Source of the DNA: Erodium maritimum
Lineage: Eukaryota; Streptophyta; Magnoliopsida; Geraniales; Geraniaceae
Direction: 5' to 3'
Assembly: GCA_963921825.1 (NCBI GenBank)
Contig: OY997590.1
Span: forward strand, 38,643,039-38,707,038
DNA length: 64,000 nt
Shown: piece by piece, positions 1 through 64,000 of the stretch
How positions within the stretch are numbered: position 1 is the stretch's first letter
Layout of the letters: each line of letters opens with the position of its first letter
The notes under the pieces: model-generated
Told to the model about the DNA's origin: nothing
The model's input: the letters and a program-made list of their open reading frames with translations, nothing else
Database searches by the model: none
Made by a program: the position numbers and the translations under genes

Positions 1-1652
1 GAATATAGGATTGAAATTCATGAATGTTTGGCTCTAGTCAAATGTTAATCTTCATGAAACATTGTTGTTGGCACGTTCTATATCGTGTTTTTCTTATTAG
101 TGGTGACTAATATAATGACTTTTGTTTTATCATATATATATGTTTATTGACATTAGATATTGTAAGTCCTTGATTAAACTGATGTATTTGTCATCACAAT
201 AGGGATTATGATAATGAGAATCAAGTATTGTAGAGTTTGATCTAAAAGTGTTATTGGTCATAGGATCATCTTACTGGGACTAAGGTGATCCGGATAGACC
301 AATATATGTATAAAAATACTCATTGGATGAGTATTAATGGATCTCATTCATTAAGTTATAATATAGATGATGCATACAGTGGATATGATCATTGAAATGT
401 CCAAAAGTGAGATTTCCAAATGGTTGATTTTACCTATACTATCAAGGGATAACTCTGGTTCCTAACCTTTTTGAACGTTTCGTTTTTACGTCCTAACCCA
501 TACCAACGTTTCGTTACAGTTCCATACACGAAAGGTTGGAACTTTTACAAAACCTAATATGAGCCCTTTAAATTAACGATTTCGTTAACATGGGAAGTGA
601 AAAGTCGAAACTACAACTCCATTCACGTTAACCTTTCAGCTCCTCATGCCCGTTCAATATGCAATTAGAACACTTAGTATACATATCCAACAATTTTTCA
701 ACACTGAATTTCAAAATAATGCATTATTTTGGGAAAGAAGAGCTGAAAGGTTAACGTGAATGGAGTTGTAGTTTCGACTTTTCACTTCCCATGTTAACGA
801 AATCGTTAATTTAAACGGTTCATATCAGGTTTTGTAAAAGTTCCAACCTTTTGTGTATGAAATGTAACGGAAACGTTGGTCTGGGTTAGGACGTGAAAAC
901 GAAACGTTCAAGAAGGTTAGGAACCAGAGTTATCCCTACTATCAATATGGAAATTTTCTTAAGGAACAAATGTATTTTTGTTTTGTCCTTTGACCTGAGA
1001 TCACCATAGTGGTTAATAGAATACTTGTTACACTTTGATACCAGACACCTAGTGTGTAAAAATGCTAGTTGAAAGGTCATTGGGTATAATTGAGTACCTA
1101 TATAACCAATGGTGAATCAAGAGGGAATCCATCAATTCAAGGTAATGAGTTTGAACTCTATGTTGTTATGAATCTTATGGTTGAGAAGATCCTTGGCCAA
1201 TGCAGAAGAATGATTTAAGAAAGGAGTTTCTTAAAGTCATTCAACAACCAGTAACGATCAACATGAAACATAGTGGTTATCTATTAGGGTTTAACAGTCA
1301 AACCATACCCTAGGATAATCCGGAGTTGGAAAGATGGAAGGAAAACAATTCATCGTCCTTAAACCAGATTTGTCTTTATTGGATATTGATATTCACGTTA
1401 TCTGGCCGTCGAGGAGTGTTGCTAGACGCCAACCTCGATTAGTAGTTAATGAGATTAATTACTACCGGTTTAGCGTTGAACCTATGTGGTCACACACTTA
1501 CGAGTGATGTTTGATGTTTAAGATCATTTAATCTATTATGAGATAATTTATTGAAATGATCTAGATGGCATGTTTGTTATATTTTCTGCTAACACAGAAA
1601 TATAATAAATATTGGAGTTCTTGACTGATTGGATCTAGGTCAAGTGGGAGAT
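1..1652 (+). mobile_element. Ty1/copia element, 3' internal non-coding part
   Basis: This stretch has no long reading frame. It ends in a purine tract (AAGTGGGAGAT, 1642-1652) immediately before a TG-starting LTR-like segment, which is the usual polypurine tract and 3' LTR arrangement of plant copia elements. The element enters from left of the window, so its coding part is not visible. A 491-bp MITE (446-936) is inserted in it. The copia assignment rests on the PPT/LTR layout and on the ending of the LTR; the lineage is not determined. Confidence 0.5.
446..936. mobile_element. Mutator-like MITE with 9-bp target duplication
   Basis: The element is 491 bp with near-perfect inverted ends: it starts GGGATAACTCTGGTTCCTAA and ends with the reverse complement. 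The inverted arms run about 200 bp each, separated by a short unique loop at about 650-735. It is flanked by a perfect 9-bp direct repeat TACTATCAA (437-445 and 937-945). A 9-bp duplication with long TIRs is typical of Mutator-like elements. There is no coding capacity, so it would have been moved by a transposase made elsewhere. It is inserted into the copia remnant and is therefore younger than it. Confidence 0.85.
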
Positions 1653-2013
1653 TGATGGGTTATGCCCTAGGCCCAATCGGGTTTAAGCCCAATTGAGTCT
1701 TGGACCCAATATACTTAATAGTATATTAAGAGAAAAATAGGTTTAGAAAAGATGAATCATCTTATTCTCTTTTAGCCTCCTTTTTCTCTTCTCTTCTAAA
1801 ATCAATAATGAAGAATCGTTCTTCCTCCATTGTAATCTCAAGTGGTTGAAAGCATCAAATCGTTGCTCGGTTTGGATACACTAGAGGCTTCGTACTTTCA
1901 GAGCTATATCGGATTTGTTTTACATATCAAGTAAGTAAACTTTTTAATTTTATCATTGAATCAAATGCAAATATATCGTTTTTGGATCGAATACTTTTAT
2001 TCCGCTGCGAACA
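1653..2013 (+). mobile_element. copia 3' LTR (remnant)
   Basis: The segment begins TGATGGGTTATGCCCTAGG directly after the polypurine tract and ends TCCGCTGCGAACA, an ending common in plant copia LTRs. It is about 361 bp. It contains a CT-rich leader (about 1765-1800) typical of the R/U5 part. The matching 5' LTR lies outside the window, so the target duplication cannot be checked. Confidence 0.5.
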
Positions 2014-2870
2014 TATGATGTTTATCGATCCTTCAATTTTAATATACTCCCGAGAGATGAAATAGCTAGCACATTAAATCGGGTTTTATAATCATCAAAG
2101 TTTCGGACACAAAGTAAAAAAATCATGCTTGAACATCGATTAGCTAAAATATAGACAAATACCCATACACGCAAGTGGTTGCTATTGAGCTCAAAAACCC
2201 AAATCATGCCAAAAACACCATCAATCCATGCATTAAATTAAAGGAACTCAACATTTACACAACACCCATGACCAAAGATTGAAATCCAAGGTCATGAATT
2301 CCAAATCCTACTCAAGCATACCAAATAACCGATTTTTACAACAAAATAGAGAAGAGTAGAGATTAGAATCAGGATTGGATTGAGAAACCCAATTGAAAAC
2401 TTCTTTAGCTTGCAAATCCACCATCTCCAACTCTCCAAAGATTCAACACATGAAAATGGAGAAGTTGGAGATGGTGGGAGGTTTATGGATGCGTGAAACC
2501 TCATTGGATCGTCTTAATAATGGCCTTAGATGGTAGAAAATACTCTTAAGAATGAAGAATTCTCAAGAACACTCAAGAACAATATAAGAACAAGAGAGAG
2601 AAGGAAGTTTGATCTATAAAAAAATAACTCTTTGTCAAAAAATATGTTTTTCTACTAAATGCTACGACTCATATGAGGACAATTATAACAGAAACCCATC
2701 TTATCCTAAAAACTGTGTGAACCAATCCTGGCCATACACTCCTAAGATCCAAGATTCTCCATAATCTCACACATCGCTCCAATCCCACCCAAAATTTACA
2801 TCACTTTCATCCTTTATCACACAAGCAAGGGCATAATCGTAATAACATGGTGCCATGTGGACAAGTGTCC
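2014..2870. other. Spacer, nothing recognised
   Basis: AT-rich sequence without a supported gene. A 70-codon minus-strand frame (2504-2292) and a short near-palindrome around 2415-2475, where a motif like CCATCTCCAACTC recurs inverted as GAGTTGGAGATGG-type sequence, are the only structures I see. I do not recognise a family. Confidence 0.3.
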
Positions 2871-3372
2871 ATTTTTTTCTTCACCAATTCACTAATTTAA
2901 TCATTCCCGCTTCGTTTCAACTCCAATTAGCTTCAAACTTGCACCAATATTTTTATTTTTTCAAGGGATTTAAATCTTCAGTCATGAATATATTTTGAAG
3001 CAGGAAAATAAAAAAGTTATATCGGGGTGATACAAATAATATTGAGTGTTGATAAATCTTCACTAATAAATGTTTTATATCGGGGGTATCAAACTAGTGC
3101 TAAATGTTGATAAAAAAAACATGTACAAAGGTGATAATAAACAATTAATGAGGTGATAAAAACCATGTTCAATTTTGATAATAAGTGTGATAAACTATAG
3201 TTTAGTGTTGATAAAAAAACATGCGATGGGGTGATAAAACACATGTAATTTAGTGATAAACATAGTGTTTAGTGTTGATAAAACTAGTGCTTAGTGTTTA
3301 CATAAAAACATGTGATGAGGTGATAAAAATCATGTTAGATTTTGGAAAAATGAGGTGATAAAACTAGTGTAC
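2871..3372. repeat. Left half of a fold-back element rich in TGATAAAA units
   Basis: About 2880-3010 is the inverted, diverged counterpart of 9985-10125; both contain AAACTTGCACCAATATTTT-like sequence in opposite orientation. Between arm and insertion site, a short motif GTGTTGATAAAA or GTGATAAAA recurs many times. The right half resumes at 9645, so the giant LTR-like unit 3373-9644 is inserted inside this element. No terminal duplication was resolved. The family is unknown. Confidence 0.6.
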
Positions 3373-5119
3373 TGTAAGAACCGCTCCCGGTCAACGCCAG
3401 TCAAATCTGCGAAAAACAGGAAAATTTAAAATTTTTAAGCAGACACTTAATTAAACCTAAGATTGACCCCGAGGGTCATACCGGACTTAAGTTGACCCCG
3501 TTATCGACCAAAGTGAGTTCCGGGGGACTCAGGGCAACTTTCTGATCAGTTTGGGAAATGTTGACTTTTCGTTGGAAAAGTCAACCGAGCGACGTTTTGG
3601 TCCATTCGAGGACCGTTTTGGATCCAAAAAGCTTAGCCGTCGTCGCAGCGGTCTTAGTTGAGCCGTTTCCTTGTAGCCTGTCAAGTTTCGTAATTTCTTG
3701 GAAAAAGTGCCCGTTCGGGCCCCGAAACGTCCGAATTTCACGAATCTGATTGGAAAATATCTAGGAGATGTTTTCCCAAAAAGGTGTGGGACCCACCTTG
3801 CCACTTGTCAAACAAGTGGTGGTGTTAGGTGTGGGACAAGACAAGGGAGACTACCATTAAGGGTGTGGCTGACCATGTGTTTCAAAAAAGGGAAAAAATA
3901 GAAAGAGAAAGGAGATAGTTTTAGAGAGAGAAGGAGAAGGAGAAGAAGAGAGAAAAGAGAGGTTGCTAGGGTTTGGGCTACTATTCACGAGCATCAAGCC
4001 ATAAGTTCGTCTCAACGATGGTAGATTCGAGCTCACATCGTCTTCCTCTACGGTAAGCACCTAATCGATCTTCGTTTTGGTTAAGTTCAAAAGTTATGGT
4101 TTGGTTAAAATGAGTAATTTATGGTGGAAATGAGGTGTGGGGATTGTTGGAGACGTTTTGGAGGGAAGAGGCACGTTTTCCGGTGACCGGGAGCTCGGTG
4201 GGGAGCTCCGGCCACCATGTAGGGTTGCCAGCCACCATGTGGGGTGGTTGGTCGGAGCTAGGGCCGGCCACCACCATGGTGGGCCGGGCCCAAAAGGCCC
4301 TAGACACCCACGACCATGGTTGGCCGGGTGGGGCCCACTTGCTCGGGTGCTCAGGTTTTGTGTTCGGGTGGTTTAGAACGTTCCCCGGATCATTAATCTA
4401 CAACCGGATCGAAAATTGGAATTAAATTGTGAAAGTTGTAATTGACGGGTTTAGAAACTTTAAACGTTAATTAAATGACTCGGAAGTCGGAATTCGATTC
4501 CGTCGAGTGCCTAGGAACCCTTGAATTATTCTAAGACCGTAGAAACGAAAACGGGAATTTTCGGAGCCCCGGAAGGGCGTTTCCAAAACCCGGGCAGATT
4601 CGCCATGTCGGGCGAACCGGGCTTTTCCGGGTCCAATATCGACAATGTCGAGTAATTGGGGAGTTTGGGAGTGATCGACATTGTCGGGGTTACCTTTGGG
4701 CGTCAAGTTTATTAAATTCCAGTTTGTGTCTACGAACTTATAAGTATTTAAATTGTGGTCATATTAGATCGTGCTGCAGACCGAGGGAAAGGAAAGCTAG
4801 GCGAGTGACTGAGATCACGCCGGAGCTTGTTGGTTAGCTTTTGGAGAAAACATACAAGGTAGGGAAAAGTAGTCGGATCTCGGCCCTGACTAGGGAAAGT
4901 TAACAGTAGAAATGCATGTGACACTTGGGGTGTCGTGGGTTAAGTAGGTTATCGAAGATTGGAAATGCATGTGACACTTAGTAGTGTCGTAGGAGCAGTG
5001 AACTTATCGATATTAGAATTACTGGAGGCATATGACCATGCCCGGAGGTTGATTATGAACTTGTTGATATTAGAACTGCTGGAGGCATTGGTTATGCCCG
5101 GAGGTTGATTGTGTAGTTG

Positions 5120-5490
5120 TGTCTTGGGTGGCCATGAGAGCCCGTGTTTTACTGTTGGTGTCTTGGGTGGCCATGAGCGCCCGTGGGGTTGTTGAGCCCG
5201 TGAGTTATTGTCGGTGTGTCTTGGGTGGCCGTGAGTGCCCGTGGGGTTGTTGAGCCCGTGAGTTATTGTCGGTGTGTCTTGGGTGGCCGTGAGTGCCCGT
5301 GGGGTTGTTGAGCCCGTGAGTTATTGTCGGTGTGTCTTGGGTGGCTCGTGGGGTTGTTGAGCTCGTGAGTTATTGTCGGTGTGTCTTGGGTGGCCGTGAG
5401 TGCCCGTGGGGTTGTTGAGCCCGTGAGTTATTGTCGGTGTGTCTTGGGTGGCCATGAGTGCCTGTGGAGTGTTGAACTTGTGTTGTTGCT
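5120..5490 (+). repeat. 58-bp minisatellite array inside unit A
   Basis: About six tandem units built on GTGTCTTGGGTGGCC, GTGAGTGCCCGTGGGGTTG and TTGAGCCCGTGAGTTATTG, with a period close to 58 bp and small length variants. The same unit, at 58-60 bp, occurs in the other copies of the family (inverted in 6900-7250 and 11180-11625, forward in 38330-38730, inverted in 43680-44420). It is non-coding. Confidence 0.85.
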
Positions 5491-5528
5491 ATTTGTTGAA
5501 CTTGTTTGTGATTGTGATTGTGGTTACC

Positions 5529-5858
5529 TGAGTGAGAGAGGTTACTGAGACAGGTCGACCGCCTGGCCCGACAGGGATCGGAAAAGCGCGTGAGTGAGAG
5601 AGGTTACTGAGACAGGTCGACCGCCTGGCCTGACAGGGATCGGCGAAGCGCGTGAGTGAGAGAGGTTACTGAGACAGGTCGACCGCCTGGCCCGACTTTG
5701 TGTCGGGGAAGCGCGTGAGTGAGAGAGGTTACTGAGACAGGTCGACCGCCTGGCCCGACAGGGATCGGAAAAGCGCGTGAGTGAGAGAGGTTACTGAGAC
5801 AGGTCGACCGCCTGGCCTGACAGGGATCGGCAAAACGCGTGAGTGAGGGAGGTTACTG
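5529..5858 (+). repeat. 62-bp minisatellite array inside unit A
   Basis: Five to six tandem units of about 62 bp, each containing GTGAGTGAGAGAGGTTACTG followed by a block with the 8-bp palindrome GGTCGACC. Units are nearly identical, which suggests recent homogenisation. Related units lie inverted in unit D (43320-43640), and a single degenerate unit lies in the nested copy near 6640-6700. Confidence 0.85.
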
Positions 5859-6062
5859 AGCAGCTGGTATGCGATCCTTTGTGATCTTGTTTGGTGTGCG
5901 ATCCTTTGTGATCTTGGGTATTGCGTGGTTGTCTGTCGTGTCTTTGGAGGAGATCGTCAATCGTTGTGTCGGGTCTACATTACGTGTTCGAGGTTGAGTC
6001 GGTTGAGGAATGTAACAGTGGGTGTGTGTCAGTCGGAGTACTTGAGTTGGGGATAGTGATCC

Positions 6063-9000
6063 TGTCACGCCCCAATTTCAGTAAACCGAACTCGGGACGC
6101 GAACGTTTAGTTATAAGAAAACACTTTGAAACCAATTCCATTAAAACACTTTACAATACCAGTTTAGTTCAACAAAAGATAATTAAAAATCAAAATAAAA
6201 CGTCCCACAAGCGGACAAAAGCGAGGTATCCGTCGCTAGACTAAAAAGTAACCCGGACTCCCGCCCCTAGCTCTTCAAGCTTCAGAAGCTCACCTAGTCC
6301 GACCTGCGACAAGTACCTGTAGGAAAAGCAGCTAGGGGTGAGCGTTCGCTCACCACCACGGATAACAGACTGACTACGGCATAATTAGCAGACAATGCCG
6401 GTAACACCAATAATAAAGTCTACACCGGGGGACACTGTTCCCAACCCAAGGACTTTGACTGATCATACACCCACTGTTACCTTCCTTGACCAACTCAACA
6501 CTTTGACACGTAAAGTAGACCCGACACAACGATCACGACCTCTCCCAAGGACTCGAAAGAAACGACGCAACACCAAACAAGATCACAAAGGATCGCACAC
6601 CAAAAACAAGATCACAAAGGATCGCAAACCAGCTGCTCAGTAACCTCCCTCACGCCCTTTACCGATCTCATCAGGTCAGGCGGTCGACCCGTTGCATTTC
6701 CTCGACACAAAGTCGGATCAGACACTCACAACCACTGAACCACACACGCGCGGCCAGGACCTCTTTACTGACGGGCGGGCCCCCTACCCTGTCTGAACAT
6801 GCAGACGCGTGTGATCGAGGACCCCCGTTTAATGAAGCAGGCCCACAACCTCAGGTAACCACAATCACAATCACAAACACAGTTCAACAACAGCAATAAC
6901 ACAAGTTCAGCACTCCACAGGCACTCATGGCCACCCAAGACACCAACCCTAAAACACAGACTCAACAGCCCCACAGGCACTCACGGCCTCCCAAGATACA
7001 CCAACAGTAACTCACGGCTCAACGACCCCACGGGCACTCACGACCACTCAAAACCACCAATAGTAACGACACGGGTTCACAACCCCACGGGCACTCACGA
7101 ACACTCAAAACCACCAATAGTAACGACACGGGTTCACAACCCCACGGGCACTCACGGCCACCCAAAACACCAAACCTAAAACACCAAAACGACAACACGG
7201 GCTCTCATGGCCACCCAAGACTCAGCAATAGTAACACGGGCTCTCAAGGCCACCCAAAACTCAACAACAATTAACACACAACAACCTCCGGCATATTCGA
7301 TGCCTCCAACAGTCCTAAGATCACTAGTTTCACAAACAACCTCCGGGCATGGTCATATGCCTCCAGTAAATCAATTATCGCTAAGTTCTCTGCTCCTACG
7401 ACACTACTAGGTGTCACATGCATTTCCAATAATCGCTACGTTCCCGTATTATGCAATTCTAATATTCGCTAACCTACTCAACCCACGACACCCCAGTGTC
7501 ACATGCATTTCTACTGTTAACTTTCCCTAGTCAAGGCCGAGATCCGGCTACTTTTCCCTACCTCAACTGAAGAGCAACCGCTATGTTTCCTAGCTGCTGA
7601 CGTTCTAGCTCGCTACCTCCAGGCTTCACTTCGATCGAAGCCAGACGCTAAAGATAAAACGAAAGCCATAATTAGAGTCGGTTCCCAGGTTAATTTAAAG
7701 GTGACGATTAATCCAGTTTAAAACCGACAGTTGTCCTTTAAACTCGAGCGGGATAAAAGTGGGTTCACGGCGAATCGGGTATGAGTACCTGAGCACCGAA
7801 ACCGGTGCATGCGAGGCACGGTCCCAATGCACGAATCCCGAGGTCCGATTCAGCGGTCCGCCTTTGTTCCTTTTAAAACCCAATTAGCAGTCCATTTTAC
7901 CCAGAGTTCCAGAGTCGTTCCCAATTCCGATTAATAACCCTTTTTCAAAACAGAACGGTTTTTGTTTTAAATCAAATTCCCTTTTATTTCAAATCTGTTT
8001 CTGTTCCGATCTTTTGAGCCCAAAAAGAATTAAGTTCGGTTTTTGAACAACCGTCCCTAAATCCCGTTTACAAATTAGATTCTCAACTCCTCGATTTAAA
8101 ACCGTTTTTTAAAACCGAATTGATTTTAATTCGTTTTTATTTTAAATCCCCTTTTTCTTAAATCGGATTTTCGTTTTACAACCTTTTCTTTCCAAAACCT
8201 TGATTTTGATTCCAACTAAAGCAGATCCAAAAACTGATTTTGATTTAACATATTTCCCTTTTTAATTCAAAAACAGTTCCAAATATTAATCGATTTCATT
8301 AGCAGGTTTATCCAAATATTAATCGATTTCATTAGCAGGTTTAACAGATATTGGTTCCCTCAACAGATCCAAATTAACTTGAAACGAACAGCACGGGAAC
8401 CGAAAAAGAGGGGCTCGGTTTTGAAACCGGCCGGCCACCGACGGAGACGCCGCCGGCGACCAAGGCCTTAGAGGTCGTGAATCTAACCGTGAAGGGGAGA
8501 ACAACGGCGGACTCTCGGGAGAGAGGAGGACGGCGCCGGCGAGTCCGTCTCGGCTCTGGCCGTGCACGGCGACGGCGTGGAGGCGCGACGGAGCTCGGGA
8601 CGGCGGCGGGTTGAACGAGAGATGAGGAAAGGGAGGTCGCTGGCCGGAGACGGAGAGGGAGACGGGGTCGGAGATGGTGGTTCGAGGCGCGGCGGCGTTG
8701 GCCGTGAGAGGAGAGAAGGCGAGGGAGAGGACGGCCGGATCAGCCTCGGAGACGGGGAAGGACAGAGAGGCGGTGACGGGCTCGGTGGTGGCGTGGTTGG
8801 GCGGAGATGGGGGCTCGGTGGTGGCTGGACGGAGAGGGGAAAGGAGACGGGGGTGGCGTGGTCGGAGAATCGGACGGAGGAGAAGACGGCGGCGAAGGGG
8901 AGATCGGAGAGGCCGGTTTTCGGCGAGGTGAGATGGCGAGGGGAGTTGGGTCGGCAGAGGCTCGAAGAAGTCGGAGAAGAAGGAGTGAGGGAGGTCGGCT

Positions 9001-9272
9001 TGGGATCGGGAATCAGAGGAGAAGAGGCTGCGAAAATTAGGGTTCAAACCCTAATTTTGGCCTTTTATACCCAAGCCCTCAACCGGCTTGGGCCTCTGAT
9101 CGGGTCAGCCGGGATTGGGCCTCCGCGCTGGGCCTGGTCCGAGTCTGAGCCTGTTTCATTTTTTTTTTGACTTTCTTTTTGACTTTTCTTTTTGACCCAC
9201 TTGTTTACAAAAGTTTACCTCCAAGTTTCGAATTTCAGTTTACTATTCTTTTAAAAAGAAGTGGGTTTTACA
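6063..9272 (-). mobile_element. Giant solo-LTR-like unit A2, nested inverted in unit A
   Basis: Read on the minus strand, it begins TGTAAAACCCACTTC and ends GGGGCGTGACA. It is flanked by a perfect 5-bp duplication GATCC (6058-6062 and 9273-9277), and removing it restores the unit A sequence seen in the related copy at 36711-39978. Length is 3210 bp. Its last 0.5 kb matches the 3' end of unit A in inverted orientation, so the composite carries a large inverted repeat. The first 0.9 kb differs from unit A and carries a TATA box and GC-rich leader. No protein domains are present. Confidence 0.8.
8390..9069 (-). promoter_or_regulatory. TATA box and GC-rich leader of unit A2
   Basis: On the minus strand a TATAAAAG box (plus-strand positions 9062-9069) is followed by a CpG-rich leader of about 650 bp, in sharp contrast to the AT-rich surroundings. 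A 242-codon frame (9047-8319) opens after the box but is Pro/Ser/Arg-rich, low in complexity and open on both strands, so it is more likely leader RNA than protein. The matching region in unit D (45540-46310) shares blocks such as GACGGCGCCGGCGAGTCCGT. I read this as the U3/R promoter part of the LTR. Confidence 0.45.
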
Positions 9273-9644
9273 GATCCCCGGTGTTGAGTTTGTTGTTGGT
9301 GTTACCAGCATTGTCTGCTAATTATGCCGTAGTCAGTCTGTTATCCGTGGTGGTGAGCAAACGCTCACCCCTAACTGCTTTTCCTACAGGTACCGGTCGC
9401 AGGTTGGACTAGGTGAGCTTCCGAAGCTTGAAGAGCTAGGAGCGGGTTTCTTGGATTACTTTTGAGTCTAGCGACGTATACCTTGCATTTTGTCCAATTG
9501 TTGGGACGTACCTTTAAGTTGTAAATGATTATTTTTGATGAACAAATGATGATTTTAAGGTGATTTATGTAAAAGGTTTCAAAATGTTTTATTGTTTTAA
9601 ACGTTCGCGTCCCGAGTTCGGTTTACTGAAATTGGGGTGTGACA

Positions 9645-10132
9645 TGTAAAGTGTTGATAAAAAAACTATCCAGATATAATTTCTTTTTATTCTCGAAATA
9701 ATTTATTTTTTCTTGCTTTAAAACATATTCACCACTGATCTTGATAGAAATCCCTTGAAGAACCAAAGATATGACGTAAGTTTTAAGCCAATCGAAATTC
9801 AAACGAAGCGGAAAAAATTAAATCATGTTTGGTTTTGAAAAATGAGGTGATAAACCTATTGTCCATTGTTGATAAAATTAAAATAAAGTGTTGATAAAAT
9901 CAGTGTAAAGTGTTGATAAAACCAGTGTAAAGTGTTGATAAAAATTACCCACATATAATATTTTCTTTAAATCAGCACCGAAATATTTTTTTTCGTGCTT
10001 CAAAATATATTCATGACTGATCTTGATAGAAAGCCCTTGAAAAAACCAAAATATTGGTGCAAGTTTGAAGTCAATCGGAGTTCAAATGAAGCGGGAAAAC
10101 TTAAATTTGTGTATTGGTAAAAACAAATAATA
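9645..10132. repeat. Right half of the fold-back element
   Basis: The sequence resumes the GTGTTGATAAAA repeats interrupted at 3372. It contains two forward copies of a block ending AAACGAAGCGG or AAATGAAGCGGG (about 9700-9820 and 9985-10105), which are inverted relative to 2880-3010. This gives a palindromic element of roughly 1 kb before the giant insertion. Confidence 0.6.
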
Positions 10133-10247
10133 GGGTAAACTTCACCGCACTACCCTAAAAATACTTGCGTTTCATCTCACTACCCTAACAAAACTTTGTT
10201 CCACCTCACTACCCTAACGAAACTTTTAGTTGCACTTTCATACCCGC
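10133..10247. mobile_element. Left end of a MITE, truncated at unit B
   Basis: The segment begins GGGTAAACTTCACCGCACTA and contains three copies of a CTCACTACCCTAA-type motif. The start resembles the ends of the Mutator-like MITE at 29519. No matching right end appears after unit B, so it is probably the surviving left part of a larger element. Assignment is tentative. Confidence 0.35.
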
Positions 10248-10964
10248 TGTCACGCCCCAAATTCGGTAGAACCGAACCCGGAACGCGAACGGTGAAACAA
10301 TAAAACAATTTTCAAACCCATTTAAGTAAACCGCTTAAAATCACCATTTAGTTAATCAAAATAATCTTTTACAACTTAAAAGTACGTCCAAAACAAGCAC
10401 AAAAAACAAAGCGTACGTCGCTAAACTCCCAAAAACCCGGACTCCCGCTCCCAACTCTTCAAGCTTCGAGAGTTCCCCTAGTCTGTCTCGCGACCAGTAC
10501 TTGTAGGAAAAGCAGCTAGGGGTGAGTGTTCGCTCACCACCACGGGTACCAGACTGACTACGGCATACTAGCAGAAAATGCCGGAAACGCCAACAACAAA
10601 CCAAACACCGGGGACTACTATCCCCAAACTCAAGTAACCCGACTGTCACACGAAAACTGTTACTTTCCCCAACCAACTCAAACCCGGACGCGTAATGTAG
10701 ACCCGACACAACGGTTACGACCTCCACCAAAGACGCAAAAGATAACCACGCAACACCCAAGATCACTAAGGATCGCACACAACAAACAAGATCACAAAGG
10801 ATCGCACTCCAGCTACTCAGTATCGGTTGCTAACCGGCTGGGCTCGAGCCTGCCCCACGCAACTTTCCCCGAACGCAACCGGGCCAGGCGGTCGACCTGT
10901 TAGCGATATATTCCGCAATACTTCTCCGATAGCTAGTCGGAAGGGGAGCCGCCTTCCATCGCCG

Positions 10965-11165
10965 AAGAATGCACAACTTTACCGATGGTTAGTCGGAAGG
11001 CTAGCCAACCCCCACGCGCGCGACCACAGAACCCCTTTATTGTCACGCGGGCCCCCAACCTCGTCGCAAAAGAATGCACAACTTTACCGATGGTTAGTCG
11101 GGATGCTAGCCAACCCCCACGTGCGCGACCACAGGACCCCTTTATTGTCAGGCGGGCCCCCAACC
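10965..11165 (-). repeat. Two-copy direct repeat of about 100 bp in unit B
   Basis: The block GAATGCACAACTTTACCGAT with its following 80 bases occurs twice in tandem with a period of roughly 100 bp and few differences. It occupies the place where units A and D carry the 62-bp array. Confidence 0.7.
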
Positions 11166-11179
11166 TCAAGCAATCACAA

Positions 11180-11625
11180 TCAACACCCAAGGTTCAACAC
11201 CCCAAAGGCACTCATGGCCACCCACGACACACCAACAGTAATACACGGGTCAACACCCTAAAGGCCCACATGGCCACCCACGACACACCAACAGTAACAC
11301 ACGGGTTCAACACCCCAAAGGCACACCTGACCACCCACGACACACAAACAGTAAAAACACGGGTCCAACACCCCAAAGGCACACCTGACCACCCAAGACA
11401 CGCAACGGTAAAATACGGGTTCAACTCCCCAAAGGCACACTTGACCACCCACGACACACAAACAGTAAAAACACGGGTCCAACACCCCAAAGGCACACCT
11501 GACCACCCAAGACACGCAACGGTAAAATACGGGTTCAACTCCCCACCGGCACTCATGGCCACCCAAGACACACAACGGTAAAATACGGGTTCAACTCCCC
11601 ACGGGCACTCACGGCCACCCACAAC
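11180..11625 (-). repeat. About 60-bp minisatellite array inside unit B
   Basis: About seven units of the family minisatellite, recognisable by CAACACCCCAAAGGCAC and CACCCACGACACACAAACAG. Because the unit is close to a multiple of three and lacks stops, long frames appear on both strands (10985-11581 and 11667-11212); these are by-products of the repeat, not genes. Confidence 0.85.
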
Positions 11626-13392
11626 CACAAACAATTCAATCAACCTCCGGGCACAACCAAATGCCACCAGTATTTCTATTGTTCGATAAGCTCACTTATC
11701 CTACGACACTACTAAGTGTCACATGCCTTTCTATTGTTCGATACGTTCTCGTATCATACGACACCACTAAGTGTCGCCTGCATTTCTAGTGTTCGATAAA
11801 CTTACTTATCCTACGACACTACTAAGTGTCTCATGCATTTCTACTGTTAACTTTCCTTAGTCAAGGCCGAGATCCGGCTACTTTTCTCTACCTCGTAACG
11901 CTTTCCCAAAAGTCCACGCTCAAGCTTCGGCGTGCTCGCGATCACTTGCCTAGCTTTCCCTTGCCGCGGTCCTCGGCACGATCTAATAAGATCACAATTA
12001 AACACTTTTTAAGTTTGCAGACAAAGCTGAATTTTATTGAATTCGACGCCCAAATTCAACCCCGACAATGTCGATCACTCCCAAACTTCCCAATTACTCG
12101 ACATTTTCAATAATGGGTCCGGAAAGGGCCGATTCGCCCGGCTCGGCGAATCTGCCCGGGATTGGAAAACGCCCTTCCGGGGCTCCGAAAATTCCCGTTT
12201 TTGTTTCTACTATCTTAGAATAATTCAAGGGTTCCAATGCAATCGACGGAATCAATTTCCGACTTCCGAGCAATTTAATTCGCGTTTAAAGTTTCTAAAC
12301 CCGTCATTTCCAACTTTCACAATTTAATTACAAAATTCGTTTCGGGTGTGGATTAACGACTTGGGGATCGTCCTAAACCACCCGAACACGAAAAACCCGA
12401 GACCCGACACGTGGGTCCCACCCGGCCACCCTAAGCCGTGGGTGGCTGGACCGGTTCACCACCATGGTGGCCGGTCCTAGCTCCGGCCAGCCACCACCCA
12501 CGGTGGCCGGAGCTCCCCCAAGCCTCCGGTCACCGGAAACCGATCATTTTTCGCCCCCCAAAACGCCTCCAACGAACCTCACACCTCAACTCATCCATAG
12601 TCTACTCGTTTCAACCCAAACCCTAACTTTTAAACATATCAAAACGAAAATCGAATAGGTTCTCACCGTAGGGAATGATGACGGGAGCTCGATTCTTCAA
12701 CCGTTGAGACGATCCGTTGGTTGGATCGTCGGGAAATCCCAAAACCCCAACACTTTCTCCTTTCTTTTTCCTTTTCCTTCTCTCCTTCTTCTCTCTTCTT
12801 TCTCTCTCTATTTTTCTCCTTTTTTATCAATATGGCCGAACACTCCAACTAGTCTCCCTTTTGTTTTGTTCAAAAATAACAACTCCACCTCTTAATTACC
12901 AAACTACCACTCATTCTTCTTTTTCTTTAATTTAAAAACCAACCACCATCACATTTCTGACAAGTGTCTTGTGGGTCCCAACCTTTAGAAAAATATCTTT
13001 GTAGATAATTTTCTGTCCGATTCGCGAAATTCGGCCGTCTCGGGCCCCGAACGGGCCCATTTTCCAAGAAATTACGAGATTTCACGTGCTATAAGGAAAC
13101 GGCCCAACTAAGACCGTTGTAACGACGGCTAAGCTTTTTGGATCCAAAACGAGCCTCGAACGGACCAAAATGTCGCTCGGTTGACTTTTCCAGCAAAAAG
13201 TCAACATTTCCCAAATTGGTCAAAAAGTTGCCCTGAGTCCCCCAGAACTCACTTTGGTCGATATCGGGGTCAACTTAAGTCCGATATGACTCTCGGGGTC
13301 AATCTTAGGTTTAATTGAGTGTTTTCTTAAAAATTTTAAATTTTCCTGTTTTTCTCCGATTTGACTGGCGTTGACTGGGAGTGGTTCTTACA

Positions 13393-13898
13393 CAAGCACA
13401 GGGGAGGAGTGCACACCTCTCAGTGGTGAGTCCCAAACACCAGAATGGGGAGCAAGCGACAACTACGAGGGGACTGAGGTCCCTCTCAACGACACACCCC
13501 CATCCCCTGAGGCCGCCCCAAGTCCCCCTCGCCGAACCCGACTGCAAGGGAAGAAGGTAGTGAAGGCCTCAAACAAGGCGACCGTCCTCACGACCCAAAT
13601 GTCTGCCTTTGCGGACCTGGAACGTTCACGACTGGAGGCTGAACGTACACGTGCCGAACAATGTGCAGAAAGGACCCGCATGATACACACATTAACCCAA
13701 CAGTGGGAAGCAAACTTCGCCACCTACAGGTTCCTGTTGGACAAGGATACATCTTCCTTCGACAAAGAGGATATGGCAGAGCATAAGTGGTGCAAGTCCC
13801 AACTGCGACAAGTCATGGCAACCCTTAAAGGTGAAATTGATGATCTTCGACGACAACCCCCACCACCGGATGTCGACCCAACAGAGAATGATTCTTGA
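13393..13898 (+). pseudogene. 3' fragment of an unrecognised coding gene
   Basis: Right after the end of unit B there is an open frame of about 168 codons ending in TGA at 13896-13898, with codon-like composition. The product is an acidic and Pro-rich stretch, then a charged helical segment (LERSRLEAERTRAEQ) likely to form a coiled coil, then a tail of PPPPD type. A polyadenylation-like AATAAA follows at 13936-13941. There is no in-frame ATG before the coiled-coil part; the frame runs back into unit B without a start, so the 5' part of the gene has been lost or displaced. I do not recognise the family. Such C-terminal tails occur in plant transposon-associated and Myb/SANT-like proteins, but that is a guess. 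Confidence 0.5.
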
Positions 13899-14128
13899 AC
13901 TTGTATTTTTTGGGGGGTTGTATTAAAAGGGGTTGAATAAAATTAAAAGTTAATTTTTGTTTGTGTTAAATTTATTTTTTAATTATTTATTGTCATTAAT
14001 TATTTATTTCCAAAATTGTTTAAATTATAAATATTTTAAACGGTTTCTGATAAAGAATTAAATAAAACAACAAAATATCAATTAATAATCCAGTCAACAT
14101 CCAGTCAGCACTGTTCTGCACTCCCAGG

Positions 14129-16101
14129 TAGGGCTGAGCAAAAATCCGACCATTACCGTAAACCGAGCGTCACCGGCCGTCCCCGTCACCGGAGAACCAG
14201 GAACCGGCCTAACCACGGGTGGACATGGGTTGGAAATACCTGAACCGGCGCAGTCAACGGGTTTGACCGGTTTTCATACCAGAAAATCGATTATACCCGA
14301 ACCGGTCGATACTGTAGCAGGAATGGGTTGTGCTTCTCATGCATTTTGGGCCCGAGCAGATCAGGCCCGTTTTCGGCACTGGCGAAGCCCAAATCAGATG
14401 CCCGTGTCGCTGCTTTCTCAATTCTCAGCCGTCCGATCAAGAGGAGCGATCAATGCCGTTGAATTCTGATGTCGTTTCGCATTCAATGCGTGTCTGACGT
14501 CCTAACCTGGTCTCAGTCTCTCAGACGTGGTTCCCTTCCCCAAATCGAAACCCTAGCAGCCGAATTCTCTCTCTCTCGCGCGTCGAAGACAACCATGGCC
14601 ACACACAACGTCTCTCTCTCTCTCCTCTCAACGTTCGGATCACCGATTTTCTGTCAAGCTCAGCCCTCAGTCACTTCCCTTTCCCGTGACGCTATCGGTC
14701 CCTCTTCTCCTTCTCTCTCTCTCTCGTCCTCTCGTTCCTTCTCTCTCTCGACACAAGACTATGACCTTCTATTTAATCCGGTGGAGTGGCCGAATGATTC
14801 GAGGAAAGGAACTAAGGAAGAACACACATAACTGAGCTTACTGTGTTTTATTCAAAGGTATGACTATCAACACCATAAACTTCGTGAACGGTTAAATTTC
14901 ATGAACTTTGTTATGATGATTGATGAACACTGATTTTATTTCACTGTTGTAGGTTTGATGTGCATTTAAAGGGAAGGTGATTCAGGTGATGAAGGTATAT
15001 ATATTATTAACCCTAATGTGTTAAATTTCTTAATTTTTGTTTTCCCCTTGTGATGAACACTGATTTTAATTCACTTTGTTGTTGGTTTGATGTGCGAAGT
15101 TTAAAGGGAAGGTGATTCAGTTGAAGGTATAATTTCTACTAACCTTAACCCTAATATGTTAAATATACTTGTCATTGTTTGATTTTTGAATCGTAGACTT
15201 ATGGTTTATTAAAACTGGTTTGAAAAGGATTAATATGATTTCAAAGGCTTAAAACTGGTTTTAAAAGGATTAATATGATTTCAAAGGCTTCATATGATTT
15301 CAAAGGCTTAAAACTGGTTTTAAAAGGATTGATATAATTTCAAAATGCTTAATATGAGTTTGGAAGAAGCTGAATAGTTTTAAATTTTTAATTATTGTTT
15401 TCATTATTGCTTAATGGTTTTTTACATCCTTTTATTTTGCCTGGGAACACTAACTCAATCACTTTATTGCCTTATAGTTGTAGGTTTGAAGTTTGAGATC
15501 AGAAGAAGCTGAAGAACATGGGGAAGACCAAAGAGGTTATAAAATCAAAGGGAAAGGTATATCTAATCATTAAACTTTATGTTTTGGACGACCTTGAATC
15601 TGATTTTTTGGACGACCTTGAATCTGATTTTTTGTTGTAATAGGTCGATTTCAGTTTAGTTAAAACTGATTTTTTTTGTTCTACTTTTTGTGTTGTACAA
15701 CAAAAACGGTTTCTTAGACCGTGTGTGTAAAAGACGATGTTTTATATGATTATGAGGTATTAGTTGTAGGAATTGTTGTGTTTTGTTTGAATGTTTGAAG
15801 TATTTAAACTGAAATCAGTTTTATAATAGGCAGGTTTATGGAGTTAAGTTAAATTGTGTGAAATTAAGTTTGAATTGTAAGAATTAAGTTGAATATTTAT
15901 TTTAGTAGACTCAATAAGAAGCCCATTGGACCTGGGTTGGTTGGTTATAACCGTCCCCGGCCGGTAGTGAGTACGGGCGGTTATCGGCCTTCCCTTTAGC
16001 GACCGGTGATGGGCATGGGTACGGGTTTTATGTAACCGAAAAAAACGGTTTGGGTAACGGGTTTGGGATTTTGGACGGGTACTGGCCGATGCTCACCCCT
16101 A
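14129..16101. mobile_element. Non-autonomous hAT element, 1973 bp
   Basis: It begins TAGGGCTGAGCA and ends TGCTCACCCCTA, short inverted ends, and is flanked by a perfect 8-bp duplication CTCCCAGG (14121-14128 and 16102-16109), the hAT hallmark. Subterminal regions are rich in CCG/CGG-type motifs (ACCGGTCG, CCGGCCGG), which fit transposase binding sites. The interior has a CT-rich leader-like segment around 14560-14750 and a short degenerate tandem repeat at 15190-15350 (TTAAAACTGGTTTTAAAAGG). No transposase domain is visible, so it is probably a deletion derivative. Confidence 0.85.
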
Positions 16102-16109
16102 CTCCCAGG

Positions 16110-16923
16110 ACCTCAGAGGGCCTTTCTGTTACAAAACACCCACTTTTCTACACTCACAGGACCTCACTTTTGTCCAGTCAGCTTTGTTGTTCATGCTCTA
16201 AGTTACTCTATCTATGTTGTTAGGAAAAAAAAGTCAAAACACGGTCTGCTGTTACCATCCCAGAAAAGAATATACAGGCAAGAGAAAAAGGTGATTGAGA
16301 AAGAAAAAAAAGTGGGGAGGAGAAGCCTAGTGGGTGTGGGACTGACATTGCTTACATAAGAATGAAAGGTAAGACTATGACAGTGTGTACAAATTATAGC
16401 AGTGTATTCGATGCTATCTTCATTGTCATTCTTACTTACCTGTTAATGCTGTTAAAACATGAGAGAAGATAGAAATTGAAGCTTCAATATCATCCTTCTT
16501 AGACTATTTTTTGACCAAAAGAGATTTTATTAAAATTTAAATGCAACCTAAAGAAAAATAGTTGAAGAGAGGACGATCCACAGATAAATTCTACACATAA
16601 TTCTCTAAATATACTAAGGTATAGACGGTTATTTTGAAATCTCTAAGTAAGACTCGAAAAGTAACAAAACCATAAAACAGTAAAACCAATTTCGGCTCGA
16701 TCTAAAACCAACCATGATTGTCTAAATACAGTTGGAACCTCCGTTAAGACTAACTAGAAGTTTGGATAAAGTGTTAAGCTTGGACAACGAACACGTTAAC
16801 GGGTGGAGGAGAATGATCAGCAACAACCAATCATGATGGAGGCGGGGCGCTTCTCCTCCATTACGTCCCGCTTCCCTGTTGGTGTCTCATTCGAGGCGAG
16901 GTTGCGTAGTAGATCTCGCCCGA
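16110..16923. other. Spacer, nothing recognised
   Basis: Mixed-composition sequence without a supported gene. The last 120 bp (about 16800-16923) is continuous with the duplicated block and is probably the ancestral upstream region of the TRM gene. Confidence 0.3.
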
Positions 16924-17109
16924 TTGTATGGGCCAACAAAAACATCTGATACCGAACTTCGATCGGCTTAGGTAATAAAAATGACGTCACAACCTTCGAA
17001 TACAATGGCGTTGAGAACCGGAGGAGAGAACTACAGCGCCAAACATGACCTCTCCTAAAAACCAAACCATGAAACAAAAGAATATCGTGTGTGGTGGCCT
17101 GGCTTTGCG
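16924..17109 (+). repeat. 186-bp flanking duplication, left copy
   Basis: This block, beginning TTGTATGGGCCAACAAAAAC and ending GGCCTGGCTTTGCG, recurs at 22501-22686 on the other side of the copia element, with two substitutions in 186 positions by my count. It is host DNA, not part of the LTR. It sits where a 5-bp target duplication is expected. Confidence 0.9.
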
Positions 17110-17110
17110 T

Positions 17111-17780
17111 TGTTGGGTTTGTTTCAATTAATTGGAACAAGGCCCAAATCCCATTTGGGGAAACTTAATCCCAAATGGAGATATGGTTTCTATATAGCTT
17201 TTAGAAATCAGATTTGGAAGTGTGAGTGCCTCAATTGTTGAGAGAGAGAAGCAAAAGGGAGAAGAAGAGGTGCAGATTTTTCTGCAGATTTCCAGTCCGA
17301 CCAGCCACGTTGAAGAGCACGATCGGAGGTTCATCCAAGGTCCGATGATGCTGATTTTTGGATTGAATGTTCTCCACATATAGGTCTTCAAAGTGGACGG
17401 TGGAATTTGAGTTTTTACGGTTAGTTCTTCAGATACACGAGCTTCAAGTTGGGCCACCAAGTTGGTGAGATTTATCTTCTTCTTTCTTGAGTTTTGTTGC
17501 TAGTTCCAACACTAGGTTGTGTTGAGATATTGTGTATGCCTCTAATTCAATTAGAGAGATATTGTACCCATTAAAGTTGCTAGTGGATGATTAAGAGGCC
17601 TAGAGGGTCCCGTGGTTTTTACTTCTCGTCTTGAGAAGGTTTTCCACGCTAAATCTTGTGTGCATTGTGTTTGGTGATTTGCTCTGTTTGTTGGTTTCCT
17701 ACTTGGTTTGCACAAGTGTGGGAGAATTGATTCCGCTGTGTTTACCATTTATCTGTTGTTATTTGGTATTCTCCCTATCA
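17111..17780 (+). repeat. copia 5' LTR
   Basis: Starts TGTTGGGTTTGTTTCAATTA and ends ATTCTCCCTATCA, about 670 bp, matching 21830-22499 closely. A TATATAGC promoter-like box lies in its first 100 bp, ahead of a GAGAGAGAGAAG leader. Confidence 0.93.
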
Positions 17781-17783
17781 GAG

Positions 17784-17795
17784 TGGTATCAGAGC
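17784..17795 (+). other. copia primer-binding site
   Basis: TGGTATCAGAGC lies three bases after the 5' LTR. It is the standard complement to the initiator-Met tRNA used by plant copia elements to prime reverse transcription. Confidence 0.93.
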
Positions 17796-17829
17796 CCGGT
17801 TGGCTTATTGGGTTTTTTTGTGTTAAACG

Positions 17830-20800
17830 ATGGAAGCTAATACAAGTAGAATGGTTAATCTGAATGGTTCTAATTATCATGTTTGGAGGGGCAAGATGGA
17901 GGATCTTCTTTATGTGAAGGATTATTATCTGCCGGTATTCAGTGAAGAAATGCCTGAGGGTAAAACTGATGGCGCTTGGAAATTATTTCATCGCCAAGTG
18001 TGTGGTTACATCATGAAATGGGTTGATGATAATGTTTTGAATCATGTTAGTGGAGAGACAGATGCACGCACTTTATGGAGCAAGCTTGAGCAGTTGTATG
18101 CTCGAAAGACAGGGAATAACAAGTTGTTTCTGATTAAGCAGATGATGAGTTTGAAGTATCAGGATGCGAGTCCTATGACATATCATCTGAATGTTTTTCA
18201 GGGTATTATTAATCAACTTGCAGGAATGGGTATCAAGTTTGAAGATGAGGTTCAAGGTTTGTGGCTTCTGGGTACTTTGCCGGACTCTTGGGAGACGTTC
18301 AGAACGTCATTGTCTAACTCGGCTCCAGATGGTGTTATTACCATGGATATGGCTAAGGGGTGTGTTCTAAATGAAGAGACGAGAAGAAAGTCACAGGGTT
18401 CCTCTTCACACACGGAGGTCTTGGTTACTACACAAAGAGGGAGGAGTAAGAGCAGAGATCCGAAAGGCAGAGGCAGAAGTAAAAGTAAGAACCGGTTTGC
18501 TGATGTTGAGTGCTATCATTGTGGTCAAAAGGGGCATATGAAGAAGCATTACCAGAAATTTAAAAGAGACACCAAATATGACAAAGGAAAGGGAAAGGAG
18601 CAAAATAGCGGTGGTGATGATGATAACACTGCTGTTATTACAGAGGAGTTCCTTGTTCTATGTGATGATGAAGAAACTGTCAATTTGGCTTCTCAAGAGA
18701 CCAGTTGGATAGCAGATAGTGGTGCCAGTATACATGCTACATCAAGGAGAGATTTGTTTTCATCTTATACAGTCGGTGACTATGGGAGTGTTAAGATGGG
18801 AAACAGAGACACGTCAAAGGCTATTGGCGTTGGAGATGTGAGCTTGGAGACGGAAAATGGTACACTCTTGGTTCTTAAAAATGTTAAACATATTCCTGAC
18901 ATTCGCTTGAACTTGATATCTGTAGGAAGGCTCGATGATGAAGGTTTTCATCATCACTTTGGTGATGGCAAGTGGAAGCTCACCAAAGGTTCTATGGTTG
19001 TGGCTAGAGGGAGCAAGTGTGCTTCGTTGTACATTACTCGAGCTAGAGTTTCCAATGGCATTGTTAATGCAGTTGAAGGTGAAGGTACAACTGAATTGTG
19101 GCACAGTCGGCTTAGTCACATAAGTGAGAAGGGGTTGATGATGTTGAGCAAGAAGAATCTTCTACCGGGGATGAGTTGCACACCATTGAAGAAGTGTGAA
19201 CATTGCTTGGCCGGTAAGCAAACAAGAATTTCTTTTAAATCATCTCCTCCTTCTAGAAAGCCAGAAATACTTGATTTGGTGTATTCTGATGTGTGTGGTC
19301 CTATGAAGAAAAGGACATTGGGCGGTGCACTTTATTTTGTGACTTTTATTGATGATCATTCAAGGAAGGTGTGGGCTTAAACCTTGAAGACGAAAGATCG
19401 AGCGCTTGAAGTTTTCAAGCAGTTTCATGCCCTAGTTGAGAGACAGACTGGGAAGAAGTTGAAGTGCATCAGGACAGATAATGGAGGTGAGTATTGTGGT
19501 CCTTTTGATGAGTATTGCAGGGATCAAGGTATTCAACACCAAAAGACACCTCCGAAGACACCTCAGTTGAATGGGTTAGCTGAGAGGATGAACAGGACAC
19601 TTGTTGAGAGGGTGAGATGTTTGCTTTCACAAGCAAGGCTACCGAGATCCTTTTGGGGTGAAGCTTAGAGTATAGTGGTACATGTTTTAAATCTCACACC
19701 TAGTGTTCATCTTGGGTTTGATGTTCCAAATAGAGTTTGGACAGGTAAAGACGTCTCCTATGATCATTTGAGAGTTTTTGGGTGCAAGGCATTTGTGTAC
19801 GTACCAAAGGATGAAAGGTTTAAGCTTGATGTGAAGACAAGACAGTGCATATTCATCGGTTATGGCTTGGATGAGTTTGGATACAGGTTTTATGATCCTA
19901 TACAGAAGAAGCTAGTTAGAAGCCGCGATGTGGTTTTTATGGAAGACCAGAACATTAAAGATATGGAGAAAGCTGTAGATCTTCCTCCATATAGTGATGA
20001 CTTGATTGACTTTGATATAGTTCCTTCTGCAGGTTTACAAAGTCAGGTTGAAGACGAAGTTCATGATGACAATCAAGATACAGGCAATGTTGACATTCCA
20101 ACAGAGGTTGAAATGGATGATGAAATCCATGAGCAGTTGCCAATACCTATTGATCCACCAGTTGTTCCACTCAGGAGATCTTCTAGAGATCGTCATCCTT
20201 CTTCAAGGTATTCTGTTGATGAGTATGTGTTACTAACTGACGGGGGAGAGCCTCAAAGTTATGAAGAAGCCGTTGAAGATGAGAACAAAGAGGAGTGGAT
20301 TGAGGCCATGCAAGATGAGATGAAGTCATTGCATGAGAACCATACTTTTGAGTTGGTTAAGTTGCTGAAAGGTAAGAGAGCTTTGAAGAACAAATGAGTG
20401 TACAGAGTAAAGCAGGAAGAGAATTCCTCACGCCCAAGATACAAAGCTAGATTGGTGGTCAAGGGGTTCAGCCAGAGGAAAGGTATAGATTTTGATGAAA
20501 TATTTTCTCCGGTTGTTAAGATGTCATCTATTCGTGTTGTTCTAGGTTTAGCAGCTAGTCTTGATTTGGAGATTGAGCAGATGGATGTGAAGACTGCATT
20601 TCTCCATGGTGACTTAGACAAGGAGATTTATATGGAGCAGCCAGAGGATTTCGCAGTAAAGGGGAAAGAGGAGTATGTGTGCAAGCTACATAAAAGTCTT
20701 TATGGTTTGAAGCAGGCACCAAGGCAGTGGTACAAGAAGTTTGAATCAGTTATGGGGGAGCAAGGCTACCAGAAAACTAAGTGTGACCATTGTGTTTTTG

Positions 20801-21816
20801 TGAAGCGATTATCTGATGATGATTTTATCATATTATTGCTATATGTTGATGACATGCTGATTGTTGGGAAGAATATTTCTAGAATTGACAGGTTGAAGCA
20901 GCAGCTGTGTCAGGTTTTTGCTATGAAGAACTTAGGTCCTGTGAAGAATATTCTTGGTATCAGAATTTCTCGCGATAGAGGCGCGAAGAAGGTGTATATG
21001 TCACAAGAGCAATATATTGAGAAGGTGTTGCAAAGGTTCAACATGGACAAGGCTAAAGTGGTTAGCTCTCCTCTTGCTACTCACTTTAAACTAAGCACAA
21101 AGGAGAGCCCTTCTACAGAGAAGGAGATGGAAGACATGGAGAGAGTTCCATACGCCTCAGCAGTAGGAAGCTTGATGTATGCTATGGTATGTACTAGACC
21201 CGACATTGCTCATGCAGTTGGAGTTGTTAGCCGTTTTCTGTCTAATCCAGGCAAAGTGCATTGGGATGCAGTCAAATGGATTATGAGATATCTCCGAGGT
21301 ACTTCTAGTTTTAGACTTACTTTCGGAAGTGGAGAACCTATGTTAGTTGGGTACTCAGATTCAGACATGGCAGGAGATGTTGATAGTAGAAAGTCCACAT
21401 CTGGTTACTTGATGATATTTGCAGGTGGAGCAGTTTCATGGCAATCAAGGCTTCAAAAGTGTGTAGCACTTTCTACTACAGAAGCTGAGTATATTGCAAC
21501 AACTGAAGCATGTAAAGAGTTGTTGTGGATGAAGAGATTCATACAAGAGCTTGGTCTCAAGCAGAAGCGGTATGTGGTTTATTGTGATAACTAAAGTGCA
21601 ATCCACTTGAGCAAGAATTCGACATTTCATGCAAAGTCGAAGCATATTGATGTGAGGTATCATTGGCTTAGAGATGCTCTTGAGGAGAAGTTGTTTGAGC
21701 TTGAGAAAGTTCACACGGATGAGAATGGATCCGATATGTGCACTAAGACACTACCGCGAGAGAAGCTTGAGGTATATTGCAAGATTGCCGGAATGGCAAT
21801 GCCCTCCATTTATTGA
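17830..21816 (+). mobile_element. copia gag-pol region
   Basis: Domains in order: a gag capsid-like segment (about 17830-18480); a zinc-knuckle region starting CYHCGQKGH (about 18510); an aspartic protease with WIADSGAS (about 18705); an integrase with its HHCC region (about 19098-19215) and FIDDHSRK (about 19348); a reverse transcriptase with QMDVKTAFLHGDL (about 20578) and YVDDM (about 20842); and RNase H with ALSTTEAEY (about 21466). The order and motifs identify copia, and similarity of the core to Tnt1/Tork is recalled from known sequences. A few breaks are present, so no intact polyprotein is expected. Confidence 0.93.
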
Positions 21817-21819
21817 AAC

Positions 21820-22499
21820 GGGGGAGATTTGTTGGGTTTGTTTCAATTAATTGGAACAAGGCCCAAAGCCCATTTGGGGCAACTTAAGCCCAAATGGAGA
21901 TAGGGTTTCTATATAGCTTTTAGAAATCAGATTTGGAAGTGTGAGTGCCTCAATTGTTGAGAGAGAGAAGCAAAAGGGAGAAGAAGAGGTGCAGATTTTT
22001 CTGCAGATTTCCAGTCCGACTAACCACGTTGAAGAGCACGATCGGAGGTTCATCCAAGGTCCGATGATGCTGATTTTTGGAGTGAATGTTCTCCACATAT
22101 AGGTCTTCAAAGTGGACGGTGGAATTTGAGTTTTGACGGTTAGTTATTCAGATACACGAGCTTCAAGTTGGGCCACCAAATTGGTGAGATTTATCTTCTT
22201 CTTTCTTGAGTTTTGTTGCTAGTTCCAACACTAGGTTGTGTTGAGATATTGTGTCTGCGTCTAATTCGATTAGAGAGATATTGTACCCATTAAAGTTGAT
22301 AGTGGATGATTAAGAGGCCTAGAGGGTCCCGTGGTTTTTACTTCTCGTCTTGAGAAGGTTTTCCACGCTAAATCTTGTGTGCATTGTGTTTGGTGATTTG
22401 CTCTGTTTGTTGGTTTCCTACTTGGTTTGCACAAGTGTGAGAGAATTGATTCCGCTGTGTTTACCATTTATCTGTTGTTATTTGGTATTCTCCCTATCT
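21820..22499 (+). repeat. Polypurine tract and copia 3' LTR
   Basis: The purine tract GGGGGAGA lies just before 21830, where the LTR begins with TGTTGGG. The LTR ends near 22499, followed by one base and then the right copy of the 186-bp duplication. Its last base differs from the canonical CA end of the 5' LTR. Confidence 0.92.
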
Positions 22500-22500
22500 G

Positions 22501-22686
22501 TTGTATGGGCCAACAAAAACATCCGATACCGAACTTCGATCGGCTTAGGTAATAAAAATGACGTCACAACCTTCGAATACAATGGCGTTGAGAACCGGAG
22601 GAGAGAACTACAGCGCCAAACATGACCTCTCCTAAAAACCAAACCATGAAACAAAAGAATATCTTGTGTGGTGGCCTGGCTTTGCG
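22501..22686 (+). repeat. 186-bp flanking duplication, right copy
   Basis: Second copy of the block at 16924-17109. After it the host sequence continues as CGATGACGACATTG, toward the TRM gene start at 23094. The left copy is preceded by different host DNA, so the ancestral site had one copy. Confidence 0.9.
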
Positions 22687-23093
22687 CGATGACGACATTG
22701 ACGATAAAGAGGAGAGCAGAGTTCTGAAGACACCTCCAACAACGACATAGAAGGGAAACAGAGTTATGAAGACGGCTAGCAGAGAGCATTGACTTTTCTC
22801 TTCTCATACAATAATACCTCCTTAGTCTACCGTTGCAACATGTCAAGATTGAGGTCGAAGCTGGTGGTTTTTTGCCCGTAGTGGATGCTGTAAGTGTCCT
22901 GTCAGAAAGAGCAAACGTTCACATCAACTAAACCTGGAAATCATAGATTGGTTTGGACCAGACTTCCCAACTCTGACAGAACAATCTCACCTACACAAGA
23001 AACAAGACATGCTCACCAGTCACCACAATGTAACAATATTTCACAAGGTGAGTGACCCTCGTTGGACATCACAAGTCACAACTGTGAGAAAGC
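22687..23093 (+). promoter_or_regulatory. Likely 5' region of the TRM gene
   Basis: About 400 bp between the copia-linked duplication and the predicted start codon. It shows no frame with recognisable coding content and no clear TATA box by eye. The copia element sits only about 0.6 kb upstream of the ATG, close enough to disturb the native promoter or to supply one. Confidence 0.3.
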
Positions 23094-26000
23094 ATGGCAA
23101 AGAGATCAGATTTTGCACAGAAGCTGTTGGATGACCTGAGCTTGAGGAAGGAACGGATGGCTGCTGCTCAAACTTCAAATCATCATTCTAATAACACGAC
23201 CGCAACTGCCATAGGTACGCAAACAACATTCTCTACAAAATTTAGACATATTTTTCCTTTACATCTAAGTCTCACTCTGTTTTTCCTGTCAAAGAACTCT
23301 ATGCATAAACAATTTCGATAATAATAATAATAAAAAAGTAGCTCTTATCAGCTTGTTTAGAAACTGTCATTCCAAAAGCATCTAGTTTTATAGGGTTAAG
23401 ATTAGCAATAATCTAATATTATAAGTGCAACAAGATACTGATGATTCTCTTATCTTTGAAATAATGAGTCGCTTATCTTTCTATACACTATTTTTACTAC
23501 AAAGAAAAACACATTGGACACTCATTTAGTATTAAATAAGTGTCTGTAGGAGAACATTGCTTTGGCAAGCAAAAGATCAATAAAATTCGAACCAATGCAT
23601 GAAACTATGTGTGTGTGTGTGTGTTTTGTCATACAGATGCATATACACAGTCGAAGCAAACATACAGAGGATCCAGGGGAACAATAATACGTGTAAGTTT
23701 TAATACCTTGATTTTCTGGCACAAGGATTAAGCTAGATTGAGTCTTGCTTGATTCAATTGTCTGCAGGCTGGGAATACATACAACAGGCCTTTTGGACTA
23801 GTTGCTATTGAAGAAGCTTCGAAACATATCGTTCCTAGCTCAGCACAAACACGAGATCTCTCCATGGTCGTTGCTTTTTCCCTTGAGAATGGGGGGAAAC
23901 TCGGTCCCTCTGGAAACAATTCAATGCTGAATTTCCTGCAACAATTTGGAAAAGGGTCAGTGGAGTCAATAAATAGGCACCAGACTTGCACTACTTTTTC
24001 TCATCTTCACATCAAAGAAATATCACAAAAGCTGAACCAAATACTAAAAGCTTGCTCCAATGGCCACAAGCTTGATAGATATTCAGTAGAAGCCGGGAAG
24101 GAATTACTGAGAGGGGCTATTGACTTGGAAGAATCCCTCCTCAGGTTTGTAAACAGGCAAGAAGCTTCACATAGCAAAACTAGAATCACATTGCTTGAGG
24201 ATGATGATGATGATGACACAGTCATAACTACTGAGCAGAAGCAACTGGACCTGCCCATCTTCTCCTCTGACAAACCCTCAAGAAACCATCATACAACCCA
24301 ACAAGTCGCAAGCAGTGGTATCATGCAGCGGCTAGCTTATCCCAAAGGTGCTCCCCACTCCAACAATGAAAAGCAAGCTCTAATTACCTCAAATTCAGTT
24401 TCTCGCTCAGACTTGAAAAGTCGTCGACACAAGGACCACTCTAGCTCGTCCAAACCAGAAAAGGGGAAAGCTCCAAGTGTAATTGCTAAATTGATGGGAC
24501 TAGATGAACTTCCAGAAAATGTAGATCCAAAGTACACCACTCAGATAAAAATTATCTCTACCAGGGTTCCTGAAAAGAAGAAGAGAGATGCTCAGAGTCC
24601 GGCACAACAACCTATAAAACAGAAGGTCATGCATGACCACAAGAGACCTGTTCTTGAGGATGTAGCAGCAGAAAAGCATACCATTAACAAAGTATTTAGT
24701 GATAGAAAGCAATTATTGATGCACTCAGAAGGCACAAAGCCATACCTGAGCTCAACAGAGGCCCATGTCAAGATGAAGCATCACAGAAACATGGCCTTAC
24801 TGAACGTGAATACAGCAAGGCAAAAAGATGTTACAGAACAAGACAGTGAACAGGATAAAACAAAGCAAATCAAACTAAAAGACATAAAAAGCAAAACCAA
24901 GGAACCAGTCATCAAGGACGAGCTTCAGCAAATAACGCTACACAAATCAAAGACACCAGAAGCTGCAGTTATGATGCGAGAAAAGAAAGAACACAAGGTA
25001 AGCAAGCTTCACTTACAAAATAAGCAAAAGCCACAAAGCCATTTTGGGATCCGACAGCTGCAAAAATTTGAGCCTCTAGTAAAAGGAAAGGACCAGCAGC
25101 ATGCAAACCAAAAGATTCAGGTTAGAAAGCAAAAAGGAAATGAAATGATGTCCAAAGTTTTAGCAAAGTCCAACCATGATGCAATAAATATGCAGAAGAA
25201 GCAGCAACATATGAACCTAGTCAAACCTATGCTGAAAGGTCCTAGAGAACCTATCTGTCCAATGCCACCAAAATGGTTTCAAGAGAGAGGGCATCATGAA
25301 GGTTTTGGAAGGAAAGGAAGCTCAATAAACTTACTTGTCAGCATGAAAGGTTCAATGAAGAGGAACTTGGATCAGAATTCCTCAGTGAAATGTTTAGAAT
25401 CTGAACCAGACAGTGCGCCACCATTTCTTCAAGAGAAAGTTCACATACCTGTCATACAAAAGGTTAAAAATGGGGAAATGCATAAGACAAATGGAATTCT
25501 GAACAGCATGATAGAGCCATTGATACAGCAGAGTTCAACTCCACAAGAAAGAAAGCATGAAAAAGTTGGTGGCTCAAGAGGAGCAGAACAAGTGAGAGGC
25601 AGCAAGACCGAAGAAGCAGAAACACGAATCTTTAAATCCAATAAATCAGAAACAAGCGTTGAACCAACAAACAAGGCGCAACAACTGCACAGAGACAATG
25701 AGAAGGCCTCTGCTTTGTATGGTCCTAGAGGAGATGAATGCCTAAGCATAAGAGAGCAACAAACTGTAGCTGCAAGTGACAGTGTAAGCCCATTTATACA
25801 AGGATTTGAAAAGCTATTACTTATTTAAATTATGAGAGCTAGACCAATACTGTACAATATCAGTTCAATAACTATAATATCTAGTAATAACCTCACATAA
25901 GTTTGGTCCTATGTCTTGCAGAGCCAAAGGAAAACCCCAATAGCTGTTACAGACCAGAAAGGCCAAGCACACATTTGGGGTGGAGAAAAAAAACAAGTTT

Positions 26001-26967
26001 GATGAAATAAACTCAATTACAGGTAACATAAATTACATCTTGCATAATTGAAACTAAGTTCCTACCTTGACAAAGTTGAAATCGCTTCTTTGCTTTTCCA
26101 CCCCACAACAGAGTAGAGAGATGGAGTGTTCAAGTGTAGTTTCACTATGCAAATGCCCCTTATTTCTCCTTTAGCTAAAAATAGTTGACCCACACAAAGC
26201 CATCTAATCATTTTTTTACTGCCATCCAAAGTTTACCAGGAGAAGAATGTAAATCTACACTTGAACTGAGCCTAAATCAAAGATGAATAGAAAAATTCAA
26301 ACATTGCTCATCGTCAGTTACTCTTATAGTAATAAAAATATCAGCATAAAATATAAACATAATAATGAAGAGCAATTGAAAGAAAGAAAACATTGTTTAT
26401 GTTGCAGGAACTCGAGGAGGCAAGGACATTTCACACCCCTTTGAACTGAAGCCAAAGGATATGGCAATTCAAGAACCACTGACGGAAAGAGAGAAACACC
26501 TCAAGCATATACTGATGAAAAGTCAACTTTTCCTGGATACAGCACAAAGACTTCTCAAACTCAACCTTGCTTTTGTGATTCTTAATGCCGGGGGTCATGA
26601 CTGCCTCGATGAAGACGATAAGCTTCTACTAGACTGTGGGTATGAAATCATGCAAAGGAAGGGAAGAAGGCAATCCAAAATGATAATATCCTTGGACGAC
26701 TTGGTGAAGCAATTGGATAAAGACTTTGAGGTGTTAAAATTATATGGAAAGAATGGGAAAAAAGACTGTAAGCCTGAAGAATACCTGCCTGAAATGATCG
26801 GGAGTGATGTTCATGACAGATATCCAGACACCAACTGTATGTGGGATGCTTCTTGGGATGCAAAAAAACTAGCATTCCTTGAGAAAGATGATGTTATAAA
26901 GGAAGTGGAAAGACATGTGCTGAATGGACTAGTAAGTGAGATTTCCTTGGACCTACTACACATATAG
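23094..26967 (+). CDS. TRM-family (TON1-recruiting motif / LONGIFOLIA-like) protein, five exons
   Basis: My model is exons 23094-23214, 23637-23692, 23768-25783, 25922-25979 and 26408-26967, which stay in phase and give 936 codons. The N-terminus MAKRSDFAQKLLDDLSLRKE precedes a Ser/Lys/Gln-rich, probably disordered body with an Asp run near residue 204 and the motif VIAKLMGLD at about residues 297-305, diagnostic of the LONGIFOLIA/TRM group. The last exon (about residues 751-936) fits the C-terminal DUF4378 domain. Known members bind microtubules and the TON1-TRM-PP2A complex that orients cortical arrays and cell growth; that role is inferred here from family membership. The exon 4 donor (GTGGAG) is weak and chosen because it preserves phase; the other donors and acceptors are good. 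The subfamily is uncertain. Confidence 0.82.
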
Positions 26968-27069
26968 TTGGGAAGATTAGCCTAAGAACACTACAACTTG
27001 TAACATAGCATATTTGTGAGTTATTAATTTTTAGGAATTTTCAATCACCTCAATGCTCGTTTCCTAGAA

Positions 27070-27507
27070 CGGAAAACCATGGTTCCTAACCAACTTTGAG
27101 CTTTGTTTTCGCGATCCTAACCTGAGTTTACTTTTCGTTGCATTTCTCAACTATGACCTTTACATTTTTTGCACAGACTATCGTGTGTCGTTAAAATTAA
27201 CATGGACGTTAGTTTTGAATTGGAAAAGACAGAAATGCCCTCAACAAAAGTCAATAACCTGAAGTTGGGCTTGACCTTTTTTTTACACTTCCCAACTATG
27301 ACCTTTCCATTTTTTTGCACTGAATAACATTTTTTGCTGAGAGCATTTTGGACTTTCCCATCCAAAACTAACGTCCCTGTTAATTTTGACGACAAACGAT
27401 CGTCCGTGCAAAAAATGTAAATGTCATAGTTGAGAAATGCAATGAAAGGTAAACCCTTAGGATCACGAAAACAAAACTCAAAATAGGTTAACAACCATGG
27501 TTCCCCT
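27070..27507. mobile_element. Mutator-like MITE, 438 bp
   Basis: Inverted ends: left CGGAAAACCATGGTTCCTAA and right the inverse of AGGGGAACCATGGTT, with further inverted matches inside (TTTGCACAGACTATCG against CGATCGTCCGTGCAAA). The flanks TTCCTAGAA (27061-27069) and TTTCTAGAA (27508-27516) form a 9-bp duplication with one mismatch. It is non-coding and lies about 100 bp after the TRM stop codon, so it may fall in or near the 3' UTR. Confidence 0.75.
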
Positions 27508-27516
27508 TTTCTAGAA

Positions 27517-28536
27517 TTCAACCATTACAGAGAAGAGTATTTGTTTTTCCCTAAGAACAAAAGCATCTTTAGGATGAAGACCCAAAACTGACTCTTGTGA
27601 TGATATGAAACCTAAATGGGTCAATCCCAAATTTCCAATTTCAGTGAAATCCCAATTTCTCAATCTCACTTCCGTAATATATCAGTGGCTGATTCTAACA
27701 AGTTCTCTTTGAGCTATAAACTATGAAACAGTAGCGTACATGTCATAAACAGATTAAGAACAAATAATCTGAGCTAATTCGACATACCAAGAAATTATAG
27801 TCTGATCTGGGGATTTTTTTCTGATCAACGAATCAATCATCACCCAAGGCGTGTAAACGATTGCATGGCAGAGCTGAGTTCTGTACCGTCCAGTACTCAG
27901 AAATGGCGGGAGGTGGCTCGATTTGGTGAGGACTGATTCTGAAGTACCATCCAACAACACAACAATCTTTTGGGCCAAGAACTACTGGCTCGCTCATCCA
28001 TAGGCCTCAAATGAGCGTGGGCTCATTTTGCAGTCCGAGCTTGTTATAACTTATAAGGGAGGATAAAACTTGGCTAGCACAATTTTTTTATATAGGAAAA
28101 TATCATTTACATGTTCATTTTGATTTTTCATTATTAATAATATCATTTAAGATGTCTGGATGAAGAATTGAAATCGAAAATTAGAAATTAGGGATTTGTA
28201 CTCACTGAGTTTGATGGTCTTCGATAAAACAGAATGACAACCTTTACAATGAACCGAACCTGAAAATTGTAGGGTAGCTCCAATATACAGAAGAAGAGCG
28301 AACGCAGAAGCTTGAAATGATAGTAAGGTGAAGGGTGAACAAGCATAGTACGGTATTGAGGAAGCAACGAAGACGAAACAATATAACAGATGAATAAACA
28401 AATATCATTAACTAAATGCTACCAACCAAATAATAAATGAAACTTAATAAATAAAATATTTTAGTAAATATAACTTTGAAGGGTAAAGTTGAAAATATAA
28501 CTTTAAGGTCCATTTACTTAAAACTCAAACCGTATA
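27517..28536 (-). other. Spacer with a possible minus-strand gene fragment
   Basis: No confident gene. On the minus strand a frame from 28401 encodes a hydrophobic N-terminus (MFIHLLYCFVFVASS) and runs into a good splice-donor-like CAGTGAGT near 28200. A second minus-strand frame lies at 27978-27754. The two might be exons of a small or decayed gene, but I recognise no domain. Confidence 0.2.
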
Positions 28537-29387
28537 CACTACTGCAGAAATCCACTTGGGTGACGAATAAAATGGATCCGTGACCTAAGTTTTGGCACTC
28601 TAGCCACGGATACAGCAATCCGTCACCCAAGTGGAACAACTTAGGTCACGGATCATGTATCCGTCAGCCAAGTGACAAGCCTGGCCGACGGATACAATAT
28701 CCGTAGATAAGGTAATACTATCCGTCACCCAAGTGAGAAAACTTTAGCCACACATGTTGGATCCGTCAGCCAAGTGAGAAAATTTTAGCCACGCATGCTG
28801 GATCCGTCAGCCAAGTGAGAAAACTTTAGCCACACATGCTGTATCCGTCAGCCAAGTAAAATTAATCGATTTTTTTATTTCTTTAGCGACGGATGTAGTG
28901 TATATGTGGGTAGGGTTCTCAAAACTTGGCTGACGGATGTACATACGTCAGCCAAGTGCTACCTATACGTGGGTAAAGTGGGTTGACTATTTTACAAAAA
29001 AAAATTGACCACAATATTCAAGACGAATTAACCGTTCGATGATAGTTTTTTTTACATACGTATACTAGTTTGGATAGTACATACGAGATGAGCGGTCTTG
29101 ATTATATAATATGCAAGAGACCGACACATATTGATTGAAATCGTCAATTCCACTATGTACATGAACATATTTAGCCTTAGTGTAGTATAACGTATGACGT
29201 TGTCTCGTTCATTTTTTGTATGTGGTATGTATGAGTACTATACGATCTTATGTTGTATATGAGTCATGCTAAGTACTTATATCGTTCAATTATCAATACT
29301 ACGATAGTCGGGAAAGATGACGGGTTTTGGGGTTTTGGTCAATGTAAGTCAACTTCTGCTGGTCGACGGATGCATATATCCATCGTT

Positions 29388-29388
<1 letters not shown>

Positions 29389-29446
<58 letters not shown>
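29389..29446. repeat. (TA)n microsatellite
   Basis: An uninterrupted run of AT/TA dinucleotides of close to 55 bp inside the CACTA element. A second, shorter run lies near 31150-31179. Lengths in such runs are prone to sequencing and assembly error. Confidence 0.9.
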
Positions 29447-29448
<2 letters not shown>

Positions 29449-29518
29449 TTTTATCTTTGAACTTGGGCATCGAATTGAAACCCCACATTGAGCGACCGAT
29501 GTCTTAGTATTATATAAC

Positions 29519-30997
29519 GGGTAAATTACAAATACCTACCCCTAACTTGTCACGTTTATCTGATACCTACCCCTAACTTTTTTTAATTGATACCTATCCC
29601 GATGTGCAGTTATATGACAAATAGCCCATTTTTCTGTTAACTTTTTTCTAAAATGACGATAAGGTACCCTAATTAAAAAAATCACTAAGGGCGTTTTCGT
29701 CATTTTAAAAAAAGGGTTATTTACGATAAGGTACCCTAATGTTTCGTCCACGAACGATAAGGTACCCTTATGCATTTTTTGTACGATAAGGTACCCAAAT
29801 GATTCGTCCACGAACGATTTGGGTTAATGCTGTTAAAAAACTAACAGAATTATGTAGAATGACTATTTTGCCCTTTGACATTTCAGTTGACTTTTGACTT
29901 AAGAGTGAAAAGACCATTATACCCGCAATTATTATTTTTCTTTAATTTATATTTTCTAGTTATTTTTAATTTTCACAATAAAATAAATAAATTATATATT
30001 TTTTTAAAGTTATATTTTTAAAAAACTGAATTTGGTTTTTATTTTCAAAAATCAGTTTTTATTTTTTTTAAATCAGATTTTTATATTTAAAAATCAGTTT
30101 TTATTTTTTTAATAATTAGTTTTTTTTTGTATATTAAAAAAATCAGATTTTATATTTAAATATCAGTTTTTATTTCAAAATCAGTTTTTATTTTCAAAAA
30201 TCAATTTTTATTTTAATATATCAGTTTTTATTTTTTTATTTAATATTTAATATTTTAATATTTTATTTTATTATTTTATTTTATTTTATTATTTTAATAT
30301 TTTATTATTTTATTTTATTATTTTGTTTCATTATTTTATTATTTTAATATTAATTTTAATTATTTTATTATTTTATTATTTTTATTAATTTATTAATTTA
30401 TTTTATTATTTTATTTAAATATTTTATTATTTTAATATTTTGTTTTTTATTGAATATTTTATTTTTTATTTAATATTTAATTTATTTAATATTTTGTATT
30501 TTATAATATTTTTAAAATTTTAAACTTTTTTATTATTATTTAAAAAAAAATTAATTTTTAAAAAATTAAATTTATTTATTTGTTATTATATTTTTATTGT
30601 ATTATATAATTAAGGGTATAATGGTAATTTTGTCTATCAATTTTATAAGCTTAAAATAAGAAAGGGTAAAATCGTCATTTCACACCCCACTTAACTGCAC
30701 ATGTCTGATTTGGAGGAATATTCCGTTAGTTTTCTAACGGAATATGCCAATTTTAACCAAATCGTTCGTGGACGAATCATTTGGGTACCTTATCGGACAA
30801 AAAATTCATAAGGGTACCTTATCGTTCGTGGACGAAACATTAGGGTACCTTATCGTAAATAACCCTAAAAAAAAGTTAACAGAAAAAGGGTCTATTTGTC
30901 ATATAACTAAACATCGGGGTAGGTATCAGTTAAAAAAAGTTAGGGATATGTATCAAATAAACGTGATAAGTTAAGGGTAGGTATTTGTAATTTATCC
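29519..30997. mobile_element. Mutator-like MITE with a very AT-rich core, 1479 bp
   Basis: Inverted ends GGGTAAATTACAAATACCTA and the inverse of its near-copy GGATAAATTACAAATACCTA. Arms of about 350 bp contain a repeated GATAAGGTACCCTAATG motif and the block TTCGTCCACGAACGAT in mirror order. The flanks TTATATAAC (29510-29518) and TTATATAAA (30998-31006) form a 9-bp duplication with one mismatch. The core (about 29930-30600) is almost purely A and T, in TTTTATTATTTTA-like strings. It is non-coding. Confidence 0.82.
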
Positions 30998-31144
30998 TTA
31001 TATAAATATAAACAATGTAACGCACATGATAAAATTAACTTGATATAATTAATTAGTTGACAATAGGTAGTAGGTACGTTGATAACAGAAGTTATTTAAT
31101 TTAATTTAATTATATAAAGCTATTTAATTTAAGGAAAACTTAAA

Positions 31145-31181
<37 letters not shown>

Positions 31182-31202
31182 AAACATTCATATATCACAA
31201 AA

Positions 31203-31395
31203 GCTCCTTAGTTGAGTTGGTAAAAGGCACAGCTTGTGTGCACTGAGGTCAGAGGTTCGAACCTCATGGCCCACAGCCTTTGTGCGCGCGTGTCGGGCAG
31301 TGATGTGGCGGGTCTGGACGCGCACGTGGCGGGTTGGGTCGGGCGGGTCGAGCGTGTGGCGCGGGTCGGGCGTTTCTGGTTAGACAACTTTTTTT
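31203..31395 (+). mobile_element. tRNA-derived SINE-like unit
   Basis: TTAGTTGAGTTGG (about 31210) fits an RNA polymerase III A box and GGTTCGAACCTC (about 31253) fits a B box, about 35 bp apart, as in tRNA-derived SINEs. A GC-rich body (GGCGGGTTGGGTCGGGCGGG) and a run of eight T (about 31388) follow. The tRNA-like part lacks a foldable acceptor stem, so it is not a tRNA gene. I could not define a target duplication. Confidence 0.5.
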
Positions 31396-32842
31396 TAATT
31401 AATCTACTATTACACTTGGCTGACGGATTGGATCCGTGCCTAGAGTGAAAACCTTGGGTGACGGATACACTTGGCTGACGGATTGGATCTGTGGCTAAAG
31501 TGAAAACCTTGGCTGACGGATTGGATCAGTGACTAAAGTTTTTACCCTACCGACGGATCTTGGCCGACGGATGCATCCGTCACCTAAGAACTTGGCTGAC
31601 GGATACGTCCTCTTAGGTGACGGATCCAATCCGTCAGCCAAGTACTTATCTGCAGTAGTGATAGACCATGTATTTAACGAACTGGGAGAATAAGACCAAA
31701 TCGCAAATTGTCCCCATGAGCTTTATTGATGCATTTCGTTGTATTTTGATTGTCCGTCTATAAAAAAAAATTATCTAAAAAGTTAATCTTTAGTGTGTGA
31801 CTGAAAAATGCAAAAAAAAGTTGTAATATTTATACTTGTCATTATTGTTTTTTGAAAATAAGAGGATCGAATTTTATTACTATGAAAAAGAGTTATTACA
31901 TGTTTGATCCGTTAGACGGGCCGAACAATTACTCAGTAATAATAGAACGTCTACGACAGTCTTGAAAAAAATGTAAATAAAAAGTACTGAAGAACACTGC
32001 TCAAGGTATGACCGAATCGCCGCTTAGTCCCCTGAAGAGGACCAATATCGTCCGGGTGAAAACCGAACACGTGTTCATCAGTAGTGAAGGAAGGACTGGC
32101 TTGTATCAGTGGTCCCTTCCAGCAATCGTCCCCGAATCCCTTGGTTGGACTCATTTCCCTTGCGAGGCTGCTTCCCAGCCCTCGCCTAGTCTTCATAGGG
32201 TTCCCAGCGGAATCCCTCTTTGTTCCAGGCACCTTCATTGAGTGTGCCTCTACCCCACTAAAGAGGGTCGAACTTCAACACAATTTTTACAACCCGAAAG
32301 ATCACCCCTACATACACGCCTGTTAGGTGCTGTGTTGTGGGTTACAATAGGTCCCCTGCCTCGAGGTGGGGTAGGCTTAGGTGCGTTGTTCTAGGTCAGA
32401 GGGCCAAAGTCCGGCGGCGGACGGATAAGCTTCGTCCAATCAGTTGCATAGAGCTTGCTCTGCATCTCCTTCTCATACTCCAGCAGAGACTTGTCAAACC
32501 TGTGAGTCCCTGGCATCTCTATTCACACGCCAATAGAGTATAAGCAATCATCCCATAATTCCCACAAAAAGTAGGTAACTTTGTGTAGGTGAGAGCGCAG
32601 GTGATCGGGTCCTAGAGTTCCGGGAATCAGAGCAACATATTACGACAAAGAGGGCGGTCCAAAGAGTGCCAATAGCGCACTTTGACTGCCCCACCCTAGT
32701 ATTGAACGTAGTCATCTCACGAGACCTCCACCGTGGTCTACCAGAGCAGCTCCGATCTTCTCCCTAGTTGTCTTGGTTCGAACACGCAGCGGGAGGCCAT
32801 GAGTGTGAACCCACAATTGGTGCCGGTCCAAGGACAAAAAAG

Positions 32843-34525
32843 TGTTGGGTCTCGGGGCAGGGTTGGAGATGAACCAACTCGCAGCGGAAAATCAATGAAA
32901 ACCAAGAGACGATTAAAACCATGAAACAACTAACAAAGAATGGATTCACAAGAGAAAAATTCAGCACTATTTCTTACCAAAACAAGAACACCGGTTAACG
33001 AATAATTGGCTTGAGTCTCCAAGACGCCTACGTATCCACATGGGAATCAAAGCCACACAGTTCTTCTCTTTGAGGACTCAAGAACACAAAAATGGAGGTG
33101 GGAGCTTGCCAAACCCGAAATTGTAGGGAGAGAGGGAGAGAAATTGTGCTATTCTTGTCTTGTGTTTGTTATGTTGAAAAAAGATTACTTAAACATAACA
33201 AACTTCATACTTGTCCAACTAAAGGCATGAGACAAGTATGGTGTCAAGTAAGGCATAAATAGGACAAAGTATGGCTAGACAAGATGTGGTTAGGTGGTGA
33301 ATCACCAACACCTTAATCCTTGTCTTGTTTACTTAGTACTAATTAATCAAGACTTGATTAATTAGTTCCATGGGCCTTGGTTGCATGGGCCTCTTATGGG
33401 CCTCTTGGAACATGGCCGCGGCCATTCCCAACGAGGTCCCGTGATGCGCTCATCGCCTCCAAGCCTTCCATACCGGAAATGTCCAACATTATCCGACGTG
33501 ATCAATCCCAAGACTCCAAGCCTTGTCTCGATCCGTAAAGTCCTATTCACTTACGGGCACATGACCCAAAACCCAGTTTTGGTCATGTCCCGAGACAACT
33601 CCCTTTTGGCCATTCTCCATAAATGTGTCAATAAGTTTCATCCTCCGGTGTGACCCTTAGGTTTATGCATGTCAATAGATCAACGTAAAATCTCATTTTA
33701 CTTGATCCTATTTAAGTGGCAACTAACGAGACTTTAGTATTTCCTAACACTGCATAACGAATCGACCCTATCGATTCTAACCTTTCCGTCGTCCCTGTCA
33801 TTATCCTTTTATCTCCGATATCCTGATTGAGATAAGGTATAGAGCCGTCATCCTTATTATTCTCAATCATTGTTCCTTGATATGTGAGATGACTGAATAT
33901 ATAATACCAAGTATCATGTGCATGGCCATGCTATTCTTTCAGTCACTCTCGATCAAGCGGCCGAGAACCGATATCTTTCCCATAGCGTAGTATGAGGGAT
34001 AAATCCCTTAGCCGTCTTTCGTGTCACTCATGTAGTCCATCCCCAAGCCAATCTTGGCCGTTATGGAAGCCCTGTTACGGATAACGTTAGGCTCAGGTCA
34101 AACTCAGTTGTTTACTGCATAGCGATCACAAAGACTCCTTGGTCTAAGGATACATGACAAGCTACGACAATGAATATGCTCATGACTTGATCTATGGCAC
34201 ATATTCATATCGGGTCGTCCAATATCATGTCCCACATGATATCTATGATCAGACTCCGGAATCTCTTTCCAATGACTAACAGAACGTAAGCCATAAAGAG
34301 TCATATTTCATACTAGTCGCTTCTAGTGAAGCTTTGTTGACTAGGGACCCATCGAGTGTGATCTATCTCGATCTATGGTTCTATTCACATGGTGGACATA
34401 GATCAGAGCACACATCGATATATTACTCCAACACATAAGTAATATAAAGCCGCTTTAACTTTATTTCTAACGATGATATATACATTTGGACATTTAGGAT
34501 TGAACTACGGGCACTAAGACTAACA
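32843..34525 (-). mobile_element. Solo LTR, probably copia, 1683 bp
   Basis: On the + strand it starts TGTTGGGTCTCGGGGCAGGG and ends CACTAAGACTAACA (TG...CA on either strand). It is flanked by the perfect 5-bp duplication AAAAG (32838-32842 and 34526-34530). Both flanks belong to one DUF4283 coding region, confirming the insertion. On the minus strand the ending CCGCTGCGAGTTGG...ACCCAACA resembles long plant copia (SIRE-type) LTRs. It has no internal region, so it is a product of LTR-LTR recombination. Confidence 0.78.
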
Positions 34526-34905
34526 AAAAGTTCTAACAGACGGGTCAATGTCTCTAAGGAGCAGGGGGTGACCATTAAAGCACTATGGTTCGTTTCCACG
34601 AAACCCATACCGAGCGTCCTCATTGGCGAAGTAGATACCAAAGACACCGGGCTCGATGTCCTTGATCATCAGCCCCACCGCCGAGTTACCTCATGCATTA
34701 GTGATGATTCGTAATAGGGTCTCCTGTTGGGGGGCGCGACACTAGAAGGCGTCCAAGTATACCAAATTGTTGACGAGCCAAAGCCCTCGGGTCGACAGCC
34801 GCATTAATGATGATCACCTCCAGATCCTCCTCATAACCCAAAGAGCAACCCAAATGACTCTCTTGAAGGGACTGGATAGGAGATTCGGGTCGCATTGGTC
34901 CCAAA

Positions 34906-34924
34906 GGGGGGGGGGGGGGGGGGG
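34906..34924 (+). repeat. Homopolymer of 19 G
   Basis: A run of G inside the LINE ORF1 remnant, encoding a Pro run on the minus strand. Its length is uncertain, because such runs slip during replication and sequencing. Confidence 0.9.
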
Positions 34925-35639
34925 ATAGGGACAATCGTTGGCACTACCTCTTCCCAACGCAACGGAAACTTTGGTATGGTAGTGGAAGAAAGGAGCGGAA
35001 TCCGGTCCGCATTCGACAATAGGAGTAGCGGTAGTTCCTGCACACATAGGGTCTCCTTACCGAGGCAGACTTGCATTATACCGGTTCTGAGGTCCCCAAC
35101 AAGCGGTGACCTAGGGCCATCATCATTGGTTCTTAGGAGAGAGAAGGTGAACGAAGGAGAGGACGCCTTGATCATCCCATCCAGCAACTACAAAGCCCCT
35201 AAGGTTTTTGGCAGGCAACCTCGCCTCACCTTCGGTCGTGGATGATCAGGGATTACCATGTCCGACTCAAACGCCACCAACACCAGGGATGGAAGAGGAG
35301 CCAGCAGTGGTAATTGCATCGGTGAAGGTTGGGGCAACAGAGAGTCCGTGATTGGGGTTTGCAACTTCTTCTTCCGATGGCCCTTTAAAAGACTTACCAG
35401 AAGTCGCGAGGGGCATGGAGGAGGAACACCTGTCATCACCATGGATGTTCGGCCAAACGGCGACGGGACAGGCTCAGGCGGCGACATGGCAGGCTCAGTA
35501 GGAAATGGTGCGGCGTGGTCAGACGACAACAATAACATTGGAGATGTAGGGTTAACATCTTCTTCGGAACAAAGACGCGAATGATATACGATGATGACAG
35601 AGATACAGAAACACATGTCCCTTAGGATTTGTTCTCTAC

Positions 35640-36710
35640 TAGTGAGAGAGAATTGTGTAATTATTGTTTTATTATATTAATCAGAAACACGTATATAAAA
35701 GGGAAAATTATTAATAAGTCCATCATGATTGTTAATATATTATCGGGCGACCTTTGAATCTAAAACTTATTTGGTTGCCTAGTAAATTATCTGTAGGAAG
35801 ACAATAAAACTTCCAAATTAAGTAATGGTTTGAATAAGTTAGATACAAATCTATGGGGGAAAGCAACCAAAAGAAAGGGATTCAATAATTGTGCTTAGAT
35901 TTTGATGAATAATATAAAGAGAAGGATGGACCCTTGAATTTAGAGGATAAAAGTGGGGGCTTGAATTTGAAAGCTTATGTTGTGCCGAGTGGTTACTTGT
36001 CCACCAAATATACTAACATGCTAAAAGTTGTGTCTCTCATTCATTGTGCTTTTTAAAGAATGCTGTCTCTTCTTTTTCCCCTTCACGTTCAAAACAACTT
36101 TCAAATGGCGGACACGTTTCACAAGGAGGTTTAGGTTATTTCTTAGTGAAGAAGAAACAACCATATACATCTGCATGCGTTTTATTTAGACTCTCAATAT
36201 TATCATTATTAAGAAATTTTTAGGTACAGTACCGATCACATTGCTTGTTTCTTGGCAGCTGGATAGTTAGAAAGGCCCTAAAACCAGATGAATCAAATTC
36301 TATATTATTTTTAGTGGATGGGAACATCTATTCGTCAAATGGGTTTGAAACAAAAACCACTCACATAATTAATTAAGCAAGAGAGCCCTAATTCAAACCA
36401 ACACACACTCCATGCTAAAAGTATAATATTGATTGTTTGGTTTAGGAAACATGTCACATATTTTTTATATGCCGTCAAACGATAACAACAGATACACAGT
36501 CAAACATAAGATCATTTACATTCAAAATGAAAGATATATCACTTGAGTCAAGCACAAAGTGGGGTGATAATATAACATTATCTATGTATCAAGTATGGGG
36601 CGACCGACATAAATACTCATACCATGCTTCCGGTGAATTCTGAACATTTTTTATTCTTAAATCATAATATAGTTGAACTTCACCATGAGTAGAGTTCCAG
36701 AGGGACCATA
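35640..36710. other. Spacer, nothing recognised
   Basis: AT-rich sequence with no long frame, no inverted ends and no repeat that I could match elsewhere in the window. It ends at the target site CCATA of unit C. Confidence 0.4.
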
Positions 36711-38329
36711 TGTAAGAACCACTCCCAGTCAACGTCAGTTAAATCGACGAAAAATAGGAAAATTTAAAAAAATTGGACAAACACCTAAATGAACCTAAAT
36801 TTGACCCCGAGGGTCATATCCGACTTAAGTTGACCCCGATATCGACCAAAGTGAGTTCGTGGGGACTCAGGGCAACTTTTTGACCAATTTGGGAAAGGTT
36901 GACTTTTTGCCGGAAAAGTCAACCGAGCGACGTTTTGGTCCGTTCGAGGCCCGTTTTGGATCCAAAAAACTTATCCGTCGTCACAGCGGTCTTAGTTGGA
37001 CCGTTTTCCTGTAGAACGCGAAGTTTCGTAAATTCTTGGAAATTGGGCCCGCACGGGGCCCGAGATGGTCGAATTTCGCGAATCTGATTGAAAAATATCT
37101 ACAAAGATATTTTTCTAACTTATGGGACCCACAAGACACTTGTCATAAATGTCGTGGTGGTTGGTTTTTAAAATAAAGAAAAAGAATTAAGAGTGGTAGT
37201 TTTGTAAATAAGAGATTGTTGTGTTTTTAAAACAAAATAAAGAGAAAGAGATGAGAGATGTTCGGCCATTTGAGAAAAATGAGAGAAGGAGAGAGAAAGT
37301 AGAGAGAGGAAGAAGAAGAAGGAGAAAAGAGAAGAGTTGTGTCGATTTCTCGACGATCCGACGGACGGGTCGTCTCAATTCTCGCGTATTCGTCATCCCC
37401 TCGTCATTCCCTACGGTAAGAACCCGTCTTTTTCTCATTTTGGAACGTTTGAATATTAGGGTTTGAGTTTAAATGGGTTGATTAAGGTTAGGTTAAGGAT
37501 TGGAGTTCGTTAGGAACGTTTTGGGGCGAAAAGGAACGTTTTCCATTGAGGCCATGTGGGGCCCACTTGGCCGGGCCTCGGGTTTTTCGTGTTCAGGTAG
37601 TCTTGGACGATCCCCAAGTCGATAATTCACACCCAAAACGAATTATGGAATTAAATTGTGAAAGTTAGAAATTTCGGGTTTAGAAATTTTAAACGCGAGT
37701 TAAATCGCTCGGAAGTCGGAAATTGATTCCGTTGATTGCATTGGAACCTTTGAATTATTCTAAGATCGTAAAAACGAAAACGGGAATTTCCGGAGCCCCG
37801 GAAGGGCGTTATCCAATCCCGGGCAGATTCGCTGAGCCGGGCGAATCGGGCCTTTCCGGGCCCGTTGTTGACAATGTCGAGTAATTGGGAAGTTTGGGAG
37901 TGATCGACATTACCGGGGTTGCTTTTAGGCGTCTAATTCTTTAAAATTCAGCTTTTCCTGCGAACTTAAAAAGTGTTCTAATTGTGTTCATGTTAGATCG
38001 TGTCGTCGACCGCGGAAAGGGGAGGCTAGGCGAGTGATCACGAGCACGCCGGAGCTTGGGCGTGGACTTTTGGGAAAGCGTTACGAGATAGGGAAAAGTA
38101 GCCGGATCTCGGCCTTGACTAGGGAAAGTTAACAATAGAAATGCATGTGACACCTAGTGGTGTCGTAGGATAAGTAAGTTTATCGAACACTAGAAATGCA
38201 GGCGACACGTAGTGGTGTCGTATGATACGTGAACGTATCGAACAATAGAAATGCATGTGACACTTAGTAGTGTCGTAGGATAAGTGAACATATCGAACAA
38301 TAGAAATACTGGTGGCATTTGGTTGTGCC

Positions 38330-38730
38330 CGGAGGTTGATTGAATTGTTTGTGTTTGTGGGTGGCCATGAGTGCCTTTGGGGAGTTGAACCCGTATTTTA
38401 CTGTTTGTGTGTCGTGGGTGGTCAGGTGTGCCTTTGGGGTGTTGAACCCGTATTTTACTGTTTTGGTGTCGTGGGTGGCCATGTGTGCCTGTGGGGTGTT
38501 GAACCCGTATTTTTACTGTCTGTGTGTCATGGGTGGCTGTGTGTGCATGTGGGGGTGTTGAACCCTTATTTTTAATGTTTGTGTGTCGTGGGTGGCCGTG
38601 TGTGCCTGTGGGGTGTTGAAATCGTATGTTACTGTTTGTGTGTCGTGGGTGGCCATGTGTGCATGTGGGGTGTTGAACCCGTATGTTATTGTTTGTGTTT
38701 GTGGGTGGCCATGAGTGCCCATGGGGAGTT
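38330..38730 (+). repeat. About 60-bp minisatellite array in unit C
   Basis: About seven units built on GTGTGTCGTGGGTGGCCATG and GTGTTGAACCCGTATTTTAC. Homologous to the 58-60-bp arrays of units A, A2, B and D. Confidence 0.85.
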
Positions 38731-38854
38731 GAGCCCGTATTTGGTTGACTGACGTGCCGAGTGGTAGTTAGTCGTGTTGTCGTATTCTTTTCCTTTCCTT
38801 TGCGGGGTATTGTGTGCCTTTTGGTTGTGACTGTGATTGTTCTGGTGGTACTGT

Positions 38855-39450
38855 TGAGCTATGCCCGATGGGTGTGTCGTAATCTCCAATGTGTGGTCGG
38901 TAAAGAGCAGAGGGATGTGGTCCCCGTAGGTGAGTAGCACCTTCCGGCGTGTGATTGGTAAAGTGCTAAGGTTAGAGCTGTGCCCGAGGGGTGTGTCGTA
39001 CTCTCCAATGCGTGGTCGGTAAAGAGCAGAGGGTTGTGGTCCCCGTAGGTGAGTAGCACCTTCCGGCGCGTGATTGGTAAAGTGCTAAGGTTAGAGTTGT
39101 GCCCGAGGGGTGTGTCGTACTCTCCAATGCGTGGTCGGTAAAGAGAAGAGGGTTGTGGTCCCCATAGGTGAGTAGCACATTCCGGCGCGTGATTGGTAAA
39201 GTGCTAAGGTTAGAGCTGTGCCCGAGGGGTGTGTCAAACTCTCCAATGCGTGGTCGGTAAAGAGCAGAGGGTTGTGGTCCCCGTAGGTGAGTAGCACCTT
39301 CCGGCGCGTGATTGGTAAAGTGCTGAGTCTAGATTTATGCCCGAGGGGTGTGTCGTACCCTCTGGTGCGCGGTCGGTAAAGAGCAGAGGGCTGTGGTCCC
39401 CATCAGGTGAGTAGCACCTTCCGGCGCGTGATCTGTAAGGTGCTGAGGCT
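38855..39450 (+). repeat. 119-bp minisatellite array in unit C
   Basis: Five units with a period of 119 bp, each containing TGTGCCCGAGGGGTGTGTCG, GTGGTCGGTAAAGAGCAGAG and GTGAGTAGCACCTTCCGGCG. It occupies the position held by the 62-bp array in units A and D, but is unrelated to it in sequence. Four minus-strand frames with the same start sit exactly 119 bp apart; they are repeat by-products. Confidence 0.88.
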
Positions 39451-39983
39451 TGTGGTTGTGGTTTGCGTGACTTTCATCACTTCTGTGTTGTGTTCTTTGA
39501 GGTCGTCATTACGGTGTCGGGTCCACATTACGTGTACGGGTGTTTAGTTTGGTTGGGGAAAGTAACATTTTTCGTGTGACAGTCGGGTTACTTGAGTCTG
39601 GGGATAGTAGTCCCCGGTGTTTTGTTTGTTGGTTGGTGTTTCCGACATTTCTGCTAGTATGTCGTAGTCAGTCTGGTATCCGTGGTGGTGAGCAAACGCT
39701 CACCCCTAGCTGCTTCTCCTACAGGTACTGGTCGTGAGACGGACTAGGAGAGCTCTCGAAGCTTGAAGAGCTGGGAGCGGGAGTCCGGGTCTTTGGGAGT
39801 TTAGTGACGTACGCTTTGGTTTTTGTCCGCTTGTTTTAGACGTATTTTAAGTTGTACAATATTATTTTGATTAACTCAAAGTGGTGATTTTAAGCGGTTT
39901 ATTAAAATGTTTGAAATTTGTTTATTTGTTTCACCGTTCGCGTTCCGGGTTCGCTTCTACTGAATTCGGGGCGTGACACCATA

Positions 39984-42753
39984 TACATGCAAAAACATAA
40001 AGACTCAACACAATCATTTTAATGACTAGAAAACCAAATATTAAACTTTAAGAATAACGTCGATTCTAAACTTATGTAGAACGGTCATCTGTAATTCTTA
40101 AGTGAAGTCAATCTTTTGTGACAATGGCTAGCTCAAAAGTGATATATGTTTATAAAAAGTACCAATCACGTGTAAAATAAGCGTGAAAGATGGTTTTCCT
40201 TGTAAAAATACCACATTTATGCTATATTTTTTTATAACAAAATATCACTTTTGTGTTAGGATCTGTCACAAAATATCGACCTCAATTAAGAAGTGATAAC
40301 TAAAGATTACAGAAGGTCCGGAAACAACGTTTTTCCTAAACTTTAATTATCAATGCTCACGGATAATCAATCATAACTTTGTTAAGAAAATGTAAAAGAG
40401 GGATAGACACGAAAGTCATTCCTTTTTTTTTCTTTTCTTTTTTTTAGTATAATGAAGAGTTCATTTTTATTATGAAAAACACAAGAAAGGTTTAGACATA
40501 GATTCATATCTTTCGGACAGATCCGAGACGCTGATTTTGAAACAATAATTGCTGTTTTTCATTGCAACTTTGAAATTTAGTAAAACACATAAAAAAATGC
40601 ATGCAAATGATAACTATGCCAAGTATATATGTAGGGGATCTGGCCTTATTCATGTGAGTATGTGCATCTATCACTTCTCATGTCTTAATTCGGGAACACC
40701 TATGTTGTCCTACGAACATGTTGGTCCCTCGGTTGAGATCCTTTGGGGCAGGTGACAATTAAGTCAACCATCTGAGGAGGTTTCTAGGAGAAGGAGGAGT
40801 GGGATCAGGGAGCATAGCGCTTTAACTCATCTACATCACGCGATCATCAATACCCATGTTTGTCGCTTCTAGGCTCTGTCTCATTGATACTGCTTCCTAA
40901 ACCACAGTATAAGTGAGCCACCATATGACCACCCACCAACACCTCTGGCCTCCACAAACCACAAGAGAACAACTCCATAGTCGCACCGATCTTGAGACCT
41001 GCAAAAAAGATAAAAACTCGAGCATGTCGCCCAGAAGTCGGGTGGTCGAGCGATGAATCTTCAAGAGAGATGAACACAACATGTATGCTGAAAGGAAATA
41101 ACTAGAGATAGAAAGGGATCAAAGAGAAAGAGCCACTTCCAGAGGCGGTGGCGACGACGAGGGCTGAGAGGTCCTATCAGCGGAGTGTTTTACTAATCAG
41201 AAGTGTTTTCACGAAAGTTATTCTTAATATACTATTGTCACCGAGAATTAAATATAACTTCACTAATCAATATCACTTAAAGCACGAACAATGGGTAGGC
41301 CGATTTGGTCTAATGCAATGTCTAATTATTTTCATCTTTCTTTAATTAGTGGGTCTAACTGTATCGAATGTCATGGTGGAAATAGAAAAATAGGGTCTAA
41401 TTCCACAAAACAAGCCAAAATTACATAAATGTCATTGTTCGGGAAAACATTTATTTAACTGAATGTAACTACGATTGACCACATTTTCACAATAAAACCA
41501 TTAATTAAATTATGAAATATTAAATTAATTAAATTAAAAAAGATGAAATCACCCGGTCGTATATTAAGGAAATATTTATTTTGAGCATATATATGAAAAC
41601 TTTTATTGAATGGAAAACTTAAACATACATAGATAGGTACAAATTGGAAAGGAAAAGAGCGAAGCCTATTTCTAGTCCATTAACATCGAACGCTGACTAT
41701 AACAAAATGTACGGCTATGCTAGGGATAGCCGGTAGGAGGCCAGTGCCTCAGTTGTAGTGGTAGTCGGTAGGAGGCCAGATCTTTAGGGAGCGAGATCGC
41801 GTGGAAGGTAACAAGTGGATCGGGACCGATCATCAAGTTGGAGGAGCTGTTGTTACCGAGTGTATTGAGGCAAGGGAAATCTATGGAAACCATGAAAGAT
41901 GGTGGAGGAGACGACACGGACCAAGACCGTGGATTTAAATGATTGAGCAGTGAAGACAATGAGGGTTAGCACGAGCGAGAGAAAAGGGTGGAGGAGGAGA
42001 AGTGGAGGTGATCGGAAAAAGACCTAGTATTGACTGACAAATTGCAGAGAGAAAGAGACTCCTTTGAGAGACGATTTTTTTGGCTGGTATAAGAATTAAG
42101 GAAATATTAAATTACCCGATCTTAAATTACAATTTCATAAATTACCTAATCTTGAATTAAGAAAATATTAAACAACAATCTTAAATTAAAAAAATATTAG
42201 ATTAATTTTAATATGAAATATAAATTTAAAACTAATTAAAATACGAAATCACCTAATCTCCCTTAAAGAAATATAAATTATATAATCATAAATTATAAAA
42301 CATTAAATTAACCTATCATCGATTTAAAAAGATTGAATTAATTAAAATACGAAATATTAAATTAAAAAAATCTGAAATTTCCTACTCTTATTAAAAAGTA
42401 TTAAATTACCAAATATTTAATAAGTAAATGATTATGCAACGTGATGATTCGACATCGAAAGGCACAAAAAGCCGACGTTGTAAGGACATCAACGACTTTG
42501 TATAAACCTGATTTGACCCATTTTTTAGGGCTTTTGAGGCTGAACCGACGAACCGAATCTACCCCACGGTTGGTGCTCTTAGAGTATCCGTAGTGGGTCT
42601 ATTACCACCGTTGATTATGTCGGAAAATTCAAAAAGTTGCTTCGAAACTCCGATTCTTGATCGAAGGCGTCATCGAATCTACGGGTCTTGAATGTGTGAC
42701 AACAAATTCCTCGATGCTGACACCTCTTGCATTCGACGAGATTCGACCCGCTG
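39984..42753. other. Spacer, no gene recognised
   Basis: AT-rich DNA without a supported gene. About 41340-41460 is an inverted, diverged match to 51020-51140 (shared block TTACATAAATGTCATTGTTCGG-like), so it is a dispersed repeat. About 42090-42430 consists of degenerate repeats of AAATATTAAATTA and CCTAATCTTAAATTA type. A short duplicated GTCGGTAGGAGGCCAG lies at 41727-41778. Confidence 0.4.
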
Positions 42754-43319
42754 TGTCAAGCCCCAATTTCAGGAAACCGAACTCAGGACGCGAACGTTTT
42801 AAAAACAATAAAACAATGAAACCTGTTTTGGATAAACACTTTAAAATCTCCATTTAATTAATCAAAATAATATTTACAACTTAAAAAACATGTCCCAACA
42901 CGTGGACAAAAGTACAAGGTATCCGTCACTAGACTCAAAAGAATGGACCCGGACTCCGCTCCTAGCTCCACAAGCTTCGAGAGCTCCCCTAGTCCGTCCT
43001 GTGATGGAAAAGCAGCTAGGGGTGAGCGTTCGCTCACCACCACGGATAACAGACTGACTACGACATAATTAGCAGGCAATGCCGGTAACACCAACAACAA
43101 ACTCAACTCTGGGGATCACTGTCCCCAACTCAAGTACTCTGACTGACAAACCACCCACGGTGACCTTCCTCGAATGACTCAACACTCAAACACGTAAGTA
43201 GACCGACACAACGATCACGACCTCTTCTAAGGAAACAAAAGAAACTACGCAACACCAAACAAGATCACAAAGGATCGCACACCAAACAAGATCACAAAGG
43301 ATCGCAAACCAGCCGTTCA

Positions 43320-43640
43320 GTAACCAATTCTATTTCTCTCACCCTTTCCGATCCCAGTCGGGCCAGGCGGTCGACCTGTCAGTAACCATCTATGTATCTC
43401 GCCCTTTCCGATCCCAGTCGGTCCAGGCGGTCGACCTGTCTTAGTAATCTCTCTGTCCTTCGCTCTTTCCAACACAAAGTCGGTCCAGGCAGTCGACCTG
43501 TCTTACAACTTCTCTGTCCCTCGCTCTTTCCAACACAAAGTCGGTCCAGGCAGTCGACCTGTCTTACAACTTCTCTGTCCCTCGCTCTTTCCGATCCCAG
43601 TCGGTCCAGGCAGTCGACCTGTCTCAGTAACCTCTCTCAC
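43320..43640 (-). repeat. About 62-bp minisatellite array in unit D
   Basis: Five units, each with TCCGATCCCAGTCGG or TCCAACACAAAGTCGG followed by GTCGACCTGTC. Inverted homologue of the array at 5529-5858 in unit A. Confidence 0.85.
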
Positions 43641-43679
43641 TCAGGTAACCACAATCACAATCACAAGCAAGTTCAACAA

Positions 43680-44420
43680 ACAGCAACAACACAGGTTCAG
43701 CACTCCACAGGCACTCATGGCCACCCAAGCCACCAACCACAAAACACGGACTCAACAGCTCCACGGGCACTCACGGCCTCCCAAGACACACCAACGATAA
43801 AGACACGGGTTCAACAACCCCACAGGCACTCACGGCCTCCCAAGACACACCAACAGTAAGGACACAAGTTCAACAACCCCACGGGCACACACGGCCTCCC
43901 CAGACACCAACAATCAAACACGGGCCCTCATGGCAACCCAAGACTCAACAGTCAAACACAGGCTCTCATGGCCACCCAAGACTCAACAGTCAACCACGGG
44001 CTCTCATGGCCACCCAAGACTCGACAGTCAAACACGGACTCTCATGGCCACCCAAGACACACCAACAGTAACTCACGGGCTCAACAACCCCACGGGCACT
44101 CACGGCCACTCAAACTACCAACAGTAAAGACACGGGTTCACAACCCCACGGGCACACATGGCCACCCAAAACACCAAAGGTAAAGACACGGGTTCAACAA
44201 CCCCACGGGCACTCATGGCCACCCCAAACTCAACAATAATACACGCTCGCAACTTACCGAGACTCTAACTCGTAAGCCAGCCAAAGAATGCTTGCAACCT
44301 CCCTCGAGACTCTAACTCGGTCAGGCCAGCCAAAGACACCAACCTCAAAACACGGGCTCTCATGGCCACTCAAACACAAATAATAACACGGGCTCTCATG
44401 GCCACCCAAGACTCAACAGT
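43680..44420 (-). repeat. About 60-bp minisatellite array in unit D
   Basis: Ten or more variable units of GGCACTCATGGCCACCCAAG and CACGGGTTCAACAACCCCAC type, the longest version of this array in the window. The overlapping frames here are repeat by-products. Confidence 0.8.
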
Positions 44421-46510
44421 CAAACACGGGCTCTCAAGGCCACCCAAGACACCAATAAACAAACAACCTTCGGCTTAATCAAAGCCTCCAACAGTCCTAA
44501 TATCAACAGTTCCTCATTCAACCTCCGGGCATGATCATATGCCTCCAGTACTCCTAATATCGATAAGTTCACAAACAACCTCCGGGCATGGTCATATGCC
44601 TCCAGTAATTCTAACAACGATAAGTTCTCTGTTTCCTACTACACTACTAAGTGTCACATGCTTTTCCAATAATCACTACATTCCTGTATCATGCATTTCT
44701 ACTATTCGATAAACCTACTTAACCCACGACACCCCGATGTCACATGCAATTCTACTGTTAACTTTCTCTAGTCAGGGCCGAGATCCGGCTACTTTTCCCT
44801 ACCTCAACCGAAGAACACCCGCTACGTTTCCTAGCTGCTGACGTTCTGGCTCGCTACCTCCGGGCTTCACTTCGATCGAAGCCGGACGCTAAAGATAACA
44901 CGAAAGCCATAATTAGAGGCGGTTCCCAGGTTAATCTAAAGGTCACGATTAATCCAGTTTAAAACCGATAGTTGTCCTTTAAACTCGAGCGGGATAAAAG
45001 CGAGGTCACGGCGAATCAGGTTTGAGTACCCGAGCACCGAAACCGGTGCATGTTTCCGAGGCACGATTCTCGAGGGACCGATTCAACGTTTCGCTTTCAC
45101 TCCGTTCTAAGTCCGGTTACCAGTTCAAACCCGAACGTTCAACCGTTCAAAACCATTTTTAAACCCAAATTGATTTTAAACTCTCTCCATTTTAAAGCTC
45201 TTCTATTTTCCATTTAAAACCCTTTCTTTCCCATTTTAAACCCCTTTTCTTTTCTTTTTCTTAAGCCTAACTTTTCATTTTAATACCTCTTTCATTTCAA
45301 TTTAAAACCCTTGATTTTGATCCAACCAAAATCCGATCCAAAGATTTTCTGTTTCAAATCAGTCCAGATCAATAACAATTTTACGTCCGAAATACAAAGG
45401 TCGAACTTTTATTCCAAATCTCGTTTTATTTTTTCACTGAAATTACAATACATTTTGTCGTTTCAAAAATAATCAAATCCGTCGCTCGGGACAAAACACA
45501 GAAGCCAAATAAAAGGAGACGAACGGTACGGAAAAATAAACCGGCCGCCGGCGAAGACGTCCCCGGCGACTAAACCCCCAGGCACGAACCTCACGTGGAG
45601 GGAAGGGCGGCTGGGCGGTGCACGGCGGGCTATGCGAACCCGTGTCTCCTCGGATCTGGGCGAGACCGGCGAGGAGGACCCCTTTTCGTTCCAGATCTGG
45701 AACGGCGGCAAGAGGGGCTTGGAGATGGGGTACCGGCGACGGCTCGGGACGAGGGCGTGGCCAGCAACTGGCTCGGGACGAGGATGAGGGCGGTCGGCGG
45801 CGGCGGACCATCAGGAGCGAAGAGGACGGCGCCGGCGAGTCCGTCTCGGTCCTGGCCGTGCACGGCGACGGCGATTCTCGAGCGTGGAGGCGCGACGGAG
45901 CTCGGGCGGCGGGTGGTGGTGGCGTGAGGTCGGCCGGGACCTCGCCTGAACGGGAGGGCGGCGTGGAGATCTGGATCGAGAGAGGGAGATCGAGTCAGAG
46001 ACGGAGGAGGCAGCGGTGGTGGCGTGGTGGCTTGACGGAGAGGGAAAAGGGGCGGCCGAGATCGACGTCGGCGAGAGAAGGAAGGGAGGTGGTTGCCGGT
46101 TGGACGGAGGAGAAGACGAGAGAGGAGAGGGTCGGGATCGGGAGAAAGAAGAGGGAGGCGGGAGGTCGACTGCGTGAGGAGAGGGGATTAGGGTTTCAGA
46201 GAAGGTATGGGGTTAAATACCCAGGCCTGACTCGAGTTGGGCCTCAGGTGGCTTGGGCCCAAGTACGGCTGGGCTGGGCTTGGCCTGCGCGCCGGGCCTG
46301 GTCCAGACCTGCTTTTTTTTATACACAAAACGAACTCGTTCCCTACCTCGACGTTATTATTTAATAATTTTAATCGTTAAATCCTTTTTTTTTCTCGGTC
46401 TTTACACGCTGAATCGTTGGCCACCGAATAGGAGCCAACACATGACGGGACAGGTACAAATAAATAAATAAAGAAAGTTAATTTTGTTAATTAATAATAC
46501 CCTGTCGAGT

Positions 46511-49372
46511 TGATTTGACTGAATTGGAGTATGCTGACAGGGCTTGGTACAAACTTCTCCTTATAATCAAACGAAAGATTTTAGCCAAAATCTGGAGACA
46601 AAAGGCTAGGGTTTCCTGGTTCAAAGGTGGAGATCGTTGTTCCCGTTATTTCCACAAAGTGGCAAATTTCAAAGCCCATAGAAACAAGGTCTCTCGATTC
46701 CGTACAACCCAATGTACAGTTGATGATCCAGTTGCAATGAAAGAGTTAGTTGCAGCCCATTTTGAGGCTCATTTTCTTGCCCCTGTGGAAAGTCGTCGTT
46801 CTATACCTCTGCTCCCCTTTTCCCGTTGACTGCGATGCAGGCTCAGACATTGGAGGAGGCTTTCTCTCTTTAGGAGATTAAACTGGTGGTTGATGATTGT
46901 GGCAGTAACAAGTCCCCTGGACCAAACGACTTTTCTTTAAAATTTTACAAAGTGGCTTGGGATGTTTTGCAGGTTGATTTGCACCGTTTTATGGCGGAGT
47001 TTCATACTTATGGAGACATGGGGAAGGGCCTCAATGCTACATTTATCACTTTGATACCGAAACACGATCAAGCTGAATTTATTAGCGACTTCAGACCGAT
47101 AAGTCTAATTTCAGGCCCTTAAAAAAATTCTCACAAAGGTTTTATATACTCGATTGAAATGTGTTATTGCAGATTTGATTATTGACACACAAAGCGGGTT
47201 TGTAGCTGGTAGACAGCTTGTGGATGGCGTTCTGGTGGCATCTGAGCTGATTCAGTTTATCAAGAGGTCTAAGAGAGAATCAGTTTTATTGAAACTAGAC
47301 TTCGAGAAGGCTTACGATAAGCTTCATTGGGATTATCAAGGCGAAGTCATGGGTCAAATGAAGTTCTGTACTCGTTGGAGAGGGTGGATCCGAGGCTTGT
47401 TCCAAGCCCATTCACCAGTTCTTGTAAATGGCTCGCCTGGAAGGGATTTTAGAATGTTTAATGGCATTCGACAGGGATGTCCATTGTCCCCGTTCTTGTT
47501 CCTCATTGCAGCCGAGGGTCTTCACATACTTTTAGAATTCGGAAAAAGCTCAGAATTTTTTTCACGGAGTGGAGATGGCCAGTGGTTTATCGGCCTCACA
47601 CCTTCAATTCGCGGACGACATGATCTTGTTCCTCAGAGGGGATTTGGAGGAGTTGTCGAGACTTAAGTCGATCTTAATTTCGTTTGAACAAATGTCGGGG
47701 CTGCAAATCAGTTTTAGCAAATCAAAAGTCGTGGTTTTGAACGAGCAGAGCTTGTCAGTGTCTCTTGTTGAAAGTTGCTTGGGATGCACGTCAACTACCT
47801 TACCTATGCCATATTTGGGCTTTAGCTTGGGTGCATCTCCAAAGAGGGTCGCGACGTGGGATCCGATCATCAGCAAGTACAGAAGTTCTTTGGCCCTGTG
47901 GCATACTAAACATCTCTCCTTGGCTGGACGTGTGGTTTTGATTCAGAGCACATTGTCGGGCCTCCCTCTGTTTTATATGTCGCTTCTACAAGCTCCCAAG
48001 ACTGTCATTCGAACTCTGGAGAGATGTCAACGTTCCTTCCTGTGGAAGTCCTATAATACGGGCAAGTCTTTTGCAAAACTGAGTTGGGAAAAAGTTTGTA
48101 GGCCAAAAGAGAAGGGAGGTTTGGGTCTTAGGCGTCTCGCAGCGATGAATGAGGCGTTGCTAGCAAAGTGGTAATGGTGTTTTGCTGCAGAACCTTCTTC
48201 ATTATGGAAACAAATAATTTGTTTTAAATTCGGTTGGTCTTTGGCCGATTGGGATCTTACAGTGCTGGATCGGAGGGGCAATTCATGTTTATTTCATCAT
48301 ATTTTGAAATTGGCGACCGATCCTGTCTTCAGTAATTTATTCGGGCGCCAAAAATTGTTATTGAGTTTGGGGTACGGCTCAAGAATTCGATTTTGGGAAG
48401 ATCCTTGGCACGGTTCCACCCCATTTAAGGTGCGTTATCCCCGGCTCTTTGCAGCAGTGCGAGACCCTCATGGTTTGGTTTCTGATTATTGGGTTGATGG
48501 GTCTTGGCTTGTTACTCCTCGTCGTTTCTTATGGGATTGGGAGAGGGACGAGCTTGCGTCCCTGTTGAGCATTATCCATGGTGTATCTGTGGATCCTTTC
48601 TGCCCAGACCAACTGCGTTGGAACAAATGAAATGGGATATATTCAGTCGCTGCATGTTATGAAATTTTATCAGGCGATTTTGCAGCTGAATCTATTCCTT
48701 GGGCTAATATTTTGTGGGTCAAATCGGTTCCCCCTAAACTCTCTATGCTGGTGTGGCTCGGTTCCCATTCTATTTTGCCTATATCGGTATTCTTGGAGTT
48801 AAGAGGAGCCCTGATTACAATCGCTGGTATGTTTTGCAAAATGTGCCTGTTGGGAATGGAGGATTCGAACCATATATTACTTCATTGTTCAGTGGCGGCC
48901 CTTTTTTGGGGTTTGGTTTGTTCTTGGTGGAAGGTAGTGTGGGTGTGTCCAAAAACTGTTGCGGAAGTTATTTTAGCATGGAAAGGCCTTGGACCGACTT
49001 GATGGTGGAAGCATTGGGTTCGGATAGGGTATGTAGTTTTTTGGCAATTATGGATCCCGTGGAATGGTGTAGTCTTTAACCATGTCATGGAGAGCAGTCA
49101 GGTGGTTCTAGGAAAAATTTAGAATCAGTCTTTCAGTATCTTTTGGCTCTCTAGGTCTATTCGTAGCGATAGATCATTCGCAGACTGACAGAAGGATCCC
49201 GTTGGTTGCTTGAGGAGGAAGCCTCGTCGGGTACTTATTGGGGTGTAATCTCTTTGTAAGGGGCATCCCCCCTTTTTTTCTCCGGTTTGGAGTTTCTTGT
49301 AATCGTTTTTCCTTAGCTTTTTCCTACTTAGAAATTGTCTTGCAATAAAATATTTAGCGCTTATCAAAAAAA
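46511..49372 (+). mobile_element. L1-type LINE, 5'-truncated, with target duplication
   Basis: 2.86 kb of ORF2 sequence: WRQKARVSWFKGGDRCSRYF (about 46590), RT blocks LLKLDFEKAYDKLHW (about 47285), GIRQGCPLSPFLF (about 47465) and FADDM (about 47608), then a zf-RVT-like C-terminus (about 48710-48960). The frame is broken several times (a stop after 46826 and 47120, shifts near 47570, 48175 and 48630), so it is dead. The 3' end is ATTTAGCGCTTATC plus an A run. It is flanked by TAATACCCTGTCGAGT (46495-46510) and TAACACCCTGTCGAGT (49373-49388), a 16-bp duplication with one mismatch. EN and ORF1 are missing. Confidence 0.9.
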
Positions 49373-49388
49373 TAACACCCTGTCGAGT

Positions 49389-51544
49389 CTGCTATCCTCG
49401 CCACCAAACTGAGTCTTCCTCTCCAATACTGATGATTCCTTTCCAATGAAGCTTCCTCTTTCTGGCATATTCTCCTATCGGCAACATTCTGCAGAGGGTC
49501 ACGTTTTTGGCGGGTATTTTAGACGTTTCTCCAACACGACCAGATCAGATTCTCCGACACATATGGACGCAATTTCTTTGGAAAAGGTCAATGCAGAATC
49601 GCTGCCATGATTTTCTTTATGTCCCAAGACCTTAGCAACAAAATCTAATGGAACAACACAGCAGATTCAACAAGGTGGTAAGAAGCTTCTCTTTCGGAAA
49701 ACGAGGGTCTACCCTAACCCCGTTATAACCCATGGTTACGTTCCCCATTCGCAACAATACTCCGACAACTGGGACTATGTGTTTGAGTTGTAGCACTCGC
49801 AGTAGTATCCGGCAACAAAGACGGGGAATCGTTGTGGGAATACATGTATGTTGCCTCTCCGGTGCATTCTACCTTACACGAGCCAACCATGGTCCATTCA
49901 TCCATGCTAGTATCGGCGTGACTCAACCGTTGCCCATCGTAAGGTGAAGGTGCCCCCCCGGCTCTGCCTCCTCGGTTCCTACCATCTAGTAGTCAGTGCC
50001 CACGAGGCAACCAAAAATGGACACATGATTAGGAGGTAGCCCTCATGAGTGTGATTTAATTACTCCGAGGATACCATTATCGACTCAGACCAAACATAAC
50101 TATGTTTTTTGGAAAACGTGAAGAAGGACATGACCCTCATGACTGGGAAAATCAAGGAGACCGAGCATATCGCAAAAGCTGCAAGCAACACTAGTGCATT
50201 ACTTATCATAAAGTGACGAAGTTTCAAGGGTGTTGGTCTAAATTCAAACACGTCTGCAAGAGCGTTCATTCTAACGATCAGATCATGGGCGATGCCAATA
50301 AGGATTATAGGGAGGGGTATGAGCATGACTGCGTCTAGAAGAATTGGTGAAACATTGTGAGAGATAAACCATGTTGAAAACACTAGTTTGAGAACAAGTT
50401 CTCGCAATCTAGCGACGACTTCATCAGTGCATCTTATGGCACTAACGTAGGGAGGACCCCAAGAACATCTGGAATAAAGACTCCTCAATCTAGAGCAGGA
50501 ACTCTAATGTCTAAGATGGAAATTCTCGATGTCGTCGCTACTGAGACGAGGGTATTCCTGAACCATATGCGGTCGATGCTTTAAAGGCCAAAATGAAGCC
50601 AAGGCGAAGAGGGGGCATGAAAAAGGCATGAAAATGGTCGTGTCGACGCTGAATCGAAAGTTAGCCAAAAGCTTGGCTAGCATGGAGAATCACTAGCTTT
50701 TGTCAATCAGAGCATTAGAGAGTCTCGTCTATAAGTACCAAGAGCTTCAAGACATGGACACCTCGAAAATGGATGTCGATGAGTTGGCCACCCATAGGTG
50801 TGATGTCTTATACTTTATCATTTTAAATCAGTTTTGTTGTATTTTTATTTTTCCTTTTTAATTTTTAAAGTTTTTTTTCGTTTTATACAGGATTTTGGCT
50901 AATTTTATCGTTTTCCCCGACAATAAATTCAACTTGGCATATTCCCGTTACACCATAAACAAATAGGAAAGAGAAAGAGGAAAATGTGACAAAAATAAAT
51001 AGTGTGCCTTTAAATAAATATATTTTGTTAAATTAATGTTTTTCCGAACAATGACATTTATGTAATTTCTACCTATTGTTTGGGTGTATAGATCCAATTC
51101 CAACTATTACCGTTTCCCTATCAGATTCCATTAGACACTCTCCTTAAAGAAAAAAGAGACAAACTAGTCAATTAAAGGTTTTTTAATCGTTTCGGCCAGA
51201 CAAAATTTATAAGTTATAAAGTTTAAAGAATGAGCTTTGTTAGGGCACAGTCTGTGTCGCCTCTCCCCATCCTCATTGATGTTCCTCTTGTTTTTTTGTC
51301 CAAACCTCCTATTCCTCCATAAAGGCGTGACTCGTCCTACTCCTCTCTGTAATTAGAGCATTGAGCGATATCCTTGGTAACGAGCATTGATAATGAGTCT
51401 GAGCCCTCTCTTCACTCTATTCTGCTGCATCTGTCGGATTCTACATCAATCCCGCGATGTTAACGCCGCAAAAATCCAGGATCAGGGTAAGAAATCGGTA
51501 TTCATCCCGCGTCTGTCTCCAATTCGCCCTCTAATGGGGCGAGG
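49389..51544. other. Spacer with a faint LINE-like piece
   Basis: Around 49490-49640 a + frame reads ILRHIWTQFLWKRSMQNRCH, which resembles the region after RT in plant LINEs and may be another old fragment. The remainder (for example the 142-codon minus frame 50488-50060 and a charged helical piece near 50640-50800) has no recognised domain. The segment 51020-51140 is the inverted partner of 41340-41460. Confidence 0.3.
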
Positions 51545-54500
51545 GCAGTGGATTTGAGGTTTTTGGCCTGAAACTTTCACGGCCTAGGGTCCAGAATGCA
51601 TAAGCAACACCTTCGTCACCTTCTCCGTGCGCATCGACCCCATGTGGTTTTCTTATCGAAAACATTGCTTTATGAGTACGGTTGTGTTCTACAGAAGTGG
51701 TCTCTGGGATTTTCTAATCACATATATGTCCTGGTCTCGACAGATCAACAGGGGCCTGCTCATGTTTTGGGTGCTTGTGGTTCAAACACGGAGGGATATA
51801 GACGGGCACTTCATCGATGTGGATATTTCTTTCCCGGGGTTTGCTGATATTCGGGTCACGGGCATATATCGAGAGGTGAAAAGGGAGCTTTAACATCCAA
51901 CATGGGCTTTCTTCCTCCGATTACACTAATCGTCTCAGCCTAACTTGATATTGTTGAGGATTTCAATGAGATCCTAAATCATAACGAGACTCAAGGGGGC
52001 GGTGAATACCCATAATACCTCATTGATGATTTCAGGGCAACTTTTGATGAATTGGATTTGAAGGATGTCCCATGACAGGACATCAATATACATGGGTTTA
52101 GGGGTCAGACTCATTGCTGTTGGGTTGAATCATGATTGGAAAAGGCACTGGTTTGAAGGGACTTTTACCATGCACTACCTGATCTAGATTTCTGTAATAC
52201 AACTACCACTACCTTAGATCACTGACCCATTCTATTATCCTTGGTTCGGAGGGTGGGAGGTTAGATCTCTTTGAAATTTATCTTTCAATCTCACTGGGTC
52301 ATGGATGTGGAATGCGAGAAATTAGTTTAGGTGGAATGCGAAAAGACGCCCACATCACCAATCAAGGAGACTATCAGAAAATAAGCCTATCTCTTGAAAA
52401 TTGGGGACGTCACACCTACAGTCGGAGTGCTAGTCACACTAAATAGTGTCAGTATCGAATTGAGGAGCTAAATACGGATTGTGTAGGGGTGCATAGACGA
52501 GAAACAATTCAGATCCAATATGAGAGGCTTTTACGCGTTTAGGAAGCTTTTGGCGTTCGAGGGTGAAGCATCACTAACTCAAGGATAAGGATAAAAATAT
52601 GAAATTCTTTCATGCATCGGCTTCATTTCAGAGACATGTCAATTCCATTGTCTCTCTTAAGGATGAGATGAGCCAGGATGTTACATGGGAGACAGGATTG
52701 CGGGAATTGATCATTCATTACTTATGGTAGCTTTTCAATACACAATAGACGGACCTCTCCCAACGACCTCATGCACATCGCTTTATGCAACGTCATTTTC
52801 CACATTCTATCAAATGTGCAGGATAATCGTCCAAAGCCTCCCTTCCAGCATGGGATCTCCGAATCACAAGGTGCATTCATCCCAGGTAGATGTACTCAAG
52901 ATAATATCCTTATATCATTTGAGATTATCCATTATCTGAACATAAAATAATGATATGGAAGTATGGGCTTCATGGCATTAAAATTGGAAATGAGTAAAGC
53001 CCATGACCAGGTAGAGTGAGGGTTCATTCTCATAATCATGCACCAGCTTGGTTTCTCCAACGAGTCGATCGCCTTAATTCCATGTTGCATGAGAACGGTC
53101 CAGTATTTGGTCTCATCAAGGTGTCGGGAGACACCCGCGTTTAAGCCAACAAGGAGAATTCTTCAGGGGTATCCCTGGTCCCCATATCTATATCTCTTTT
53201 GAATGGAGGATATTTCTCAACTTCTTAGGAAGACACAAAAAAGAGGGTATATTCATGGGGTCTTAGTAGCACAAAGAGAACCAATCATCTCACACATATT
53301 TTTTTGCAGATGACTGCTATATTTTATACGAGCGGTACCAATGGAGGCCAAGGCAGTTCGAGACCTTCTACGGGCATTTCGGGATGTCTCAGGGCAGGTA
53401 ATCAATATACATAAGTCCTCGGTATTTTTAGTACCAATACAAGACAAGAGGTTCGGCGGGAGTGCTGTGATATCCTAACCATTGAGGAGGCATCAAAAAC
53501 ATCTACGTACTTGGGAGTACCCAACATGGTCGGACGGAATTGGAATTAGTCTATAGCCTGGCGATCGGATTGCGGATATGATCCAGTCATAGGATGGAAA
53601 ATTTCTCTCATTTATAGGAAGGGAGACCATGATACGCTCAGTTCTCACCTTTCTTCCGGTTTTTATCATGTCTGTATTCAGGGTACCACATCGAATAGTT
53701 TGGCGTATTCATATAGCACTAGAAAAAATTTGGCGGGGTGGTAAATCCTCGGAGGCCAGGACCTTTGTTTGGCAAGATTGGGATATGTTATGTATCCCCA
53801 AGGCCAATGGAGGGATGGGCTTTCACCATTTGCAATATGTGAATATGGCGTTATTGAGGAAACATGCGTGAGGGGTGAGGGATGATCCATAGACCGGATT
53901 CCTTAGTCGCCCAAGTATTTAAAGTCAGATATTACCCACGGTCAGAGTTCCTACAAGCGACAACTAGAAAGAACCCGAGCTTTATCTGGTCTAGCATATT
54001 CTTGACTTTAGCGCTACTTGCGTATGTATTAAGGACAACAATCGGGGACAGACGATCCACACATATCTTTGACGCACCTTGGCTTATAGGGACGAAGGCA
54101 CGTATTCAGACGGCCTCGCATACTCTGGTGGGAGCTCTGGTAGCTGGGCTCATGATTTCGGGCACCCAACAGTGGGACGAGAATGTTATTCGACATTTTT
54201 TTTCACCAGAATATTAGGAACGAATTCCGGAGGTACCCTTGTCCCTATAAAGAAGTCGGGATGAATAGTATTGGGCAAAGGATCGGGATGGACATTATTC
54301 AAGCAAAGAAGGGTATAAAGAAGCGGCAGATATCTGTCAATAGGCCCGTATGGATGGAGGTCCAAAAACATTGGCACCCATATGGGATATACCTATTCTA
54401 CTCCGCCTCCGCATCTTCTTATGGATGGTTCTGTATAATACCTTGTAGGTGGCTTATAACCTTACCCAAAATTTTGTTCCCGTCTCACCGATATGCCCGA

Positions 54501-56560
54501 TTTGTGGGAAATTGTTAGAGACGGTTAGCCACTTCCTGAGTTATTGTGGGTTTTCGAAGGTCTGTTGGACTCAGCTTGGTGGACTGCAGACACCAGGATC
54601 GGACCTCGCACCGGCAGATTGGTGGGATTTGGTCATCATAGGGGCTCGTCCGAAGAGGAGGGCTGAGATCCTTTCCTATTCATGGGAGATTTGGAAATCT
54701 TGCAATGTGAAGGTTTGGTGATCATTTAACCCATTAAGCATAGGAGTGGAGTCGACTGCGAGGGTCACACTACTTGCATGGCGGAAGTTAATATAGTTGC
54801 GCCGCCACCTCGGAACCCATCGTTCCGGTTTGAGACAAAATGGATTTCACCTCCACCAGAAACGATTGTCATCAATGTGGACGGGGCAGTATTTCAGGAC
54901 TCAAGACAATCGGCTTGAGGCGTTATCGCAAGGAATATTTGAGACGACGTTTGCTTGGCTGGAAATGGAGTGATATATTTTTTTTGATCAGCAAAGGTTT
55001 TATTGAAGAGGAAAGTTTTCAAACCGAAAACAGTCCCAAGGGAAGCTCCCTCCATTACAACCCGAGAATACACACTGGTACCTCATAACAGACAACCCAG
55101 TAAAATGGGTGAACTAAGGTCTTAGAACCCAGAAAAGTTAATTGAAAGCACAACAGGAACCCACGCAGGGGTATGACTCTCTCCTAAGTAGTTTTAACAC
55201 CCTTGAAGCAAACTAAAAACAAGCAAACCAAAAGAAAACTACAAAAAACAGAAGAACACCACAACCTAAAAACATCTAAAGACCTTACCAAAGCCTCCTA
55301 ACGCCAGAATTGAAGAGAACTCCCAAAGCCCTCCAAAGAAGCTGTCTTGAGTCAGCCCTTCCCGACCCAAAGTGTAGATCCCGACTTCGTCGCCTCCGAA
55401 CAGAATAAATCCACTCTCAATGATGGCCAGCACCAAACGACGACCACAGAGGGAAAGGCGACACCACCACAGTAGTAGGAACAGAGATCTCACGCGGGTC
55501 ACAAGCCGAGTACGAGCCCAACCAAAGATCTGAATCCCCGCACTCCAAAAACGCCAAAGCCAGCCCTCAGAACTCCGAAACCAGGTCAAAAGACCAAAAC
55601 GCTCGCCGGAAACACATCGGCGAGTCCCCACACCGAGGAAACAGTCGGAGGCCCAAGGAGGACAAGGAGGTAAAGAAGACAACAAGAGAAACAGGAGAAG
55701 GAGACAACGAAGTTACTCAGATCTACGCTCCACTTCACCCAAAAAGGTGAGGAAGGAGCTCCCACCTGTAGATCTGCGCCACACCCCGGTCAAGCAAAGA
55801 TGGTGGAGATGGGGTTGAAAAAGGAGCGAAGACGAAGAAAAGGTGAAGGACCCGAGAGGCACATGTAAGAAGAAGGGTACCCAAACGAGAACTTCCACGA
55901 CCAAGACCGCAAAAGCCACCGGTAGTGACGAGGAGAGAGCAACCACAGATCCAGAACCAAAAACCCTAGATCTGAAGGACACCGGAGCCTCGACGAAGGA
56001 CATCACCGTTTCCGGTGGGTAGATCTACTCATTGCCGCCGAAACGAAGCGGGCCAACACCCGAATCAACGACCACCAGTCAAGGACGGCGGGGCGACAAG
56101 GGTGAGGAGGTCCAGACCTGTAGATCTGAGGGAAAAAGTGTAGATCTGGGTCGGAGCGAAGGGGAAACGAAGGGGAAAGACGAAAAACGTCGAAGGAAAG
56201 AGGAAGAGAGAGACCACCGCCGGTGACGCATCGGTCAGAAGGACTCGAGGGCCACCGGCGGAGGAGAGGGCACGGTGAAGTTAGGGGAAGAAGTAGAGAG
56301 AAGGCAGAGCGGCTTGGTTTTTAGAGAGAGAAAGATCTTGCCCTACACAAAATTAAATGGAGTGGTATATGGTATATGTTCATCCACAATAATTGAAGCA
56401 TGCGCTATCAACTCTACACTTAAGAATGCTCCGGACTTGGGAGGCGGACTTATTATAATACGTTCAGATAGACAAGCTTTGATTAATATGATTATAATGG
56501 GTCTTCTACTTGCGCCTCCGATAGGTGCCATCATCAAGGATATTCGTTAGATGTTTTTTC
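51545..56560 (+). mobile_element. Old L1-type LINE ORF2, split by a later retroposon
   Basis: Remnants in order: endonuclease start resembling WNCRGLG near 51562; RT palm blocks with GAFIPGRCTQDNILISFEI (about 52862) and an ADDCY catalytic block (about 53310); a post-RT segment RSVLTFLPVFIMSVFRVPH (53635-53690) with WQDWDMLCIPKANGGMGFHH; a zf-RVT block CPICGKLLETVSHFLSYCGF (about 54495); and an RNase H domain whose start (INVDGAVFQD, about 54870) and end (RSDRQALINMI, about 56462) are separated by the insertion 54978-56354. Numerous stops and shifts show that it is old. Boundaries and duplication are not resolved. Confidence 0.8.
54978..56354 (-). mobile_element. 1.38-kb LINE-mobilised retroposon rich in AGATCT sites
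   Basis: Flanked by AAATGGAGTGATATA (54963-54977) and AAATGGAGTGGTATA (56355-56369), a 15-bp duplication with one mismatch. On the minus strand it starts with a CT-rich leader (TCTTTCTCTCTCTAAAAACC) and ends CTTTGCTGATC plus eight A. AGATCT occurs about eight times in it, often as AGATCTACA. Two minus-strand frames (97 codons from 56006, 139 codons from 55685) encode Val/Leu/Ser/Trp-rich proteins with no recognised domain. It may be an L1 derivative keeping 5' and 3' UTRs without ORFs, or a retroposed host transcript. Confidence 0.7.
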
Positions 56561-56616
56561 AACTCGAGAGAGTTAGACTCGCTTTTATAGAAGAAGAAAA
56601 AAAATGAACAAAGCCT

Positions 56617-56857
56617 TTTTTTTAAAACGGGTTACCAGAGAATAGTATTAATACCCAAAGGTAATCAAACAAGAAAGGGTGTAAACGCCCGGGGTTCCAG
56701 ATATGTGTCTGGCCCGACCGTAGCAGGCCCAACGCTCGTGGACCCATAATAATAGCCTACTTGAATTCGTTGGCAAACACTCAAGACAACTCCTTACCAA
56801 CGTCTCAAAACAGCGAGACATGAAATGTAAAGCCCTAAACAACGCAAGAATAAATTG
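56617..56857 (-). mobile_element. Short retroposon, 241 bp
   Basis: A T run at its left edge (an A tail on the minus strand) and the perfect 13-bp duplication ATGAACAAAGCCT (56604-56616 and 56858-56870) identify a retroposed piece. There is no A/B-box pair that I can see, so a 5'-truncated LINE 3' end is more likely than a SINE. Confidence 0.75.
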
Positions 56858-56932
56858 ATGAACAAAGCCTCTTACTAGTTACATAAAAAAAAACTTATTT
56901 CATAAATGTTATTTAGTGATCAGGACTACACT

Positions 56933-57468
56933 CATGGTTGTAAAAGTCCCCGCCTAGTCCGCCTAGGGGCCTAGGCCCCAAAATCTATAAGAACGCCCGA
57001 CTCGCTGCCTCGCCTAGGCCCCAAAATCGGAAAACTACCCGACTCGTCGTCCCACCCGATTAGTCAAAAATTTGGGACTCTGGTTTGTGAAATCGGACAT
57101 TTGAAAAAGAGATGAAAAGGTGAGAGAGATGATATGTTTGTAATGGTCTTAAATTTCATGATAAAAAGAATATGGCACGTGTCCCTCTTTGGTGGTTCAT
57201 CATTATAATTTATATTTTTATTAAAATAAAGAGTAAAATCAAAATGAGAGCATTATTTGGTTTAGTATTTTGTAATTTGATACTTTATTTTTTTTATATC
57301 ATACAAATATAGTTTATATTTTGAATTTTTGTTTATATTTGTGTAATATATATTTATTAATAATTAAAAATATTAAAAAGTTAAATCCGCCTAGGCCCCA
57401 ACTAGTCCTCGCCTAACATCTAAAAATCCCCACCGTCCGACTAGCGCCTAGCGTCATTTACAACCTTG
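56933..57468. mobile_element. hAT MITE, 536 bp
   Basis: Starts CATGGTTGTAAAAG and ends CATTTACAACCTTG (inverse CAAGGTTGTAAATG). It is flanked by the perfect 8-bp duplication ACTACACT (56925-56932 and 57469-57476). Subterminal CGCCTAGGCCCC and GCGCCTAGCG motifs repeat near both ends, in keeping with hAT transposase sites. It lies about 300 bp before the glucanase ATG. Confidence 0.82.
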
Positions 57469-57692
57469 ACTACACTTACTTACATGATGTATTTCGTTAT
57501 ATACTTTCGGATAATTAATACACAAATAACTGTCGCTCGAAAAAGAACTGATTCGGCCTACGCCACTGCTCTCACTACTGTTCTACTTCTACATCACCTA
57601 TGTGTATTAATTAGTATTGGAATTGGTCTCACATGTGCTAATAATAATAAATTTTCCCATAATACCATTTTCCCTCCCCACCTATCTCCCAT

Positions 57693-57700
57693 GTATATAT
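57693..57700 (+). promoter_or_regulatory. TATA box of the glucanase gene
   Basis: GTATATAT in the context CCATGTATATATCTACC lies 71-78 bp before the ATG at 57771, leaving a plausible leader of about 45 bases. The neighbouring hAT MITE ends about 225 bp upstream of the box. Confidence 0.5.
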
Positions 57701-57770
57701 CTACCTATTTCGTCTCTGTTTTTCTATCAAGAATTCTATTGACAGATTGGGCTCACAACACTAAACATCC

Positions 57771-59589
57771 ATGGCGAAACTTCTTTCTGCCTCAGCTTTT
57801 GCCCTCCTCTTTCTCATACAAGTTGCAAGTGGAGTTTCAGATTCTCTTGCACTCTAATTGTTTTTTTTTTGTAAATTGTAATGGTTCTGATTATTGATTT
57901 TTGTTTCGGCAGATTCGCAATCTTTCATCGGGATTAACTACGGCCAAGTCGCCGACAACCTCCCGCCGCCGTCATCCACCGCGAAGTTGCTCCAGTCCAC
58001 CTCAATCCAGAAGGTCCGGCTATACGGATCCGACCCGGCCATCATCAGCGCTCTGGCCAACACCGGGTTAGGAATCGTCATCGGCACGGCCAACGGCGAC
58101 ATCCCAGCGCTGGCCTCCGACCCCAACTTTGCGGCCAACTGGGTGAACACGAACGTGGTTCCCTTGTACCCCGCCAGCAAAATCATCCTCATCACCGTGG
58201 GGAACGAGGTGATGAGCTCAGGGGATCAGAACCTCATGACCCAGCTCCTCCCGGCGATGCAGAACCTCCAGAACGCCCTCAATGCGGTGTCTCTGGGCGG
58301 GAAGATCAAGGTCTCGACGGTCCATTCCATGGCCGTGCTGAAGCAATCGGAGCCACCGTCCACCGGCAGCTTCGACCCGAGCTTGGGGCACTTATTGAAC
58401 GGGCTTTTGGAGTTCAACAGGGCCACCGGGTCACCTTTCGCGATCAACCCATACCCTTTCTTCGCGTACCAGAGCGATCCGAGGCCCGAAACGCTGGCGT
58501 TTTGCCTCTTCCAACCCAACGCCGGGCGGATGGACAGCAACACGAACATCAAGTACAGCAACATGTTCGATGCCCAGGTGGACGCGGTTCGGGCTGCGTT
58601 GAATGGTATGGGCGCCAAGGACGTGGAGATAGTGGTGGCTGAGACGGGGTGGCCCTACAAAGGAGACAACGAGGTTGGGCCCAGTTTGGAGAATGCCAAG
58701 GCTTACAACGGCAATCTGATTGCACACCTCCGCTCCATGGTCGGAACTCCATTGATGCCCGGGGTTTCGGTGGATACCTACCTCTTTGCAGTCTACGACG
58801 AGGACTTGAAACCCGGTGCTGCCTCCGAGCGCGCTTTCGGCCTTTTCAACACTGATCTCTCCATGACTTATGATGTCGGCCTTACTAACAACACCCGGCC
58901 CCAGGTGAGTTCTATTCCACATACGGTTAAAGAAAAACTCCAAGAAATGACTATTATTCGATTTCCTAATACAAGATATAATTATTGATTTTTTTGTCGT
59001 CCAAAACACATATTCTAACAAACATTCTGGGTTTTTGAACAGATAATTATGATTTATTTTTTGAACGACAAAAAAGTCAATAATTATCTCTCGGTTATTT
59101 CCTAGAGTTTCCCCAATTATTAATGAAACTTATTTTGAATATAATTGTTGAGTTCAGAGTCCATCAACATCTACCCCGGTCGCTGCAATGAGCTCGGTGC
59201 CTAAAACGACATCAAAGAAAGCGGGATGGTGTGTTCCCAAGGAAGGCGTATCGGAGGCTCAGCTGCAAGCCAATCTGGACTACGCTTGCGGAGAGGCAGG
59301 TGTGGACTGCAGTCCGCTGCAAGCAGGAGGGAAATGCTCGGAGCCCAACACGTTAGCCTCTCACGCGTCCTACGCCATGAATCTCCTCTACCAGAGCACG
59401 GGGAGCTGCGATTTCCTCCAGACAGCAACACTCTCATCCACCGATCCCAGTAATGATCATAACCTTAATTATCTCCAACTCCAACTCCAACCATATATAT
59501 ATTATTATTATTATTACTTCATCGTTACATCTATCTAAATTATACCATTTGATGATTATACAGGTCATGACGCTTGCATCTATTCCTGA
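57771..59589 (+). CDS. Glucan endo-1,3-beta-glucosidase (GH17) with X8/CBM43 domain
   Basis: Model: exons 57771-57828, 57913-58904, 59158-59449 and 59564-59589, giving 455 codons. A signal peptide (MAKLLSASAFALLFLIQVA) is followed by the GH17 domain from FIGINYGQVADNLPPP. The acid/base Glu is in ITVGNEV (about residue 118) and the nucleophile Glu in VVAETGWP (about residue 263). A short linker leads to the X8 domain (GWCVPKEG to the final DACIYS) with its conserved Cys residues. The closest recalled relative is the Arabidopsis glucosidase 7 type (At4g34480). It should cut beta-1,3-glucan (callose) in the cell wall or at plasmodesmata. Unlike many relatives it ends right after X8, with no hydrophobic GPI-anchor tail. 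The first donor (GTGGAG) is weak; the others are good. Confidence 0.88.
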
Positions 59590-59846
59590 GGGAGTCCTTG
59601 AAAATGATGATATCCAGGGACCTTATTCAATTAGAGGGGCGTCAACGTGGCCTTTTTGTTTGGCTTTTAATTTCCACTTTGTGGACAGAAACTAAGAATG
59701 GTGCTTGTGACCCTTATATAGCTTTTCTATGTATCTTACAGATTATGTTTAGTTCCAAAATATCATGTTTTAACGTGTATAGGTGTCATGTGTGGGGAGT
59801 TTGAAACCTTCACTCGAATATGAGATGACTGTTTTACATTGATAGG

Positions 59847-59852
59847 AATAAA
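59847..59852 (+). terminator. Possible polyadenylation signal of the glucanase gene
   Basis: AATAAA lies about 260 bp after the stop codon, within a plausible plant 3' UTR. Plant polyadenylation signals are weak, so this is only a candidate. Confidence 0.35.
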
Positions 59853-60194
59853 TGTATTAATGAGTTCATTACACGGAATTTGTGGATGATTTTAGTTTCG
59901 AAATAAACGTCTTATAGTTTGGATAGGATCACTTACCTTCTGTCATTATTTTCTTTAAAGAAGAAGTTTTGAAGATGAAACCTTGTGTTCTCGCTTCAAG
60001 TCTTTCAAGTCTTTGCACACCCTTATTTCTCACTCTCTGATGGCGTATGAGGACGTGACAAAAATTGTCCATGTATATGTGTGGACTTGGGGACGAAAGC
60101 AAATACTTATACCCATATTTCTAAATTCCATAAAATTCTTTCAGATTTGCTGGCCTATAATCAAAGAGAATCTCACGTATTTCCTCCTTTTCTT

Positions 60195-62390
60195 TTATAG
60201 TACCGGCTAATTAGGAAAGGGATTAAATTCATCCTTCATCACACTAATCCCTAAAACCTCCTCACCTCTTAACATTTGCTGACTACATCCTATAAGTTTA
60301 ATGGAAGGCCCCTACAAAATCCTATCTAAGCTTCTACCCTTAAGGCTTATATCAGTAATCAATACTTTTGTTGGGGATGAACAATCAACATTCATTTTAG
60401 GAAGGCAGATAACAAATGATATTTGATTGCCTCAAAAGTAGTTCAATTTGTTAAAAAATCAAAGACCAAAGCATTCATCTTCAAAGAAGATTTTGAAAAG
60501 GCATTTGAAAAAGTAAGTTGGAATTTTGTCCTCAGTTTGCTAACAAAAATGGGTTTTGACCATCAGTGGAAGTTGTGGATGATTTCATGCTTCAGAGCTT
60601 ATGTATCTATCTTAATCAATGGATCCCCTCACCATTTTTCCAAATTAGTAGAGATTTAAGGAAAGGTTGTGTCCTCTCTCGCTTCATATTTGTGTTGGTT
60701 GCAGAAGACCTTAATCATATTATGAAAGCTATTGTGCAGGCAGATCTTTTGGAAGGCATCCAAATGAGACCCAATGGACCTTTAATCTCCCACTTACATT
60801 TTGCTGATGACTCAATTTTCTCTATCAAACCCAATGATAATAGTGCCTCTTGTATGAAGTATGCTTTACATATGTTTCTTCTCTTTGTTGGCTTAGTTGT
60901 CAGTTACACAAAATCAGTCATCATTCCATTCAATCAATCTGAATCAGAAGCTCAAGCCCTCTTACAATCACTTGGATGCTCAATTGGTTCCATCCCTTTC
61001 AATTATTTGAGTTTTCCTTTGGGCTCCAATCTTAAAAGGATTACTAGATGGGATACTATTTTGCAAAAATTCAAAGCTTCTTTAGGTCTTTGGCAAGAAA
61101 AAAAAATCCTCTCATTAAGAGGAAGAATCACATCAATCAAGAATACATTGGGAGCTCTCCCCCTTTACTTCTATTCCATAATTAAAACTCTTAAAGGTGT
61201 CATCAAATCCATGGAAAGGTGGTAGAGGAGATTTCTATGGCATGCCAATAATACTTCCAAAACCTTCAGCAAAACCAATTGGATCATTGTGTGTAAATAT
61301 AAAGAGAAAGGGGGGTCTGGGGATTAAAAATCTTGCTATTATGAATATATCCCTTCTCTCTAAGTGGTGGTGGGTATTTGCTTTGAAAAGAAATAGGCTA
61401 TGGAACTTGGTGATTTGCAGCAAATATGACTGGAATAGCTTTGAATGGGATCTTTCAAAACTCAGAAAAATTGGCATTGGAAGTTTCATGCAACATATAG
61501 TGGCTCTCCAATCTGATCCAAGATTCTCTGATTATTTTGGACTTATAGGCCTTGCTTGGAAAAGTGAGAAATGGTCTCAGAGTATTATTTTGGGATGACA
61601 TTTGGTGTGTGATATTTTTTTAAGCATCTCTTCCCTAGGGTCTATACCATATCTCAATCCAAATCTCATGTGGTTTCTGAAGCTTGGACAGGTTCTTCCG
61701 GGGACTTGAAGTTTAGGAGGGTCCCTAAAGGCGGAGCAGAACAAGACTGGATGTCCTTCCAATTTATTCTCAATGGTATTCAATTACAGACTCATGTGGA
61801 CACCCTCTTATGAGTTGGTGGTCCTAAAGGCTTCTTTGTCAAAAGGATTTATTCATTGCTTTAGCAGCAAGACAACTCCTCCGATAACTTCAACTAGTCT
61901 AAACATCTATGGATCCCTAGAATCCCTCCTAAAATCACAACCTTTTCATGGTTGGTGTATCATGAAGAAATTCCCACCAATTGTTTTCTGGAAAATAGAG
62001 GGTTTTCATTCTCATTGGAAGATTTCATTTGTCAAGACTATAATTAGGACTTTGAGGATGCTGCTCATGTCCTGCTTTATTGCCACAAATCTTGGCTTGT
62101 TTGTACTCTCATTTTCCAATTGTGGGGAGTTAATTTTATAATAATTGGGAGTATCAAACAATTTTATTCATCTTGGTCATCACTCAACATCACAAAAAAT
62201 AGGGTTGGTTGGAGTAAATTGATTTAGATAGGTTGTTGACAAATCTGGTTGGCAAGGAACAATCACACCTTTAATGGAATCTCCTTTCTTACTATTGAAA
62301 ATTTTGATAAAATTTTCAACCAAGCCTATAGTTGTGTATAGGCTAAGTTTCAGACCATAGGCTCTTATTTCTCCATAAGCTTAAAAAAAC
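60195..62390 (+). mobile_element. Old L1-type LINE fragment (RT region)
   Basis: + strand pieces: KGLNSSFITLIPKTSSP-like start (about 60215), FKEDFEKAFEKVSWNFVLSL (about 60480), a KGCVLSRFIFVLVAEDLNHI block (about 60662), FADDS (60800-60811), and a post-RT segment with KIKRKGGLGIKNLAIMNIS-like sequence (about 61300). Several frame changes (around 60600, 61225 and 61600) and stops make it dead. It differs clearly from the LINE at 46511 and represents another lineage or age class. Ends and target duplication were not found. Confidence 0.8.
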
Positions 62391-63617
62391 TCTCCTCAAT
62401 CATGTTGAACACTTACTGCACCAGGCCTATTGGGCCTAAATTTTGGTCTTTCAAACCAAAACCCAATTCGTCCAATACTTTAGCATACCACTTACTCAAA
62501 ACAATAGAAACAAGTAGACAAGATGAACTGATAAAATAAAAATAGTAATGAAATACATAAAATAAATAATAGCGAGTATTGGATCTCAAATTTGCCTTAC
62601 ATCACCGATCCAAAACATGCATCTATGAAAACCCCAACTTATTACTTCGAGTTCTTAAAGTTGAATCTAAGAACGCTATCAAGAACTAAAATCGTAAATT
62701 GAACTTAGGGTTTCAAATATTAGATCCCAAATCATCATAGACCCGTGACAAAATAGAATAAAAATGAAGAACAGAAGAAACAAAATAGATAGCATATTAT
62801 GTGCAGTCTTGTGTGTAAAAACATGGGGAAAAAGGGAGAAAATTTCAAGAAGCCGTAAGGTAATACACAAGAACAAGATGTAAAAGATAGATGAAATTTA
62901 ACCGAGAAGAGAAGGATATGTGGCTGAAACTTGAGAGCTTGAGGGAGAGAAATAAGTAAAGAGACGTGGTGGTTATGAGGTTGAAGTCAGTAATACAAGA
63001 CTATTTATAGGCTTAGGGTTATAGTATCAAACATGTACGTTCATTATGGGCTACGTGACACAAAATTTTCATTATGGGATTGTAATCCCATTACTTACAA
63101 ACCCATATATTTTTTTTTTAAACTATTCGTGTGTTCATCTCCTTTTTGGCTTCACCTCACTCAAAACACAACAAGTTACAGGTACACCCAGATTGTTTCC
63201 GCCGCTGGAGTGAAGGTGGTATCGTGGAGGAAGTGTCGGTGCCAGTTTCTCCGATCAATCGGCGGTTATCGTTACCCATAATCGGCAGCCACCGAATATC
63301 ACGTCGGTTTGATGTTGTTCTCGGCGGCGCCGGTGCTGGTGGTTTCAGTGACGGTTCCGACCGATGACGACCGATTCCGGTGAACTCGGTGATCTTTGCC
63401 CAACCCTAATGCTTTCCTCTCTGATAATTTGGTTTGGTTGGAGCATAACTGGATCATTTTGTTATGGCCTTCCTATATGTGCTCCTCTAGGATCCTCTGG
63501 CATCTTCTGGATTTTCTTTCTCCTTTCACATATGTGGGGCTAGTGTTCTCTTTTGTTATTGGGTTGAGGTTTTGGAAGGGTTTGGGTTGGTTTTGGGGAC
63601 TATGGTGAGTTTTGTAA
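62391..63617. other. Spacer, nothing recognised
   Basis: No supported gene. A 60-bp segment near 63040-63090 contains a repeated TTCATTATGGG motif. The stretch 63180-63370 is GC-richer, with GGCGGCGCCGGTGCTGG-like sequence, and may be the remains of a coding exon, but no family is recognised. Confidence 0.3.
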
Positions 63618-63860
63618 TGTTACAAAACATGAAGCCACTATTATTGACTTTACTCTACACCATCGAAAACTTTCCACCTCCTCTAACCTAAGCTCACCAA
63701 AGACCACCGACCCATAGCTCAAACTTAGCCCACAAATCCCTCCGTCTTCCTTGACATTGTAGTCACTTGTTAGTGTATAAATACTCATGTATTTTAAGCA
63801 TATCAAGCACAACATCCATCAATAGAAGTTCGTTTCTTATTTACACTTCCCAAATTAACA
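63618..63860 (+). mobile_element. Short copia 5' LTR
   Basis: Begins TGTTACAAAACATGAAGCC and ends CACTTCCCAAATTAACA (243 bp). A TATAAATA box lies near 63776. It is followed directly by a primer-binding site, so the element continues beyond the window. The 3' LTR and duplication cannot be checked here. Confidence 0.65.
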
Positions 63861-63873
63861 TGGTATCAGAGCC
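63861..63873 (+). other. copia primer-binding site
   Basis: TGGTATCAGAGCC follows the LTR with no gap and is complementary to the initiator-Met tRNA, as in most plant copia elements. The following 127 bp to the window end show no recognisable gag yet. Confidence 0.85.
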
Positions 63874-64000
63874 TTGTTAAGACTTTCAAAAATCTTGTGG
63901 CTTTGCCCACTCGTTAACTCATAGATATAACGAGTGGGAAAAGCATCTCAAAAGACAAAATGTTTTGATCCAATTCTGGTTTTAGACTCACCTGCTTCTA

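Follow-up and report, generated by a model that had tools for sequence, protein, structure and literature searches.

A Ty1/copia retroelement enclosed by a 186-bp direct duplication of host DNA that probably arose with its insertion

A Ty1/copia element at positions 17111-22498 of the analyzed stretch of DNA (64 kb, here termed the window) was found to be enclosed by two directly repeated copies of a 186-nt block of host sequence, 16924-17109 and 22501-22686, which are identical at 184 of 186 positions and differ at 16947 (T/C) and 17087 (G/T). The insertion scar is real and uncommon and probably of one-event origin, and we consider it likely that the 186-bp duplication was produced in the same event as the copia insertion. 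We infer a site that originally held a single copy of the block, with staggered joining of the element, fill-in and end-joining. The features concerned are as follows.

16924-17109, + strand: left copy of the host block, 186 bp
17110, + strand: extra T between the left block and the 5' LTR, readable as filler, as an unprocessed cDNA base or as a C-to-T change of the 187th host base
17111-17780, + strand: 5' LTR, TGTTGGG...CTATCA, its end set by TG/CA and by the primer site after it
17784-17795, + strand: TGGTATCAGAGC, primer-binding-site-like as read from the sequence, which we take to be of the initiator-tRNA type
17830-21816, + strand: gag-pol, a single frame with copia gag, gag-pre-integrase, SH3 and RVT_2
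21816-21829, + strand: AAACGGGGGAGATT, purine tract directly before the 3' LTR, presumably the polypurine-tract region
21830-22498, + strand: 3' LTR, TGTTGGG...CTATC, without the terminal A
22499-22500, + strand: extra TG between the 3' LTR and the right block, completing TATCTGTTGT
22501-22686, + strand: right copy of the host block, 186 bp
23094-23318, + strand: predicted open frame from ATG, likely the first coding exon of a neighboring plant gene, 407 bp from the right block

The original prediction described the blocks as the same but for two differences in 186 and the host sequence outside them as different on each side, and both points were borne out. When the block was compared by BLAST with all 64 kb of the window (word size 7, E-value cutoff of 1E-3), the two copies alone were returned, with an E value of 4E-94 for the block-to-block match, and beyond the outer block edges the left sequence differs from the right. 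The blocks had also been placed directly against the outer ends of the LTRs, which had to be corrected, since the T at 17110 and the TG at 22499-22500 intervene. No in-register microhomology was found at the block edges; a CGAT near both edges was considered as a candidate and dropped as out of register. The block pattern gave 0 matches in prokaryote and viral contig collections, a result of little weight given that these hold no plants by design.

The element has paired LTRs beginning with TG and copia-type gag and pol domains, profile matches being obtained in the order Retrotran_gag_2, Pol_BBD, gag_pre-integrs, SH3_retrovirus, and RVT_2. The domain search of gag-pol covered three separate pieces outside 19381-19674, the stretch in which the integrase core is expected. 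One reading frame is kept throughout gag-pol, with its last stop at 21814, despite four in-frame stops at 19378, 19666, 20395, and 21592, and because of these four stops the sequence of the present copy marks it as very likely dead. Six peptide patterns from the reverse transcriptase piece and the LTR pattern were unmatched in the viral contigs, as was a pattern of LTR end plus primer site in the prokaryote contigs; both are nonplant collections, and little weight is attached to these results.

At the left junction, the T at 17110 precedes the TGTTGGG of the 5' LTR, leaving the TG of the U3 end intact, and this single extra T may be an altered host base. At the right junction, the CTATC of the 3' LTR is followed by TG and then by the right block. 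The 5' LTR has a CA end: its last bases are CTATCA, the final A being 17780, and GAG and TGGTATCAGAGC come next. The 3' LTR lacks this last A, and since it reads CTATC and then TG, the terminal A was either lost or changed. This A would already have been absent from the U5 end when the element inserted. The 186-bp duplication is found together with a defective U5 end. A 5-bp target duplication is absent, the five bases before the 5' LTR being TGCGT and those after CTATC being TGTTG; if 22499 is read as an A-to-T change, the five bases after CTATCT are GTTGT, also unlike TGCGT. The missing 5-bp duplication is a trait of the insertion event and not of the kinship of the element. An ordinary Ty1/copia insertion shares the element anatomy, the TG start, and the domains but has a 5-bp duplication, whereas 186 bp and extra bases at both ends were observed here.

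The coordinated integrase complex of retroviruses makes its two joins 4 to 6 bp apart (passages of PMC2857682), and a spacing of 5 bp is given for plant LTR elements (passages of PMC11899658). The alternative that the block was an older tandem repeat would require the element to have landed at its exact boundary, which by simple arithmetic is 1 of 187 positions. This requirement, together with the missing 5-bp footprint, makes duplication at insertion the best reading. The single-copy ancestor and the duplication upon insertion, both part of the original prediction, are therefore retained as what we infer from boundary and footprint. According to the proposed mechanism, the ancestral site would have consisted of one block, running from CTCGCCCGA into CGATGACGAC, and an element cDNA of nearly full length would have been attached by its two ends to opposite strands of the target, at points some 186 bp from each other rather than 5. 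Host polymerases would then have filled both single-stranded stretches, giving a block copy on each side of the element, and at least the U5 end, with no terminal A, would have been sealed by host end-joining, in which a 2-base filler may have been derived from the LTR itself. The stagger may reflect two integrase cuts made without coordination, or else an existing pair of nicks that captured the cDNA. The 1 plus 2 extra bases and the missing LTR-terminal A are as expected from end-joining and so support this explanation.

A one-event origin can be reached by two routes, which share the likelihood given to it above about equally, and each taken singly falls short of an even chance. In the first, a serious possibility, the cDNA was ligated without integrase into a double-strand break that already existed and whose ends were staggered by about 186 nt, a route that has been suggested for tandem duplications arising at nick pairs. 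The non-host bases at both junctions speak for this route. The left T is identical to the base in front of the TG that opens the 3' LTR, and the right G to the base next to the CA that closes the 5' LTR, so that one unprocessed cDNA base may have been kept at each end, a coincidence with a chance of 1 in 16 that grants an A-to-T change at 22499. This reading of the right TG and its reading as copied filler are, however, mutually exclusive, and the nearly full-length element ends and the intact TG of U3 count against capture. In its most specific form, namely, germline entry of full-length plant copia cDNA without integrase by capture at a staggered break, with polymerase-theta-type sealing and a filler copied from the LTR, the proposal is rather unlikely. 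Germline capture of cDNA by such joining would resemble the entry of T-DNA.

In the second route, likewise a serious possibility, integrase joined the U3 end, and the U5 end, with its damaged CA, was attached at a distance of about 187 bp, either by integrase or by the host. The intact TG at the left and the CA without its A at the right are consistent with this, but an exact U3 join would require the T at 17110 to be an altered host base, where the right copy has C; this would raise the differences to three in 187. The terminal A may have been lost after insertion. There is also a retroviral precedent in XMRV: among 15 sites, 13 had duplications of 4 bp, one of 5 bp, and one, clone C-3, of 273 bp. 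In C-3, one LTR had also lost 5 bp, its CA included, a loss that in the view of the authors might have caused uncoordinated joining (passages of PMC2857682). Clone C-3 thus resembles the present site in combining a duplication far above normal with loss of CA at one LTR end; it differs in being a gammaretrovirus in a human cell line with the 5-bp loss at U3, whereas one base is affected here at U5, and filler goes unmentioned in the passages on C-3, whereas the present site has extra bases at both LTR ends. A staggered break with fill-in or an integrase-independent route had been predicted; both are retained, but with this precedent uncoordinated integrase fits equally well.

As for the filler, TATCTGTTGT at 22495-22504, which includes the right TG, recurs at 22469-22478, 26 bp inside the LTR. 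A 10-base match of this kind had a P value of 0.004 among 2,000 Markov-sampled flank pairs, in a test that was chosen after the junction word had been noticed. Control joins of window sequence reached 10 bases in 4, 12, and 22 of 2,000 cases when 50, 100, and 200 bp were searched, and among the 16 possible two-base fillers only TG gives a 10-base match, CA giving 9. The sequence match weakly suggests that the right TG may be filler copied from the LTR. Filler copied from sequence near the break has been described for plant end-joining (passages of PMC2686159). A copied filler at the left junction was unsupported: the 4-base match found within 50 and 100 bp was equaled in 1,408 and 1,758 of 2,000 controls and the 6-base match found within 200 bp in 989 of 2,000, with a P value of 0.89 among 2,000 Markov-sampled flank pairs.

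An older tandem repeat at whose boundary the element landed is improbable. Tandem duplications are reportedly a common class of plant insertion, to judge by the title of a 2014 paper by Vaughn and Bennetzen. Besides the exact boundary already mentioned, this reading meets the difficulty that an ordinary insertion leaves a 5-bp duplication, none of which is present.

The LTR pair (17111-17779 versus 21830-22498) aligned over 669 bp without gaps and with 15 differences, 5 transitions and 10 transversions, 9 of the 15 being T/G or A/C. A majority of transversions is unusual in the decay of plant LTRs; the excess had a P value of 0.008 if two-thirds transitions are expected and 0.15 if half are. 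An apparent clustering of mutations close to the left junction, where 36 bp hold 4 of the 15 differences, was dropped, as the P value was 0.32 by a scan and 0.07 for the first 74 bp. The LTRs would be 1.75 My old at a substitution rate of 6.5E-9 per site and year and 0.88 My old at 1.3E-8, and the blocks 0.83 and 0.42 My old at the same two rates, all with very wide limits. The divergence of the blocks (2 of 186) is lower than that of the LTRs (15 of 669), a point against a single event, but did not differ significantly from it (Fisher P = 0.55), in line with the compatibility that had been predicted, but two differences are too few for dating, and the blocks cannot be dated for that reason.

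The LTR differences bear on a further alternative, a quite improbable one, in which two insertions of the same family at the block edges on different chromosomes underwent unequal crossing-over, giving the order block-element-block with a hybrid element. This would yield the observed order without a long stagger and would account for the absence of matching 5-bp repeats, and the ratio of 10 transversions to 5 transitions is odd for simple decay. Since the transversion share is unexplained and a hybrid element is a possible source of it, crossing-over retains some weight. It requires two insertions 186 bp apart, however, and predicts host bases abutting both LTRs, so that three changes would be needed to accommodate the bases at 17110, 22499, and 22500. 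An assembly artefact is very improbable, as there is no N in the window, specific extra bases stand at both block-LTR junctions, and a mis-join duplicating one stretch would not give the two block differences, although a merging of two alleles could.

The duplication may be compared with known systems. Among the literature passages compared, the greatest length noted for a duplication at a plant copia element was the 9 bp of ATCOPIA21 in an Arabidopsis ddm1 rdr6 polIV mutant, termed unusually long there (PMC10462705); this is likewise a plant copia element, but its 9 bp were taken by the authors as proper integration. In a comparison made mostly of titles and abstract openings, no plant LTR element with a comparably long duplication was found. 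Passages of PMC11899658 describe LTR elements arranged in tandem, with duplications of 5 nt, and cite Li 2022 for an integrase-independent pathway. In mouse and human cells, tandem duplications result from the repair of breaks with protruding ends, and work in Arabidopsis and rice is cited alongside these studies (PMC5730883 and PMC8355091). Vaughn and Bennetzen (2014) and Schiml (2016) are likewise cited on tandem duplications from staggered breaks. As in those cases, synthesis on protruding ends would duplicate the target here, but the two copies are separated by 5.4 kb of retroelement DNA, and the protruding ends in PMC5730883 are 46 nt, far below 186, which counts against the analogy. In mouse zygotes, retroelement sequence truncated at both ends was captured at cut sites (passages of PMC4516963). 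There too, LTR-element sequence was joined without integrase hallmarks, but the inserts were truncated and the duplications were 4 and 10 bp, whereas the ends are nearly whole here. By analogy with the retroviral precedent, the scar would be of a type already known, offering a countable signature and not a new system.

Where a full-length LTR element is flanked by long duplications, it would point to an insertion made without coordinated integrase action. A genome-wide count of direct repeats of 50 to 500 bp at the outer ends of LTRs is feasible and would give the frequency with which plant retroelements enter by break repair. If integrase-free germline entry is common, such copies will have been missed by LTR annotation that requires 4- to 6-bp duplications.

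Because the likely coding exon starts 407 bp from the right block, the block would, by its position, belong to the upstream regulatory region or the 5' leader. The genes and elements of the window indicate that the host is a plant. The frame at 23094-23318 and an ORF at 23864-25828, which carries a VARLMGL motif and presumably represents the TRM/LONGIFOLIA-like plant gene family, appear to belong to one gene. A TGACGTCA palindrome, which we take to be a putative bZIP-type site, lies at 16982-16989 in the left block, and the right copy has the same. One copy of this upstream sequence stayed next to the gene, although insertion of the element without the duplication would have displaced it by about 5.6 kb; an effect of this retained copy on expression is conjecture.

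Other features were observed in the window. Among the 60 longest self-BLAST matches listed, 3373-13392 and 36711-45052 are related repeat blocks, often mutually inverted, and overlapping self-matches within the same 60 suggest tandem arrays there. A degenerate array of approximately 20-nt, AAAGGATTAATATGATTTC-like units occupies 15184-15381, and 445-937 matches its own reverse complement at 87% over 504 aligned columns, a possible large hairpin. Pieces of non-LTR-type reverse transcriptase (RVT_1) were found at 47154-47663 and 60566-61222, the second below the Pfam cut-off, and 57894-58985 is a piece of a glycosyl hydrolase family 17 gene, presumably of the plant beta-1,3-glucanase type.
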